DNA of 64,000 nucleotides from Lichina pygmaea. Its lineage: Eukaryota; Ascomycota; Lichinomycetes; Lichinales; Lichinaceae. The position numbers and the translations under genes are program-made. Below the pieces are notes generated by a model that was given only the letters and a program-made list of their open reading frames with translations, made no database searches and had not been told where the DNA came from. Below are positions 1 through 64,000 of this stretch, one piece after another. Location of the stretch: assembly GCA_963422465.1 (NCBI GenBank), contig OY730170.1, positions 2,170,001 through 2,234,000 of the forward strand, read 5' to 3'. Positions within the stretch are counted from its first letter, which is position 1; every line of letters starts with the position of its first letter.

Positions 1-300
1 GCTGATAATCAACACACAGTCGAAGTTTGCTGTCTTTCTTTGGCACAAACAATATTGGGTATCCAGCCGGTGATGTTGAAAGTCTTATGAACTCTTTCGC
101 TAGATTCTTGTCCAGGTAGTCTCTCAGGGCCTCAAGCTCTTTCGCTGACAGAGTGTAGATAGGGCTGTGTGTGGGTTTTTTTCTGTCTTCCAGTGGAATC
201 TCATAGTCCCACTGTTGATGTTCCAGTAGCGTTGTGATCATTGTTTCTTCAAACATCTCCTGGTATTCTTTATACTCACTTGGCAACTGCGGTGCCTGAG
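1..300 (-). pseudogene. gypsy-1 reverse transcriptase, N-terminal fragment
   Basis: Read on the minus strand, this stretch encodes the beginning of a Ty3/gypsy reverse transcriptase. The diagnostic run is a PAGYPILF-type motif followed by a lysine/aspartate pair and LCVDYQ at positions ~70 to 1, the entry to RT motif 1. The same motif is present in gypsy-2 at 22206-22475. It continues off the left edge of the window, so the catalytic YxDD box is not visible. It belongs to the same minus-strand element as the protease-like region (542-994) and gag (6546-7895). Family assignment is confident; activity is unlikely given the stop codons elsewhere in the element. Confidence 0.75.
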
Positions 301-541
301 TCTTGCCCACAGTGTCTTGCGTGGTGCAAAGTTGTTGTGTTCGGGGTTTCATCCAGGCGACACAGGCCTCCCCGCACTGGTGGTGTTTCTTCCACTGTGT
401 CAGTGAGATTTCTTTGATTGTCACTCCTGGTTCTGACTTGACCAGTGTCTTATCCGGAAAGACTAGTTGCCTTCTTTTCCAGTCAATCCTTGGGTTTTGT
501 TTTTCCAACCACGGAAGTCCCAATATAACTTCGTGTAGTAT

Positions 542-994
542 TCAGACCAAGTCAAATTCCTCTGTTCTGATTGTCATGCCATGGACACTCAGTCTCAGGC
601 TCTTGGTCTCCTTTGTCACTTGTCCTTCATCTTTGGAGAGTGGTGTTCTGTTCACTACTGTCAATTGGTAAGGGTCTTTCTTGCCTTGGACTGGAACCTT
701 GTTTCTTCTGGCAAAGCTTTCTGACATGAAGTTGCCAGTTGCACCAGAGTTGATTATAGCCTTAGCCAACCACCCATTGACTCTGATCTTGATGTGAAAG
801 TGCAGGCTGCAGGCTGTCATGTCAAGGCTCAGCTTGACTTCTTCCTCCCGGGGTGTTGTCTTGCCTGCTCTTCCGACCCCAGTTTTGAAGAGTGCTGCTA
901 GTTTTTTAAGCTGCCTAGGCTCTGGGCCTGACGCTCTACCGTGTGTTGTTTGCATTGTGTGGTGAGGCATCGTTCCCACAGGTCTTGGTTGCAA
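542..994 (-). pseudogene. gypsy-1 retropepsin-like region, catalytic Asp replaced
   Basis: This minus-strand open stretch encodes about 150 residues between gag and RT of gypsy-1. It carries a retropepsin-type core reading AIINSGATGNF, where the family has D-S/T-G. The catalytic aspartate codon is therefore AAC instead of GAC, in a TCG context (TCGAC to TCAAC). That is what a C-to-T change on the opposite strand at a CpG gives. The protease should be dead. The stretch ends in a stop before the RT. The position between the CCHC gag and RT is the normal gypsy gag-PR-RT order. Confidence 0.7.
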
Positions 995-1084
995 TCATCT
1001 TGTTCAGGGTTGACCCTTTGGATGTGCATATTCCATCATGCTTCCACCTCGGACTCTGGGAACCACATCTTCCTTCTTTTCTCT

Positions 1085-1098
1085 AGAAGGTGTTCCTT
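1085..1098. repeat. target-site duplication, left copy, of chimeric LINE
   Basis: AGAAGGTGTTCCTT occurs here and again at 6532-6545. The two copies are identical and flank the chimeric element exactly; the gypsy-1 sequence is continuous when one copy and the insert are removed. This supports insertion of 1099-6531 as one unit by target-primed reverse transcription. Confidence 0.9.
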
Positions 1099-1099
1099 C

Positions 1100-1975
1100 G
1101 ACAGACGACTACCGTGTACGCTACAGCCTGAAGCCAGCCCCACAGCTGGTGGATGTGAAGTCTAGGCGTCTGATAGAGCACCTCTGGAGTAGTCAAGAGG
1201 AGTTCTCGTCATGTCACCCTCCTAGCAGAGTCTCCAGCTAACGTGTGAGGATCTGCTAGGGGGGGAGTGGCCTTGGCACTGCGGTGTTGTTAATCGAACA
1301 CAGACCACCTGTTAAAGAAGGAGAGTGGTCGTACGAGGAGACGTCGCTGCTCCAGTGCCTAAGGGCTGTGTGATAGCCAAAGTGCTGGCTTGATGGTTTT
1401 GCCTAAGGCCTTGCCACGAAGTCTCTTCGTACAATCCACAATCTGGGGCCAGGGGACTAGGTTATCCAGTGGGCCAACAGGTGCAACCAGGGCCCCACAG
1501 GCGACAGTGGACCAAGGAGAACTTCTCCCTACTTGGTTAGTGGGCTGGAAAGGCAGCCCTGCAGGTGCTGGCACGGCCTGCAGGGTCTGTAAGGCCTACG
1601 AGGCATGGTCGGCCTTTGTACAAGAGATCTGCGAAGGTAACGTGAAACAGTTAATAACTGCGAGGTGTGGCATATAATGGCAGTGACGGAGGTAGGGTCT
1701 GGGCCTACTACGAGACTGTCTATATGGCCCGAGAGGACGGATGCGCATGCCGGTTCGTACGGAGTGCAGGCTTAGACTGCAAACAACAAGCTCAGGGAGC
1801 AAACTACAGTTGGAGCGTGGGCTCTGGGCTGGTGACCCAGCGCTCCGAAGCAGGATCCCAGGGGTGAGCATGTACAGCGGAGTGCAAGAGACCTCGGGAC
1901 TGTGGGAAAGTGTGGTAGAGACCCTGTGGGGGGGTGCCAACTCTACACTATGTTCTGGCATAGTACGACTGTGGC
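1100..1975 (+). repeat. Donor segment (non-LINE 5' part of chimera), copy A
   Basis: GC-richer than the LINE and without any domain I recognise. It is ~90% similar by eye to the inverted copy at 27988-28863, and both copies end at the same sequence, TGGCATAGTACGACTGTGGC. The first ~140 bp keep an open frame ending at 1241 (residues SLKPAPQLVDVKSRRL in the middle) that is also open in the second copy. The following ~730 bp contain several short open frames but no convincing protein. It could be the 3' end of an mRNA (C-terminus plus 3' UTR), or part of another repeat. No tRNA or rRNA signature is evident. Confidence 0.75.
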
Positions 1976-3035
1976 TACTGGCCTCACCAACAGAATCTTC
2001 CAGGAGCTGGAGAATATCAACAAGCGGCTGGACAAACAAGAAACCAAGCCATCATATGCCCAGACTGTCCAAAAATCTATTCCAGCACAAATCCCTCTAC
2101 CTGCAAGAATTCTCAAAGAAGTTCTTGTACATCCTGGTATCCAGCCACCTGACATGGCTAATAGAACTCACATCCAGCTTTTCCAGACTCTTCAAGACAG
2201 ACTACCCAGCCCCTACAACAAGCAGGTCAGAGCAGTAAGGAAACTTCCTTCAGGGGATATCCTTATTAACACAGAAAGCCAAGAGACTAAAGTCTTCCTA
2301 GAGAAAAACCCTGCCTGGGTATCAGCTATCTTCACAAAGGAAGCAACCATCCAGCCCAAGAGATTCCCAGTTCTGATCCATGGAGTCAGAACAGAAGATA
2401 TCCAACCTGAAGACCTGGAGAAAACCTGCCAGATAATCCAGAACAGCAACCTATCTCTGAGCAAACAAATCACCATCCTGAGAGCCTACTGGTCTAAGAA
2501 GGCTATAGCTCAAAAGAAGCCAGTTACCTCTCTCCACCTGGATCTGGCTACCCCTGAACAAGCCAATCTTTTGATTGAGAGTGGGCTAGTGCTGGGGCAC
2601 AGGATGCATGAAGCAGAACCTTTCCTGGCAGACACAGTCATTGCACAATGTTTCAAGTGCTTTGGCTATAGGCACCAAGCACGCTTCTGCAAGAACAAAG
2701 CTGTGTGTAGTGTCTGTGGAGGCCAGCATGAAAGGAGAGCCTGCCAAGTTCCTGAACAGCTTCTCAAGCCAAAATGCTGCAACTGCAGAGGAGCTCACCC
2801 AGCCTGGGCCAGTGTCTGTCCAGTACACCAGGAAGCAGCCAAGAAGGCAAGAGAAGCATGGAACACACGCCCAGGAAAATATGAGATCCCAACAGCTACC
2901 TCTGTTCCAGCTCTACAACCCCCCCCAGTTATGTCTTTCCCTCTCTCTCAGTCTCTACCAGGAGGGAAAAAATGTAAAACAGCTGAGCCAAGCAGAAGCT
3001 CAGAGCAACTCAGAGGTGCACTCCCAGAAGTGTAA
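1950..3035 (+). CDS. LINE-A ORF1 (gag-like, three CCHC knuckles), chimeric start
   Basis: Encodes ~361 residues. The first ATG in frame (1950) lies in the last 26 bp of the donor segment, so the start MFWHSTTVA comes from the donor and LINE-A gag begins near residue 10. A coiled, charged N-terminus (LENINKRLDKQ) precedes an RRM-like central part also present in LINE-B ORF1. Three zinc knuckles follow: CFKCFGYRHQARFC, CSVCGGQHERRAC and CCNCRGAHPAWASVC. It should bind the element RNA as a ribonucleoprotein. A TAA at 3033-3035 stops it early; past it the same frame runs to a TGA at 3117-3119 overlapping the ORF2 ATG. LINE-B ORF1 is 467 residues, so this copy lacks roughly 80 N-terminal residues. 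Confidence 0.75.
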   Translation: MFWHSTTVATGLTNRIFQELENINKRLDKQETKPSYAQTVQKSIPAQIPLPARILKEVLVHPGIQPPDMANRTHIQLFQTLQDRLPSPYNKQVRAVRKLPSGDILINTESQETKVFLEKNPAWVSAIFTKEATIQPKRFPVLIHGVRTEDIQPEDLEKTCQIIQNSNLSLSKQITILRAYWSKKAIAQKKPVTSLHLDLATPEQANLLIESGLVLGHRMHEAEPFLADTVIAQCFKCFGYRHQARFCKNKAVCSVCGGQHERRACQVPEQLLKPKCCNCRGAHPAWASVCPVHQEAAKKAREAWNTRPGKYEIPTATSVPALQPPPVMSFPLSQSLPGGKKCKTAEPSRSSEQLRGALPEV

Positions 3036-3115
3036 ATTCTTTCTTCAAGATCAGCCAACTCTGGAGGAAAGCTACCAGCTAACTCCTTCAAGATCTTTGA
3101 TGCTGAGATGTCTGC

Positions 3116-6100
3116 ATGAAAGACACAAAGCTGACACTTCTCCAGTATAATATGCAAAAAAGCCAATCAGTCCAAGAGCTACTGCTAGCAACCTCAGCTC
3201 TCCAAGAGGTGGACATTATTGCACTTCAAGAGCCCTGGAAAAACCCTCACCTAGAAACAAGCACTTCAACTGTTTTCTCTTCCTTTCTTCCTCTCTACTG
3301 TTCAGAGATTGGCAGAACACTTTTTCTTATTAATAAAAATCTGAAACTCTCTTCTCTTCATCCTACTTTCTGGAATAAAGACTTTGTTTCTCTTGAAATC
3401 TACTTGGAAAACTCTCCTACTTCTCTTTGGGTACATAATCTCTACTTCACCCCATCAAGTCAAGAAAATTACACAGAGGCATCAGAAGCTCTTCTCTGTT
3501 TACTCCAAAATGCTTTACAAGAACAAGGACAACATATTCTTCTCACAGACTCAAATCTTCACCACCCAGACTGGTCAAAGAAAAGAAGACTGTACTCTGA
3601 GACTGCAAACAAGTTTCAAGACCTAATGAAAGATTTAAATCTGGATTTAGCTATTGCACCTTTCACCCCAACCAGAGCAAGATCTCTTTCTGAAAAACCA
3701 TGTTCTGCTATTGATCTGTCTTTTATTTCTTCTTCTCTTTCTAACTCTCTGATCTTCTCTAAAGTGGCTCTTCAGTTCTTTCATGGGTCTGACCACAGAC
3801 CTGTACTAACCTGCCTGGACCTGGATCCTCCAAGGAAAATCTGGAAACAAGAAAGAAACTGGAGAACACTGGACTCAAACCTTGCAAGAGTAGAGTGTGA
3901 GAAGCTACACCTGCCCTTCCACTTCCAAGACAAATATGAAGTGGATGAGTACTTGGAGTATCTTGACAACTTTCTCCAAGAAATAGCAAGCAAATCCACA
4001 CAGCTCCAGAAGCAATCTGGCCACTCAGTTCCCTGGTGGAATCAAGAGATCCAAAACAAGATTAAAGAGAAAAGAAGAGTAAGAAGAAAAGTGCAAAAAA
4101 AGCAAGCAAGTCAAGAGGAACTTGAGCAAGCAACTAAGCTCAAGAAAAAGGCAGTCAGAGATGGAAAACAGAACACTTTCAGACACCAAATCCATGAGCT
4201 GGCCAGCTCTTCAAAGTTCTGGAAGCTTGCAAAGTGGGGAAAGTCCAAAGCCAACAAGACTTCTGATCTTCCTCTGGTTCCTGACCTGGAAACACAAGAA
4301 GGAATAGCCAAAACCTTTGAGGAAAAGACTAAAGCCTTCTCACAACAGTTCTTTCCAAAAGCTCTAGTTCCAGAACCAGGCTCAGAAAGCTCCCAGACTA
4401 TCTCTGAGATACAGCTCTCCCAGGAGGTAACATGTGAAGAAGTGGAGCAAATTGTGGCCAAGAAGAAACCTTTCACAGCAGGAGGGAGAGATAAGCTGCC
4501 AAATGGATTTCTGAGAGCTCTGGGGTCTAGGTTCTGCCAAGCTCTAGCTATTCTGACTTCAACATGCTGGAAACTGGAGTACTTCCCTGAAAGATTTAAG
4601 AGTACAAAAACAGTCTGCTTGAGGAAACCTGGCGAGGGAACCTACAATCAAGCTAAAGCCTGGTGCCCTATAGCTCTGCTAAACACAACAGGCAAGCTGA
4701 TGGAAGCTATTGCTGCAGCCAGACTAAGCAAGATAGCAGAAGAAGCTGGACTATTGCCAGATATCCAGATGAGCTTTAGGAAAGGAAGATCCACAGAAGC
4801 AGCACTTTTCCTTCTAACCTCCCAAGTGGAAAAAGTCTGGAAGGAAGGCATGGTTGCATCCCTACTCTCACTGGATATCTCAGGAGCCTATGACAGAGTT
4901 CTCCCCAAGATACTACAGCAAATTCTGAAAAGAAAAGGAATACCTGCCTGGCTAGCTTCCTGGATCTACTCCTTCTGTGATAAGTGCTCTACCACTCTTG
5001 TCTTTGATGATTCTGAGTCTTGTTCAATTTCTATTCATTGTGGAGTTTCTCAAGGTTCTCCATTATCCCCTATTCTTTTTCTATTCTACATTTCTGAATT
5101 GCATGAGACTGTGCATACTCCCTCTTCTGGTGTATCTGCCCTGGGGTTTGCAGATGATACAAATCTGCTTGCTTTTGGTCACTCCTTGAAAAGTAATCTT
5201 CTGAAGTTAAAGAACACACACCACAAATGTGTATCCTGGGCTGCAAGACGTGGAATGGTCTTCTCACCTGAGAAATATAAAATACTTCATTGTTCCAGAA
5301 GAAGATCAGACAATCTTCAGCTCAAGCTCAGACTGGGGGATGTGATTCTCAAATCAAAAGAAGAAGTGCAAGTACTTGGAGTGTACCTAGATGCAAAGCT
5401 CCACTGGCACAAACACCAGAGGATTATTCTTCAAAAAGCACAGAAAGCACTCTCTTCTCTTTCTAGAACTTCCTATTCTACTTGGGGCTTTCCAGTTCAC
5501 ACATCACGTCTGGTGTACACTGCTATACTGAGATCTCTACTGAGCTATGCAGTGGGGATCTGGTTTAACCCTCTAAGAAAATCCTCCAATATCTCTTCTC
5601 TTGTTTCATTTCAAAACAGATGCCTAAGACTTATTGGGGGTGTCTTCAAAGCCACTCCTTCTATCAGAGAGTGAGCTTTTTCTTCTACCTCTAAACCTAT
5701 ACTTTAAATTTCACACTGCCTGTTTTCTTTCTTCTATTCAAAACTCCCCTCTCAAATACTTTCTTGACAGTATCTTTTCCACTATTTCCAGCTATGCCTC
5801 TCTCTTGAAGAAACCTTTAAAGGAATCCTCAACTATCTCTCCTAAGTGGAAATTCACTTGGTTAAGTCAAATAACTACTAACCAGGCTAGTTCAAAGAAA
5901 GAACTACAAAAGCTCTTTACTAAAGAGTGGGAAGACCATTGGGAAGAGAAGAAAAGAAGAAGCTATCCAGGCTGGCAGACTTTCTGTCAAAAGCCACACA
6001 AAAACAATCTGAAGCTCTACAAAGAGTTACAGAAAGCTGAGGCAAGTCTGCTACTGCAAATCAGGACTGGAAGAATTGGTCTGGCAAGTTTTCTTTTCAG

Positions 6101-6353
6101 AGCTGGAGTTCCTGACTTCCCTACCCCACTATGTGTGTGTGGCCAAGCAGAAGAAACTGCAAAACATATCACCTCTTCATGCTCTCTTTATTCAAGACAA
6201 AGACAACAAGTCTCTTTTAATCCCCAAGACTTCACCACTATTATTTCAAACCCAGAGCTACTACAGAAGTTCTTGTACTGGTTTATGTCTTTGAAAAGAC
6301 TAAACCAGTTTAATCTAGCTTTCAAACTCCACTATTCCCAATCCAATACCTAG
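3116..6353 (+). pseudogene. LINE-A ORF2: APE endonuclease + reverse transcriptase, frameshifted
   Basis: The first frame runs from the ATG at 3116 to 5674, and the rest continues in another frame to 6353 (~1,080 residues in all). The endonuclease comes first: NMQKSQS, LQEPWKNPH, LLTDSNLHHPDWS and GSDHRPV are the APE/EEP catalytic boxes. The RT core follows: LSLDISGAYD (motif A), GVSQGSPLSP (B), GFADDTNLL (C, catalytic DD intact) and LGVYLDAKLHW (E). The C-terminus has a CVCG...H...C motif. A short deletion near 5660, where the LINE-A copy at 20.1 kb has extra bases, breaks the frame after FKATPSI. I see no RNase H domain. This copy cannot make full-length ORF2 without frameshifting. Confidence 0.85.
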
Positions 6354-6531
6354 ATTCTCTTCTCTTACCAGAAACTTCAAGATTCCTTTTGTTATATTCC
6401 CTAGTCACACCCTGCCTTCAGTTTTTATCCCTTCAAAGGTTTTCTGAAGGAGTTCACTATTAGCTAGAAGATCTGCATGGCTGTAAAGCTACTACCAGTG
6501 TAAGAATCAAACAAAATAAAATAAAATAAAA

Positions 6532-6545
6532 AGAAGGTGTTCCTT
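6532..6545. repeat. target-site duplication, right copy, of chimeric LINE
   Basis: Identical to 1085-1098 (AGAAGGTGTTCCTT). It directly follows the A-rich tail of the LINE, after which gypsy-1 sequence resumes. Confidence 0.9.
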
Positions 6546-7895
6546 GCAGTGGTCGTCTTCGCACACCTTCCAATATGGTTGTCCGCAGGCTGCTGTTGTA
6601 GCCTGGTGTAGGTCCACTTGTGTGGTGATGTCTCTGACCTGTGTGATGCTGAGAGTATCATCAACCCATCGTGACACTTGCGTCTCCCCTATTTCTGATA
6701 GGGTTGCATCCTGTCATCAAAGGACAGGTTTATCAGGGACTGGTGGTGGCTGGGCTTCCTTGTCGTCAACCCGTTCCTCCATGTAGCCAGTTGCGTCAAA
6801 CTCGGAGATCAGGTCGTCCTCCCAGTGGATTCTGTTGACCTTCCTTCAGACCTCGTCAAGGTGATTCAAGGTTTCTTGAAGTATGATCTCAAGTTTTTCG
6901 GTGTGTTGTCGGAGGTTGTCCTCCTCTCTGAGGAGTGCTGCCTCAGGGTGATTGTGGGGCAGTGTGCCTTGGGGGGCTCTCTGGGGCTCCTCCACCTTCC
7001 TGCCTTTCCAGGCACTTGTGGTATTCAACTGCTTCCCTTTGCTCTTCTTGTTCTTCTTCTTGCTTCTGCAGTTCACCACAAGGTGGCCCACTTTCTGACA
7101 GTTGTAACACTTCTGTTTCTCCTTCTTTCGTGGTTCCATCACATCAATTTCCATGGGTACCAAGCTGTAGTTATCTTTGGCAGGTGTTGGTTTTTTCTTC
7201 ACCCATGGTTTTGTCTGCTTGCCTCACTTCTCAAGCTCTCTCTTGAACTGTTGGTCATCGATGCGAGCCGCAGTCTTGATTATTTTGTAGAGCTTGGTTG
7301 GTCAGTCTCCTCGCGTGATGTTGTCCTTGACTTGTTCCTTGAGACCTTGGTAGAATAGTGCTGTTAGTGCACTGTCCCCCCACTGGGTCCTCACTGCTAG
7401 TTGTTGGAACTTCGCCGTGAACTCTGATGCTGATCCTGTTTGCTGCAGTGCTTGGAGCTTTTGTTCCATGTCTCTTTCCTTGTCAAGGATCTCAAACATC
7501 TTTCTCATAGCTGTCTTAAAGGTTTTCAAGCTTCCCATGACCTGTCAGGTATTGTCTTCTTGCTTCTTGGCGTCTGCCTGATTGTCTAGGTAATCTCTTA
7601 AGTAGACGTTGAACCAAGCGAAGGCTGGTCCTTCGAGGTAGGAGGCTGCGAATAGCACTTTCTCCTGGTCTGTCAGGAACTGGGCTGTGTTGAACCCATA
7701 GTAAAGCTCCAGTTGTGAGAAGAACAACTCCAGTCCTCCCCTGGATCTATCGTACCTCTTCGGGGCACCTACCTTCAAGGGCTTCGGGGGTAGGTTAACA
7801 ACAGGTGCTGCCTGGACAGCCTGGGCCTGAGCCGCCTGAGCAGCTTGGGCTTGAGCTGTCTGGGAAGGGGTAGGGCTTTGTGGATCCACCATCAT
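6546..7895 (-). pseudogene. gypsy-1 gag (capsid and CCHC nucleocapsid), multiple TGA stops
   Basis: Minus-strand gag starting with an ATG at about 7895. An alanine/glutamine-rich N-terminus is followed by a retrotransposon capsid (LELFFSQLELYYGF, ASYLEGPAFAWF, SEFTAKFQQLAVRTQWGD). Next comes one zinc knuckle, CYNCQKVGHLVVNC, at ~7085-7125. The frame is broken by TGA codons near 7541, 7302 and 7225. All sit where the family would be expected to have arginine, so they look like CGA-to-TGA changes. It is interrupted downstream by the chimeric LINE. The product would form the virus-like particle in an active element; this copy is dead. Confidence 0.8.
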
Positions 7896-7930
7896 ATCAA
7901 GTCAGTGTCCTGTATGTTAGAGGCTGAAAC

Positions 7931-8389
7931 TGTTAAAGGCTGGGCCAGGTTCGCACAGAAGCCAGTACAGTCTGTTGCTTCACAGGGTGGATTCTAGACA
8001 GGGACTTGGTAGATGAATAGACAGGTGGGGTAACTCTCCTGTGCTATTGTCTCAGTACGATGTGTGCATGTGTGTTCAGCCTGGAGAGCTAATCCCTCTG
8101 GGCCTTTTGGGGGGTCTTTATACAGATGCCCCGAGGGGGGGGGTCTCCTCGAGGGGTATCATCCTTTTGCGTGGACAAGCTCCTCGCTTAGGGACTGCTT
8201 GTCCACCGGACAAGCTCCTCGCTTAGGGACTGCTCGTCCACCGGACAAGCTCCTCACTTAGCTCCTGCTCGTCCACCAGACGAGCTCCTCGCTTAGCTCT
8301 TGCTCGTCCACCGGATCGGTCGGATGTTGTTCTGTATGACTAACACTTCTCCCTCGCTTACCTGGGCTGTTCCGGCCTAGACCTTAACA
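7931..8389 (-). repeat. gypsy-1 5' LTR
   Basis: A 459 bp LTR with TGTTAA...TTAACA ends, read on the minus strand. It matches the 392 bp solo LTR at 35501-35892. On the element strand it has a TATA box (CTGTATAAAGA, ~8110-8120) and, before it, four ~36 bp tandem units where the solo LTR has two. Gag begins 35 bp past its inner end; I found no clear tRNA primer-binding TGG just inside the LTR. Its outer edge (8390) abuts LINE-B1, so gypsy-1 inserted into a LINE-B copy whose 5' part must lie left of the window. Confidence 0.85.
8170..8325 (-). repeat. Tandem ~36 bp units in gypsy-1 LTR U3
   Basis: Four imperfect units built on the core GACAAGCTCCTCGCTTAG with a CTCGTCCACCG linker. They lie upstream of the LTR TATA box and may be enhancer-like. 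The copy number differs from the solo LTR (two units). Confidence 0.75.
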
Positions 8390-10396
8390 GCTTGCTGGAG
8401 ACTGGAATACTTTCCAGACAGGTACAAGTCAGCCAAGACAATCTGCCTAAGGAAACCTGGCAAGGGATCCTACTGTCAAGCAAAAGCATGGCACCCTATA
8501 GCTCTCCTGAATACAATTGGGAAGCTAATAGAAGCTATTGCAGCTGCAAGACTAAGTGAACTAGCTGAGAAAGAAAATCTCTTGCCAGAAATCCAGATAG
8601 GATTCAGAAAAGGAAGATCAACAGAATCAGCACTTTTTCTTCTGACCTCCCAGGTAGAAAAGATCTGGAAAGAAGGAATGGTTGCTAGTCTTCTCTCTCT
8701 AGACATCTCTGGAGCCTATGACAGAGTCTTGCCAGAAGTTCTCAGAAAGATCCTGATTAAGAGAAAGATTCCTAAGTGGTTTGTATCCTGGATCTTTTCC
8801 TTCACTACTTCACATACTACCTCTCTGGTGTTTGATGACTCAGAATCCCCCCAGTTCCCTATATACTGTGGAGTCCCTCAAGGATCACCTTTCTCTCCTA
8901 TTCTATTTCTTTTCTATATCTCAGAACTGCACAATACTGTACACACCCCTGAGAAAGGAGTTTCAGCACTTGGTTTTGCAGATGACACTAATCTTCTTGT
9001 ATTCTCCTCTTCCTTGAAAAGAACCTTCTCAAGTTGAAGTCTACATATTCCAAATGTCAGAACTGAGCAAGAAAACATGGTATGAAGTTTGCACCTGAAA
9101 AGTATGAACTTCTCCATTTTTCTAGAAGAAGAAGAGACAATCTTCAGCTCAGTCTAAGACTTGGAGAAGTGGTACTTCAACCAAAAGAAAAAGTGCACAT
9201 CTTGGGACTTTAGTTTGACTGAAAACTTGTCTGGAAAAAACACCAAAAAATCATGTCACAGAAAGCTTCCAAGTATTTCTCAGCTTTATCCAGAAGAACT
9301 TACTCTACTTGGGGACTACCAGTCCTAACAGCATGTCATGTCTACACTGCTATGCTAAGATCTCTTCTTAGTTATGCAGTAGGAGTCTGGTTCAATCCCC
9401 AAAAGAAACTCTCTAATATTATTTCATTATCTACTTTCCAAAATAAATGTTTAAGAACTATAGGAGGTGTCTTTAAAGCCACTCCTATTTTCCTACTTGA
9501 ATCAGAACTATTTCTACCCCCTCTAGACTTATACTTCAAGCTGAGAACAGCATGTTTTCTTTTATCTTTCTATTCAAACACACTACCCAACTCTTCTTCT
9601 ACACTTCTCCACAAACTACACAGTCAAATTTCTCTCTACGTTTCTTCTCTCAGAACTACACCAAAGTCTCTGACAACTATTTCCCTAAACTGGAGAACAG
9701 TCTGGCTGGAACAACTAGCTACTAACCAAGACTTCTCAAAGAAAAGTCTACAGGAGGTTTTCCACAAAGAATAGGAAGCCAGATGGCAGGTAAGCAGAGG
9801 AAATTGTTCTGCTATTTGGGACATGTTCACCAGAAGGCCACAGAAGAAAAACTTCAATATCTTCAAAGATTTGAGAAAAGCTGAGTCTAGTCTATTTCTT
9901 CAAATTCTGTCAGCAAGAATAGGACTGGCCAGTTTTCTTTTCAGAGCAAATGTTCCAGACTTTAACTTCTCTCTATGCACCTGTGGTTTTGGAGAAGAAA
10001 CAGCCCAACACATCACTTTTTTCTGTAGTAAATTTTCAAACCAAAGACAACAAGTCCAATTCCCTCTACAAGATTTCCCATCTATCTTATTCTCCTCCAA
10101 GCTACTTCCTAAACTTCTTTTCTGGTTTATGTCTTTGAAACAACTTGACCAGTTCAACCTAGCCCACCAACTCTCTTTCTAAGCTCTACCAAGTCAACTG
10201 TTTGTTTTAACAAATAGCTACATGTATAAATTTCCTGAGCTACTGCATATTCCACAAGATTTTCCCTAGTCTTTCCCAAGCTCCAGTTTTTATTCCTCCA
10301 AAGATTTTCTGGAGAAACAAACATGTACCTAGAAGTTCTGCATGGCTCTACAGCTAAATCAGTGTAAAAATAAAATAAAATAAAATAAAATAAAAA
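8390..10396 (+). mobile_element. LINE-B1, 5' part cut off by gypsy-1; dead ORF2
   Basis: LINE-B from the middle of ORF2 to the 3' tail. It encodes the RT region (FRKGRSTESALFLL, LSLDISGAYD, GFADDTNLLVF) and the C-terminal CTCGFGEETAQH motif in three pieces (8582-9037, 9253-9774, 9823-10182) separated by frameshifts and stops. The 3' UTR ends in (AAAAT)n at ~10370-10396. It is 97-98% similar by eye to LINE-B3 over the same part. The 5' edge is the gypsy-1 LTR, so the missing half is outside the window. Confidence 0.85.
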
Positions 10397-13345
10397 ACAC
10401 CAACTGTCAACCTTCTCCAGTATAATGTGCAGAAAAGCCAGACATGTCAAAATCTTCTACTAGCTAACCCCAGACTCCAGGAAGTGGATCTGATTGCACT
10501 TCAAGAACTATAGAGAAATCCATACCAGGAAAAAAGTACTTCAACAGTCTTCTCAGACTTCTACCCTCTTCAAGACCAAGTGTTAGGGAGAACTCTGGTT
10601 CTAATCAACAGAAGAATACAGAGGTCAGCTACAACCCCTGTGTTCTGGAGCAAGAATTTAACATCACTGGAGATAAGAGTGCAAGCAAAAGTGTTCTGGG
10701 TACATAACCTGTACTTCACACCTACAAATCAGGAAAACTACAGAGTATCAGCAGAAACTCTACTGGATGTACTGGCCCAGGCACTGGAGAAAGAAGGAGA
10801 ACATATTCTTCTGACTGACTCAAACCTCCACCACCCATCCTGGTCAAAATCTTCCCAACTCTACTCTGAACTAGCTACTAAGTTCAAAGAACTCACAGAT
10901 GATCAAGGACTAGAGCTGGCAATAGCAACTTTCACACCAACAAGAGCAAGAACACTGGCAGAGTGTCCCTCCTCTGCTATTGACTTATTTTTTATTTCTA
11001 TATCACTTCTTAATTCCTTTATTTCTTCCCAGATTAACCTAGACTTCCACACAGGTTCAGACCACAGACCAGTTCAGACAATCCTAAGTCTGGAAACACC
11101 AAAGAAAGCCAGAACCTACCAAAGAAACTGGAGAACACTAGATCTGGACCAAGTCAAGAAAGAAGCTAAGAATCTTCCCCCTATTCCACCACTACTTAAC
11201 AGAGAGGGAGTGGACAACTATCTGGAGAACCTGGACAAAGCTCTTCAAGAACTGGCTGACAAGACAACAAAACCTCTGAGAGACTCAAAGTACACTGTTC
11301 CCTGGTGGAACCAAGAGATTAAAGAGAAAATTAAAGAGGAAAGAAAACTAAGAAGAAAAGTTTTCCAAAACCAAGAACCAGTCTACAACCTTGAAAGAGT
11401 AATAAAGAAAAAAAAACACCTGATCAAGAATGCTAAAAGAAAGATATTCAGAGAACAACTCCAGAACCTGGCTGAAACACAAAAGCACTGGAAAATAGCC
11501 AAGTGGGGTAAAGAAAAAGCTGGCAAACTACCAGAACTTCCAATTGTTCAAGAGCTCACAAAGCAAGATGGAGAAACTGCCAGAACTTTCACAGAAAAGG
11601 TAGAAGTATTCAAAACCCAGTTCTTCCCTCTAACTCTCCAGCCAGTACCAGAATCCCAGGATCAGCCAGCCAACCACCAACACCAGCTATCTCAGGAAAT
11701 CTCCAAAGAAGATATTCACAATATTCTGAAAAAGAAAAACCTTTTTACAGCTCCTGGAAAAGACACTCTAACTAATGGATTTCTAAAGGTATTAGGAGAC
11801 TCTTTCAATGAAAACATAGCCAAAGTTCTGGAGGCCTGCTGGAAGCTAGAATATTTCCCTGACAGATACAAAACAGCCAGAACAATATGCTTAAGAAAGT
11901 CTAGCAAAAAATCCTATTGCTATGCCAAAGCTTGGAGGCCAATAGCACTTCTCAACACAATTAGGAAGCTGATGGAAGCTCTGGCAGCCACAAAGCTAAG
12001 TGAACTGGCTGAGAAAGAAAACCTGCTACCAGAAATCCAGATGGACTTCAGAAAAGGAAGATCAACTGAGTCTGTCACTTCCCAAGTTGAAAAAGTCTGG
12101 AAGGAAGGAATGGTAGCCAGTCTTCTTTCTCTGGATATCTCAGGAGCTTATGATAGAGTTCTGCCAGAAATTCTCAAGAAAATCCTGGAGAGAAAAGGAA
12201 TCCCCAGCTGGTTTGTTAACTAGATCTTTTCTTTCACTACCTAAAGAAAAACCTCTCTTGTTCTTGATGATTCAGAGTCTTCTTTATTTCCAGTACACTG
12301 TGGAGTCCCTCAAGGTTCACCTCTCTCTCCTATTTTATTTCTTTTCTACATTTCAGATCTTCATAATATTGTTCATACACCAGAGAAAAGTGTATCAGCT
12401 CTGGGCTTTGCAGATGATAAAAACCTTCTGGCATTTTCCTCTTCTCTTAAAAGCAATCTCCTGAAGCTAAAGTCTACTCACTCCAAGTGTTTAGACTGGG
12501 CAAGAAAACATAGAATGAAGTTTGCACCTGAAAAGTATGAACTTCTCCATTTTTCTAGAAGAAGAACAGATAATCTTCAGCTCAGTCTAAGACTTGGAGA
12601 AGTGGTACTACAGCCTAAGGAAGTAGTGTGTATTCTGGGACTACACTGTGATTCCAAGCTTCTCTGGAAAAAACACCAGAAAATCATGTTACAGAAAGCT
12701 TCCAAGTTTTTCTCAGCACTTTCTAGAACTACTTTTTCTACATGGGGTCTACCTGTTATCTCTGCTAGACTTGTCTACACTGCAATACTGAGATCACTTC
12801 TCAGCTATGCAGTAGGAGTCTGGTTCAATCCCCACAAAAAACATTCTAATATTTCTTCTCTAAATCTTTTCCAGACTAAATATCTAAAAACTATAGGAGG
12901 TGTCTTCAAAGCTACTCCTACATTTCTTATTGAAGGAGAACTATTCCTACCACCTCTTGATCTTTATTTCAAATTCAGAACAGCAACTTTCCTACAATCT
13001 TTCTATTTTTCTAATACTTCTTCTAATCCTCTCTCCTCACTTCTCTATAAGCTCTTTTCCCAGATCACTGTTTTTGTTTCTACTCTGAGAACACCTCCAA
13101 AGTCTCTGTCTACTGTCACACCTAACTGGAAAGCAAGATGGCTAGAAGAACTAACCACTAACCAAGATTACTCTAAGAAACAATTTCAAGAAGTGTTTCA
13201 GAAAGTGGGAAGCCAGATGGCAGGCAAACAGACAGAAGTGTTCTCCAGTCTGGGAGCTATTTTGCAGACTACCCCAAAGGAAAAATCTCAAAGTTTTCAA
13301 AGACTTGAGAAAAGCTGAAGCTAGTCTTTACTTGCAGAATCAAAA
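10397..13345 (+). mobile_element. LINE-B2, lacking both ends; degenerate ORF2
   Basis: Starts at the beginning of ORF2 (LQYNVQKSQ-like) directly after the B1 tail and stops inside the ORF2 C-terminus. Open pieces are 10580-12223 (endonuclease through early RT: LLTDSNLHHPSWS, GSDHRPV, LSLDISGAYD) and 12515-13318 (RT end and thumb). A TAG replaces a Trp at 12221-12223, and frameshifts follow. It is more diverged from B3 than B1 is. B1 probably inserted into it, but the left junction is outside the window. Confidence 0.8.
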
Positions 13346-14026
13346 CTCTTCCCAGTACCACATCGTCAAAGGACCATCACTTTTGACAATCAGCGAATTT
13401 GGTAATAAGTCCTGGAAACCAGTCGCGAAGCTTGCTGAAACCACCCACTTCCCAAGAGTGAAAACCCATCACTTTTCTGAATCAGGCCTATTGGTCAAAA
13501 GTTGTGATCCCAGAACTCACGTCTTCTTGCTTCAACTACCAACCACCCAGCCACAACAAGAGTGAGAGGGACCAGAGGTATTCTGAAGGACTGGGCCAAG
13601 CCCTACCTACCTTGGAACAATCAGCTCTGAGACTAAAACTCAGGATTGAGCCAGCACTCCCAGTCTATCAGAGATAAAACATGAAACCTCTCCTAAAAGT
13701 GAGAAACACCCACCAACAAGGAGATCAGGGCTCCCAGGATAAGAGGAATAGTTTAGAGCTTGCCTCTAGTGCTGGTAGAGTTGAAAAACTCTAGGAAAGC
13801 TCAGGCAGGGGGTGTGGTCCCTAGCTTGAGTTAATACAACCAGATTTCCCTAGAGTCTAGTTGGAAAAGACTGCCGAGGAAAGTACAGTCTTGGGGAGTG
13901 GTCCCAGGATTGTGCAACTACTGCTAGGAACCAGGTGACCCTTTGCGAACAACTGGAAGAAGCCTCCAAAAGAGCCTCACCAATCCCAGCCAAAAAGAAC
14001 TGCTGGAAGACACCTAAAATCACATA
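13346..14026 (+). other. LINE-B 5' UTR / internal promoter region
   Basis: About 680 bp between the end of LINE-B2 similarity and the ORF1 ATG, without a long ORF of its own. LINEs carry their promoter in this part. I see no sequence match to it elsewhere in the window, so its exact 5' end is uncertain by tens of bases. Confidence 0.5.
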
Positions 14027-15430
14027 ATGTCAAAGAAAAAACCAGAGAAAGAGAAAGAAAACCAGCCTTCTCCAAGCTCCCAGCAACCCCCAGTGGCTAA
14101 CTCCCTGACAGACCAATCCCAGACTCAAGAAAAAGAAGAAGAGAAGGGGCTGACACCTCCCCAGCTAGTGGAAGAATGGCTTATCCACACAAAAGCTCCC
14201 CAACATATCAAAAAAGCATGGGATAGTATTCTGTCCAAAGTGGCAGAAGCTCTGGACAAAGATGTCTCTACTCACTCACCTAACTCCCAGAGTCTCCAGA
14301 AGATACTTGAGAGACTGGACAGTATTGAGAAACAAGTCCAAAAACAAAACACCAAGCCAACATATGCCCAGGCAGCCCAGAAAACAGTAGGACAGGAAAT
14401 CCCTGTTCCAACCAGAATCCACAGTGAAATCACTATCAGACCTGGAACTCAGACTGGCCAGCTAGCAAAAAGAACACCAGCCCAGCTCATGGAAGCTCTC
14501 AAGAAGAAAACACCACTCTCCTGCCAAAAAGAAATAAGAGCAGCCAGAAAACTACCCTCAGGAGATATTATAATCTCTCTGGAAACTCCTCAAGCCAAGA
14601 CTCAGCTAGAGGAAAACAAGGACTGGATCCCAGCTGTCTTTACAGCAGAGGCCAAGATATCACCCAGAATCTTTCCAGTGCTAGTCCATGGGGTGCAGAC
14701 AAAAAACTTCAAGCCAGAAAACCTGGAGGAAACAAAAAAGACAATCTTCTCCCAAAATCCTGGGATGGAAAGTAAGGTCAACATCCTAAGAACCTACTGG
14801 TCCAGAAAAGCCAAACTCCTCCAGAAGCCAGTCACATCTCTACATCTGGATCTAGCCACCCCAGAGCAAGCAAACCTCCTAATTGAGAAAGGAGTAGTTC
14901 TAGGATACACTCTACATGAAGTAGGACCAGCCCTGCTAGCAACATCAGTCACCCAGTGCTACAAATGTGCTAGGTTTGGACACCAAGCACGCACTTGCCA
15001 AGCCCAAGCCCAGTGCACAGCCTGTGAAGGAAAGCATGCCAGAAGAGACTGCCAGACTTCTCCAGAAACTCTAACACCAAAATGTGCAAACTGCAAGGGA
15101 AACCACCCAGCCTGGTCAAAGTCCTGCCAGAAAAAACAGGAAGCAATCCAGAAAGCAAGAGAGGTATGGCTAGCAAGACCAGGGAGGTACACAATAGCTC
15201 CCAGACTAGCTCTACCTCAGACTCCCTCAACACAAGAAAAAGAGCCAAGTCTACAAGACAGACAAGAAGCTAAGAAAAGAAAACAAGGGGAAGTACTAAG
15301 AGCATGCTCAAGCTCAAGACTGAACACTCAGCTCCCCACTTTCCCACTTGCACAGAACTCAGAGTTCCAAATCAACATACCCAGAAAAAAAGCTACTGAG
15401 ATCTTGGAAGACTCTAGCCAAGAGGATTAA
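14027..15430 (+). CDS. LINE-B ORF1, gag-like RNA-binding protein
   Basis: 467 residues, intact, starting at an ATG. The N-terminus is Lys/Glu/Gln-rich. A short coiled region follows (KILERLDSIEKQVQKQNTK, ~105-125), then an RRM-like part (~170-290; TSLHLDLATPEQANLLIEKG). Three zinc knuckles occupy ~305-370: CYKCARFGHQARTC, CTACEGKHARRDC and CANCKGNHPAWSKSC. The tail is basic and Ser/Thr-rich. In LINEs this protein coats element RNA and helps reverse transcription. Its TAA stop shares the A with the ORF2 ATG. As the only intact LINE protein here, it could in principle act in trans. Confidence 0.85.
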   Translation: MSKKKPEKEKENQPSPSSQQPPVANSLTDQSQTQEKEEEKGLTPPQLVEEWLIHTKAPQHIKKAWDSILSKVAEALDKDVSTHSPNSQSLQKILERLDSIEKQVQKQNTKPTYAQAAQKTVGQEIPVPTRIHSEITIRPGTQTGQLAKRTPAQLMEALKKKTPLSCQKEIRAARKLPSGDIIISLETPQAKTQLEENKDWIPAVFTAEAKISPRIFPVLVHGVQTKNFKPENLEETKKTIFSQNPGMESKVNILRTYWSRKAKLLQKPVTSLHLDLATPEQANLLIEKGVVLGYTLHEVGPALLATSVTQCYKCARFGHQARTCQAQAQCTACEGKHARRDCQTSPETLTPKCANCKGNHPAWSKSCQKKQEAIQKAREVWLARPGRYTIAPRLALPQTPSTQEKEPSLQDRQEAKKRKQGEVLRACSSSRLNTQLPTFPLAQNSEFQINIPRKKATEILEDSSQED

Positions 15431-18400
15431 TGAGTTACTCCACACTTAACCTTCTCCAGTACAATGTCCAGAAAAGCCAGACATGCCAAGAACTTCTACT
15501 GGCAAACCCTAGACTACAGGAAGTGGACATCATCACTCTGCAAGAACCCTGGAAAAACCCCCACCAAGAATCAAGCATCTCTACAACATTCTCAGCCTTC
15601 TACCCTTTACAAAGCCAGGAGCTAGGGAGAACACTTGTTCTTGTTAACAGAAGAATTTTGCGGTCATCTATAAGCCTAATTTTCTGGAGTAAAGATCTAG
15701 TCTCCTTGGAGATAAGAGTTCAAACAAAGTCATTCTGGATCCACAACCTCTATTTCACACCCACAAGCCAAAGGAACTATAGAGAGTCAGCTCAGACTCT
15801 TCTAGACCTACTGGAACAAGCTATCCAAAAAGAGGGTGAACATATTCTCCTGACAGACTCAAATCTCCACCACCCAAGTTGGTCAAAGTCAAGCTAGCTA
15901 TACTCAGAACTGGCCTTATCCTTCAAGAACCTAACAGACAAATAGGGACTAGAGCTGGCAATAGCTCCCTACACACCAACAAGAGCAAGAACTCTTCTAG
16001 AACCACCTTCATCAGCAATTGATCTTTCTTTTATTTCAAGTTCTTTACTTAATTCTCTTATTTACTCACAAATTAACATGAGATTCCACACAGGGTCAGA
16101 CCACAGACCAGTGCACACAATTCTCAGTCTGGAGACTCCAAGAAAAACCAGAACAGACAAAAAGAACTGGAGAACTCTGGATGCTAGTCAAGCAAGACAA
16201 GAAGCTGATAACCTACCACCTATTCCATCTCTTACTAGCAAGAAAGAAGTGGATGATTACCTGGAAAGACTGGACAAAACTCTCCAAGAAATTGCAAACA
16301 AGACAACCCAACCTTGCAAAGAGTCCAGGTATGCAGTACCATGGTGGAACCAGGGTATCAAAGAAATAATCCAGGAGGAAAGAAAAGTAAGAAGAAAAGT
16401 ACTCCAAGGCCAAGAGGAAACCACCAGACTAGAGGAGATAACTAAAAAGAAAAAGAGTCTGATCAGACAAGCCAAAAGAAAGACATTCAGAACACATCTC
16501 CACCAGCTAGCAGAAACCCAGGACTACTGGAGAATTGCCAAATGGGGAAAAGAAAAAGCCGGCAAAGTTCCTGACCTACCAATAGTCCCAGAACTTATAC
16601 GACAACAAGGACAGCTGGCAAAGTCTTTTGAAGAGAAAACAGAAGCTTTCAGGACTCAATTCTTCCCTCTTCCCCTACAGCCAGAGCCAGAGGAACAGAA
16701 CCTGCCAGAAGAAACCCAGGAATGGCACCTATCCCAAGAAGTCTCCAAGGAAGAAGTACAAGAGGTTCTAAAGAAGAAAAAACCTCTCTCAGCACCAGGC
16801 CAAGATACTCTACCAAATGGATTTCTAAGAGCACTGGGAGACCCTTTCAACAAAAGAATTGCTAAGGTTTTGGAGGCTTGCTGGAGACTGGAATACTTTC
16901 CAGACAGGTAAAAGTCAGCCAAGACAATCTGCCTAAGGAAACCTGGCAAGGGATCCTACTGTCAAGCAAAAGCATGGCGCCCTATAGCTCTCCTGAATAC
17001 AATTGGGAAGCTAATGGAAGCTATTGCAGCTGCAAGAATAAGTGAACTAGCTGAGAAAGAAAATCTCTTGCCAGAAATCCAGATGGGATTCAGAAAAGGA
17101 AGATCAACAGAATCAGCACTTTTTCTTCTGACCTCCCAGGTAGAAAAGATCTGGAAAGAAGGAATGGTTGCTAGTCTTCTCTCTCTAGACATCTCTGGAG
17201 CCTATGACAGAGTCTTGCCAGAAGTTCTCAGAAAGATCCTGATTAAGAGAAAGATTCCTAAGTGGTTTGTATCCTGGATCTTTTCCTTCACTACTTCATG
17301 TACTACCTCTCTGGTGTTTGATGACTCAGAATCCCCCCAGTTCCCTATATACTGTGGAGTCTCTCAAGGATCACTTTTCTCTCCTATTCTATTTCTTTTC
17401 TATATCTCAGAACTGCACAATACTGTACACACCCCTGAGAAAGGAGTTTCAGCACTTGGTTTTGCAGACAACACTAATCTTCTTGCATTCTCCTCTTCCT
17501 TGAAAAGCAACCGTCTCAAGTTGAAGTCTACACATTCCAAATGTCAGGACTGGGCAAGAAAACATAGTATGAAGTTTGCACCTGAAAAGTATGAACTTCT
17601 CCATTTTTCTAGAAGAAGAAGAGACAATCTTCAGCTCAGTCTAAGACTTGGAGAAGTGGTACTTCAACCAAAAGAAGAAGTGCGCATCTTGGGACTTTAC
17701 TTTGACTCAAAACTTGTCTGGAAAAAACACCACAAAATCATGTTACAGAAAGTCTCCAAATATTTCTCAGCTTTATCCAGAACAACCTACTCTACTTGGG
17801 GACTACCAGTCCTAACAGCACGTCATGTCTACACTGCTATACTAAGATCTCTTCTTAGTTATGCAGTAGGAGTCTGGTTCAATCCCCAAAAGAAACTCTC
17901 TAATATTATTTCATTATCTACTTTCCAAAATAAATGTTTAAGAACTATAGGAGGTGTCTTTAAAGCCACTCCTATTTTCCTACTTGAATCAGAACTGTTT
18001 CTACCCCCTCTAGACTTATACTTCAAGCTGAGAACAGCATGTTTTCTTTCATCTTTCTATTCAAACACACTACCCAACTCTCCTTCTACACTTCTCCACA
18101 AACTACACAGTCAAATTTCTCTCTATGTTTCCTCTCTCAGAACTACACCAAAGTCTCTGACAACTATTTCTCTAAACTGGAGAACAGTCTGGCTGGAACA
18201 ACTAACTACTAACCAAGACTTCTCAAAGAAAAGTCTACAGGAGGTTTTCCACAAAGAATGGGAAGCCAGATGGCAGGTAAGCAGAGGAAATTGTTCTGCT
18301 GTTTGGGACATGTTCACCAGAAGGCCACAGAAGAAAAACCTCAATATCTTCAAAGATTTGAGAAAAGCTGAGTCTAGTCTATTTCTTCAAATTCTGTCAG

Positions 18401-18669
18401 CAAGAATAGGACTGGCCAGTTTTCTTTTCAGAGCAAATGTTCCAGACTTTAACTCCCCTCTATGCACATGTAGTTTTGGAGAAGAAACAGCCCAACACAT
18501 CACTTTTTTCTGTAACAAATTTTCAAACCAAAGACAACAAGTCCAATTCCCTCTACAAAATTTCCCATCTATCTTATTCTCCTCCAAGCTACTTCCTAAA
18601 CTTCTTTTCTGGTTTATGTCTTTGAAAAGACTTGACCAGTTCAACCTAGCCCACCAACTCTCTTTCTAA
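15430..18669 (+). pseudogene. LINE-B ORF2: APE endonuclease + RT, three nonsense codons
   Basis: One uninterrupted frame of 1,079 codons apart from stops at 15895-15897, 15943-15945 and 16909-16911. The first two are TAG where B2 has CAA (Gln), fitting CAG to TAG; the third is TAA for Tyr. The endonuclease (NVQKSQ, LQEPWKNPH, LLTDSNLHHPSW, GSDHRPV) is followed by RT (LSLDISGAYD, GVSQGSLFSP, GFADNTNLLAF). Motif C reads FADN rather than FADD, so the second catalytic Asp is also lost. The C-terminus has CTCSFGEETAQHITFFC. There is no RNase H between the RT thumb and the C-terminal domain. The lack of frameshifts suggests recent inactivation. Confidence 0.85.
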
Positions 18670-18880
18670 GTTCTACCAAGTCAACTGTTTGTTTTAACAA
18701 ATAGCTACATGTACAAATTTCCTTAGCTACTGCATATTCCACAAGATTTTCCCTAGTCTCTCCCAAGCTCCAGTTTTTATTCCTCCAAAAGTTTTCTGGA
18801 GAAACAAACATGTACCTAGAAGTTCTGCATGGCTCTACAGCTAAATCAGTGTAAGAATACAATAAATAAATAAATAAATA

Positions 18881-20980
18881 CTGCTGAAGAAGTGGAACAA
18901 ATCCTGAACAAAAAGAAACCTTTCACAGCAGGGGGAAAAGATAAGCTGCCAAATGGATTTCTGAAAGCTCTGGGTTCCAAGTTCTGCCAAGCTATAGCTG
19001 TTCTTACATCAACATGCTGGAGACTGGAATACTTTCCAGAGAGGTTCAAGAATGCAAAGACAGTCTGTCTAAGAAAACCTGGTAAAGGATGCTATAACCA
19101 AGCTAAAGCCTGGCGCCCTATAGCTTTGCTAAACACAACTGGCAAGCTGATGGAAGCTATTACAGCAACCAGGCTAAGCAAGGCAGCAGAAGAAGCTAGA
19201 CTTTTGCCAGAAATCCAGATGGGCTTCAGGAAAGGAAGATCAACTGAATCAGCACTCTTCCTACTAACTTCCCAAGTGGAAAAAGTCTGGAAGGAAGGCA
19301 TGGTTGCATCTCTACTTTCTCTGGATATCTCAGGAGCCTATGACAGAGTTCTACCTAAGATCCTCCAACAAATCCTAGAGAGAAAAGGAATTCCTCTCTG
19401 GCTATCTTCCTGGATTCTCTCTTTCTGCACCAGTCGTTCTACCACTCTTGTGTTTGATGACTCTGAGTCTTCTGCTATTCCTATTCACTGTGGAGTTCCC
19501 CAAGATTCCCCTTTATCTCGTATTCTATTTCTATTTTACATTTCTGAACTTCATGAAACTGTACACTCTCCTTCCACTGGTGTTTCTGCTCTGGGATTTG
19601 CAGATGATACAAATCTGCTTGCATTTGGACACTCTAAAAAGCAACCTTCTGAAGTTAAAGAACACACACCTCAAATGTCTATCATGGGCTGCAAGACATG
19701 GAATAGTCTTCTCTCCTGAGAAATATGAAATACTTCATTTTTCCAGAAGAAGATCAGACAATCTTCAGCTTAAGCTCAGACTGGGGAATGTGATTCTAAG
19801 ACCAAAAGAAGAAGTGCGAGTATTAGGAGTGTACCTGGATGCAAAACTCCACTGGCATAAGCACCAGAGACCTATTCTTCAAAAAGCCCAGAAAGCACTT
19901 TCCTCTCTTTCTAGAACTTCATATTCTACTTGGGGTTTCCCAGTCCTCACATCACGTCTTGTGTACACTGCAATACTCAGATCTTTACTGAGTTATGCTG
20001 TGGGGATCTGGTACAATCCTTTAAGAAAATCTTCTAATATCTCTTCTCTTAGCACATTCCAGAACAAATGCCTGAGACTTATTGGAGGTGCCTTCAAAGC
20101 CACTCCATCTATCTTATTAGAGAGTGAGCTTTTTCTTTTACCTCTAGATCTCTATTTCAAATTTTGCACAGCCTGTTTTCTCTCTTCTATTCAAACCTCC
20201 TCTCTGAAAACACTTCTGGACAATATCTTTTCCAATATCTCCCACTATGCCTCTTCTGTGAAGAAACCTTTAAAGGAATCCTCAACTATCTCCCCCTATT
20301 GGAAGTTCACTTGGTTAAACCAATTAACTACTAACCAGGCAAGTTCAAAGAAAGAACTACAGAAACTCTTTGTTAAAGAGTGGGAAAACCAATGGGAGGA
20401 GAAGAAAAGAAAATGCTACTCTGGGTGGCAGGTGTTTTGTCAAAAGCCTCACCACAACAACCTGAAACTCTACAAAGAGCTACAGAAAGCTGAGGCAAGT
20501 CTACTACTACAAACCAGAACTGGGAGAATTGGCCTGGCAAGTTTTCTATTCAGAGCTGGAGTTCCAGACTTTCCTACCCCTTTATGTGTCTGTGGTCAAG
20601 CAGAAGAGACAGTGAAACATATCACCTCTTCATGCTCTCTTTATTCAAGTCAAAGACAGCAAGCTCCTTTTAATTCTCAAGATTTCACTTCTATTATTTC
20701 AAACCCAGAGCTTCTACAGAAGTTTCTATACTGGTTCATGTCTTTGAAAAGACTGAACCAGTTTAATCTGGCTTTCAAACTCCACTATTCACACTCTAAT
20801 ATCTAGAAGTTTCTTTCTACCAGTCACTACAAGATTTCCTTTTGCTACATCCTCTAGTCACCCCCAGTCTTCAGTTTTTATTCCTCTAAAGGTTTTCTGA
20901 AGAAAATCACTCTTAGCTAGAAGATCTGCATGGCTGAAAAGCTACTATCAGTGTAAGAATCAAATAAAATAAAATAAAAA
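18881..20980 (+). mobile_element. LINE-A2, 5'-truncated, frameshifted ORF2
   Basis: Begins just before the RT (EEVEQILNKKKPF) and ends with an (AAAAT)n tail at ~20965-20980. ORF2 is open in 18892-19719 and then, after a 2-bp loss near 19633, in another frame to 20806 with FADDTNLLAF before the break and CVCGQAEETVKH near the end. The same 2-bp loss is present in the inverted copy at 34258-37651. Its 3' tail abuts gypsy-2 pol sequence, so it probably inserted into gypsy-2. Confidence 0.85.
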
Positions 20981-20984
20981 GGTC

Positions 20985-22475
20985 TGTGGTTTTGATGATT
21001 CCTGGGTGACTATGTGCTGGGTTATCGTGGTAGTTCCTTATTAGTTCTTCAGTTTCTTCTGCTGTGAGCTTGTTGATCTGTGGTTGAGGCACCAGGTTTC
21101 CTTGCTGGTCCTGCTGTACAATTGTTTCTTGGTGTTCATCGTCTTCCATGTGGTCTTTTTGTCAGCTTAGTGTGTCTACTCTCCTATTGTCTTGTCCAGG
21201 GGTGTACAAGATCTTGAACTTGTGTTGCCCTAGAAGTTCAGCCCATCTGACTTGTCGTCTGTTCAGCTTCTTGGTTGTTGTGAATGTTGTCAGATTCTTG
21301 TGGTCTGTGAGAATAGTGAGTTCAGAACTGCTTTCCGCGTACACTCTCCAGTGTTCAAGTGTGTTGATGACTGCCAGTAGCTCTTTGTCATAGATATTAT
21401 ACTTTCGTTCTGCTTGTGACATTTTGCGTGAGTAGTAGGCAACTGGGTGCCACTTGCCGTCTACCTGTTGGCATAGACATACTCCCACCGCTTGGTCTGA
21501 AGTGTCTGTTTTGATTTGTGTTGGCTGGCCTGTCTTGAAGTTGAGGAGAACTGGTTCCTTGGCGCAAGTGTCCTTAAGCTGTTAGAATACTTTTTGTTAT
21601 CTCTCTATCCACCGGTACTCCATGTCCTTCTTTGTGAGTTCTGTCAGTAATGTTGCTGTCTGTGAGTAGTTCTTGATGAACTGTCAGTTGAAGTTGGCAA
21701 ATCCTAGAAAGGCTTGTACTTCCTTGACTCATGTCAGTGTTGGCCATTGCTGAATCACTTTAACTTTCTCAGAGTCAATCTTGATCTCTTCGATTCCTAT
21801 GTTGTATCTGAGGAATTCAACTTCTGGTTTGTTGAACTCGCATTTCTTCAGGTTGAGCTTGAGCCCTACCTCTTGTAGGCATTGTAAAATATCCTTCACA
21901 TGTTTGGTATATTCCTGTTGTGTTTTTGAGTAGACAAGAATGTTATCCAGGTAGGTGATAGCTGTTTAGTCCAGGTGCACTCTGATGATGTTGTTGATTA
22001 ATGCTTGACATATTGCTGGTGTGTTTGTGAGTCTGAATAGCATAACCAGATACTTGTAGTGTCTGTATCAGGTTCTGAAAGCTGTCTTCCATTCTTCTCC
22101 TTTTTTCATGTGTATCAGGTTGTATACTCCTTTCAAGTCCAGCTTGGTGAAGATTGTAGCTTGGCTGATCCTGTCTTGCAATTTGTTGGCATTTGGCAAC
22201 AGATATCAGTTCTTGATGGTAATGTTGTTGAGTTTCCTGTAATCCACACAAAGTTGAAGACTTCTGTCTTTCTTTGGTGCAAATAGTATTGGGTATCCTG
22301 CTGGCAATTGAGATTCTCGAATGAAACTCTTTTTCAGGTTTTCCTCCAGGTACTCGTGAAGTACTTGGAGCTCTTTCTCTGATAACTGGTAAATTGGTCC
22401 AAATTCTGGCTCTGTCCCTGGTTGCAACTTGATCTCATGATCCCAAGGTTGGTGCTTAGGTAACACTGCTGTCAT
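20985..22475 (-). pseudogene. gypsy-2 RT / RNase H / integrase start, degenerate
   Basis: Pieces of pol on the minus strand. The RT entry has [15 protein letters not shown] and [10 protein letters not shown] (22206-22475). The catalytic box, at ~21925-21950, reads YLDNILVYS where YLDD is expected. RNase H (21162-21488) shows DKELLAVINTLEHWRVY and LTDHKNL with PVAYYSRKMS upstream. An H2C2 integrase finger begins with HSHPGIIKTTDL near 21000. In-frame TGAs near 22205 (before [11 protein letters not shown]), ~21975 and ~21690 sit at expected arginines. The element cannot produce functional pol. Confidence 0.8.
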
Positions 22476-22508
22476 TGTCTCTTCTTGAAAGAGGTTATCA
22501 TACTCAGG

Positions 22509-23100
22509 TCAGTACTCTTCAGAGATCTCCAGAGGGTTAACAACTTCCTCTCTCTTCATCTCTGACTGTTTGGCCACCTGGTTCCGGGGTGTGCCTGTTG
22601 AGGTAGACCTCTTCTCTTGACAGTTGTCCTTTCTGTCAGTGAGGTTCCACTGAGGACTCCTTCCCTTATCTGTCCATACCTTCTGCGGCTGGTAACAGGT
22701 CTGAGCTGTGTTGTTAGTGCAGTTCCTAAATGTGAGTACTTCTGTCCTCCAGTTAACAACTGGGTTGTGCTTCTTTAGCCAAGACATCCCCAAATAGATA
22801 TCCTGAGTGGCCAACTTGACAATATGAAGGTAGATCCTTTCAGTATAGTGTCCGGTAACTATTTCCATTGGCTGTGTCTTATGGCAGACTAGCTCTGTCT
22901 GTCTATTTGCCATCGCAAGCTGGTAGGGCTGCTGCTTGTATTTCTTTCCAGTGCTGAGAGTGTTGTAGAGTTATCTTGAAATGTAGTTTCCACTGGCTCC
23001 AGAATCAACAAGCGCGTATGTCTGTACTGGCATGTTGGCGTGTAGTGACACAGCCAATCGCAGGTGCTTTGTGTTGCTAGGGGTCATGTGGTTGAGCTCC
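22509..23100 (-). pseudogene. gypsy-2 protease region
   Basis: The minus-strand frame shows YALVDSGASGNY at ~23020-22985, an intact retropepsin D-S-G site, followed by ~130 residues of typical spacer up to a TGA near 22509. A further TGA lies between the motif and this open piece. The RT frame follows immediately. Confidence 0.65.
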
Positions 23101-23780
23101 TGATATCACCCCTTGACAAGGGAGTTCAGTCTTTTCCTGATTGAAGTGTTTTTCCACTGACTGGGCAATGGGTCCAGCTATTCCCATCAGTCCTGAGGAA
23201 TCTGTTCATAAATTTGTCTTGCTGATGCTTGTCACATCCGGGTTTGAGGCAGTACTGCCAATTGTTGATGTAGCAGTTATTGTTATTGCCTTGCTGTAGG
23301 AACATGAGGTGTTTGTGCCAATCATGTGTGTGCCCGGAGAATGCGGTGTGTTTGTGTTTGTCCTAAAGGTGGATCTCACACACATCCTTCTCGCAATTGA
23401 CCCAATACTTGTGGTAGGTGGCGTGGTAGGGTGAATGTCCTCTGTACTTTTGTAGTTGTTCGTGGTAGGTGCAGTAGTGTTTTGTGCAGAACCTCCACTG
23501 TAGTTCACTGTGCTGTAAGTTTTGTGGGTCCATGCTGTAAGCATAGCTTCCTTGTGGTATTTCTTCTTTGATAGACATAGGTTCGTCTCAGTCCCCATCA
23601 GAGGTGGTTAAGAGCTCCTGTCCCTTGTCCTGACCTGTCTGTTCTGGTAGGTCCTTACCTCCTGATGTTACCAGTTGGTGGGCTACTTCAAGTGTTTGAT
23701 CGTAATCATCCTATTATTCAAGGGATAGCTGGGCCTCTCCTGGTGGGTCCTCTGGCTCGATGATGTTCCAGTCTCTGTCA
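23101..23780 (-). other. gypsy-2 gag-pol spacer, unresolved
   Basis: Between the knuckle-containing gag and the protease. Short open pieces are Thr/Asn-rich on the minus strand and no domain is visible. It is probably the decayed linker of the polyprotein. Confidence 0.4.
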
Positions 23781-24626
23781 AGTGTATTAAGTTACTGTCA
23801 GTGCACCTTGTTCTTTAAATGACAGTCTTTCGCCATGTGGCCTAGCTTACCACAGGCATAGCACTTCAATGTTTTCCCTTTTTTGTTATTCCTTCCCTTC
23901 GTGAACCTTTCCCTGTGGTGGACTGCATCCAGTTCCATGGGTGCATAGCCATATAGGTCATGTGGTGGTGCTTTGTTAGGTGGCTTGTAGTGGTTGCTTA
24001 CATGCCATGCGGGGCAGCTGTATCCTCTGTTGTGGTACTTCTCCATCGCTTACTTGAATAACTTGTTGTTGATGTTGATTGCTTGTGTGATAAGCTTATC
24101 CAGTGTGTTGACTGCTTGTCTGTTGAAGGTGATCTTGTCCTTCATGTTTTCCTTGAGTCCACGTCAGTACATGACTATCAGGGCGTTGTCATCCCAGTCA
24201 GTCAGTACTGAGTATTGTTTGAACTGTGTGGTATACTCTGCAGCTGAGTGTTGTTGCTTGATGTGCTGGATTATTCGTATAGCCACTTTGTCTTTGTTAG
24301 ATAGTCCAAGGATCCTTTTGATCTTATCCTTAAATCATGTCTATTTTGTCATCCATTCTGATGTGCCATCATGATCTCTGTTTCCTGAGAGGTGTTTGTT
24401 GACATAAGGCTTAATCCATCAGTGAGTATTACCTCTTATGTAAGTGGTTGCAAAGAGTGGCCACTTTTCCTTAGGGAGCCTTGTCTCTGGTTAGAATTGA
24501 AAGTAGACTTGAAGTTGCATGAGCCAGTCGTTGACCTTATTCCTTTCACTGTAGAACAGGTCTGGCTTGGTGACACTAATCTTTCCATCTGGGAAGTTGG
24601 GGTTGGTTGCTCCTAAGGTACTCATC
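23780..24626 (-). pseudogene. gypsy-2 gag, CCHC knuckle, several stops
   Basis: Gag starts at an ATG at 24626 (MSTLGATNPNFPDG) just inside the 5' LTR. Capsid motifs (WLMQLQVYF, EYTTQFKQYSVLTDWDD) are interrupted by at least four stops. The zinc knuckle CYACGKLGHMAKDC lies at ~23825-23870, preceded by YAPMELDAVHHRER. The order matches gypsy-1 gag, so both belong to the same broad clade although their LTRs differ. Confidence 0.75.
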
Positions 24627-24644
24627 CTTGAGGGTCTTCAAAGT

Positions 24645-25335
24645 ATTGCAGTCTGTACCATGCTGTCCTAACCGAGTATAGGATTAAGGGCAAGATGTGG
24701 AAGGCAGGTTGGTTCTCGCAGGAGAGGAGTGTCAAGGAGTGTGAAGGGGTTTGGTGGAACGTGGTGGTGGTGACACCTGATCAATGGCTTTGTACAAAAG
24801 AGTGTTGTATTGAAGTAGATCTAGTTGTCTGGATCACAACATGAGTTGAAGATGATTGTTCTATAAGGGAACTATCACCAGACTATATAGTGCTGGCCTG
24901 TCAAGATGATCAAGATTGTCTTGACAGTCTTGACGTCAAGACAGGTGAGATTGTCTTGACAGTCCCACCATGTTATGCACCCTGCGTCAAGACTGGTGAG
25001 ATTGTCTTGATGCTTCATGCACGCTGTGTCGAGACAGGTGAGATTGTCTTGACAGTCCCACCATGTTATACACCCTGCGTCAAGACTGGTGAGATTGTCT
25101 TGATGCTTCATGCACGCTGTGTTGAGACAGGTGAGATTGTCTTGATGCATGCTGCGTCAAGACAGGTGAGATTGTCTTGATGCTTCATGCATGCTGCGTC
25201 AAGCCACCTGTGTTTGTCTCGACAGTCACGTGACTCTTTGTCAGTTTGGTCACTTGACTTTCCATGGTGTCCTCTTGCCTGGCCCACGGTCTGATTGCCT
25301 ATAAATAAGTGGCTCCCATCCCAGGGATTGTAACA
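24645..25335 (-). repeat. gypsy-2 5' LTR (691 bp)
   Basis: Matches the solo LTR at 42269-42836 along its length but carries a larger tandem array (24900-25205). Its inner end reads TATTGCAG where the solo LTR has TGTTGCGG. Nearly all differences from the solo copy lie at CpG sites that here have become TG or CA. A TATA-like CTATATAG lies at ~24885-24893, readable on both strands. Confidence 0.85.
24895..25205. repeat. Tandem repeats in gypsy-2 LTR
   Basis: Repeated modules of the form GTCAAGACAGGTGAGATTG, then TCTTGATGCTTCATGCACGC, alternating with a CAGTCCCACCATGTTATGCA module. At least five GGTGAGATTGTCTTGA cores are present. The solo LTR has four such cores with TCTCGA in place of TCTTGA. 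Confidence 0.8.
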
Positions 25336-26202
25336 TGCAAGGGCAAGCTGAATATCAAGATAGTGCTATGGCAAGTCAGAGTGGTCAGGCCACTGACAAC
25401 TGACAAAAAAGTGGAAATAAGTGACAGGGGTCTGGTGCCACCAGGGATGTTGACTGACAGGTGAGACTGGTTTGTGATAGCCTCTGTGTCTGTGCAGTGG
25501 TCTTTTGCCTAGTGCTTGTACTGCTGGTTAAAATTGTCCCAGTCCTGCTTAACATGATGCACAAGCTTGGCCTTTGCAGTTGGTGTTATGGTGTGGTTCT
25601 TGAAGACAGTGTTCAGCTCTGTCATCTTGCCCTGAGGCTTATGTGCAAGAAACTGGAGGTGTGGTGGCATCTAATAAGAAGTCAGTGTCAATACTCCACA
25701 ACTTGACAGTAACTAGGCACACCTGGACACAATCCTTTGACAGACTGATGCAACAGCCACATTTTGTCACACTGTTATGTGTGTGCATTAGCACACAGAT
25801 GTGCAGCATCTGATCATTGTTCACCTGTGTGCCAGAGTAGTGCTTGAGGCACTGGGTGTACCAAACATCAGACTTCTGACTGTGTTTCTGGACATGACAG
25901 TACTGCCCAGACAAGAATCCACTCTCCTTCAGGGCGATACACAGAACAGTCTGAAGACTAGACAACAAGAGACAAGCAGCTGGAGACAGTGACACAGACA
26001 TCATGGCAATCCTGACTGACAGATTTGAGTTGACAGAAACAAGCAACAACATGACGTTGGGAGTGGCAAGGTAAACAAAAACCTGTGTGAAGTCATCAAG
26101 AGCAGATGGCAAAAATCAGCAAACAGTGTCAGCAAAGTGGTATGAAGAAGAAGAACAGAACAAAAGGACAGGTGATTGCCACCTTTTATACTCAAAATTA
26201 AT
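25336..26202. other. CpG-depleted unidentified repeat-like stretch
   Basis: About 870 bp without a convincing gene on either strand. I count only about two CpG dinucleotides and roughly ten TGACA pentamers. The CpG loss matches the decayed gypsy elements and suggests old mutated repeat DNA, but I could not match it to anything else in the window. Confidence 0.45.
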
Positions 26203-26345
26203 ATTTTTTTTATTTGATTCTTACACTGATAGTAGCTTTTCAGCCGTGCAGATCTTCTAGCTAGGAGTGATTTTCTTCAGAAAACCTTTAGAGGAATAAA
26301 AACTGAAGACTGGGGGTGACTAGAGGATGTAGCAAAAGGAAATCT

Positions 26346-26992
26346 TTTTTTTGATTTGATTCTTACACTGTTTGTAGCTTTACAGCCATGCAGATCTTCC
26401 AGCTAATAGTGAACTTCTTCAGAAAACCTTTAAAGGAATAAAAACTGAAGACAGGGAGGTGACTAGAAAGTGTAGTAAAATGAAATCTTGTAGTGTCTGG
26501 TAGGAAAAGCTTCTACATGTTGGAGTGTGAATAGTGAAGTTTGAAAGCCAGATTAAATTGGTTTAGTCTTTTCAAAGACATAAACCAGTACAGAAACTTC
26601 TGTAGAAGCTCTGGGTTTGAAATAATAGTAGTGAAATCTTGGGGGTTAAAGAGAGCATGTTGTTTTTGACTTGAGTAGAGAGAGCATGAAGAGGTAATAT
26701 ACTTTACTGTCTCTTCTGCTTGACCACACATGCATAGGGGGGTAGGAAAGTCAGGGACTCCAGCTCTGAAAAGAAAACTTGCTAGACCAATTCTCCCAGT
26801 TCTGGTTTGCAGTAGTAGACTTGCCTCAGCTTTCTGTAGCTCTTTGTAGAGCTTTAGGTTGTTGTAGTGAGGTTTTTGGCAAAACACCTGCCATCCAGCA
26901 TAGCCTTTTCTTTTCTTCTCCTCCTATTGGTTTTCCCACTCTTTAGCAAAGAGTATTTGTAGTTCTTTCTTTGATGTAGTTCTTTCTTTGAT
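26346..26992 (-). mobile_element. LINE-A4, short 5'-truncated copy nested in LINE-A3
   Basis: A 647 bp copy with the ORF2 C-terminus (26513-26887, CMCGQAEETVKYITSSC) and a 3' UTR ending in oligo-T on the plus strand. It interrupts the LINE-A3 3' UTR and is flanked by AAAAGGAAATCT at 26334-26345 and 26993-27004, a 12 bp target duplication. Confidence 0.9.
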
Positions 26993-27441
26993 AAAAGGAA
27001 ATCTTGTAGTGACTGGTAGAAAGAAAACTTCTAGATATTAGAGTGTGAATAGTGGAGTTTGAAAGCCAGATTAAACTGGTTCAGTCTTTTCAAAGACATG
27101 AACCAGTATAGAAACTTCTGTAGAAGCTCTGGGTTTGAAATAATAGAAGTGAAATCTTGAGAATTAAAAGGAGCTTGCTGTCTTTGACTTGAATAAAGAG
27201 AGCATGAAGAGGTGATATGTTTCACTGTCTCTTCTGCTTGACCACAGACACATAAAGGGGTAGGAAAGTCTGGAACTCCAGCTCTGAATAGAAAACTTGC
27301 CAGGCCAATTCTCCCAGTTCTGGTTTGTAGTAGTAGACTTGCCTCAGCTTTCTGTAGCTCTTTGTAGAGCTTCAGGTTGTTGTGGTGAGGCTTTTGACAA
27401 AACACCTGCCGCCCAGAGTAGCTTCTTCTTTTCTTCTCCTC

Positions 27442-27987
27442 CTATTGGTTTTCCCACTCTTTAACAAAGAATTTCTGTAGTTCGTTCTTTGAACTTGCCT
27501 GGTTAGTAGTTAATTGGTTTAACCAAGTGAACTTCCAATAGGGGGAGATAGTTGAGGATTCCTTTAAAGGTTTCTTCACAGAAGAGACATAGTGGGAGAT
27601 ATTAGAAAAGATATTGTCCAGAAGTGTTTTCAGAGAGGAGGTTTGAATAGAAGAGAGAAAACAGGCTGTGCGAAATTTAAAATAGAGATCTAGAGGTAAA
27701 AGAAAAAGCTCACTCTCTAATAAGAAAGATAGAGTGGCTTTGAAGATACCTCCAATAAGTCTCAGGCATTTGTTCTGGAATGTGCTAAGAGAAAAGATAT
27801 TAGAAGATTTTCTTAGAGGGTTGAACCAGATCCCCACAGCATAACTCAGTAAAGATCTGAGTATTGCAGTGTACACAAGACATGATGTGAGGACTGGGAA
27901 ACCCCAAGTAGAATATGAAGTTCTAGAAAGAGAGGAAAGTGCTTTCTGAGTTTTTTGAAGAATAATTCTCTGGTGCTTATGCCAGTG
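27442..27987 (-). pseudogene. LINE-A3 ORF2 fragment (RT end and thumb)
   Basis: Encodes YTAILRSLLSYAVGIWFNP through WENQ on the minus strand, then continues after a stop into 27405-27031 with the C-terminal CVCGQAEETVKHITSSC. A TAG replaces the Trp/Glu codons near 27445, where LINE-A2 reads WEEKKRK. Non-functional on its own. Confidence 0.8.
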
Positions 27988-28863
27988 GCCACAGTCGTAC
28001 TATGCCAGAACATAGTGTAGAGTTGGCACCCCCCCACAGGGTCTCTACCACACTTTCCCACAGTCCCAAGGTCTCTTGCACTCTGCTGTACATGCTCACC
28101 CCTGGGACCCTGCTTCGGAGTGCTGGGTCACCAGCCCAGAGCCCACACTCCAACTGTAGTTTGCTCCCTGAGCTTGTTGTTTGCAGCCTAAGCCTGCACT
28201 CTGTACAAACCAGCATACGCATCCATCCTCTCAGACTATATAGACAGTCTTGTAGTAGGCCCAGGCTCTACCTCTGTCACTGCCATTATATGCCATGCCT
28301 CACAGTTGTTAACTGTTTTGTGTTACCTTTGCAGATCTCTTGTACAAAGGCCGACTATTCCTCGCAGGCCTTACAGACCCTGCAGGCTGTGCCAGCACCT
28401 GCAGGGCTGTCTTTCCAGCCCACTAACCAAGTAGGGAGGAGTTCTCCTTGGTCCACTATCACCTGTGGGGCTCCGGTTGCACCTGTTGGCTCACTGGATA
28501 ACCCAGTCCCCTGGCCCCAGATTGTGGATCATACAAAGAGACTTTGTGGCAAGGCCTTAGGCAAAACCATCAAGCCAGCACTTTGGCTATCACACAGCCC
28601 TTAGGCACTGGAGTGGTGATGTCTCCTTGTACAACCACTCTCCTTCTTTAACAGGTGGTCTGTGTTTGATTAACAACACTGCAGTGCCAAGACCACTCCC
28701 CCCCTAGCAGATCCTCACATGTTAGCTGGAGACTCTGCTAGGAGGGTGACATGACGAGAACTCCTCTCGACTACTCCAGAGGTGCCCTATCAGACACCTA
28801 GACTTCACATCCACCAGCTGTGGGGCTGGCTTCAGGCTGTAGTGTACACGGTAGTCGTCTGTC
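27988..28863 (-). repeat. Donor segment, copy B
   Basis: Inverted counterpart of 1100-1975, ending at the same TGGCATAGTACGACTGTGGC. It again keeps the short frame with SLKPAPQLVDVKSR ending at 28722. Here that frame extends upstream across 28863 for ~35 residues, so the donor transcript may be longer than copy A shows. Confidence 0.8.
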
Positions 28864-29103
28864 AGGTGGTTTTCATCTCCCAAGCTTGGTCGCAGTCCTC
28901 TGTTCTGCTGTAGCTGTTTCACGGGGGTGTCCAGGGTGCCTGCGCGACACCTCCGGTGGCCTGTCACTCCGCAACACCAGCAGCTTGACTGGTGACTTGA
29001 TTAGCTCTCAGTGCAGCGACTACGAGCAGCCTGGGAAGCCACCCGCCATCGACTGCCCCGAGGTTCCCAGCCTGCACCACGTGGAGGTTCAAGTTGTTGC
29101 AGG
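28864..29103 (-). other. GC-rich segment, possible further donor sequence
   Basis: 240 bp between the donor copy B and LINE-A5. On the minus strand a frame runs into the donor frame and reads CWCCGVTGHRRC near 28960-28990, loosely like a CCHC knuckle. It could be the 5' continuation of the donor transcript or simply flanking DNA. There is no second copy in the window to decide. Confidence 0.35.
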
Positions 29104-29955
29104 CCTTCTTTTACTTCTAAATCTCTATTTCAAATTTCACAGTCTGTTTTCTCTTTTCTATTCAAACCTTCTCTCTGAAAACACTTCTGGATAATATCTT
29201 TTCTAATATCTCCCACTATGCCTCTTCTGTGAAGAAACCTTTAAAGAAATCCTCAACTATCTCTCCCTATTGGAAGTTCACTTGATTAAACCAATTAATT
29301 ACTAACCAGGCAAGTTCAAAGAAAGAACTACAGAAACTCTTTGTTAAAGAGTGGGAAAACCAATAGGAGGAGAAGAAAAGAAGAAGCTACTCTGGATTGC
29401 AGGTGTTTTGTCAAACACCTCACCACAACAACCTGAAACTCTACAAAAAGCTACAGAAAGCTGAGGTAAGTCTACTACTACAAACTAGAACTGGGAGAAT
29501 TGGCCTGGCAAGTTTTCTATTCAGAGCTGGAGTTCCAGACTTTCCTACCCCTTTATGTGTCTGTGGTCAAGCAGAAGAGACAGTGAAACATATCACCTCT
29601 TCATGCTCTCTTTATTCAAGTCAAAGACAGCAAGCTCCTTTTAATTCTCAAGATTTCACTTCTATTATTTCAAACCCAGAGCTTCTACAGAAGTTTCTAT
29701 ACTGGTTCATGTCTTTGAAAAGACTGAACCAGTTTAATCTGGCTTTCAAACTCCACTATTCACACTCTAATATCTAGAAGTTTCTTTCTACCAGTCACTA
29801 CAAGATTTCCTTTTGCTACATCCTCTAGTCACCCCCAGTCTTCAGTTTTTATTCCTCTAAAGGTTTTCTGAAGAAAATCACTCTTAGCTAGAAGATCTGC
29901 ATGGCTGAAAAGCTACTATCAGTGTAAGAATCAAATAAAAATAAAATAAAAATAG
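29104..29955 (+). mobile_element. LINE-A5, 5'-truncated copy
   Basis: Starts in the RT thumb region (LLLNLYFKF) and runs to a tail of A/T-rich repeats at ~29935-29955. The ORF2 C-terminus is open from 29397 to 29777 with CVCGQAEETVKHITSSC. It is nearly identical to the 3' part of LINE-A2. Its 5' end meets the donor-containing copy head to head. Confidence 0.85.
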
Positions 29956-29989
29956 TCACAAGAGACTACAACTCTAGAAGAGGGGGACC

Positions 29990-30190
29990 TGTCAGGAGCT
30001 GCGCAGCTTGTGTGAGTGCCTGACTGGGTTTGGCTGCATGTAATCTTACTTAGCAGTCACATGACTTGTATGTGCCATGTCACGTGATCATTAAGCGAGA
30101 TTTATATAAGCAGGCCTCCCCCCGACACTGGTTAAGAGGCCAGTTGTCAGTTTCTATCCATTGAGTGATACTCTACAGGCTTACTTGACA
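29990..30190. repeat. Possible short solo LTR (TGTCA...TGACA)
   Basis: A ~200 bp stretch begins TGTCAGG and ends CTTGACA. It contains CACGTGATC and a TTTATATAAGCAGG TATA-like box at ~30100. The same terminal bases bound the 161 bp LTR-like insertion at 37043-37203. No flanking 5 bp duplication is seen here, so this is tentative. Confidence 0.35.
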
Positions 30191-30927
30191 ACGCCTTTCA
30201 GGCACCTTTCAGTAGCCGCCTAGGGAACAGGCCTTTATCACGACTCTGTCCTGCTAAGACCCTAGCGCCTTTACAACAGAAAGCACTAGTATAGATCAGG
30301 CTCTCATCATGCTGATTTACATGTAAGAGATAATATATAACAGAATGTGTGCTTGTAGACACTTCTAAAGAATGTGACTGAGTGACTCTTGTAGTATATT
30401 CATACCTATCATAGAGCATGGAAGGTACTCTGATCTCTGTTGATGTCACAGCAGCCACTCTGTAGAGCCAAGGCACAACTTTGTCAAACAAGTCTGATAC
30501 CAACAAAAAACCAAGGGAGGTCTGCCAAACTCAAACCAAAGGAAGGGAGGTCTTTGATGTGCGTGAAGACAAATAGGGTGGCGCAACACTGAGTGAAGAT
30601 AGAAGAGTTGAACAGAAGATGGGATACTTGTGAATCTGGGGGGTTTGTCTCAGCTGAGAAGGAAGAGTTGTCAACAAGCCCATCCTCACCAGACAGATGT
30701 TGATGTATGAGGATGGGCCTTGGTGACCTGTCTTGATGTTCACCTGCTGAATCCTCTGGGCCGAGCACCCCGCATAGTCATCAGCAACAGAGATCACCTT
30801 TTGGATTCTTTGGGTGCCAACCCCAGCAGAGATGAAGAAGCCACATAATCAATCTTGTGACAACCCAGTATCAAACAAATGTGCCACCATACCTGGCAAT
30901 ATATCCCTAAAGAAAAGGATTCTATCA
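30191..30927. other. Intergenic, downstream of holo-ACP synthase
   Basis: No gene recognised. Several minus-strand open stretches of 80-100 codons exist (for example 30531-30797) but none shows a motif. Part of it should be the 3' UTR of the holo-ACP synthase. Confidence 0.4.
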
Positions 30928-31596
30928 TCATTGAACATCTGGAGGAATGTATAGATCATGAGAACTGGACAAATCAGAGGCGGCCAGGTCAGGGAGAAAC
31001 AGCAGTGCGGAGGCCACGGCGTAGTCTTTGTCGTGAGCGATGGACAACTTGGCCATTCCCTTGGCCTGGCCGCCCTGCTTGTCGTGGGCATGATATGTTG
31101 CGTACGGTTGCCCCTCAGGTGTCAGGCAAATAGTGATGTGGCGAAGGCCGGCCCAGTAGGGGGACAGAGCTTTCTTGACCGCTTCTTTGGCTGCGAACCT
31201 GCACAGCAACACCAAAGAGTAAAATCACCATCATATCAGACACCAAGTGAATACTCCTCATAGACCACCCAGACATCCAGCTCCAAGTCTCTGCCAAAAC
31301 GGAGTTGTATAATCATACCTGCCGGCGAGCAGCTGCGAGAGCCGTCTGACTCTATGCTCTTGAGAAGAGGAAGAGCTCTCCACCGTCGACGTGGTCCAGA
31401 GTGGCCCGGCATAACCCTGGATGTATGGCTTCTCGTCCGAATTGAAGACACGCTGTATGAAGCGCTCGAGCCGCCCTCGGCCCTGGCTAGGGCTGGCGTC
31501 GACGCCCGCTCTGGCACAAACGATCCGGACCATCCGTGGCACATGGCATATGTCCATCCCCATGGCAATCTGATGTAGGGCGAGATTCGCAGACAT
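30928..31596 (-). CDS. ppt2: Mitochondrial holo-[acyl-carrier-protein] synthase (AcpS/Ppt2 type)
   Basis: Transfers 4'-phosphopantetheine from CoA to a serine of acyl carrier protein, most likely the mitochondrial one used for lipoate synthesis. Two exons: 31596-31319 and 31198-30928, joined across a 120 nt GT-AG intron; the joint codon rebuilds LLAGRFAAKEAV. Residues near the start read IAMGMDICHVPR, the Mg-binding G-x-D-I/L box. RFAAKEAVKKAL is the second signature (W/F-x-x-KEA), and KLSIAHDKDYAVA is the S-x-S/A-HD box. About 180 residues, slightly longer than bacterial AcpS because of an inserted Ser/Gln-rich loop. I chose the ATG at 31596; an upstream GTG extends the frame but is not a eukaryotic start. 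It is divergent from the carrier gene 291 bp away. Confidence 0.85.
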
Positions 31597-31887
31597 GGTG
31601 CAAGGAGCGTTGATGATTATGCACACTTCGGCGGGCACTATGGGTTGGGCCTGGACAATCTCTTTGGACTTTTAAGATACTGTACGTTACGGCCCACTAA
31701 AGCATCCGACGTCATCCCGCAATCGGTACCGCAAGTTACCGAGTAGCCAGCCGTTGTGCCCGTTGCTTACGACGTCCCGAGTCCCTGTTCATATTCCTCT
31801 TCCTTCAGCTTTCTTGATATCTTCTCTTCGCTCACCAATTGATCGACTCTAGCTCTATCGAGTCACTGCTTGGGCAACTGAGGTTCG
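31597..31887. promoter_or_regulatory. Shared divergent promoter, ppt2 / PIC2-like carrier
   Basis: 291 bp between two start codons pointing away from each other; both genes encode mitochondrial proteins. No clear TATA box; CT-rich near the carrier start (31795-31850), as in many fungal promoters. Co-regulation is inference. Confidence 0.5.
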
Positions 31888-33503
31888 ATGGTCAGCCAGC
31901 CCAGCATGCCTCGGGTACAGAGCAAGATAGGCGGGCACCAGTCCTCGAACAATTCCAACATTGAGCTCTTCTCGGGGAACTACTTCGCCGCGTGCGCGCT
32001 TGGCGGGGCACTTGGTGAGTAGTCGATTGTGGGTACTAGCTTGAGGAATGCTCGTGGATGACGGCCCGGTGGCGATGACGCTGTGGTGCTCATTGGATAT
32101 TGCCGATCGACACTAACGGTGAATTGATTACCAGCGTGCGGCCCAACACATACGCTGGTCACTCCTCTCGACCTCGTACGGCTCTCTATCCACCTTCGTC
32201 ACAGCCTCCTCGTTCTCACCTCTTCGACCAGGTGAAATGCCGGCGCCAAGTCGATCCCAAAATCTACAAATCCAATGTCACCGCCTGGCGGACGATCTAC
32301 CGGGGCGAAGGCCTCCGCGGCGTGTTCTTCGGCTGGGGACCCACCTTCATTGGATACTCCCTCCAAGGCATGGGCAAGTACGGCTTCTACGAGCTGTTCA
32401 AGTATATCTACGGCGAGCGGCTCTTCCCGGACTCGAACAAGACGGTCGTGTACCTCGCGGCCAGTGCTTCAGCCGAGTTCTTTGCCGACATTGCGCTCTG
32501 TCCGCTGGAGGCCATCAAGGTCCGCATGCAGACAACTCTGCCACCGTACGCGAGGAACATGCGAGAAGGTTGGACAAAGATTGTGCAAACGGAGGGATAT
32601 GCAGGGTGTGCTTTTCAATTCACATTGCCCTCTTCTGGCTACGTTACCACGCCTGGATACTCCCTCTACCGAACGGGACTGAACATGCCAGCCTTGAGCT
32701 TACCAAGCCCACCGCTGACCGCGAGACAGGCTATATAAAGGCATCTATCCCCTCTGGGCGCGCCAGATTCCATACACGATGGTCAAATTCGCGACGTTCG
32801 AGAAGACGGTCGAGTACATCTACAAGAGCGTGCTGGGCAAGCCCAAAGATGCGTACAACACGGCACAGCAGACGGGCGTCAGCTTCATGGGCGGATATAT
32901 CGCTGGCGTGTTCTGTGCCGTGGCAAGTCATCCGGCCGACGTCATGGTCAGCAAGTTGAACGCCGACAGGAAACGTACGTCTTCTTGACCAGCAGCTCCT
33001 TCTACAAGAATACGTAACTGACCCCTTTCCTTTCTCTTTAAAATTTGTCGTGTGTGACATACAGACGGTGAAGGTGCGGTGACGGCCATCGGTCGTATCT
33101 ACCGCAACATTGGCTTCTTAGGGCTCTGGAACGGTCTCAGCGTGCGCATTCTCATGATTGGCACCTTGACGGGCTTCCAGTGGTTGCTGTACGACACGTT
33201 CAAAGTCGCTCTCGGCGTGAGTGCTTCTTTCTTATTCTCTTTCTCTTCTGGACATTCCTTTTTTTTCTGTTTTTGTGTGGTATGTTTCTGTGCGCATGTT
33301 TTTTCAGCATGGATATCCTATATCCTTCAACATCTGTCTTTCATGGCATCATTTGCAGTTCAGTTTCCTCAGATCCCCGCCCTGTCTGATGTAACTGTCT
33401 TCTTTCTCTTGTCAGAATAATGATGATGATGATGATGGCTGACTTGAATCTGAACACCCTACAACGGGACATTTTACAGTTGCCAACTACGGGTGGGCAC
33501 TAG
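31888..33503 (+). CDS. pic2: PIC2-like mitochondrial phosphate/copper carrier
   Basis: A mitochondrial carrier family protein of 320 residues from six exons: 31888-32014, 32135-32175, 32232-32605, 32730-32974, 33065-33216 and 33480-33503. The total is 963 nt with all junctions in phase. Three repeats carry the carrier signature: [22 protein letters not shown] and [11 protein letters not shown]. The N-terminal [14 protein letters not shown] and C-terminal LGLPTTGG are typical of the phosphate-carrier subfamily. Six membrane helices of the inner mitochondrial membrane are expected. The overall pattern ([28 protein letters not shown]) is closest to yeast Pic2, which carries phosphate and also imports copper. 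The last exon encodes only eight codons including the stop. MIR1-type assignment cannot be excluded. Confidence 0.88.
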
Positions 33504-34241
33504 ATCTGCAACTTATTCTCATGGAACCTACATAATCCTCCTCTCGCTCGCCCTTCACCCTCTTCACCCTGCTCTAGATGCACTACAAATGCATTTTGTG
33601 ACTTTGTTACAAGTGAGCCATCAAGGCACTGCATCATGCGACGCAAACCTTTGAGCCAAGGTGTTTGTTTCAAGTTCTAGTGTTCTCTCGCCTTCTCGCA
33701 TCTGATTCTGTTTGTCTCTTATCTTCTTTTCCTACTTTTTTTTCATCTCCATTCTCTTTGTCAATATACAATCCACAATGCAGTCTCTTTAGAGGAGCTC
33801 TGTGCCTCCTCCTCCTCCTCCTTCTCTCCATCAATCTAACCACTCAGCATCCACTCCCTCTTTCATCTTGCCCATCCTGTGCAATCTGTTCGCTCATTCC
33901 CAAACTGGTTAGTATTCCTCTCCATCCACAACACTCCCCCCAATCCACCGTCCGATCCATTCGCATGCCACTCTCCATCCACCCAATCCACCCCCCAATT
34001 CTCCCAACCACAACCCCAAACCCGCAACAGCTCGTGAAGCAGCACATGAACACCCCCACTCAAGAACCCTCACTCCAACCTTGACACCCTCCCACACCCC
34101 ATCCTGCCCCTGTCATCACCTGCACGATCAATCTCCAGACTCGACTGATTTACCCAATCGACTTTACAACACTAACCTCTCATCTTGCATCTAGACGGCT
34201 AAAAAGAAAATTGTAGCCGAGTGCAGATGTGCAGTTTGAAA
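33504..34241. other. Intergenic, CT-rich
   Basis: 3' flank of the carrier gene. Long pyrimidine-rich runs (33720-34080) leave an open frame at 33665-34084 that I judge accidental. No repeat or RNA gene recognised. Confidence 0.45.
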
Positions 34242-34257
34242 GAGAAGACGGGAGGAT
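34242..34257. repeat. Target-site duplication of LINE-A6, left
   Basis: GAGAAGACGGGAGGAT, identical to 37652-37667. The two copies delimit the whole nested insertion 34258-37651. Confidence 0.92.
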
Positions 34258-34411
34258 TTTTTATTTTATTTTATTTGATTCTTACACTGATAGTAGCTTT
34301 TCAGCCATGCAGATCTTCTAGCTAAGAGTGAGTTTCTTCAGAAAACCTTTAAAGGAATAAAAACTGAAGACTGGGAGTGACTAGGGAATGTAGCAAAAGG
34401 AAATCTTGTAG

Positions 34412-34768
34412 TTTTTATTTTATTTTATTTTATTTTATTCTTACACTGATTTAGCTGTAGAGCCATGCAGAACTTCTAGGTACATGTTTGTTTCTCCAGA
34501 AAACCTTTGGAGGAATAAAAACTGGAGCTTGGGAAAGACTAGGGAAAATCTTGTGGAATATGCAGTAGCTAAGGAAATTTGTACATGTAGCTATTTGTTA
34601 AAACAAACAGTTGACTTGGTAGAGCTTAGAAAGAGAGTTGGTGGGCTAGGTTGAACTGGTCAAGTCTTTTCAAAGACATAAACCAGAAAAGAAGTTTAGG
34701 AAGTAGCTTGGAGGAGAATAAGATAGATGGGAAATCTTGTAGAGGGAATTGGACTTGTTGTCTTTGGA
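34412..34768 (-). mobile_element. LINE-B fragment nested in LINE-A6
   Basis: 357 bp of LINE-B 3' end: ORF2 C-terminal codons (FWFMSLKRLDQFNLAHQ) and the 3' UTR with a (TTTTA)n end at 34412-34435. It is flanked by AAATCTTGTAG at 34401-34411 and 34769-34779, an 11 bp duplication of LINE-A 3' UTR sequence. Confidence 0.9.
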
Positions 34769-34824
34769 AAATCTTGTAGTGACTGGTAGAGAGAAAATTT
34801 CTAGATATTAGAGTGTGAATAGTG

Positions 34825-35106
34825 TGTTCGACTGTGAACGCTACAGCGAGCAGCGGGAAGAAGAAGATGAGTGTCACAACTGATTGATTGATTAGGGAGA
34901 ACTAGCTAATCATCTATATGTAGACACAAAGCTGATGTTTGCCTTAGAGCGACAGAAGGCTCTAGAAGGCACGAGGCGGATCCATGCAGGATCGACGGGA
35001 AACAACGTTGACGGGAGACAGCAGAGACGGCACTGGGCGGCTCCATGCCGGATCGGCTGCACTATGCGGCAGCGCTATGCGGCAGCAGCAGGATCAACAT
35101 CAAACA
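34825..35106. repeat. Solo LTR of a third LTR family (282 bp)
   Basis: Begins TGTTCGACTGTG and ends CATCAAACA (TG...CA). It is flanked by a 5 bp duplication TAGTG (34820-34824 and 35107-35111) that restores LINE-A ORF2/3' UTR sequence. The family is not otherwise represented in the window. Confidence 0.85.
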
Positions 35107-35500
35107 TAGTGGAGTTTGAAAGCCAGATTACACTGGTTTAGTCTTTTCAAAGATATAAACCAGTATAGAAACTTCTGTAGAAGCTCTGGGTTTGAAATAA
35201 TAGAAGTGAAATCTTGAGAATTGAAAGGGGCTTGCTGTCTTTGACTTGAGTAGAGAGAGCATGAAAAGGTGATATGTTTCACTATCTCTTCTGCTTGACC
35301 ACAAATGCATAAAGAAGGAGGAAAATCTGGAACTCCAGCTCTGAATAGAAAACTTGCCAGACTAATTCTCCCAGTTCTGGTTTGTAGTAGTAGGCTTGCC
35401 TCAGCTTTCTGTAACTCTTTGTAGAGCTTCAGATTGTTGTGGTGGGGTTTTTGGCAAAACACCTGCCACCCAGAGTAGCTTCTTCTTTTCTTCTCCTCCT

Positions 35501-35892
35501 TGTTAAGGCCTAGGCCGGAACAGCCCAGGTAAGCGAGGGAGGAGTGTTAGTCATACGGAACAACATCCGACCGATCCGGTGGACGAGCAAGAGCTAAGCG
35601 AGGAGCTCGTCCGGTGGACGAGCAGGAGCTAAGCGAGGAGCTCGTCCACGCAAAAGGATGATACCCCTCGAGGAGACCCCCCCCCTTGGGGCATCTGTAT
35701 AAAGACCCCCCAAAGGGCCCGGAGGGATTAGCTCTCCAGGCTGAACACACAATACGAATCCATCGTACTGAGACAATAGCACAGGAGAGTTACCCCACCT
35801 GTCTATTCCTCTACCGAGTCCCTGTCTAGAATCCGCCCTACGAAGCAACAGACCGTACCGGTTTCTGTGTGAACCCGGCCCGGCCTTTAACA
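35501..35892 (+). repeat. gypsy-1 solo LTR
   Basis: 392 bp, TGTTAAGG...TTTAACA, homologous to the 5' LTR at 7931-8389 but with two rather than four of the ~36 bp units. It is flanked by CTCCT on both sides (35496-35500, 35893-35897), and the LINE-A sequence is continuous without it. A TATA box (CTGTATAAAGA) lies at ~35696. It formed by recombination between the two LTRs of a former full element. Confidence 0.92.
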
Positions 35893-37042
35893 CTCCTATT
35901 GGTTTTCCCACTTTTTAACAAAGAGTTTCTGTAGTTCTTTCTTTGAACTAGCCTGGTTAGTAGTTATTTAGTTTAACCAAGTGAACTTCCAATAGAGAGA
36001 GATAGTTGAAGATTTCTTTAAAGGCTTCTTCAGGGAAGAGGCATAGTGGGAGATATTAGAAAAAATATTGTCCAGAAGTGATTTCAGAGAGGAGGTTTGA
36101 ATAGAAGAGAGGAAACAGACTGTACGAAATTTGAAATAGAGATCTAGAGGTAAAAGAAAAAGCTCACTCTCTAATAAGAAAGATGGAGTGGCTTTGAAGA
36201 CACCTCCAATAAGTCTCAGACATTTGTTCTGGAATGTGATAAGAAAGGAAATATTAGAAGATTTTGTTAGAGGATTAAACCAGATCCCCACTGCATAACT
36301 CAGTAAGGATCTGAGTATTGCAGTATACACAAGACATGATGTGAGGACTGGGAAACCCCAAGTAGAATAAGAGGTTCTGGAGAGAGAGGAGAGTGCTTTC
36401 TGGGCTTTTTGAAGAATAATCCTCTGGTGCTTGTGTCAGTGGAGTTTTACATCCAGGTACACTCCTAATACTCGCACTTCTTCTTTTAGTCTTAGAATCA
36501 CATTCCCCAGTCTGAGCTTGAGCTGAAGATTGTCTGATCTTCTTCTGGAAAAATAAAGTATTTTATATTTCTCAGAAGAGAAAACTATTCCATGTCTTGC
36601 AGCCGATGATAGATATTTGAGGTGTGTGTTCTTTAACTTCAGAAGGTTGCTTTTTAGAGTGTCCAAATGCAAGCAGATTTGTATCATCTGCAAATCCCAG
36701 AGCAGAAACACCAGTGGAAGGAGAATGTACAGTTTCATGTAGTTCAGAAATATAAAATAGAAAAAGAATAGGAGATAAAGGGGAACCTTGGGGAACTCCA
36801 CAGTGAATAGGAATAGAGGAAGACTCAGAGTCATCAAACACAAGAGTGGTAGAGTGACTGGTGCAGAAAGAGAAAATCCAGGAAGATAGCCAGAGAGGAA
36901 TTCCTTTTCTCTCTAGGATTTGTTGGAGGATCTTAGGTAGAGCTCTATCATAGGCTTCTGAGATATCCAGAGAGAGTAGAGATGCAACCATGCCTTCCTT
37001 CCAGACTTTTTCCACTTGGGAGGTCAGTAGCAAGAGTACTGA

Positions 37043-37203
37043 TGTCACAGGGCAGACCACGAGCACGTGACCACGCGACAAGTCAGCTGACTTCATGTCG
37101 CTTTTTCGTGTTTTTACCTGTCTGTGCTGCATTTCTCTTCTGCAGCTTTACCTTCTTGTACAATAGGAATCTATTGATCGTCATCGACGTCTAGCCCTTG
37201 ACA
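37043..37203. repeat. Short LTR-like insertion (161 bp, TGTCA...TGACA)
   Basis: Interrupts LINE-A6 ORF2 between codons of SALFLL. The ends are TGTCAC and TTGACA. Flanks are ACTGA (37038-37042) and GCTGA (37204-37208), a 5 bp duplication with one change relative to the uninterrupted LINE-A (GCTGA). It contains CACGTGAC. Short length and TG...CA ends fit a small solo LTR; a non-autonomous element is the alternative. Confidence 0.7.
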
Positions 37204-37667
37204 GCTGATTCACTTGATCTTCCTTTTCTGAAGCCCATCTGGATTTTTGGCAAAAGTCTAGCTTCCTCTGCTACCTTGCTTAGCCTGGCTGCTGTAATAG
37301 CTTCTATCAGCTTGCCAGTTGTGTTGAGTAAAGCTATAGGGCGCCAGGCTTTAGCTTGGTTATAGCTTCCTTTGCCAGGTTTTCTTAGACAGACTGTCTT
37401 TGCATTCTTGAACCTCTCAGGAAAGTATTCCAGTCTCCAGCATGTTGATGTGAGAACAGCTATAGCTTGGCAGAACTTGAGACCCAGAGCTTTCAGAAAT
37501 CTATTTGGCAGCTTATCTTTTCCCCCTGCTGTAAAAGATTTCTTCTTGTTCAGGATTTGCTCCACTCCTTCAGCAGTAACCTCCTGGGAGAGCTGGATCT
37601 CTGGAGAACTCTGGGATCTCTCTGTACTTGGTTCTGGAGTGAGTGCTTTGGGAGAAGACGGGAGGAT

Positions 37668-38655
37668 AGAGTAAGTACCAAGGACGTTAAGTCTTGGAAG
37701 AAGATGGAGCTGTCTTTGATAGCACCTGGTGGATGATCTACAAGAGGTCGCTGGCCGTCGGTGTTTTTTTTTCAGAGTGTGCCTGTGTCTGTCCGTCTGT
37801 CTGTCTGTGTCTGCATCTGTGTGTTGGTCTGCATGCCTAGTCTGGCCTCTTGATACGTACCTTAAAATCTTCCCGGGAATCGACTCGTCGAGTCACTCCG
37901 TTGAGATGATCACCAAAGGTTTCTAGTAAACGGCTCTTGTAGTAGAGCAGGCCGGGCAAAAAAGTATTACGTCTCCATAGACTTGGAAGAAGTCACCTCT
38001 CATCTCCCTGTTCTATCTAGATTTTCTGATTCTTTTCATTCTTTCGTCGTGACCGGAGATGCAGAAAAATATCCCCCCCCCCCCCCCTCCCCCCTTCCTT
38101 CACCTCTCTCTCCCTCCCTCACTGCCCACCCCGCACCAAACCCAATGTTCTTGAACACACACATACACACGCGGACACACATAGAGAGAGAGACAAGCCG
38201 TCGACAGCCAGACAGAAGAAAAGACAATGCAGTGAAATTCTATATGCCCCGAGACTCCTTTGCCAAAAACTCCTTTGCCAACCGCTCCCTTTCCGTTCTT
38301 CAGTGCAGACCCGACCAATGGAATCAGGAGAAATTAACAGAGACAGAGATGTGGTGCGTAGCAGAAAAATAGACCGATCAAACCGGCCATGACCAAATCT
38401 AAGCTTGAGTGACACAAGGGGAAAAAAAAAGAAAAGGAGAGAGAAGTGAAGAAAGAAATCAGAGCGGAAGAGTCCTTTCTCAAAGAATTATGGCTTGTGA
38501 GATGACCCTTTTCTCTTTGCTGCTTTGAGAATGTCGCGTCTCTGTGGATGACGATGATGAATGATGATCATGATCACGATCATGAAAAGTCGACATGGTT
38601 CTAGATGTGAGATTGACTTGTGCACGACTCATCAATTGCCCACGGCCAAGGATGC
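37668..38655. other. Intergenic, 3' of CTP synthase, with simple repeats
   Basis: No gene seen. It holds a CTGT-rich run at ~37785-37810, an oligo-C tract at ~38072-38096, a CA-rich run at ~38155-38180 and a GA run at ~38180-38195. Sequence just after 37668 continues directly from 34241 if LINE-A6 is removed. Confidence 0.5.
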
Positions 38656-40760
38656 TCAAGGGGCCGAGTCTGCGGGAACACCGTTGCCGATCGAGATTCC
38701 ATTTACACCGTCAATGGTTTTGTTGACAGCGACGGCGGTGATCTGCGCGTTGTCGGACGTGACGATACTTCCACCATCCGTCGCCGCCGTCGACGGAATC
38801 ATCTCGTCCAGACATCCTGCGCTGGCGGCCACCAGTCCCAGGAACGGCTTGCTAGGGTGAAGCACGCGGCTGAGATACTCCGGGTGGAACTGCACCCCAA
38901 CGTACCACGGATGATCACGCAGCTCGAGGATCTCCATGCTTTCGCCCTGGTTGTCCTTTCCCACGAACGAGAGGCCTTGCGCTGCTAGCTGATCAACGTA
39001 TGCCGGGTTGATCTCGTAGCGGTGCCGGTGACGTTCGAGTACTTGGTGCCTGTCCACGCCGTAGAGACGCCGCATCTTGCTCCACTCACTGCCGTCCTGG
39101 AAGACGGTTGGTCGCAGGCCCAGTCGCATCGTGCCGCCCAGCTTCACCTTATCGATCTTCGGCATGAATATGACAACTGGGTCCACACAGGCCTCCTCGA
39201 GCTCGACCGACGATGCCCCGGGAATGCCGCAGACGTTCCGGGCGAACTCGATCACGGCAAGCTGCATCCCCAGACACACGCCCAGAAAAGGTATCTTGTT
39301 CTGCCGTGCCCAGCGCGCCGCAGCGATCATGCCCTCTGTACCGCTCTTGCCAAAGCCGCCTGGGACCAAGATGCCATCTGCGGTGCACAAGCTGTGCCAC
39401 GCTTTATGGTAGTCGACCGGCCGCTCGCGGCTCATGGGCTGCTCCAGATTCGACGCGTCGACCAAGACCAGGTTGAGCTTCCGGTTGCATCGCATGGCGG
39501 CGTGCTCGAGCGATTTGATCACGCTCAGATACGAGTCCTGCAAGTTGGTGTATTTGCCCACAAGCGCGATGGAGACCGAGTCGAAAAGGCGCTCTTGCTC
39601 CGTGGTCAGGGTCTTCCATTCCTGCCAGGTCCGCTGGCCCTTTTTGCGTAGCGTCGGAGAGATGGCCGAGAGGTCAAGTCGAAAGAGACTGCGTAGCAGC
39701 GGAATCAACCCTTGCTGTTCCAACAGCAGAGGCACATGATATGTCGACGACACGTCATGGACTGCGATCACCTGCTCGGGTTCGACCTCACAGAACATGG
39801 AAAGCTTGTCCGTGGTTGACTGCTTGAGTGGCATGATACATCGACATGCAATCTAAGCGAGGCGCTGATCAGACACGACGTTTTCCCATACCACGATCAT
39901 GACTTCTCATCGTACCAGATCAGGATGTAGGCCGGCACTTCGGGCTTCGCGGATTGCCTGCTGCGTTGGTTTTGTCTTCTGCTCGCCTGACATGACAGGA
40001 ACAAGGGAGACGTGGATCTGGATGAAATTGTCCTTTCCGGCTCTGCGTCGAAGCTGCCGCATCGCCTCGATGAACGGCGCGCTCTCGATGTCGCCGACAG
40101 TCCCACCGAGCTCGATGATACACACATCCGGCTCCTCGCCGGTATCGTCAACTGGTACCTTGGCAACCCGCTCAATCCAATCCTGGATGGCATCTGTCAA
40201 ATGAGGCACGACTTGGACAGTCCGTCCGAGGTAGTCCCCACGTCTTTCGCGCTCGATCACGTGGAGGTACATCTTGCCCGTTGTGATGTTACTTTCTCGG
40301 GTCAGCGTGATGTTTAGATAGCGCTCGTAGTTCCCCAGATCTAGGTCGACCTCGCCACCATCGTCGAGTACAAAGACTTCGCCGTGTCTGAAAGGTCAAT
40401 CAGCATATCTGTCCGAGCCGGCTCTGGGGGCAGCGTACTCGGTTGGCCGCATAGTCCCTGCATCCACATTCATATATGGATCGATCTTGATCGACGACAC
40501 GTGCAGCGTTTGTCAGCGCCGAGTCATTCACTTCAACGTGAGAGCAACTTATCTTCAGGCCAATAGTCTTCAGCAGCAGCCCGGTGGAAGAGGCTGTTGT
40601 TCGATGAGTACGTGATCACGCCCATCCTCGATCAGTGCAACAGACCTATCACGCCCTTGCCAATACCGCTGATGACGCCTAAACAAGCTGTCAACAGCAA
40701 TCCTAGCTGCCATGGCTGGTCTATGGCCAACTCACCTCCGGAGACAAGAACGTACTTCAT
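38656..40760 (-). CDS. ura7: CTP synthase
   Basis: Converts UTP to CTP with ATP and glutamine; cytosolic, essential for nucleotide and phospholipid synthesis. Six exons: 40760-40736, 40678-40646, 40593-40553, 40500-40439, 40387-39916 and 39852-38656. The total is 1,830 nt, giving 609 residues. The N-terminal synthase domain starts [17 protein letters not shown] (nucleotide loop), then [25 protein letters not shown], and EQKTKPTQ. The glutaminase domain has [12 protein letters not shown] (nucleophile Cys) and [11 protein letters not shown] (His, Glu). All introns but one are GT-AG. The third, 40552-40501, starts ATAAGT and ends CAC. Only its removal gives the conserved [11 protein letters not shown] in phase. 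Length matches fungal CTP synthases (~580-610). Confidence 0.93.
40501..40552 (-). other. Apparent AT-AC intron in CTP synthase
   Basis: 52 nt, donor ATAAGT, acceptor GCAC, with GCTGACAAAC as a likely branch site ~10 nt from the acceptor. ATAAGT is the donor type of the rare U2-dependent AT-AC introns; U12-type would start ATATCC. Flanking exons encode ...TIGLK and VSSIKIDPY. Confidence 0.75.
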
Positions 40761-41600
40761 TTTGGTGGTATGTACTTCGCAGATGGGAGTGGAATGGGAG
40801 CAAGATGGCAAAAACGCTGGGTAAGATCTTGCTAATGATTACCTTGCCCCGAAGGGAAGGGGCTTTTATATACTCTGTTCGTTCAACTCTAATTTGCGCT
40901 GTCCCCAAAGCTCAAGCAATGGTTATCAGCGGACAACCCCTCTGGTATTCCCCAGTCATGCAAAACTTCCCGGAAAAGACCCCCTTCCCTGGATAGACCC
41001 CTCCAGAGCAGTGTACTTATAATTTGCCCCGTCTCCTCACTCTAAGTCAAGTACCCCCTTGCACTCTATTCCAACAGTCACATCACTGCTGACCGCTGAC
41101 CGCTTACCACTGACTGCTGACTGCTGACTGCTGACCACTGACCACTGACCACTGACTGCTCACCTGACTACTGTTGGAATCAGAGCTTAGAAGTGCCAAG
41201 CACAGAAGACCGAGAGGCTCTCTGTACAGGTGATACTGTAGTATTAGTGTGCTTTCTGAGTAGTAGAAGAGTGTGTGGCTATGTGCGGAGCTAGTCGGCG
41301 ACTGGGCGCTTTGTCAGCCGTGGGCTGATTAAGCAGGTCGCGCACCTATGTACTGTACGTATCGCGAGTACTCTGTACGGAATATGTCGGCTAGTTGCCG
41401 AGATATAGTAGTCTTTTGGGCTCAGTGCAGCTGTAGCTGACCTGTACGTTACGTACCGCTACACCCTGACAAGCTAGCTAATAGGCGACAGTATTACGTA
41501 CAGGTTGCAGCCCTGCAAGACTAGGCCCTGAGAGCATGTGGTGCAGCCCTACAGGGCTGAGCTACAGCCAGTCTTGGCTGACTTCTCAAAAAAAACAATA
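40761..41600. other. Intergenic with possible copia LTR ends and GTAC motifs
   Basis: 5' flank of CTP synthase, then low-complexity and repeat-like DNA. TTATAATTT near 41020 and CTATTCCAACA ending at 41076 resemble the 3' end of a copia LTR; TGTTGGAATC from 41172 resembles a 5' end. From 41340 to 41500 there are several GTACGT/GTACGG motifs. No gene recognised. Confidence 0.4.
41083..41165. repeat. Heptamer tandem array
   Basis: About eleven units of CTGACTG / CTGACCA / CTGACCG lie between an ATTCCAACAGT (41068-41078) and an ACTGTTGGAAT (41170-41180), which are exact reverse complements. Confidence 0.85.
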
Positions 41601-42003
41601 CTCTTGTTATAGTGTCTCTGTACCCAGCTGCGGGGCGCAATGGGCATGTAGTTGTGGACTGCCCCCACCTCCAACAGGCGCGCCGCAGTCTACACACCGC
41701 TGCATCTACTGCTGACTACCGGGCAATAACTTCATGACCACAGCCGGCCACCGTGCTTACAGCGTGGATCCTGCGCCACAGTGTCCTTCCTCAGTTCTCC
41801 TGGGCTCGGGAGCAGCTGGAAGCTGGCTACTGGCCAGTCACCCTCCATGTTCTACAGTCACTCAACAGGATAGCGCTGGTGAGGTGCTACCAGAAGAGAG
41901 TTTTCACTACCTTGAGTTTTCCTAGCCTGGCTTAAAAGTTGACTCAGTATAGCCTAGATTCACTAGTGCTAGAATATTGTAGGAATTCAATCAATCAATC
42001 AAT
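41600..42003 (+). mobile_element. LINE-D (plus copy), decayed 3' end with (AATC)n tail
   Basis: A frame reads RNGHVVVDCPHLQQARRSLH, then after a stop WILRHSVLPQFSWAREQLEA. This matches the C-terminal Cys/His region and final helix of fungal Tad/I-like LINEs. The end is AATATTGTAGGAATTC followed by AATC repeats (41988-42003). Its 3' UTR resembles that of the inverted LINE-D at 42154-43780. It is too decayed to encode anything. Confidence 0.65.
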
Positions 42004-42153
42004 CATCTAGAAGTTTTTTCTTCACCAGACACTACAAACTTTTCTTTTTGTCACATCTCCTAGTCACTCTCTGCCTTTCAATTTCTATTCCTTTAAAGGT
42101 TTTCTGAAGAAGTTCATTATTAGCCAGAGGATCTGCATAGCTGTAAAGCTACT
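42004..42153 (+). mobile_element. LINE-A7 3' UTR fragment, left part
   Basis: LINE-A 3' UTR (CTAGAAG...TTTTCTGAAGAAGTTC...GATCTGCATAGCTGTAAAGCTACT), split by LINE-D. It resumes at 43781. The last 13 bp, CTGTAAAGCTACT (42141-42153), are duplicated at 43781-43793. Confidence 0.85.
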
Positions 42154-42268
42154 GTATGTATTTATGTATGTATAAATTCCTACACTATTGTAAAGCTAGC
42201 TAGGCTAGATTATGCTGGGAAGTCCATGAAGTTGGTAAGGAAAACCTCAGATCACATGGTAATCACAT

Positions 42269-42836
42269 TGTTGCGGTCCGTACCGTGCCGTCCTAACCGA
42301 GTATAGGATTAAGGGCGAGATGCGGAAGGCGGGTTGGTTCTCGCAGGAGAGGAGTGTCAAGGAGCGCGAAGGGGTTTGGTGGAACGTGGTGGTGGTGACA
42401 CCTGATCAATGGCTTCGTACAAAAGGATTGTATTGAAGTGGATCTAGTTGTCTGGATCACAACATGAGTTGAAGACGATCGTTCCATAAGGGAACTATCG
42501 CCGGACTATATAGTGCTGGCCTGTCGAGACGGGTGAGATTGTCTCGACGGTCCCACCATGTTATGCACCCTGCGTCGAGACTGGTGAGATTAGTCTCGAT
42601 GCTTCATGCACGCTGCGTCGAGACTGGTGAGGCTGTCTCGATGCTTCCTGCATCCTGCATCGAGACCGGTGAGATTGTCTCGATGCTTCATGCATGCTGC
42701 GTCGAGCCACCCGTGTTTGTCTCGACAGTCACGTGACCCCTTGTTGGTTGGTCACTTGACTTCCATGGTGTCCTCTTGCCTGGCCCGCGGCCTGATTGCC
42801 TATAAATGAGTGGCTCCCATCCCAGGGATCGTAACA
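42269..42836 (-). repeat. gypsy-2 solo LTR (568 bp), CpG-rich
   Basis: TGTTGCGG...CGTAACA, flanked by CACAT on both sides (42264-42268 and 42837-42841). It matches the 5' LTR at 24645-25335 but retains CpG where that copy has TG/CA, so it is younger or has escaped mutation. Confidence 0.92.
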
Positions 42837-43051
42837 CACATGTCCTAAGGACGAAAAACCTTCCCTGCGGCCCCTAGGCAGGAGCCATCCAGTCGAGAGT
42901 CTGTGAGCCTGGTAGGTGACTGTAGCAGTCAAGCAGGAGAAGAAGAGGAGAGGGGGAGAGGGAGTTGCTCCCTGGCCCAGAAGAACTGGGGAAGGAGATC
43001 AAGGCGGAGGAACCACGTCGTGACGGCGGCGGCTGCCCGGGGATCAAGAGG

Positions 43052-43760
43052 TCAGCTGCTGGAAGTCAGTGGTTGAGATCTTCTGCTGTAGTTGCCAGCG
43101 CTCCTGCGTGAAGCGGGGGGGCAGCCGAGGACTATATGTTTAGCAGTCTCCCACTGCCACCCACAGGGGCAAGCCAGTGATTCGAAGCCTGGGACCCGGC
43201 ACCGGTGCAAGAAGGCTGCCAGTCCAATCTTCCCCGTACGAATCTGGGTTAGTAAACTGCTGTGGGGTTTCGGGAGGTCGGCGTGTAGCCGGAGGATTGC
43301 CGCTTTGTAGGGCATCTTGTCTGGCTTCCAGCCACCTCCAGGGTCAGGGTCGGTGTCGCGGTGGGGGGTTGGGGGGTGGGCCGCCTTCGAGTCCTTTCCG
43401 GCGATCCCAGCACCATTGTTCGGCCAGCTGGTAGGCCTGCCAGATTGTCCGTGGAGTGGGGTGGTCGTGAGGCGGGGCTGGGGCGGGGCCTGGGCGGGGG
43501 TTGTCCGACCAGGGGGGAAGACCGAGGTTGCTGGAGACATCCTCCATGTGTCGTTGTGGGCGCCAGAGAATGGCCTTGGCCCAGGCATGTCGCTGTTTGC
43601 CCGGCGTAAGGCCGGCGGGTCGGCGGGGTCCATGGTGGGAGGCTAGGTGGCTGCGAAGTCGGCGGCGGCAAGCCCGGTCGGCTTCCTGGCGGGCCTCTGA
43701 AGCTTCCAGCCGGGCGCGGGATTGCAGTTGCAGGTGGGCGATGTGTGCTCTCAGCGGAGG
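43052..43760 (-). pseudogene. LINE-D ORF2 C-terminal region, frameshifted
   Basis: One frame gives LRAHIAHLQLQSRARLEASE near the 5' end and runs to ~43350. The next gives KMPYKAAILRLHADLP, LLTQIRTGKIGLAAFLHRC and ACPCGWQWETAKHIVLGC (43310-43100). The CxC...H...C finger closes fungal Tad-like ORF2 proteins. One frameshift near 43350 and 5' truncation make it non-functional. Codon use is far GC-richer than in LINE-A and LINE-B. Confidence 0.75.
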
Positions 43761-43780
43761 GCCACGGTTGTACTATGCCA

Positions 43781-43838
43781 CTGTAAAGCTACTATCAGTG
43801 TAGGAACCAAATAAGATAAAGATAAAAATAAAAATCAT
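43781..43838 (+). mobile_element. LINE-A7 3' UTR fragment, right part and tail
   Basis: CTGTAAAGCTACTATCAGTG continues the fragment broken at 42153 and ends in a degenerate AAATAAAGATAAAAAT tail. Confidence 0.85.
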
Positions 43839-43845
43839 ACCGACC

Positions 43846-43990
43846 TCTTATCGCTGTTGTCAGCCCACTTATTTATAGTCTCTCTTGTCGCTGTTGTTGG
43901 CCCAGTGGTCAGTTGTTCTTCTTGTTGCTGTCATCAGCCCACTTATCATCTCTCTTGCCACCATTGTCAGCCCGGTCATCATCCTCCTTG
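43846..43990. repeat. Degenerate minisatellite, ~30 bp units
   Basis: About four units of the form CTTGTCGCTGTTGTCAGCCCACTTATC. On the minus strand they encode repeating Asp/Asn/Lys-rich residues (KRDDKWADDSNKKNN). It could be a fragment of a repetitive gene; no domain seen. Confidence 0.55.
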
Positions 43991-44506
43991 TTGTTCTTGC
44001 CACCTGGAGCAGCATACACCATGTTGGAGTTGGTGAGCCGGTGTGCCATTGAAGCCATGGAGGAGTCAGTGAACTGGTCGGCGATGGGAGAGCTAGAGAA
44101 ATGGTGAGTTGGAGAGCTGGTGAGCCATACTGTACAGTAGAGGCGCTGGTGAGCCACACAGTACGGGAGCCGGTGGGCTGGTGGGCCGTGATGAGCGATT
44201 GAGCTATCGGAGCGCATACGAGCCGTGGGAGCCTATATCCAGTAAGCTTGCGGCACCATCTCAACGAGGAAAGCCACAAGTTGCAGGGTATCTGCATTGT
44301 ATCTGCATTGCTCGTAGAGACGTTCGACGGCATCGCTCGGAGCAGCCCCAAGTTATGTAGCCTCGACAAAGGTTCTAGGCGAACATGCGAGGGTCGCGAC
44401 AGGCGGACGTAGAGCTCAGCTTAAAAGTTGCGACTTGATCCCGCATGCGCGCTCCTGCGTGGAATCTTCGACACATGGTGTTGTGTCCAATCGAAGCCCA
44501 CCGCAC
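43991..44506. other. Unresolved, transition from repeats to host DNA
   Basis: GAGCCGGTG-type short repeats at 44030-44200 (AGTTGGTGAGCCGGTG, AGAGCTGGTGAGCC, GCGCTGGTGAGCC). No gene recognised. Confidence 0.35.
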
Positions 44507-44959
44507 TTACGAACGACCGTGTCGCGGGTTTCGCCATGAGGCAGCTGGCGGCGGCGTCGACATGGCAGGTCGAAGAAAAGCTACCGCCTCCAGATGGCGC
44601 ATGTCCTGCCCGCCTTTCGCATCGATGTTGCCCTTCTTATCGTCATCTCCAGCCTCAGTCGTAGGCTGAGGCGGACCCCATCGTTGCTTTGTAGCAACGA
44701 CTCGCGTCCGTGTTTCTGGAAGACTATTGCCTGCCTCCGCCGTCAAGTCCCCCGGATATCGCGCTCCTGCAAGGGGCCTGCCTGCAGGAGAATCGAGAGT
44801 CATCGGCTTTGCGTTCGCGCTCGATGACGATGGTGACATGAGGCGTGCCCGCGGGCTCGTACAGCTAGCCTGCCAGGCGAAAGTGTCTGCTGGAGGGCAC
44901 GACTTGCGCTTTTGCTTCCATGCCGTCGTGGTGATGGTAGACTTACAAAGGCCGTCCAT
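44507..44959 (-). CDS. Hypothetical ORF, 150 codons
   Basis: Starts at a genuine ATG (44959) and ends at 44507. A GTAAGT donor sequence follows MDGL, so the real gene, if any, may be spliced there. The composition is Ser/Pro/Arg-rich with no known domain. In GC-rich DNA such an ORF may be chance; I would not rely on it. Confidence 0.25.
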   Translation of the reverse strand: MDGLCKSTITTTAWKQKRKSCPPADTFAWQASCTSPRARLMSPSSSSANAKPMTLDSPAGRPLAGARYPGDLTAEAGNSLPETRTRVVATKQRWGPPQPTTEAGDDDKKGNIDAKGGQDMRHLEAVAFLRPAMSTPPPAASWRNPRHGRS

Positions 44960-46150
44960 CCTCAGCCACGGATGAGCTAGTCGGTCGCCTGCTGTCGCCG
45001 AACGCCGTAGCTTCGTTCCCCTCCGACCTCACACCCCTTCTTCCGGCTCCCTTCTTCTCCACTTTTGTTCGTTGAGGTGCTCGGTCGCGAACGGCCACTT
45101 TCTTGAGCCCGGCCTGAAAACACATCTCTCGGCGTTGCTCTGTGTAGTCTTCTCGACCGCTCGGGTCGGACGGGCCAGCTCAACAGCATCGAGAGCGTGA
45201 CAGCCAGCAGCATCAGCACACCAAGCGGAGTGTTGGGACATGGTCCGAGTCAACATGCGCAGGCCACCGAACCCCTCCACCTCGGCACCGGCCCTTTGGC
45301 AAGGGGCTCGATGACGATAGCTATAGCTACAGCGGCGTGGCAGGCAACAAAACCGAGTTTGGTATGCTCGTGCCCCAGAACAAGAGGGAGATCGATCGTG
45401 ACCTTCTCCGGAGCGGCCGAGACACCGGGAGGCGCGGCCGATGCCGACAGCGAACCCAGCGGATAGTGAAGCTGCGTGGCCGGAGGTGTAAGTTCAGCCA
45501 CGGCGCTGTCGACGAGATGGCTGCCTTTCGCCGAGCAGAACGGGCAGGCCGTGCGCTACCACACGTCGATCTGGCGCCTTAGGCTTTCCAAGTAGGGTAC
45601 GCCATCCGAGGCGGACGCGGACGCGAAGCCGTCCTACAACGCCTTTGTGCTCGACACGGCCAAGGACGAGGTCAAGGCTGTCGTCCGCATGAGCATGATG
45701 GATCCGGGCCAACGACAGACGCGGCCGACGGCGTCGGGCACCGCGGACACGCACGAAGGCCAAGGGGCCGACGCAGCAGGAGTAGGAGCAGGACACGGCG
45801 AGGCGATGACGACGAGCGCGGAAGCGGAGGTCGACGTGGTCGTGACCGAGTCGGGCCTCGACGTCAAACTTCCCGTCACGAACGCGAGACCGCGGCTGCA
45901 GCGTGGGGGCGTACGAGAGAGGGCCGCAGAGACCTGTTGGCAAGGTCGGGCGATGCAAGGGCCTGGCACTCTGGGGTTCCGGCGACAAGGTGGGGCTTCC
46001 TTCCTCTCCCGTCCTCCACCCCCTCCCTGCCGCCCCTGCCACGGGGGCGGGGTCTCCTCCAAGGCCGGCACCATCAAACCAGACGAAGGACTGTACCCAT
46101 CGTACGTCCGCAAGCTAAGGTCGTCTCCACTCGACGGGGCCACACCTTGA
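44960..46150 (+). pseudogene. Possible broken or unrecognised gene
   Basis: Plus-strand pieces look protein-like but change frame: SIESVTASSISTPSGVLGHG (45180-45250), then KGLDDDSYSYSGVAGNKTEF and MLVPQNKREI (45300-45400), PFAEQNGQAVRYHTSIWRLR (~45520-45580), and SYNAFVLDTAKDEVKAVVRM within 45640-46150. They could be exons of a spliced gene or remains of a frameshifted one. I recognise no family. Confidence 0.3.
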
Positions 46151-48186
46151 ACGGGGGCAAGCCAGTCAAGCATCACGACTCATTCTTCTTCTCGTCGTCC
46201 TCATTCTCCTCTCTCCCTTTATTTCTTCCTTCCTTTGTCCTTCGTCGTCTCCGTGTTCTCCTTCGTCCCTGTGTTTCTCATATCATCTTTCGTCGTGGGC
46301 GGTCGAGAAGACGAAGATCTTAGCACGACCCTCGCTCGCTCGCCAGTGTCGAAGAAAAGGTCTTGCCGACGAACCGGTGCTCATCCGCATGCCACCGGCT
46401 CTCTATATCTTTTGTCCGAACAACTGTTCTGAAGAGCGTCGTCCTACCGAAGCTTCGAACGCGGCCGAGAACTTCGGACCGGATCGGGGTTCTATCGTAT
46501 CTCTCGTACGTATGCGCACAGGTGGTGGCTTCGTGAACGGTGGCGGGGGTCCTCGACGGCTGGTCCAGCGTCGACGCTGCCACGTCTGGCACGACGAGCC
46601 CTTTGCTTTTCTGTCTGCTCTTCGCCACCGTGCGAGATACTGTACGGTACCGTACGAAGATGCATGCATGACCGGGTTTCAGTACGATTCCTATCCGTAC
46701 TGTACGAACACACATGCGTACCTAGGTTCCAGTACGGCTTGCTTCGAGCCGGGGTGTGAGTGTCGGGTGTCGGGGGTTGGGCATGCGCCCACGGGCCTCT
46801 CCGTCGACGCCACGGGCCGGCATAGTTCGGGCCCATCCTCTCCTGCCAGATGACGACGATGGTGATGGCGACGACGATCACAGACCGAATCTGGGCTTGG
46901 CATTGCCACGGTTGTGATCCACTGCTGTGATCCGACACCGTGACGGCCGTGACTGGACCGTCAGACCTTGCGCGGCCCGCGTCCGAGGTTGCCGACGAGC
47001 CGTCGGAAAAGGCTTCTCGGGACAAATGCCGGTGCCGTGCACATGCATCAGCCAGACCTGGCCCTGAACAGCTCTTTCTATCCGATGGCCTCTCAAATGC
47101 GCTCGTAGAGTGTGGGGGACATGTCCACATCTCTCCAGCACGACGAGGTCTTGAATGTGGCAACCACGCCAGCACCACCGTCTTCTGCCGAAGATCCTGA
47201 CGGGCGTCGGAAATCTTTTCTTCTTCGACCTTCTTGGCCCTCGGCACCGCCGACCCTTGCCGTGATCGTCGAGACCTGCGTCCGCCTGATCTAGTACATG
47301 AAATACGTACGTCGTACCCTCACGCCGTGGGACGCTGAGCATCGAACGGTCTTCCGCCGATGTGGTGGGCGCAGCAGAGGTGGCCGTCTCGACCTCGTGC
47401 GTAAGGTACCGTACGATTCTCCGTACCCTTCCGTACCGGCATCTCCACCTCTCCGCCGAAAGGGGGCGTACGTACGTAGCTGCGTCGCAGTGACCCTAGT
47501 AGACGATGCGACGGGCGGCCGAGCGTGCATCTTTAGCGTTGTCTGAGCCTGGCCCTTTGACGTCGACTTGCCCTCATCTAGATTCCGTTTTCGGCCGAGC
47601 GGCCGTCATCGACAGCATGAGTTACCGGAGTCAGAAGTAGATTCTCTCAGGACGATCCGATACCAGGTACGTAGGTAGAGAGTATGTATGTACCTACGGA
47701 AGCGCACGTGCGCTACGTACGTATGTATGTACTTCCGTATGTACCCGTCATTCGCGAGCTGCTTCCTAAGCCTCGACGATGGGCGATCGGAGCAATGGCG
47801 TCATGATGGGTCCTGGGATACGACGGGTCAGGTGATGCTCGGTCGGTCGATCGGACACGGCCCCGCCCCGGCCCCTCGACCGGCGCTTCGGACGGTGCGG
47901 GGCAAGGTTGCGTGAGAGACTTTCGCGGTGGCGGCCGAGCGGCGCCGAGTGGCGTCGGGCGAGGGGCACACCCCTTAGTAAGCACGGTACGTGCCTTGGG
48001 CGGACGTATAAAGAGATCCTCGGTCGTCCGCCGAGAGGCACGCAAGCGCAAAGCAAAGAAAATCGATCGTCCAAGGAAGCCACGTCGTCGAAGCCGTCGT
48101 CCGAACTCGAACTCCCGATCCTCGATCCGTTCGACAGCCACGAGCAGGCAAGCGCATCCATTCATCCATCCATCCTTCCAACAGTC
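46151..48186. other. GC-rich, GTAC-dense intergenic region
   Basis: Open frames on both strands are long only because of base composition; none shows a domain. From 46640 to 47720 the DNA is crowded with GTACGG/CCGTAC/TACGTA, including the perfect palindromes GTACGGTACCGTAC (~46643) and AGCGCACGTGCGCT (~47700). The last ~200 bp are the promoter and leader of the first metallothionein gene. Confidence 0.5.
48004..48014 (+). promoter_or_regulatory. TATA box of metallothionein 1
   Basis: ACGTATAAAGAG about 180 bp upstream of the ATG at 48187, a plausible distance with a ~150 nt leader. Confidence 0.5.
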
Positions 48187-48351
48187 ATGAAGGGCGAATG
48201 TGGCTGCAGCGGAGCTTCGACCTGCCAATGCGGGCCCAACTGCGGCTGCTCTGGCGGCGTGAGTCTCCCTTGGTCGTCGGATCGGCTCGCCCTGGCTCGT
48301 TTTAGCTTGCGGCCGCTTGGACTGACGACGTGCGGGGCGGTGCAGAGCTAG
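48187..48351 (+). CDS. Copper-metallothionein-like peptide 1 (25 aa)
   Basis: Two exons, 48187-48258 and 48346-48351, around an 87 nt intron (GTGAGT, ACTGAC branch, GTGCAG). The peptide starts MKGECGCSGASTCQCG, goes on with PNCGCSGG, and ends with a Ser from the second exon, which holds one codon and the stop. Six cysteines stand in Cys-x-Cys pairs. The CGCSGAS start and ~25-residue size are the hallmark of the small ascomycete/basidiomycete copper metallothioneins such as the Neurospora one, which has seven cysteines. It should bind Cu(I) in the cytosol and be copper-induced. The intron is in phase with the frame, so an unspliced longer product is formally possible. Confidence 0.85.
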   Translation: MKGECGCSGASTCQCGPNCGCSGGVSLPWSSDRLALARFSLRPLGLTTCGAVQS

Positions 48352-49871
48352 ATCTTGTCCGGTGATATGGCCGAACGCCGAGGCCGTGTCGAACTCGCGA
48401 CGTGGTCAGGAGGGCCAGGAGGGGGGATGACCGGGCTTAGTCAGGTGTCTTTGCGGATGGGCTGGGGGGGGGGGGGGGGGGGAAGGAGGGTGTGTCGCAA
48501 GCAGAAGCCACGTGACATGACGGCGTAGGTCTTGACGAGGCCGCCCATGGTATTGTTCTCGTACCGTAGGCTGTGGGGTGTTGGAAGCAGACCGTCATCA
48601 TAATCGAATGGCACGACGTCGTTGAAAACAATCCGAGACCCCATGTGCTGTCGATGACGACGGATGTGTGCCGTACGTGACTAGGGGTACGTCTGTACAG
48701 CACACGCCCCCGGCCAAGCGGCAAATCGTACGTAATCAAGTCGTCGGTCACCAACCCCGAGCCGTCGCCACTATCGTCACGAACCGCAAGCCCAGGCCTT
48801 TCGTCGCCACCCCCTCCCCGGTGCGGCCGCACACGCCACCGGGCGTTGGGGAGCTGCGGTCGTACGAGTACGGGCTCGGCCAAGCCCCCCATCCTTCCCG
48901 GCCTCAGACGACGAAGAGTGCCACGGCCGGTCGGCCCTCGTCCCGTGACGGGGAACGGGGAGGCCGCGACGGAGAGGTCGAGCTCCGTCGTCGAGGCCGT
49001 TCCGTCTTCCTGTTCCGGTTGGAGTAGAGGAAGGGGTCGGTGCGCGGAAAGTACCAGCGGCGATCCCGTCGTCTCTGCGCACCGACCTCGTCCGTACAGT
49101 ACCAGTCTGCGCGAGCTTCGCAGGGCCGACGTGTCGTCGGTGCGCCCGTTCGCATCCCCGGCGTGGCATGCGGCCTCGACTCGGTTCGGAGAAGCGCGTA
49201 GGGCGGGGCACCCCGACGTCGTACGAGGGCACGCGCTTCTGGGGGGCACGGGCCGGCCGTGGGACGTGTCGGCCTCTGCACTTCGTACCGGTCGTGAATC
49301 GAGCACGATCAGTTGCTCCTCCTCCTCCCCGTGGCCGAAGGCGGAGCGGTATCCTCAGCGTCCCACGCTACCGGCACGTACGGCACGTAGCACGGCTTCG
49401 ACCGGGGCCGGTGCGCTTTGCTGTGGTCGGAGTCATGCTCCCCGGACAGGCTGTGCCGTCACCGGTGACTTGGCCGGGACCGATAATTGGTGCATATGTG
49501 AGGGCCTTCCCGGCAGGTGCGGGGAATGACTCACGAGCCCGGTCGTCCGTTCGATCGTCGCCGAACGCCGCCGAAGGACGCAGACCCCACGCCGCCCTTG
49601 CCGCTTCCGTCGAGGCGTCTGCGTTGGCGTGCCGGTCCCGTCGGGGACCTGGAACCTTCGCGGCCGGTCGAGGCTGGTTAATTGGTCGGGTGACGGGGAC
49701 CGGACAGCTTGTCGGACTTGCGGCGGCGAATATATAAGGCCGCATCGCGCCCCTACTCTTCTTCTTCGCTCCCAACCGACTCGAACTCCGATTCCAAGCT
49801 TCGAGAATCATCAGACCCTTCAACAAGACACTTCTTCGACCAACGTCGCGGCAACGCAATCCGAAAACGAC
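48352..49871. other. Spacer between metallothionein genes
   Basis: 1.5 kb, very GC-rich, with a G-run at ~48463-48482. A 289-codon minus-strand frame (48437-49306) is Arg/Pro/Thr-rich without domains and I judge it a compositional artefact. The TATA box of the second metallothionein lies at its end. Confidence 0.5.
49727..49738 (+). promoter_or_regulatory. TATA box of metallothionein 2
   Basis: GAATATATAAGG about 140 bp before the ATG at 49872. Confidence 0.55.
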
Positions 49872-50035
49872 ATGATGCCTCAGTGTGATTGCTGTCAGTG
49901 CGATAACTGCAACAGCTGCGGCTGCGGCACTTGCGGCGTGAGTGTCCGTGGCCGGCTTTAGGCTGGCTTGACCCCGTGGCAGACGTTCGGTGGAGGAACG
50001 TGGCTGACTCGGCCGTTGGCGTCTCGCAGCACTGA
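49872..50035 (+). CDS. Cysteine-rich metallothionein-like peptide 2 (23 aa)
   Basis: Exons 49872-49937 and 50030-50035 around a 92 nt intron (GTGAGT, GGCTGAC branch, TCGCAG). The product MMPQCDCCQCDNCNSCG continues CGTCG and ends in His from a second exon that again holds one codon and the stop. It has eight cysteines in 23 residues, with CxCC, CxxC and CxC spacing. It shares gene structure with peptide 1, 1.7 kb upstream, but not its sequence, so the pair may be an old duplication or two recruited genes. A second ATG is at codon 2. A role in metal binding is inferred from composition alone. Confidence 0.78.
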
Positions 50036-50461
50036 ATCCGTCATGCGGTGGACCCGGTCGTCAGGCCTGGCGGCTCCGGCTTCCTCGTCTCCCGCAGAAG
50101 GCCTCTGGTCGGACGAGGGAGCGCAACGACGCCGGGCTCGAGCTGAGCCCGAGGCCGCCTGCCCGCCTGGCGCGCCTTGAAGGACCGCTTCGGCCAGGTT
50201 CGACGTCGCTCCGGTACCTGGATCGGCTGGGGTGTGGGGGGATTGGGGTGTGGGTTTGCGGTGTGGGTTTGCGGTGTGGAGTGGCTGGATGGTTCGCTCA
50301 GCGTGGTTCGGAAAATATGGTGTTGCAACGGAGCTTTGTCGACTCAACTCCTGCGTTGTCCGATAGACAATCGAACGCTCCTGCATGCTACCACGCCTTT
50401 CTCCCCCGACGCAGACTTGTAGTAGATGCGGTGGTTTCTTTCGGCTGGTTCGGAAATTGGC
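50036..50461. other. Intergenic, metallothionein 2 to peroxin (convergent)
   Basis: Two 3' ends meet here. A short repeat GGGTGTGGG/GCGGTGTGG runs at 50228-50280. No gene recognised. Confidence 0.5.
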
Positions 50462-52411
50462 TCAGCCGAGGCCCATCCGAGCGTCGTCCCCGATTACCCA
50501 GCTGTTCGCTCCGGCGGCGAATGGAGCGACGGTCTCGTTCCTGTCCGGTTTGGCGTATGTAATGCCGTCGTCGCTTCCGACGACACTGCGTTCCTCGAGG
50601 TGGAGGCCGTGATCGACATGATACCTGCTCGCTGCGCCTCGGACGCTGCCCTTGCCGCCCGACTTAAGCCACCTGTATTTGCGGGCGCTGCCGATCGTGT
50701 CGTCGGCCACGACCGTGCTGACGCTCGTTGCGTCGTCCACGGAAACCGGAGCGGTGGCGATGGTGTCGTCGTCGACAGAGCTTGTCGGACGCTCCACGCT
50801 CCGGCTTGTTTCCACCAGCTCGGCGTCTTTACACCACTTCCGACGCCGTGTGTACCGTCCCCAACCATCTTGCCGTCGTCCGTCGCGCCACTGCCGGAGA
50901 CGATCAGCTCCCACGACGACAGCGCATCCATCCCCCGGACGACGGAGAGAGAGAGAGAGAGAGAGAGAGACGCGATGGGATGTGGTCGTCCGACGGCCTA
51001 GACACCCACGCACCTTGCTGTCGTAGTAGATCCAGCCGCCGCCGCTCGACTTGCCCTTCCGGTCGGGAGTGGATGACTTGAACGGATCACCGCCGCCGCC
51101 CTCCTCGCCCGCTGACGCTCCCTCGACTCGCCATTCGCTCCCCTCGACCCAGCGCCAGACCGAGCCACCGTCACCGACCTCGGGAAGATGGAACTCGTCT
51201 TTTGGGAAGACGGGGTTGAGGTGTTCGTCGGTCCAGGGAGCGCGTTCGTACGTGAAGAGAGAGTTTGTCCAGCCCAGACCTAGCCATCGACGCTGGTTCT
51301 CCCACAGAGAGAACGTGAATCGAATCCCGGTCGGCTTGGATCTAGGGTCGCCGTCTCCCGGTGCGCTGGTCTTCTTCGTGACCGGAGTCCCGACCACTCC
51401 GTTCGCTGGCTGCGCTCTTTCCGCAGGAGCTCCAGCGCCGCTTTCGAGACCGTTGAGGTCAAGCCCGGTGATGGCAGCGCAGACGCGGCGAAAGGACCTT
51501 GACCGCCACAGCAACGCCCTCGAGACCTGGGCCGGTCGAGAATGCCAGCCGAGGAAGAGCGTCCCGGCTGCAAATACTACTCGCCTCGTCGTCACGATCC
51601 TCCAGGGAGGCAATGCCAACAACATCCAGGCCGGAGTTGCCAGCAAGAGCCGGAACAAGACCGTCGTCACCGCAGGCTTTCGACCGGCCCCGGCGACCGT
51701 CGTCGTTTGCGGAGTCGAAAGACACTCCGCGAGACGGACAAAGGGGCTGATCAGAGTGATGCATCTCGCGCTAAAGACGTGTAGAATATCGACGATTTCA
51801 TCCAAGCTCTTGTGCTGATGCAGGCGCTTGTCCTCGACCTCGCTCTCGACCTTGATCTGGTCTTCGTGGCCGTCTCCTTTTGACTGCGGCCGTTCACGAC
51901 CGCTCCTAGAAGACGGCAGTCGTGAAAGGCTGCGGGGATAGATGCCCGCGACCACTCCGGCCGCAACGACGATCGGCCCAGCCCACCTGATGATCACATC
52001 TCCGTACAGCACCACGGCCCAGAACGCCGCAAGCAAAAGGAAGCTTTCCCATGGGTCCTCGGTGCTCCAGGTGACGAGGCCGACGAATCTGTTGAGCCGG
52101 AGCAGGAACGGATGCGAGTACGCGAGCGCCCGCGCTATCTGAGGAGGCGTCGTGGCGAGCAACGGTGACTTTTTCTGGATGATGATCGAGGCCGTTTGCT
52201 TGCCCACCCCTGGCGACTGTGCGAGCGACGTGGGCGAAAAGACGGCTCTCGTTGGAAGATCGCCGTTGTGCTTCGGCTGCGGCCGTCCGCTGTCTGCTGC
52301 ATGGAGTCCCGAGGCCGACATCGATGCCACCCAGAAGGTCTCTACGCTCACAGATGTCAGGGCGTGCGAGCTCGAGATGAGACAAGAAAGAGACACACCA
52401 ACAGCGGCCAT
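50462..52411 (-). CDS. Dysferlin-domain peroxin (Pex24/Pex30-type)
   Basis: Integral membrane protein linked to peroxisome number and ER-peroxisome contacts in fungi. Exons 52411-51014 and 50890-50462, joined over a 123 nt intron (GTGCGT...CGGCAG) that splits the dysferlin motif YYDSK-WRDG; 608 residues in all. Membrane-rich region at ~100-160 (LNRFVGLVTW, SFLLLAAFWAVVLYGD) and ~235-300 (LFRLLLATPAWMLLALPPW). The dysferlin module begins RFTFSLWENQRRWLGLGW, includes ERAPWTDE, and after the intron GWGRYTRRRKWCKDAELVE. The intron is in phase, so the ORF also reads through it. The start may instead be the ATG at codon 31 (52321). It is divergent from pam16. Confidence 0.85.
   Translation of the reverse strand: MAAVGVSLSCLISSSHALTSVSVETFWVASMSASGLHAADSGRPQPKHNGDLPTRAVFSPTSLAQSPGVGKQTASIIIQKKSPLLATTPPQIARALAYSHPFLLRLNRFVGLVTWSTEDPWESFLLLAAFWAVVLYGDVIIRWAGPIVVAAGVVAGIYPRSLSRLPSSRSGRERPQSKGDGHEDQIKVESEVEDKRLHQHKSLDEIVDILHVFSARCITLISPFVRLAECLSTPQTTTVAGAGRKPAVTTVLFRLLLATPAWMLLALPPWRIVTTRRVVFAAGTLFLGWHSRPAQVSRALLWRSRSFRRVCAAITGLDLNGLESGAGAPAERAQPANGVVGTPVTKKTSAPGDGDPRSKPTGIRFTFSLWENQRRWLGLGWTNSLFTYERAPWTDEHLNPVFPKDEFHLPEVGDGGSVWRWVEGSEWRVEGASAGEEGGGGDPFKSSTPDRKGKSSGGGWIYYDSKVRGCLGRRTTTSHRVSLSLSLSLRRPGDGCAVVVGADRLRQWRDGRRQDGWGRYTRRRKWCKDAELVETSRSVERPTSSVDDDTIATAPVSVDDATSVSTVVADDTIGSARKYRWLKSGGKGSVRGAASRYHVDHGLHLEERSVVGSDDGITYAKPDRNETVAPFAAGANSWVIGDDARMGLG
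50945..50970. repeat. (GA)n microsatellite inside peroxin intron
   Basis: About twelve GA units on the plus strand, giving a CT run within the intron on the coding strand. Being in the intron it does not alter the protein. Confidence 0.9.
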
Positions 52412-52851
52412 CCACCGTCATGGGATCTAAAGGAGCTGTCGGAGGGTGATACAACATTGACGTGAAGGAGCTGAAAGACTGCGACGATCGAAGAGTCCGG
52501 CGGCAGGCTTCCTACCGGAGCACGTCGACGTAGAGTACTGTACGGAGTACGGAGCACACGCCGCGAAGTCCGAAGCTGATTATATAAGCATCTACGGAGT
52601 ACGATAGGTACGTGTACTCCTTTTCATGTGAAACAACATGTGAGTACGGAGTACTACTCGTATGTACGGGAGTACTGCACCTGAGCACGTGACTCGAGTA
52701 GGGTAAAGTTGCTGTTTGGCCATCCGACCCGGCTATTCCTTCGACTGAAAATTTACACCGATCAACCTCGAGCATTTTGCCCTTTTTGTACATCTTCGCG
52801 GCGATCCGCTGGGTTGGAGCAGCAAGGCCTTCCCCAAGACGTACAGCCGTC
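52412..52851. promoter_or_regulatory. Divergent promoter, peroxin / pam16, GTAC-rich
   Basis: 440 bp between start codons. TACGGAGTAC-type motifs recur at ~52537-52550, 52590-52600 and 52645-52660, with a TTATATAAGC TATA-like box at ~52580. Confidence 0.5.
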
Positions 52852-53340
52852 ATGGTAAGTCGTGGTCATGTACTGGCTCGTGTTCTGTGTTTCACATGAT
52901 CTGATGATTGCTGACGATGGATTCTGTCCAAGGCTCACCGGCTCATCGTTCAGATCGCGATGGTAGGGAGCCGCGTCCTTGGCCGTGCGTTCGTCGAGGC
53001 CTACCGGCAAGCAGCCGCCACGCAGAGGCACACAGCACAGGCGGGCAGCTCGGGAGTCGGTGCCGCCAGAAGCCTGGCCGCATCGGGTCTGACATTGGAC
53101 GAGGCCTGCAAGATTCTCAACGTGTCGCCACCGAAGGGAGGCAAGGCCGACCTCGAGCAAGTCATGGAGCGTTTCCAACGACTATTTGATCTGAATAAAC
53201 CGGAGCAGGGCGGCAGTTTCTATCTTCAGAGCAAGGTTCTCAGAGCACGGGAGCGCATCGAGATGGAAGTCGGCGAAAGAGAAGCGGCGGCGCAGCAGAG
53301 AAAGACGGACTTCGCAGAAAGCGTCAAAGACGTACGGTGA
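52852..53340 (+). CDS. pam16: Pam16/Tim16, subunit of the mitochondrial import motor
   Basis: A J-like protein that pairs with Pam18 and restrains its stimulation of mtHsp70 at the TIM23 translocase, on the matrix side. Two exons: the ATG alone (52852-52854) and 52933-53340, separated by a 78 nt intron (GTAAGT...TCCAAG); 136 residues. Starts MAHRLIVQIAMVGSRVLGRA FVEAYRQ (family-typical hydrophobic N-terminus). The J-like domain has TLDEACKILNV, MERFQRLFDLNKPEQGGSF and YLQSKVLRARERIE, with the HPD of true J proteins absent, as expected. The C-terminal tail is charged. Confidence 0.93.
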
Positions 53341-55377
53341 CAGATGGCAGGACGATTCTTTCTCGGGCGGAGTTGGGGAAACCGGCATTGTCTTCACAGC
53401 ATACAGTCTCCTCTATCGTACGAATATCGTCTTCCTCTGCATCCCGCGGTTGATTTTATTGGGAGCAGGGAGCGCACCCGGATTGTGCATGGCGGTGCGG
53501 CGCTGCTATCTTCATCTGATCCACACAACCTTACATTTTTGCTGTCAATCCCTCTCGAATTGGGAAACTTCTGTCGCCATGGTGGGCGCGCGTTGCATAG
53601 TCGCCGGAAGGGAGCTTTCTTCCTTCCTTTGATGGAGGCTGCATGGCCCTACTTTCCGTTGACGCGGCGTTTCGCACCGAGGGGCCGAAGTTACCCGATC
53701 TATTGCCTTCCAAGAGAGGCCCTGTGCTTCGCTATGGGAGGTGCGAATCTTCTTCTCAGGGAACTTTGACGATATTCACGTCGGGCTTGCTATCTCGCGG
53801 GTCCCCAACGGAGATGATGGCATTGGAGTGAGCAGCGCTGGACACCGTCATGCTGTGTTCTTTCTGTTCTTGCTGTTGAATTACAAACAGGCACTTCATG
53901 CACCTACGCCTTGTCTTGTCATAAGGTGTATTTGACTGAAGCTTGTGGTTCCTGTATGACGACTAGCGAGACCTCATTTGACACTCATGGGTGTACCGTA
54001 TCAGAATAGGTTCTTCAGGACCACTTCGACGTCAGCACGGCGAATCCATAGTGCGCTTTCTATCTGGACCGGATTCTGTTGAAGCAAACTTTCTGACTGC
54101 TCCTGCCAAGTGTGCATACAAGGACACCGAGGCTCTGCTACTGGATGACAAGGAGCCAGCGATGCTACCACCTCGATGTTCTGCGCAAGTGATGTGTAGA
54201 GATCGATGTGATGGTAGTGTGAGTTAACTGACCTGTCACCAGCAACTGGCAGATACTATAGCTGCGCAAATCTGGTGATTGATTGGTAGACTACCTGCCA
54301 GTGTATGAGAGTTACATAAAGTAGCTGCTACTTTAGTATACTCGAGAGATTTTTCATATCTCCAGCCCTCGGACGGAGTGCTCCTGTACGGAGCATGGAA
54401 TGGTTGAGATGGCCCTGTTCTACAGTGGTGCTCGTACCTGCGAGCACCAAAACTTTAAGCCCAAAACCACCTGTGTGTAATATATGCTGTAGCCAGAAAC
54501 CCCTGCGCGCGCTGCGGTCCCAGGACTATGCCACGTATAGTAGATACGCTAAGTTACAGTGTCTCTGCCCGCTGGGAAGCCTAGAAGGTGCCTATCTGTA
54601 GGCATCCACATGCGAACCGGCATGTGGGGCTAGCCTGAGTGCATGACGTAATCAGATGACCTGATTGTCGCAGACCTGGTACGTTTACGCACTTCCGTAC
54701 ACCAGAAGTGAGTAGCGACACTGGAGCCAAACATGTGGCTACATAAGACGGGCACTCACTCCAAACCAACGCGGCAAGCTTCTCAAATTTTGAAATCATC
54801 ACGATGGCTTTCGCTCACTTGTGACATGCTATAAGTAGAGCTTGCACGCACTTGGAGCATGCGGCGCGACGATTGATTAAGCCAAGTGCGAAAGCCATCC
54901 ACATGCTTCCGCATCGCAGGGCAGGAATGGGACCCCGAAGGTCATGCGAGTGATGCGAGTTCGTCGGCGTCTGAAAGCAGTACGAAGCACCAGTAACATG
55001 TCCATCATCCCAACCACGAACAGCACCTTTTCACATGCCCTACTGACCATCGTCCAGCCTATCGGGACCTAGCCCGTCGGCGCAATACGTTGTTGATCAA
55101 TCTGCCACCTTCGTCCTACCTGGCCTGCCTTGTGTTCGACATCCGACTTGGATAGTCTGATCAGCACTGTTCGTGTAGCAGCCGAACTCTCCCGGCCGAA
55201 GCTATACCGGAGCGGTCTCCTTGTTCTCCGGGGTTGCACCTACGGTCGTCCGCGATCAACGAGCCGCTACAGGCTCGAGTTCAGACGGCGACGGAGCCGC
55301 CGAATTAGGCGCCGTCGCCGGGGCGGCCGCCATCGTTGGCGACTCGCCCGCGCGCTTATCCCTCGCCCTCTGCTGCG
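53341..55377. other. Intergenic, 2 kb
   Basis: Holds the pam16 3' UTR and the sip5 promoter. Several 60-140 codon frames exist without motifs. Hairpin-capable sequences: GGTGCTCG...CGAGCACC near 54424-54446, and GATGGCTTTCGC...GCGAAAGCCATC at ~54803 and ~54888. No tRNA or gene recognised. Confidence 0.45.
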
Positions 55378-57989
55378 ATGGGAAACTCGTCGACGAAGGA
55401 GCAACGTCCGCCCCCTGGGCGCTCGTCGTCGGCGCAGGCCGAGAGCGCACGTCAGCCGCACTCGCGGTCGGTGTCTGAGAGTAGCGGTCTGCCGTCTCAG
55501 CCCGGTACGGCCAGCCTGTCTACGTCAGGCATCTCCCCGTCACGGCCCGGCCGGGGCAGTCGTCCAGACCTCTCGTTTCTGGGCCTCAGTCACGGCTCGG
55601 AACGAGACGTGGCGAGCCTCGAAACTCGCCGCGATGCGCGCCAAGAAAGGGAGACACGCCGGCTCGAGCGAGAGCGAGCTGCGAGGCAAAAGGAACGAGA
55701 GCGGAGCATGCGAGAGGAGGGCGTCGACGGTGGATACCTGGTCACCCAGGGCGTGTACACGGGAACCGAGGATTACAGCAAGTCCATCGTGCGCCGGCTG
55801 ATGGTGAGGCGGAGTCTCCGCGTCGGCCTACGGTCGTTCCACGAGAGGCGCCATGCTGACGTCGCATTGCGTAGATCGAGCGGCGACTGGCCCCGTTCTT
55901 CAAGGGCCTGAACGAGCACTCGGCCGCGTGGAGAGATGACGAACTGGTCGCTGCCGTCAAAGGCCTGCCCCTGACGGCCGAAGCTCGACCCCCTTCGCCC
56001 AGGCAGGCTCGAGCTTCGGCCCATCGAGCGTCGGCGGCGGCAGCGGCAACGACAACGGCGGCAGCGTCGCGTATCCGGGACCGCGATCGGGTCCACGACC
56101 GGGACCAGGACCCGAACGGCCTAACGGCGGAGAGCTGCTCGCGCTCGCGGTCCTACACCTCAGAGTCCTCGAAGAGCCTCTTGCCTTCACATCCGGCCTT
56201 CTCGAACGCACACCCCACCACCTCATCGCCCGCGCTGATCGTCCCAAGCTCTCCGCCGTTCCGGCCGCGGTCGAAGACGCTGGCCTCGCTGACCAGCCTG
56301 GCCAAGAATCACTCGCAGGATGACATGACCCCGCAAGAGATTCACCTTCCGAAGCCGGTACACGTCGATGGTCGGCCCGTCGAAGCTTTCCTGTACCGCA
56401 ACGCGTCCGAGTGCCCCATCTGCTTCCTCTTCTACCCGCCTTACCTGAATCGGACGCGTTGCTGTGACCAGCCCATCTGCTCCGAGTGTTTTGTGCAGAT
56501 CAAGCGGCCCGATCCGCATCCTCCAGAGCACGCCGAGCCCGGCTCTCGGGTCCAGGCGCAGGACGACGACGTCCGAGCCGGCGCTCGGGAATCGCTGGTC
56601 ATGGAGCCGGCCGCATGTCCGTTCTGCGTGCAATCCGAGCTGGGCGTCACGTACGAACCGCCACCCTTCCGAAGCGGACTCGTCTACCCAGGCCAGACGT
56701 CGGCCGCGAGCTCGCCGGTCCAGGTGACCTCGGCCATGTCTTCATCCTCCTCGCTGTCCTCGTTCTCGGGCCAGCCGATCCAGACGCGTCGGCGGACGAA
56801 CTCTCTCCCGCCCACGTCGTCCACCGTCGTCACCACGGACCGCATCCGACCCGACTGGTCCCAGAAGCTAGCCGACGCCAACGCCCATCTGGCGCGTCGG
56901 TCCGCTGCCGCCACCGCTCTCCACTCGGCTGCCTACTCGAGGGGAGGTCTGTCCTTCGGCGCCGAAGGGAGAAGCGTGCTGAACTTCGGGCGGCGGACTC
57001 GGCCAGGACGAGGTACCCGAACAGACGATTCGGGGACCGGTAGCAGTTTGGCCTCGAACGTGCGGCCCGGAGACGCCGCCGATACCATGAGCCTGGAGCT
57101 CGCAGATTCCGACGGCGACGACGGCGCCCAGGCTCGTGCCATCCGAGTGCTGTTTGGCGATCACGGTGGTGGTGGTGGTGGTGGTGGTGGTGGTGGTGGT
57201 GGTGGTGGTGGTGGTGGTGGTGGCTCCGCGCGCCGCAGCCGTCTGCAAGATCTGGAAGACATGATGATGGAGCAGGCGATCCGGTTAAGCCTCGTGGCCG
57301 AGGAAGAACGAAGACAGAAAGAGGAAATAGAAGCGCGAACACAGCTGGAGGAGGAGCTGAGGAAGGAGGGCGGCCGCGGAAACGGCGTCAGGCCAGCTCC
57401 AGCCACGGGGGATGCACCGCCACGACGTACCGCTCACGGGCCGGCGGCCGTCCAAGCCAGCTCAGGCTGCCAAGATCGCGAACGGTCGAGACGGGATGGA
57501 GCCTCCGCGAACGGCAAGGGAAAGGCAGTCGATCGGGGCACCATCCCGCCGCGGTCGTCGCCTCTCGCGCGAGGCCCCTCGTCGGCCGGCGACGTGCCAA
57601 GTCCGCCAAGGAGCACGTCAGGGCCGCTCGAGACAGATGAGCACCGCAGCTGGATCGGGAGCAGCACGATGGATTCCTCTCAGACCCGGCACGCTTCCAG
57701 TCGTTCGTCGCCGGGGCCCTTCCTGGCAGAGTCCACCTCCAGCTCGACCCACGGACCCTCGGAGACGCCGGCGACGGGTAGGCCGTCCGGGTCGGACAAC
57801 GACGGGCAACGCAGGACGGGCACCCCGAGCGCGGCGGGCACGACGAACGGCGACCCGGTCTTCGCCTTCAGCAGTCTCGCCGCCATGATCGACGACACCA
57901 CCGGTCGCGACGAGAAACCCGACGAGCATTCCGGTTCCGAGCGCCGCGAGGCTTCCCCCAGCCCCGCGAGAGAACTCCAGGGTCATTGA
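55378..57989 (+). CDS. sip5: Sip5-like protein with RING-type zinc finger
   Basis: Two exons, 55378-55803 and 55875-57989, with a 71 nt intron (GTGAGG...GCGTAG); 846 residues. The start [12 protein letters not shown] carries an N-terminal MGNSS, a possible myristoylation site. An Arg/Glu-rich helix lies at ~85-120. The finger is at ~335-430: [28 protein letters not shown] and CPFC, a RING-like arrangement typical of fungal Sip5. Yeast Sip5 interacts with Snf1 kinase and the Reg1-Glc7 phosphatase; the role here is inferred. A run of ~19 Gly (GGT)n follows ~665, then a charged helix with [15 protein letters not shown] (ubiquitin-interacting-like). The C-terminus is Ser/Pro-rich. Starts upstream of 55378 would lack the conserved MGNS. 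Confidence 0.85.
57165..57222 (+). repeat. (GGT)n microsatellite coding poly-Gly in sip5
   Basis: About 19 perfect GGT units in frame, encoding a glycine linker. Its length is likely to vary between strains. Confidence 0.92.
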
Positions 57990-58599
57990 TGACCGCCTAC
58001 GGTTCAGACAGGCATCGGGCTCCTGCAGCGCGCATAGAATTTTTACGGAGCGGGTTTGCAAATTCTACGACCGTTCAAGGTGCTCCTGTGCGTTGTTCAT
58101 CTCGTGCGCTCTACAAACGCCCCAGTCTCCACCTCCCACCTCTCCCTTTCGTGCTGCGCAGGAACCCAAGTACGTTGACTGTGTCATCCCCCTTGGGTTT
58201 CCAACTTCGCATTTATGAAGAGCATGCCGGCGATGATGGGGATGATTGTAGAGGTCACGTGCGGACCAGAGCTACTGAATGAGGGGGATGTTGCATCCAA
58301 TGGTGAGGGGGCGGGGGGGGGGGGGGGGTGAAATCACATGACTGAGCGAGCCACGCAAAGTGTGGCGTAGCCCATGACGTAAGTCCCGCGACTGACGTGT
58401 GGGGCTTAGCCGCAACCGGCTGCCCCACCCTTGAAATGTCGACGTGCCCAAAACTATCATCCCAGAAACTCAAGTATAAGAATATCAATTCCACTCCTCT
58501 CCTACTTTGCAAAACTAGCTCCTGTCTATTCATACTCAACGAGACCCCGACACATCTGACTTTAAAAGCACCACGACAATCTTCAATCGCTCGGCAGCC
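57990..58599. other. Intergenic, sip5 to vip1
   Basis: Contains a G-run at ~58313-58328 and CT-rich sequence before the vip1 start. No gene recognised. Confidence 0.5.
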
Positions 58600-59620
58600 A
58601 TGTCGACGACCGTTCACGTGTCGAACATCTCATCGGAAACGAGCGAGCATGAAGTGCGAGAGTTCTTCAGCTTCTGGTGAGCGACCACCTCGACTCCCGA
58701 CGACCTCTGAGAGGCTAACTCCCGTCGCAGCGGAAAGATCACTTCGCTCTCCGTCACTCCCTCGTCCGGAGACCCAAACAGCCCCAAATCTGCCACTGTG
58801 ACGTTCGAGAAGGAAGCGTGAGTGGACCCCCATCATCAGTCGCACGGTCGGTGAGGTCGGCTCTGATGCTGAGCTCAGCGCCGCGAGGACGGCTCTTCTC
58901 CTCAACGAAACCAACCTTGGGTCGTCCACGATCGCCGTCAAGGCGGCCGAGGGTCTCGACCAGCTTGCGTCCGGAAAGGGCCCAACGCCGGGCGAAGCCG
59001 TCGGCAAGGACGACGGGGAGCTCCGCCAGGAGGACAAGCCCCGCTCCCGCATCCTGGCCGAGTACATCGCACAGGGATACGGCGTCGGGGACAAGGCGCT
59101 GCAGCGGGCGATCGAGCTCGACAAGCAGCATGGCTTCTCCAATCGCTTCACGGCCGCGCTGTCCAACTTCGACAACCGCGTCAAGGCATCGGAACGCGCC
59201 AAGTCGGCCAACACGGCATACGGCATCACGGACCGCGCCCAGGCCGGCTTCCGCGGCCTGCAGAGTTACTTCGAGAAGGCCATGAACACGCCGACGGGCC
59301 ACCGAGTACGGACCTTCTACACCCAGACCGAGAAGCAGGTGCTCGACATCCACAACGAGGCGCGCCGTCTGGCGGAGTTGCACAAGCAGGAGCAGGGCAG
59401 CGGGGGCGACGTCAAGGCCGCCGACGCCCCGGGTGCCGAATCCTCCGTCGCCGGCCAGGGTCAGTCGGCGACGGGTCCCGCTGCGGACGTCGCCGCCGCA
59501 GCGCACCTCCAGCCGCTCGGCTCCAACATGCCGCACGAGTCGACGGGACCCGCCCCGGAGTACACGGCTGACACCAAGATCGCTCCGACCGGCGACGATC
59601 TCGCCGGCCGCAGCGCCTAA
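58600..59620 (+). CDS. vip1: Vip1-like RRM protein
   Basis: Three exons: 58600-58676, 58731-58817 and 58879-59620 (906 nt, 301 residues); both introns (54 and 61 nt) are GT-AG with the split codons rebuilding FSFC-GKI and EKEA-AAR. The N-terminal RRM (1-75) has TVHVSNIS (RNP2) and KSATVTFEK (RNP1-like). The middle is helical and conserved in filamentous fungi: RSRILAEYIAQGYGVGDKAL, AYGITDRAQAGFRGLQSYFE and TGHRVRTFYTQTEKQVLDIH. The C-terminus is Ala/Gly-rich. Homologues are often named actin cytoskeleton protein Vip1; the molecular role is not established. Confidence 0.88.
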
Positions 59621-60013
59621 GGGGAATGGCGGTGGCGTCACGAGCGATACGAAGGGACAGGCTCTCGTCGGCTGGGATCTGGAGAAGGATCGTGAAGCTT
59701 GGCAACGGTGGGGGGCTGTCGTCGGTGCGAGGATCCGATCAGATTCTCTAGAGCTCTCCCTGGACGGGAGCTGCAGCGTATGAAAGCACCGGTGGCGTAT
59801 CGCAATCAGAAGTGACAGGAATTCGGAATCACATCCTTTTGATCGGACATGCATCCGCCCAAGTATCGCCCTGGTGTTTGCTTGCAACAGCTCTCCGTCT
59901 CTCTCTCCGTCTCTCTCCCTCTGGACCGGAACAGTCTTGATTCTACCGCGTAGAGCTACACCGTCGCCTTCCCGCGCCCCATAGTTCCATCCCAACATGC
60001 GCCGTGGGCCAGG

Positions 60014-60223
60014 TCAAGCTTTCCCCTTGGCCGCATCCTCGAGCGGTCCCTTGGGGTTGCTCTCGAGCTGGTCGGTCTTGGTCCGGTCGCTCTGCTGCTT
60101 GTTCTCGTCGCCCAGGGACTCGGGCCGATCGGTGACCTTGCCCGAGCCGGGCGCCGACTGCTGCTGCGCGCCCGACTGGTTCTCCGGGTCGGGCGATTGA
60201 CGGCCGGGATTCGGTGCCGACAT
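60014..60223 (-). CDS. Small hydrophilic protein, 69 aa
   Basis: MSAPNPGRQSPDPENQSG and later LESNPKGPLEDAAKGKA; no cysteines, highly charged, probably disordered. Short proteins with this MSAPNPG...SNPKGPL pattern occur in filamentous fungi, from memory, without known function. The frame stays open upstream but this is the natural ATG. It is convergent with vip1, 390 bp away. Confidence 0.65.
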   Translation of the reverse strand: MSAPNPGRQSPDPENQSGAQQQSAPGSGKVTDRPESLGDENKQQSDRTKTDQLESNPKGPLEDAAKGKA

Positions 60224-61395
60224 GGTTTGGGTTCCGGCTCGGATGATTTCTGGTGCGTCGAGTCACGGGCTCGCGCTGTAACGCTCGTAGAAAGAGTAGA
60301 GAATTACGCCCACGACGTTTGAGGACAAGGCTGAGGGCGAGAACGAGCACAGGAGAGGGAGCAGAACGACTGTCGACCGGGGTCGGAGAAAGGCAGGGTC
60401 AGCGATCCGTTGGGAGGGGAAAGGATTCCGGGAAAGAGAACTTACTTCTTATATGTGCCCGTCGAAATCGAAAGGAGCGGGTCCGGTATCGTTCTCGAAG
60501 AACTTTCTCCAAAATCGAGCTGTTGAGAGGCAATGCGGAGCCCCCGCAGTCGTTGAAGGCCTCTATGGTGGGGCATGTGGGGGTGGCTCACTTTGGCGAC
60601 GTCATTCTGCGTGATATTAGCTGACTTATGTAATCATGGCCGGCACCAGTCACATGATCTTCATTGGTCACGGAACTCGTACCTCGTAGTTCGGAGATGC
60701 GAGGTACCTGCGGAGTACGTATCGTCCAGTACTCGTACCTCGTATGTCAGGGCAGATGCGTGCACATGCATCGTACAAATACAGCACCCACTGGGACACA
60801 GTACGAAGCACGGGAGTGCGGTCCGTACTGTACCGTAGATACGTGGATGACCCTCAGACGACCAACTACAGTACTCGTACCTCCGTACAAGGTGGAGTTC
60901 CCAATTACGTAACGTCCCCGTGCTCGTACGGCCGATTTGATTGCTTTCGTCTCCGCACGTGATCTGATAGTTCGGACGCGTAAAGAGCCGTCAAAAGTCC
61001 AAAGTGGCAATCAAGCTCTACATATAGGCTAGAAGCCACTGGAAACTGGACTACAGATCCCTATGCACAGGGCTTCGCAGCTTCGGAATCTCTGGTTGTG
61101 GTGAGCAGAGAAACTGGCTCCGCTTCCCGCATCTCTTGACGTGCAACCCCACATCTGAGCTTCAGCTTCCGATTCTCTTTCTGCTCCAGCAACCTACTGG
61201 TACAACGCGACGAGGCTACACAGCATCAGCAATCAATCGGTGAGTTACCATGGTCCGATCGTACCTACCTTGATCTTGGAGTGCTGAAACAGAAGGGTTG
61301 AGGTCTCGTGGCTGTATAGATTATCAATCTGTCTCTGCCGCAGGGGCAAGGAGCACCCACCGTCAAGCGGAGCAGGAGCGTCGTCCTTCATACAG
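60224..61395. promoter_or_regulatory. GTAC-rich intergenic / divergent promoter
   Basis: Upstream of both the small protein and the coiled-coil gene. Motifs such as CTCGTACCTCGTA, GGAGTACGTA and GTACTGTACCGTA crowd 60675-60910. A leader intron for the coiled-coil gene is possible (GTGAGT near 61220 to CCGCAG near 61343). Confidence 0.45.
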
Positions 61396-62687
61396 ATGGC
61401 TCCTAATCAGACCTCCACCTCCTCCGCGGCCACACCGGCGACCGCGGTGTCTCCGGCCAGGACCACACCGTCCAACGCCACCGCAGCCCAACCCCTCCCC
61501 CATTCCCGCTCAGACTCACGATCCGCGACATCGTCTCGCCGACCGTCGCAACCCACCGTTGCGGCGTCAGGCAGCCATTCGCAGACCTCGCCGTTGCCAT
61601 CGCCGTCGTTGATGCGCGCCGTGCCTCCGACGGAGACGGCCACGGGTGGCATTGCGCCCGCCAGGGGAGGCGAAAATGGTGCAGGCGTTCATGGACCGGG
61701 TCCTCTTCGACACCCGCGGCCACTGTCCCCGGCCGAGATGTACTCCCAGCTGGAACAGGAGCAAGAGGCCGTTGTAGGTCCTCGTTGCGGCGAGAGAGAG
61801 ACGACGACAGGGGACGTCTGCTCACGCGCTCGCAGGTCAACCGCTTGACCAGAGAACTGACGCAGCTCCGCCAACAATCCGTCTCCGTCGCCTCTTCCGC
61901 CTCGTCGGCGAGCCATTCGGAGGCGGTTGTCGACTCGGCCGTGCATCTTCCGTCCGGAGCTTCGATCTACCCCGGACCTCTGCCGATACGGCATCGTCGA
62001 TCGTCCTCTGGAACGAGCGCTCAGGGCCGGAACGTGCTCGCCGCGCCGGTCGCCGGCATGGTGCCGGGCATTCCGCCCACGACGACCCCATCTCAAGCGT
62101 CGATCGAGCGGGCACGGGAAGGTCTGAGCCGGCAGAACTCGATCACCTCGACGCGGCGGTCGCGGGCGTCTTCGCCGGCCCAGGCGACCTGGCCACACGT
62201 GGAACCGCAGCCCCCGCACTACCAGCACCGTCAATCGCTGTCTTCGCACCATCAGTATTCGCACCAGCATCCGCACCAGCACCATCACAATCATCCACCG
62301 CCCATGGCCTTGTCGCCCACCAACTCGGCCTTTGCGCCGTCCCGCATCGAAGACGTCGAGCGGAATCGAGCCGAGCTAGATGTGGCCAAAAAGGAGAACG
62401 ATCTGCTCAAACGCAGAGTCCGGGAGCTCGAGCGGGTGCTCACGGTGCGTCGACGCACCTCGACCAGCGATGCCGCGCCCGTGGATCCTTCTCCTTCTCC
62501 GTCGACCACCGGAGGCGGTCAGAAGACCGATGTCGCCGTCAAAGGGACGCCGAGGGAAAACGAGCAGGAGATATCGACGGGCGCCGAGGCTGAAAAGGAA
62601 AAGGACAAGGAGAAGGACAAGGGCGAAGAGCTCGGAGGCGCCGAACCGCGGGGGCGCCAAAGCAGCTCTCCAGGAAGGACCGGTTGA
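61396..62687 (+). CDS. Ser/Pro-rich protein with leucine-zipper-like coiled coil
   Basis: Two exons, 61396-61773 and 61836-62687, with a 62 nt intron (GTAGGT...TCGCAG); 409 residues. The splice joins EQEQEAV-VNRLTRELTQLRQQ into a continuous helix. The N-terminus (1-110) is Ser/Thr/Pro-rich. A His-rich stretch lies at ~255-280 (HHQYSHQHPHQHHHNH). A second helix reads SRIEDVERNRAELDVAKKEN and LLKRRVRELERVL, zipper-like but without a full bZIP basic region. The tail is Lys/Glu-rich. Similar proteins exist in filamentous fungi, to my knowledge uncharacterised. Confidence 0.75.
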
Positions 62688-64000
62688 GGTGCATCAAGGA
62701 GCTGTCCGGGAATCGATCAGCTGCTGCGACTACCTCTAGCAACTCTCTCAACCTGGGTCCAGATCGTCTGACATCTGCCCACGACATGTGCTCTCCTCTC
62801 CCAGTTCGTCTAGTCCAAGCTTTCTCTTTGCTCACTCTATGTTCCTTAGCGGGTCTTGTCACACTCGGTCAAGTGTGTCGCAGCGACCCTTTCCAGCGGC
62901 GAATTTCCGATGTCTCTTCTGGCGCTATCGCTACAAGGTCGGCTGGCTGCTCCCTACCAAGCCCACGTTGTCCTCGCTGCAGCAGCCCGTCGAATCACCG
63001 CGTTCCCGCCATTCCACTTTTTTCTCGGCGTTCTAGCCTCGTGCTTTCTGGCTTGACCATATCGGCTGCAACAGATGAGCAACCGAGGTAGAAAGAAGCG
63101 CTGTGGGTGGGTTAGGGTCATGGAAATGAAAACAAACAAACTCGCCTGTCGAACGTGCGATCGACTGCTCCTTTCACGCCCGGCCGTTCAATATCTCCCC
63201 TATAAGGCAAGGAGAGAATGATGCTGAGCAGGAACTCAGTGCTCCCCTGCTTCCTTGCGTCGCTATTCTGCTAGTACACGCCAGCCATGAAGCACCGCAA
63301 CCACCAATGCACAAGTCCCTGAACAATATACTTCCAAGTCCATTCTCTACCGCACTCGCGATTTCTGTCCACGCACAGTGTTCAACGACATTGAGACTCA
63401 AGCAGCTTGTGTTTCGCACATGCCATCTGCACGCTCTGGCAAACAGACTCACTCCCTCGACCCGCGAAGAGCTCGCAAGGTACATATGGTATGGTTTGGG
63501 ACGGTATGGATGCTGTAGTATGGCAGGTCGGGGGAAGCAAAACTAACCATCGAGCGGTCGCAGGACCAACTTCCTTGACAGTAGCCTGTTGGTAGCGTAA
63601 TTGACAGCAGCCGGATAGCGAAGAGCAAGCAGTCATGATCAATTAATCACAGGAACTTCTGCAGAGAGAGCTGCAGCAATCTGCAGAAATCTGTCACGAA
63701 CAAGGAATCAGTCTATATGTAGCGCCCAGGGCACTCCCGTAAGCTGTCTTGACCTTCTGGTCATCAGGTGGCGCCTGATACCTGTTATTCCCCTACTACT
63801 TTTCTGAAGAGGAAAACAAAAAGTCGACATGAAATAGGCTGTCATCATCTGCGACCTGTTCAGAAGAAAAAGCAGAGGTGTCAGTCAGGACGACGGAAAC
63901 TACTGCATCTTGATTGTGATTTTGGATGGATCGACCAATGGCTTTGGAGTTTGTGCAATTGATGGAGATTAGCAGATGATAATCCAGTATACAAAGAGAT
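62688..64000. other. No gene recognised at right edge
   Basis: 3' flank of the coiled-coil gene and 1.1 kb of sequence with only short frames. A few direct repeats of GGTATGG (63486-63535) and CTGCAG-rich sequence (63660-63690) are all I see. A gene truncated by the window edge cannot be excluded. Confidence 0.4.

Follow-up and report, generated by a model that had tools for sequence, protein, structure and literature searches.

Template switching by the reverse transcriptase (RT) of a LINE is usually viewed as an accident in which the acceptor RNAs are picked by their abundance. HDV-like ribozymes are known at the 5' ends of R2 and other non-LTR retrotransposons. The closest described counterpart of the system reported here is MINE of Magnaporthe, a set of chimeras between the WEIRD RNA and the MGL LINE, in which WEIRD is 1,113 nt long, about 33 bipartite chimeras use recurrent donor sites with the motif GCC*A/U, and one tripartite chimera is flanked by a 14-bp target-site duplication (TSD); no solo source gene of WEIRD was found (Gogvadze et al. 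2007, PMC2104539). In the mammalian U6 snRNA-L1 chimeras cited in the same paper (PMC2104539), a full-length small RNA was placed on a truncated LINE via template switching.

The window, a stretch of 64,000 nt from the ascomycete Lichina pygmaea, contains an insertion with the same fusion architecture, and the Magnaporthe precedent invoked in the preliminary description is apt. In both systems the 5' part is a non-coding RNA of nearly equal length (1,113 nt vs 1,117-1,124 nt) and the 3' part is a sense LINE that lacks a varying amount of its 5' end; TSDs, recurrent switch sites and a rare tripartite fusion also occur in both. Three features that characterize MINE are present in Lichina: a second RNA whose 3' end is constant is followed directly by a 5'-truncated, sense-oriented LINE, one TSD surrounds the chimera (in 16 fusions), and the 5' part is full length in most of the fetched copies, although not in the window copy. 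What is new relative to MINE is the scale (at least 196 copies vs about 33), the use of several donors (four LINE families and one host sequence), the ribozyme-like head formed by a 5' HDV-like fold, and an acceptor-dependent donor motif, since the Lichina unit has subfamilies whose donor motifs differ. Homology with WEIRD is unproven, three published WEIRD/MINE primers (PMC3978060) matching the unit no better than shuffled primers.

One insertion in a gypsy element

The insert and its surroundings comprise the following features, in which a bar within a motif marks the junction or insertion site.

1085-1098, plus strand: left target-site duplication AGAAGGTGTTCCTT; target context CT|AGAAGG; empty site in at least 40 gypsy copies
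1099-1974, plus strand: A-subfamily unit copy, 5'-truncated (unit nt 242-1117 of 1,117), from the genome-wide segment search
1948-1974, plus strand: unit 3' end, hairpin CTATG-TTCT-GGCATAG and fixed terminus TACGACTGTGG, from the degenerate-pattern search
1974-1975, plus strand: fusion junction GTGG|CTACTGG; LINE-A site 744 in common with copy L119, with L118 at 746
1975-6531, plus strand: 5'-truncated Tad-like LINE-A, nt 744-5300, with CCHC gag part, endonuclease, RT and A-rich tail
3107-5674, plus strand: LINE-A ORF2 part, endonuclease PF14529 and reverse transcriptase PF00078
6532-6545, plus strand: right target-site duplication AGAAGGTGTTCCTT
27989-29105, minus strand: second window unit, full length, A subfamily (~94%), 3' end joined to LINE-B (from 27988 downwards)
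28990-29105, minus strand: predicted HDV-like ribozyme fold, unit nt 1-116 of the second window copy, from its row in the alignment and the pair count; family match on relatives L007, L008 and L003

The preliminary description had reported a 14-bp duplication enclosing both a non-LINE segment and LINE-A, and the repeat is indeed perfect and abuts both ends of the insert, at 1085-1098 and 6532-6545. The joined flanks run uninterrupted in at least 40 other gypsy copies at 93-97% identity, mostly across all 240 nt. The empty gypsy site together with the TSD indicates that a single 5,433-bp insert with one 14-bp duplication entered a gypsy copy, and the view that both parts arrived together is thereby upheld. 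The insert consists of 876 bp of non-LINE sequence (1099-1974) followed by LINE-A (1975-6531); the segment had been given the right length and coordinates (1100-1975) that were one base off. The window insert is therefore one target-primed LINE insertion, the cDNA of which was composed of LINE-A at the 3' side and an unrelated non-coding sequence at the 5' side.

The junction corresponds to nt 744 of the approximately 5.3-kb LINE-A. The LINE part, thought to start inside gag, does begin within the gag-holding open frame (nt 434-1801), but the first in-frame ATG, at nt 923, lies downstream of the junction. Further downstream, the ORF2 frame of this copy is broken near position 5674 and resumes in 5628-6353. 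Positions 8393-20979 of the window contain further LINE copies of several families, nested or abutted, an arrangement well suited to reading the order of insertion.

The repeated unit and its fusion partners

Used as a genome query, the window segment returned hundreds of candidates, with 40 scored copies at about 96%. The flanks of these copies defined a full unit of 1,117 nt that starts with GGCCTGC and ends with ACTGTGG; most fetched copies are full length, and the window copy is without the first 241 nt. A second subfamily (B) of similar abundance has a unit of 1,124 nt and is about 82% identical to the first (A). Genome-wide, at least 196 exact matches to a degenerate pattern of the unit 3' end and at least 176 to that of the 5' end were found, with none for the reversed control of either pattern. 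The base following the unit 3' end is C or T in 188/196 cases and a purine in 8/196. We call the unit non-coding because of its RNA fold and the Magnaporthe precedent, its reading frames having been examined in the open reading frame list of the window. A few predicted pairs with transversions on both sides occur in the unit body (columns 437-706 and 496-599), which suggests from comparison of the copies that the body outside the ribozyme is also a structured RNA. The exact core motif of the unit is absent from the viral and prokaryotic contigs searched. Among copies L002-L030, about 70% of the differences from the A-unit consensus (311/445) are CpG transitions; these changes (C>T ahead of a G, G>A behind a C) are not of the CpA type of classical RIP and look like methylated-CpG decay in a filamentous fungus. 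Judged by its RPL3, whose nearest PDB entries are, on our reading of the codes, the ribosomes of Chaetomium and Neurospora, the host is a filamentous ascomycete, and a Pex24p-type peroxin likewise marks it as fungal.

We read 132 of the 3' junctions, about 80 of the 196 exact 3' ends lying outside that reading. The unit 3' end (...ACTGTGG) is constant in all 132 and directly abuts the partner, which in at least 120 of them is a 5'-truncated LINE. The LINE partners are all in sense, their truncation points are scattered, and they fall into four families: LINE-A (95-100% identical to the window copy), LINE-B (~85%), LINE-C (~67%) and the GC-rich LINE-D, which has a CAAT-type tail. The expectation of more fusions at varied LINE positions was thus borne out by well over 100 of them in the genome, with LINE-B, -C and -D as partners besides the predicted LINE-A. 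The flanks of L065, L090 and L094 are not counted in these partner classes. TSDs of about 8-16 bp surround unit plus partner in 16 fusions, which include all four LINE families; their insertion sites are mostly NT|A (GT|A in 5/16), and the TSD usually abuts the GGCC 5' end exactly. In the other fusions tried, the predicted ends were unlocatable or no repeat was present.

Some copies have more than two parts. L003, L007 and L014 are unit-unit-LINE tandems, and L061 consists of a B-unit, about 258 nt of host sequence, about 9 extra nt and a full-length LINE, the host part having a unit-free twin at C1:2970823-2971022. L061 probably arose by two template switches in which a host RNA was picked up, and together with the tandems it points to repeated switching. 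L061 (with L211 and L212; C1:1-2700) adjoins the telomere repeats of C1, and a piece of gypsy precedes its B-unit.

A source locus or free-standing copies of the segment had also been sought. One solo candidate exists, L009:1243-2391, a unit without a LINE part that lies inside LINE-B between 16-bp direct repeats. A source gene with a natural 3' end was not found among the 132 3' flanks read and the 8/196 purine-followed 3' ends, all of which were listed; the only clear deviants among the flanks are L061 and L009, neither of which is convincing as a source. We nevertheless infer that a unit gene with a natural 3' end exists. The insertion site of L009, CT|TC, resembles the donor sites of A-units and differs from the T|A found at most insertions.

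The unit resembles a SINE in being non-coding, multicopy and moved by LINE proteins. However, a SINE shares its 3' tail with the partner LINE, whereas the unit ends in ACTGTGG without a LINE-like tail and is added at the 5' side as a template-switch acceptor. It is an example of how non-coding RNA is able to multiply in a genome in the absence of a SINE-type 3' tail.

A predicted ribozyme at the unit 5' end

Full-length units match the HDV ribozyme family RF00094 (Rfam), with the predicted cleavage site exactly at unit nt 1. The scores, 40.9 bits (E 0.0023) for L007 of subfamily B, 29.9 bits for L008 of subfamily A and 30.1 bits for L003, are below the Rfam curated cut-off of 50 bits. When 17 distinct sequences were set against an explicit double-pseudoknot model (P1, P2, P3, P1.1 and P4), 98.5% of the 680 cells were paired, compared with 25-42% in a control in which the pairing partners were slid. 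Invariant features are the cleavage-site G.U, both P1.1 pairs and, at the presumed catalytic place, the C of J4/2. Because most covarying pairs arise from CpG transitions, which predominate among the mutations of these copies, covariation is weak on its own, and the case for a ribozyme rests on the fold and its exact position. On this modelling, the unit begins precisely at an HDV-like self-cleaving-ribozyme fold, which would explain its uniform 5' end. Rfam searches of the truncated window segment, in which the fold region is missing, had returned chance matches only, and the fold appeared once the full-length unit was defined.

The fold resembles R2-type HDV-like ribozymes in its nested double pseudoknot from the first nucleotide, its G.U at the cleavage site and the uniform 5' end that goes with it. 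Unlike those ribozymes, it heads a non-coding RNA and not the LINE that supplies the RT; LINE-A itself has no HDV-family match in Rfam. To our knowledge, ribozymes at the 5' ends of retroelements were recognised only after the work on WEIRD and MINE, and the HDV-like fold for that reason offers a specific starting point for explaining the WEIRD RNA of the rice blast fungus.

Donor sites and the origin of the fusions

The sequence of a donor across the junction was read from uncut close relatives of the actual donors (at least 90% identity). A-units are joined at the motif CU|YC: CU is found in 32/39 distinct sites, U at -1 in 37/39 and G at -2 in 0/39. B-units are joined at an A-rich motif, AR|YC, with CU in 0/45 sites and A at -1 or -2 in 41/45. 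The distribution of CU| between the subfamilies (32/39 A vs 0/45 B) has a Fisher p of about 1e-16 and holds across LINE families. In both subfamilies the donor mostly continues with YC. The rule tracks the unit irrespective of LINE family, and AAA|CCCGG, the B site within the host part of L061, conforms to it. The published MINE motif, if read as G|CC(A/U) with CC assigned to the copied LINE part, would resemble the B motif.

Since A- and B-units have different donor motifs on the same LINEs, these alignments suggest that the captured RNA has a share in determining the point at which the RT jumps. A switch site that depends on the subfamily is not predicted by plain wandering of the RT. One RNA has been captured repeatedly, and a two-base donor motif can be predicted from its subfamily, so that the acceptor seems to influence the switch, and the presence of at least 190 copies in one genome provides a natural data set on the choice of switch sites. 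In the U6-L1 chimeras, by contrast, the acceptor is a housekeeping snRNA, whereas the Lichina unit has subfamilies and acceptor-dependent donor sites. Nicking by the LINE endonuclease was considered as a cause of the CU motif and rejected, as LINEs insert at NT|A (GT|A among them) and B-units use another motif.

The explanation that we regard as likely is a template switch of the LINE RT onto a ribozyme-headed non-coding RNA, with the acceptor helping to choose the switch point. A switch of the RT from its own RNA to a second RNA, as first proposed for the window copy, is supported by the TSDs, the fixed unit end, the sense LINE partners and the varied truncations. A non-coding RNA of about 1.12 kb would have its 5' end freed by its own HDV-like ribozyme and would possess a discrete 3' end, ...ACUGUGG, possibly followed by a short tail. 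The RT, copying LINE RNA from the 3' end during target-primed integration, would halt at a short motif, resume on the 3' end of the unit RNA and copy it to the ribozyme-made 5' end, where integration would be completed with a TSD around the whole chimera. In the window copy, the unit RNA would have been copied incompletely, with 5' truncation at unit nt 242.

The YC on the 3' side of the junction is complementary, with wobble allowed, to the terminal GG of the unit. A hypothetical two-base tail lengthens the complementarity at 34/37 sites if it is AG in A-units and at 28/45 if it is UU in B-units, these tails having been picked as the best of 16 dinucleotides. Speculatively, the terminal GG and such a short tail might anchor the acceptor by pairing with the donor bases that the polymerase is about to reach. 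Microhomology with bases past the unit end is not favoured, because non-YC junctions such as L071, L175 and L118 have no extra bases; an extra C is present at a few junctions (L020, L113). A more far-reaching possibility, which we put forward tentatively, is that the unit is a mobile template-switch-acceptor RNA, whose ribozyme makes its 5' end and whose 3' end selects the switch point on LINE or other RNA by pairing or catalysis. If so, it would represent RNA-guided template switching, and it would retrotranspose by another route than SINEs do.

Fusions would require no template switch if the unit inserted solo into LINE DNA and its ribozyme then cut read-through transcripts, yielding unit-LINE RNAs that were retrotransposed. 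L009 would be such a solo insertion, the predicted ribozyme fold would release the required RNAs, and there is some likeness between the CU| of A donor sites and the NT|A at which LINEs insert. We consider this unlikely, because there is one solo unit in 132 junctions, because the partners are sense LINEs whereas all DNA in both orientations would be expected, and because L061 joins host sequence and then a LINE. Moreover, GT|A accounts for 5/16 insertion sites whereas G is never at -2 in the A donors, and the B donor motif differs.

Joining could also have taken place between RNAs before reverse transcription, either by attack of the terminal G on LINE RNA, as in group-I-like reverse splicing, or by cleavage and ligation. 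The terminal G of the unit, the U at -1 in 37/39 A sites and the dependence of the donor motif on the unit are all in keeping with such a reaction. B sites are without U at -1, however, and full-length units have no match to the group I intron family RF00028 (Rfam) up to E 10; a genome-wide search for RF00028 gave four weak matches, none of them labelled as the unit. As a LINE RT is able to switch templates without a second catalyst, joining at the RNA level appears improbable.

Another alternative is that the fusions go back to one master chimera, or a few, formed a single time and afterwards retrotransposed whole, like a composite SINE. A chimeric DNA does bear both the 5' ribozyme and the LINE 3' end, and some junctions recur: LINE-A 744 (L001 and L119), LINE-A 3740 (L013, L024 and L117) and LINE-B 546 (L062 and L110). 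Against this, there are more than 80 distinct donor sites, LINE-A 4004 was used by both an A-unit (L101) and a B-unit (L063), and the placeable units with a common junction are not sisters. L013 and L024, joined at one and the same site, are not sister units in the tree, nor are L119 and L118 (2 nt off) sisters of the window unit, branch support being modest. Master chimeras may account for a minority of copies, and as a general explanation they are very improbable.

The idea that LINE-A, or some LINE subfamily, regularly has the segment as its 5' UTR is scarcely credible and already contradicted: the segment does lie gapless and in sense 5' of the LINE, but about 30 near-identical LINE-A copies extend up to 743 bp 5' of the window junction to a common 5' terminus, AACTCTTCCC, and the unit is fused to four LINE families at scattered positions. 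The finding named beforehand as fatal to the template-switch reading, namely the segment at the 5' end of intact LINE-A, was looked for and did not appear, intact copies having their own 743 bp; among the fetched extended LINE-A copies, the segment is present only in L041, at a different junction. Two independent insertions lying side by side by chance, in a region full of nested elements, are already excluded by the single TSD around both parts, the empty site without either and more than 100 repeats of the arrangement.

Within subfamily B (L079, L083, L103, L115 and other copies), units with a GCGACGA 5' end are mostly found on LINE-D and those with GCGAAGA mostly on LINE-A, -B or -C; a partner preference inside the subfamily is possible.

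What the first reader, a model, noticed from the sequence alone, without database searches (positions are those of the whole stretch)
27988..28863. Same donor, same donor end, different LINE breakpoint
The donor recurs inverted and ends at the identical base, but is joined here to RT motif E of LINE-A, ~3.4 kb further 3' than at 1975. Two fusions with one fixed donor 3' end and different LINE breakpoints are what template jumping onto the 3' end of a particular RNA predicts. They are hard to explain by DNA recombination.
Basis: partly seen in the sequence, partly recalled or inferred. Interest (0 to 1): 0.82.

Follow-up and report, generated by a model that had tools for sequence, protein, structure and literature searches.

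The report
Ribozyme-headed RNA fused onto LINEs
In this probably fungal genome a 1.1-kb non-coding RNA that appears to begin with a self-cleaving ribozyme has been copied many times onto shortened LINE retrotransposons, always ending at the same base, and two versions of the RNA join the LINE by different sequence rules, which may help to show how such chimeras are made.

Summary
LINE breakpoints scatter. The full donor is 1,117 nt; the copy at 1099 is 5'-truncated. Its fixed 5' end is the first base of a predicted HDV-like ribozyme (below Rfam's cut-off; pairing supported). Donor plus LINE are flanked as one unit by 11-14-nt duplications in 9 of 20 copies scanned and in window copy 1. LINE-mediated chimera formation is well supported; splicing and internal deletion are not. 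The proposed ACTGG microhomology is coincidence. Type-A junctions instead follow CT^YY in the LINE (44 of 58 distinct sites; background 3.8%), while sister type B shows CT in 0 of 32 and follows ^YY: the rule depends on the donor RNA. One of 62 donors with both flanks is a solo insertion inside a LINE. Closest precedent: WEIRD-MGL 'MINE' chimeras of Magnaporthe. I did not find the ribozyme head or donor-specific rules in print.

The parts
27989..29105 (-). donor, copy 2 (the finding): full-length type A, 1,117 nt, 5' end at 29105, 3' end ...GACTGTGG at 27989
28993..29105 (-). predicted HDV-like self-cleaving ribozyme at the donor's first base (P1, P1.1, P2, P3, P4, J4/2 GCUAA); one P2 pair is broken in this copy
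   Evidence: RF00094 28.6 bits at 28991-29107, gathering score 50; pairing counts
26204..27988 (-). 5'-truncated LINE part of copy 2, breakpoint homologous to LINE-A 5402, A-rich tail near 26204; interrupted by a later LINE insertion at about 26347-26992
29106..29951 (+). LINE fragment in the opposite orientation that abuts the donor's 5' end
1085..1098 (+). left target-site duplication of copy 1 (AGAAGGTGTTCCTT)
1099..1974 (+). donor, copy 1: type A, 5'-truncated at donor position 242
1975..6531 (+). LINE-A part of copy 1 (ORF1 with CCHC-like motifs by eye, endonuclease and RT domains, (AAAAT)n tail)
6532..6545 (+). right target-site duplication of copy 1
43762..43780 (-). third donor end in the window: about 19 nt of donor joined to a GC-rich sequence that resembles the GC-rich LINEs (by eye)

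Best explanation
This is a family of LINE-mediated chimeric retroelements. A 1.12-kb non-coding RNA, whose 5' end is probably made by an HDV-like ribozyme and whose 3' end is ...GUGG, is joined to 5'-truncated LINE sequence, and the pair enters the genome as one insertion by target-primed reverse transcription. Shown by sequence: constant donor ends, sense orientation, scattered LINE breakpoints, LINE tails, 11-14-nt duplications around the unit, and two donor types with different junction rules. Inferred: the LINE proteins do the copying; the ribozyme cleaves; type B joins when the reverse transcriptase leaves the LINE RNA and restarts at the RNA's 3' end, helped by a YY/CC match; type A joins by a route that also depends on a CU just before the join (template jump, RNA ligation or endonuclease priming; not resolved).
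For: 100 type-A ends (98 fetched plus the window's two) all change to other sequence directly after GTGG; 97 of 100 have a homologous reference, nearly all LINE, in the sense direction; 45 distinct LINE-A breakpoints among 76 mapped. 19 of 21 aligned copies start at [A/G]GCCTGC after unrelated flanks. Duplications of the whole unit next to a LINE-type tail in 9 of 20 donors scanned and in window copy 1. Ribozyme topology: 97.3% of pair cells standard, slid versions 25-37%, covariation score above all 500 shuffles. Target sites CT^A or GT^A. Tripartite copies: A on truncated B (L018) and B on truncated A (L158).
Against: No source gene for the donor was found, so the RNA and its 3' end are inferred. 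The finding's own copy lacks a recognisable duplication, as do 11 of 20. Rfam scores stay under the gathering cut-off in every hit, and 4 of 14 unrelated control genomes also gave sub-threshold RF00094 matches; the number of pairs changed on both sides (3) is reached by 84 of 500 shuffles. Plain template jumping does not explain type A's CT^ rule. One donor is a solo insertion, which a jump does not make. The two window-type junctions at the same repeat target (window copy 1 and C5:3839719) could be misread as one event.
Confidence: 0.82

Rival explanations
1. Endonuclease-primed re-entry (an alternative for the type-A joining step only): the LINE endonuclease nicks just-made LINE DNA at CT^, and the freed 3' end primes copying of the donor RNA; LINE DNA upstream of the nick is lost unless it was already sealed.
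For: T at -1 and C at -2 mark both type-A junctions and many genomic target sites (CT^A in 36 of 88 flanks against 7 and 8 in control offsets). One solo donor sits inside a LINE at CT^TC with a 16-nt duplication. Type B, on overlapping LINE families, lacks the signature (0 of 32), so it is not a pause of the reverse transcriptase on LINE RNA.
Against: Genomic sites also use GT^A (19 of 88; controls 6 and 6) but junctions have G at -2 in 0 of 61 contexts. Only 1 of 62 donors is solo. Cutting of cDNA or RNA:DNA hybrid by such an endonuclease is an assumption.
Confidence: 0.27
2. RNA-level joining (an alternative for the type-A step): LINE RNA is cut at CU^YY and the donor RNA is ligated to the fragment before reverse transcription.
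For: Explains the sense orientation, the loss of LINE 5' sequence and why only LINE-ended products are seen. RNA ligation is a discussed route for U6/LINE-1 chimeras (PMC13174262, passages).
Against: Does not explain the solo insertion with its duplication, nor, without an extra assumption about RNA ends, why type B lacks the motif. No nuclease with this specificity is known to me (recall).
Confidence: 0.25
3. Two steps: the donor inserts alone into genomic LINEs, and donor-LINE read-through RNA is then retrotransposed.
For: One such founder exists (L176). Some breakpoints recur in several copies.
Against: Founders are 1 of 62, while distinct breakpoints are most of the sample (58 distinct contexts among 78 usable junctions). 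No solo copy outside LINEs was recognised among the 100 type-A ends. Copies with one breakpoint are not monophyletic in their LINE part, on short trees.
Confidence: 0.06
4. The donor is the native leader of one LINE, and the other junctions are splice forms or internal deletions of it.
For: Four copies join at, or 2 nt from, the 1975 site and may be a full-length element with the donor as its leader.
Against: No splice acceptor: AG before the breakpoint in 0 of 58 contexts. The same donor end is fused to diverged LINE families, GC-rich ones included, and to another donor. Flanks differ between copies.
Confidence: 0.04
5. Chromosomal DNA recombination or gene conversion between repeats made the junctions.
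For: Repeats are dense in the window's TE block, and two chimeras lie at the same place in copies of one repeat.
Against: A constant donor base, one orientation, duplications around the unit and a 4-nt junction motif are not expected.
Confidence: 0.03

Closest known systems
MINE (WEIRD-MGL chimeras) of Magnaporthe (PMC2104539: parts 1-3 of 5 read, plus passages)
   Same: A 1.1-kb non-coding RNA (1,113 nt) with full-length 5' part, fused to 5'-truncated LINE at many sites; 10-20-bp duplications; no solo copy found there; a breakpoint motif; a tripartite case
   Different: Published WEIRD primer sites (PMC3978060 passage) do not match this donor better than shuffled sequence; motif GCC^A/U there, CT^YY or ^YY here; no ribozyme mentioned there (0 occurrences of the word); here two donor types with different rules and one solo insertion
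U6/LINE-1 and other LINE-1 chimeras (PMC4476161 and PMC13174262, passages)
   Same: RNA with a constant end fused in sense to 5'-truncated LINE within duplications; template switch or RNA ligation proposed
   Different: Donor here is an unknown 1.1-kb RNA with a predicted ribozyme head, and the two donor types obey different junction rules
[quoted passage not shown]
   Same: HDV-like ribozyme sets the 5' end of a non-autonomous element and can be joined to another LINE's 3' end
   Different: There short fixed fusions in rDNA; here a 1.1-kb donor on very many breakpoints of several LINE families at dispersed sites
HDV-like ribozymes at the 5' ends of non-LTR retrotransposons (search listing and abstracts)
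   Same: Ribozyme starts at the first base of the element
   Different: Here on a donor RNA that is shared among LINE families; cleavage untested

Membership tests
MINE-type chimeric retroelement | Full-length non-coding RNA with constant ends in the 5' part | tested here: met
   1,117-1,118 nt in 30 of 30 paired ends
MINE-type chimeric retroelement | 3' part is a 5'-truncated LINE with varied breakpoints, flanked with the donor by duplications | tested here: met
   45 distinct LINE-A positions among 76 mapped; duplications in 9 of 20 scanned and in window copy 1
MINE-type chimeric retroelement | Components are WEIRD and MGL themselves | tested here: inconclusive
MINE-type chimeric retroelement | Breakpoint motif GCC^A/U in the LINE | tested here: not met
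   Type A CT^YY, type B ^YY; so I call it MINE-like, not MINE
HDV-like ribozyme | Nested double pseudoknot P1-P4 with J4/2 cytosine | tested here: met
   97.3% of cells paired on 25 distinct sequences; two P2 pairs are broken in 5 and 6 of 25
HDV-like ribozyme | Score over Rfam RF00094 gathering cut-off | tested here: not met
   best 43.9 against 50 bits
HDV-like ribozyme | Self-cleavage | not testable with these tools
   needs in vitro transcription
U6/LINE chimera | Donor is U6 or another known small RNA | tested here: not met
   No family over gathering score in the window; only sub-threshold hits in the donor
R2 SIDE | Ribozyme at the first base of a non-autonomous element | tested here: met
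   (predicted only)
R2 SIDE | Ribozyme and 3' end derived from autonomous elements, inserted in rDNA | tested here: not met
   Units sit at many CT^A or GT^A sites, not one fixed rDNA site; whether the donor derives from a LINE leader is open
SINE | Independent copies with their own duplications predominate | tested here: not met
   1 solo of 62 donors with both flanks and 0 of 18 type-B copies
SINE | Internal RNA polymerase III promoter | not tested
   no scan was made

The most novel reading that the evidence does not exclude
A self-cleaving RNA parasite of LINEs: it has no gene of its own, survives only as a leader joined to LINE copies, and one of its two lineages (type A) has a sequence-guided joining step at CU^YY, distinct from the microhomology jump used by type B.
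Probability: 0.3. Interest if true: 0.82.

Novelty: new variant of a known kind. Interest (0 to 1): 0.62.

Why it matters
How LINE chimeras form (template jump, RNA ligation or new priming) is still argued. Here one genome holds at least 220 donor ends of two sister types (120 type A, and the 100 exact type-B ends listed of 152) that join overlapping LINE families by different rules, so the models make different, testable predictions. A ribozyme head would explain the fixed 5' end and would let a fused element define its own start, turning a one-off chimera into a leader that LINE families can keep reacquiring.

Tried and rejected
ACTGG microhomology: rejected, absent from the other junctions. 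Splicing: rejected, AG before the break in 0 of 58. Tandem donor arrays as source of the 3' end: the GTGG|GGCC join searched with up to 3 mismatches, 0 hits. Donor as a coding sequence: stops in all six frames of both types, A/B differences 48, 58 and 61 over the three codon phases. Known small RNA as donor: ARAGORN found 0 tRNA genes in the window, Rfam 0 matches over gathering score, only sub-threshold ones in the donor. GC-rich partners with fewer CT junctions (2 of 5 against 44 of 53): suggestive only, p=0.055. A 9-nt match with one mismatch at C1:4934746/4935863 was taken as chance, because the flank is not the LINE sequence that precedes that breakpoint. Same-breakpoint copies are not monophyletic in any of 5 groups, but the trees rest on about 230 nt. 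Microhomology at breakpoints in the strict sense: the donor's GTGG is not matched by the LINE bases before the break.

Rows dropped before counts; 97 of 100 had a reference, 78 passed the filter (identity at least 90%, match start within 2 nt, length at least 100), 58 distinct contexts; 19 were dropped for weak references and 3 had none; 83 of 102 type-A ends (two loci are present twice) and 34 of 41 type-B ends had a reference. From the type-B count I took out 7 contexts that were type-A variants (TACAACTGTGG) caught by the loose pattern; 3 of them had CT; 39 of 40 fetched 5' stretches showed a donor start and 30 could be paired with a fetched 3' end; of the 9 unpaired, three are type B by position, and the rest were not followed, so donors lacking the usual 3' end are not excluded; 4 of 17 extra copies had no donor start where expected. 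The listing shows 100 of 120 ends and that shows 100 of 152. The organism was not identified.

Full report
What is there. The genome is eukaryotic and, I infer, probably a filamentous ascomycete: the window encodes a Pex24-type peroxin and part of a CTP synthase, and contig lengths leave seven large contigs and, by subtraction, one of about 48 kb. I could not name the species.

Donor anatomy. Aligning the upstream flanks of 21 donor copies shows that the donor continues upstream of 28863 and, in 19 of 21, starts sharply at [A/G]GCCTGC (29105 in the window), preceded by unrelated sequence. Its length is 1,117-1,118 nt in 30 of 30 paired ends. A sister type B, 85% identical (944 of 1,111 aligned positions of the majority lines), ends in GCTCAACTGTGG; 152 ends within two mismatches were found, some of which are type-A variants, and 17 of 18 whole type-B copies are 1,124 nt. 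The donor has no conserved reading frame.

Ribozyme. Rfam's HDV ribozyme model hits exactly at the donor's 5' end: 28.6 bits in the window, 39.0 in L015, up to 43.9 genome-wide, all below the gathering score of 50 (in one search, 4 of 14 control genomes also gave sub-threshold matches). The HDV topology, drawn by hand, gives 97.3% standard pair cells on 25 distinct sequences; sliding the partner drops pairing to 25-37%; the covariation score exceeds all 500 shuffles, but the number of pairs changed on both sides (two in P2, one in P4) is reached by 84 of 500, and two P2 pairs are broken in 5 and 6 of 25 sequences, the finding's copy among them. Eighteen type-B copies fetched at such hits all carry a donor 3' end about 1.12 kb downstream. 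Cleavage is untested.

Junctions. One hundred type-A ends were read (the 100 listed of 120 found). After GTGG the sequence changes at once; the next base follows the LINE in 58 of 58 distinct contexts. 97 of 100 have a homologous reference, nearly all LINE; one is a truncated type-B donor. Of the other three, L005 has a LINE-type tail and a duplication, L009 a partner of roughly 0.4 kb with a CAAT-type tail and an 11-nt duplication read by eye, and L034 is a short donor remnant. 76 map on LINE-A at 45 distinct positions between 1976 and 6125, with hot spots near 4970, 5121, 5186 and 6120. The finding's breakpoint (5402) recurs at C4:3449419, there in LINE-A itself, while the finding's LINE is a subfamily about 85% identical to it; this argues for independent events at one site.

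Junction grammar. At type-A breakpoints the LINE reads C T ^ Y Y: CT in 46 of 58 and CTYY in 44 of 58, against 9.9% and 3.8% in LINE background; a recount that includes two duplicate loci gave CT in 48 of 61. All 12 exceptions have C at +1 and 10 of them CC. Type B has CT in 0 of 32 distinct contexts and ^YY in 28 of 32 (Fisher p about 1e-14 against type A for CT). Both types use overlapping LINE families, so the rule follows the donor RNA. On donor templates each type keeps its rule in the one case seen of each: type A on truncated B at CCT^CGGGG (L018) and type B on truncated A at AAAA^CCACC (L158).

Insertion as a unit. Nine of 20 donors scanned carry duplications outside the donor and directly after a LINE-type tail, 11-13 nt exact (L005 over 17 nt with one mismatch); window copy 1 has 14 nt at 1085-1098 and 6532-6545. 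Genomic target sites are CT^A (36 of 88 distinct flanks; controls 7 and 8) and GT^A (19 of 88; controls 6 and 6). The finding's own copy has no recognisable duplication; its 5' side abuts a LINE fragment in the other orientation, and its LINE part is interrupted by a later LINE with its own 13-nt repeats.

Solo insertion. Of 62 donors with both flanks read (30 and 19, one of the 19 being type B, and 13), one, C5:73168-74284, lies alone and in sense inside a LINE with a 16-nt duplication at CT^TC (L176). The script also flagged a 9-nt match with one mismatch, which I take as chance. None of 18 further type-B copies is solo.

The same 14-nt target is used by window copy 1 and by C5:3839719 (L103), which carry different junctions (1975 and 6119). 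The target lies in a repeat with 157 matches within three mismatches, and the C5 copy has 241 more donor bases at its 5' end, so neither is a simple deletion product of the other; I read this as two insertions into two repeat copies.

Reading. Chimera formation by LINE machinery is well supported. Type B looks like ordinary template jumping to an RNA 3' end with a short match. Type A needs more: the CT that marks its junctions is lost from the product and is also seen before the nick at many genomic target sites, but genomic sites allow G at -2 and junctions do not (0 of 61). Template jump, RNA ligation and endonuclease priming therefore all remain open for type A. No standalone source gene was recognised among the ends read.

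Known work. MINE chimeras in Magnaporthe (PMC2104539, parts 1-3 of 5 read) match closely in architecture: a 1,113-nt non-coding RNA, found there only fused to other elements, with a breakpoint motif. Their motif differs, the word ribozyme does not occur there, and published WEIRD primer sites do not match this donor. R2 SIDEs join an HDV-like ribozyme to other elements (PMC3414825, abstract and section 8). U6/LINE-1 chimeras and the RNA-ligation option are in PMC4476161 and PMC13174262 (passages). I found no report of a ribozyme-headed donor or of donor-specific junction rules in searches; the library lacks most subscription papers, among them the original MINE paper (recalled, not seen).

Noticed in passing
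window 1-1098 and 6546 onward: The target of copy 1 is a retroelement-like repeat (protease/integrase-like by eye, unconfirmed); its 25-nt target stretch has 157 matches within 3 mismatches in the genome, and another chimera sits at the same spot in a copy on C5.
   Followed up: partly
window 26347-26992: A LINE fragment with its own 13-nt repeats (26334-26346 and 26993-27005) lies nested in the 3' part of the finding's LINE.
   Followed up: partly
window 29106-29951: A LINE fragment in the opposite orientation starts exactly at the donor's 5' end and carries a LINE tail; how this inverted arrangement arose is unexplained.
   Followed up: partly
window 24934-25219 and 42563-42725: Related tandem arrays with units of about 35-93 nt (GTCAAGACAGGTGAGATTGTC-like) lie inside the TE block and near its edge.
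   Followed up: no
window 8173-8315 and 35575-35647: 35-nt tandem units, apparently the same unit in opposite orientations.
   Followed up: no
window 1-38000 against 44000-64000: Sharp base-composition contrast: mostly 39-52% GC in the TE block, 56-67% GC in the gene-bearing part.
   Followed up: no
L018:1103-1197 (-): A tRNA gene (Rfam 55.1 bits) lies about 190 nt upstream of a chimera insertion; whether chimeras favour tRNA neighbourhoods was not examined.
   Followed up: no
L177:91-365: A further unnamed repeat, shared with L002, L008, L017 and L019, adjoins a donor remnant.
   Followed up: no
window 3107-5674: LINE ORF2 has relatives at 97% identity with 274 member sequences; the close relatives show endonuclease and RT domains but no RNase H domain, unlike the distant ones.
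   Followed up: no
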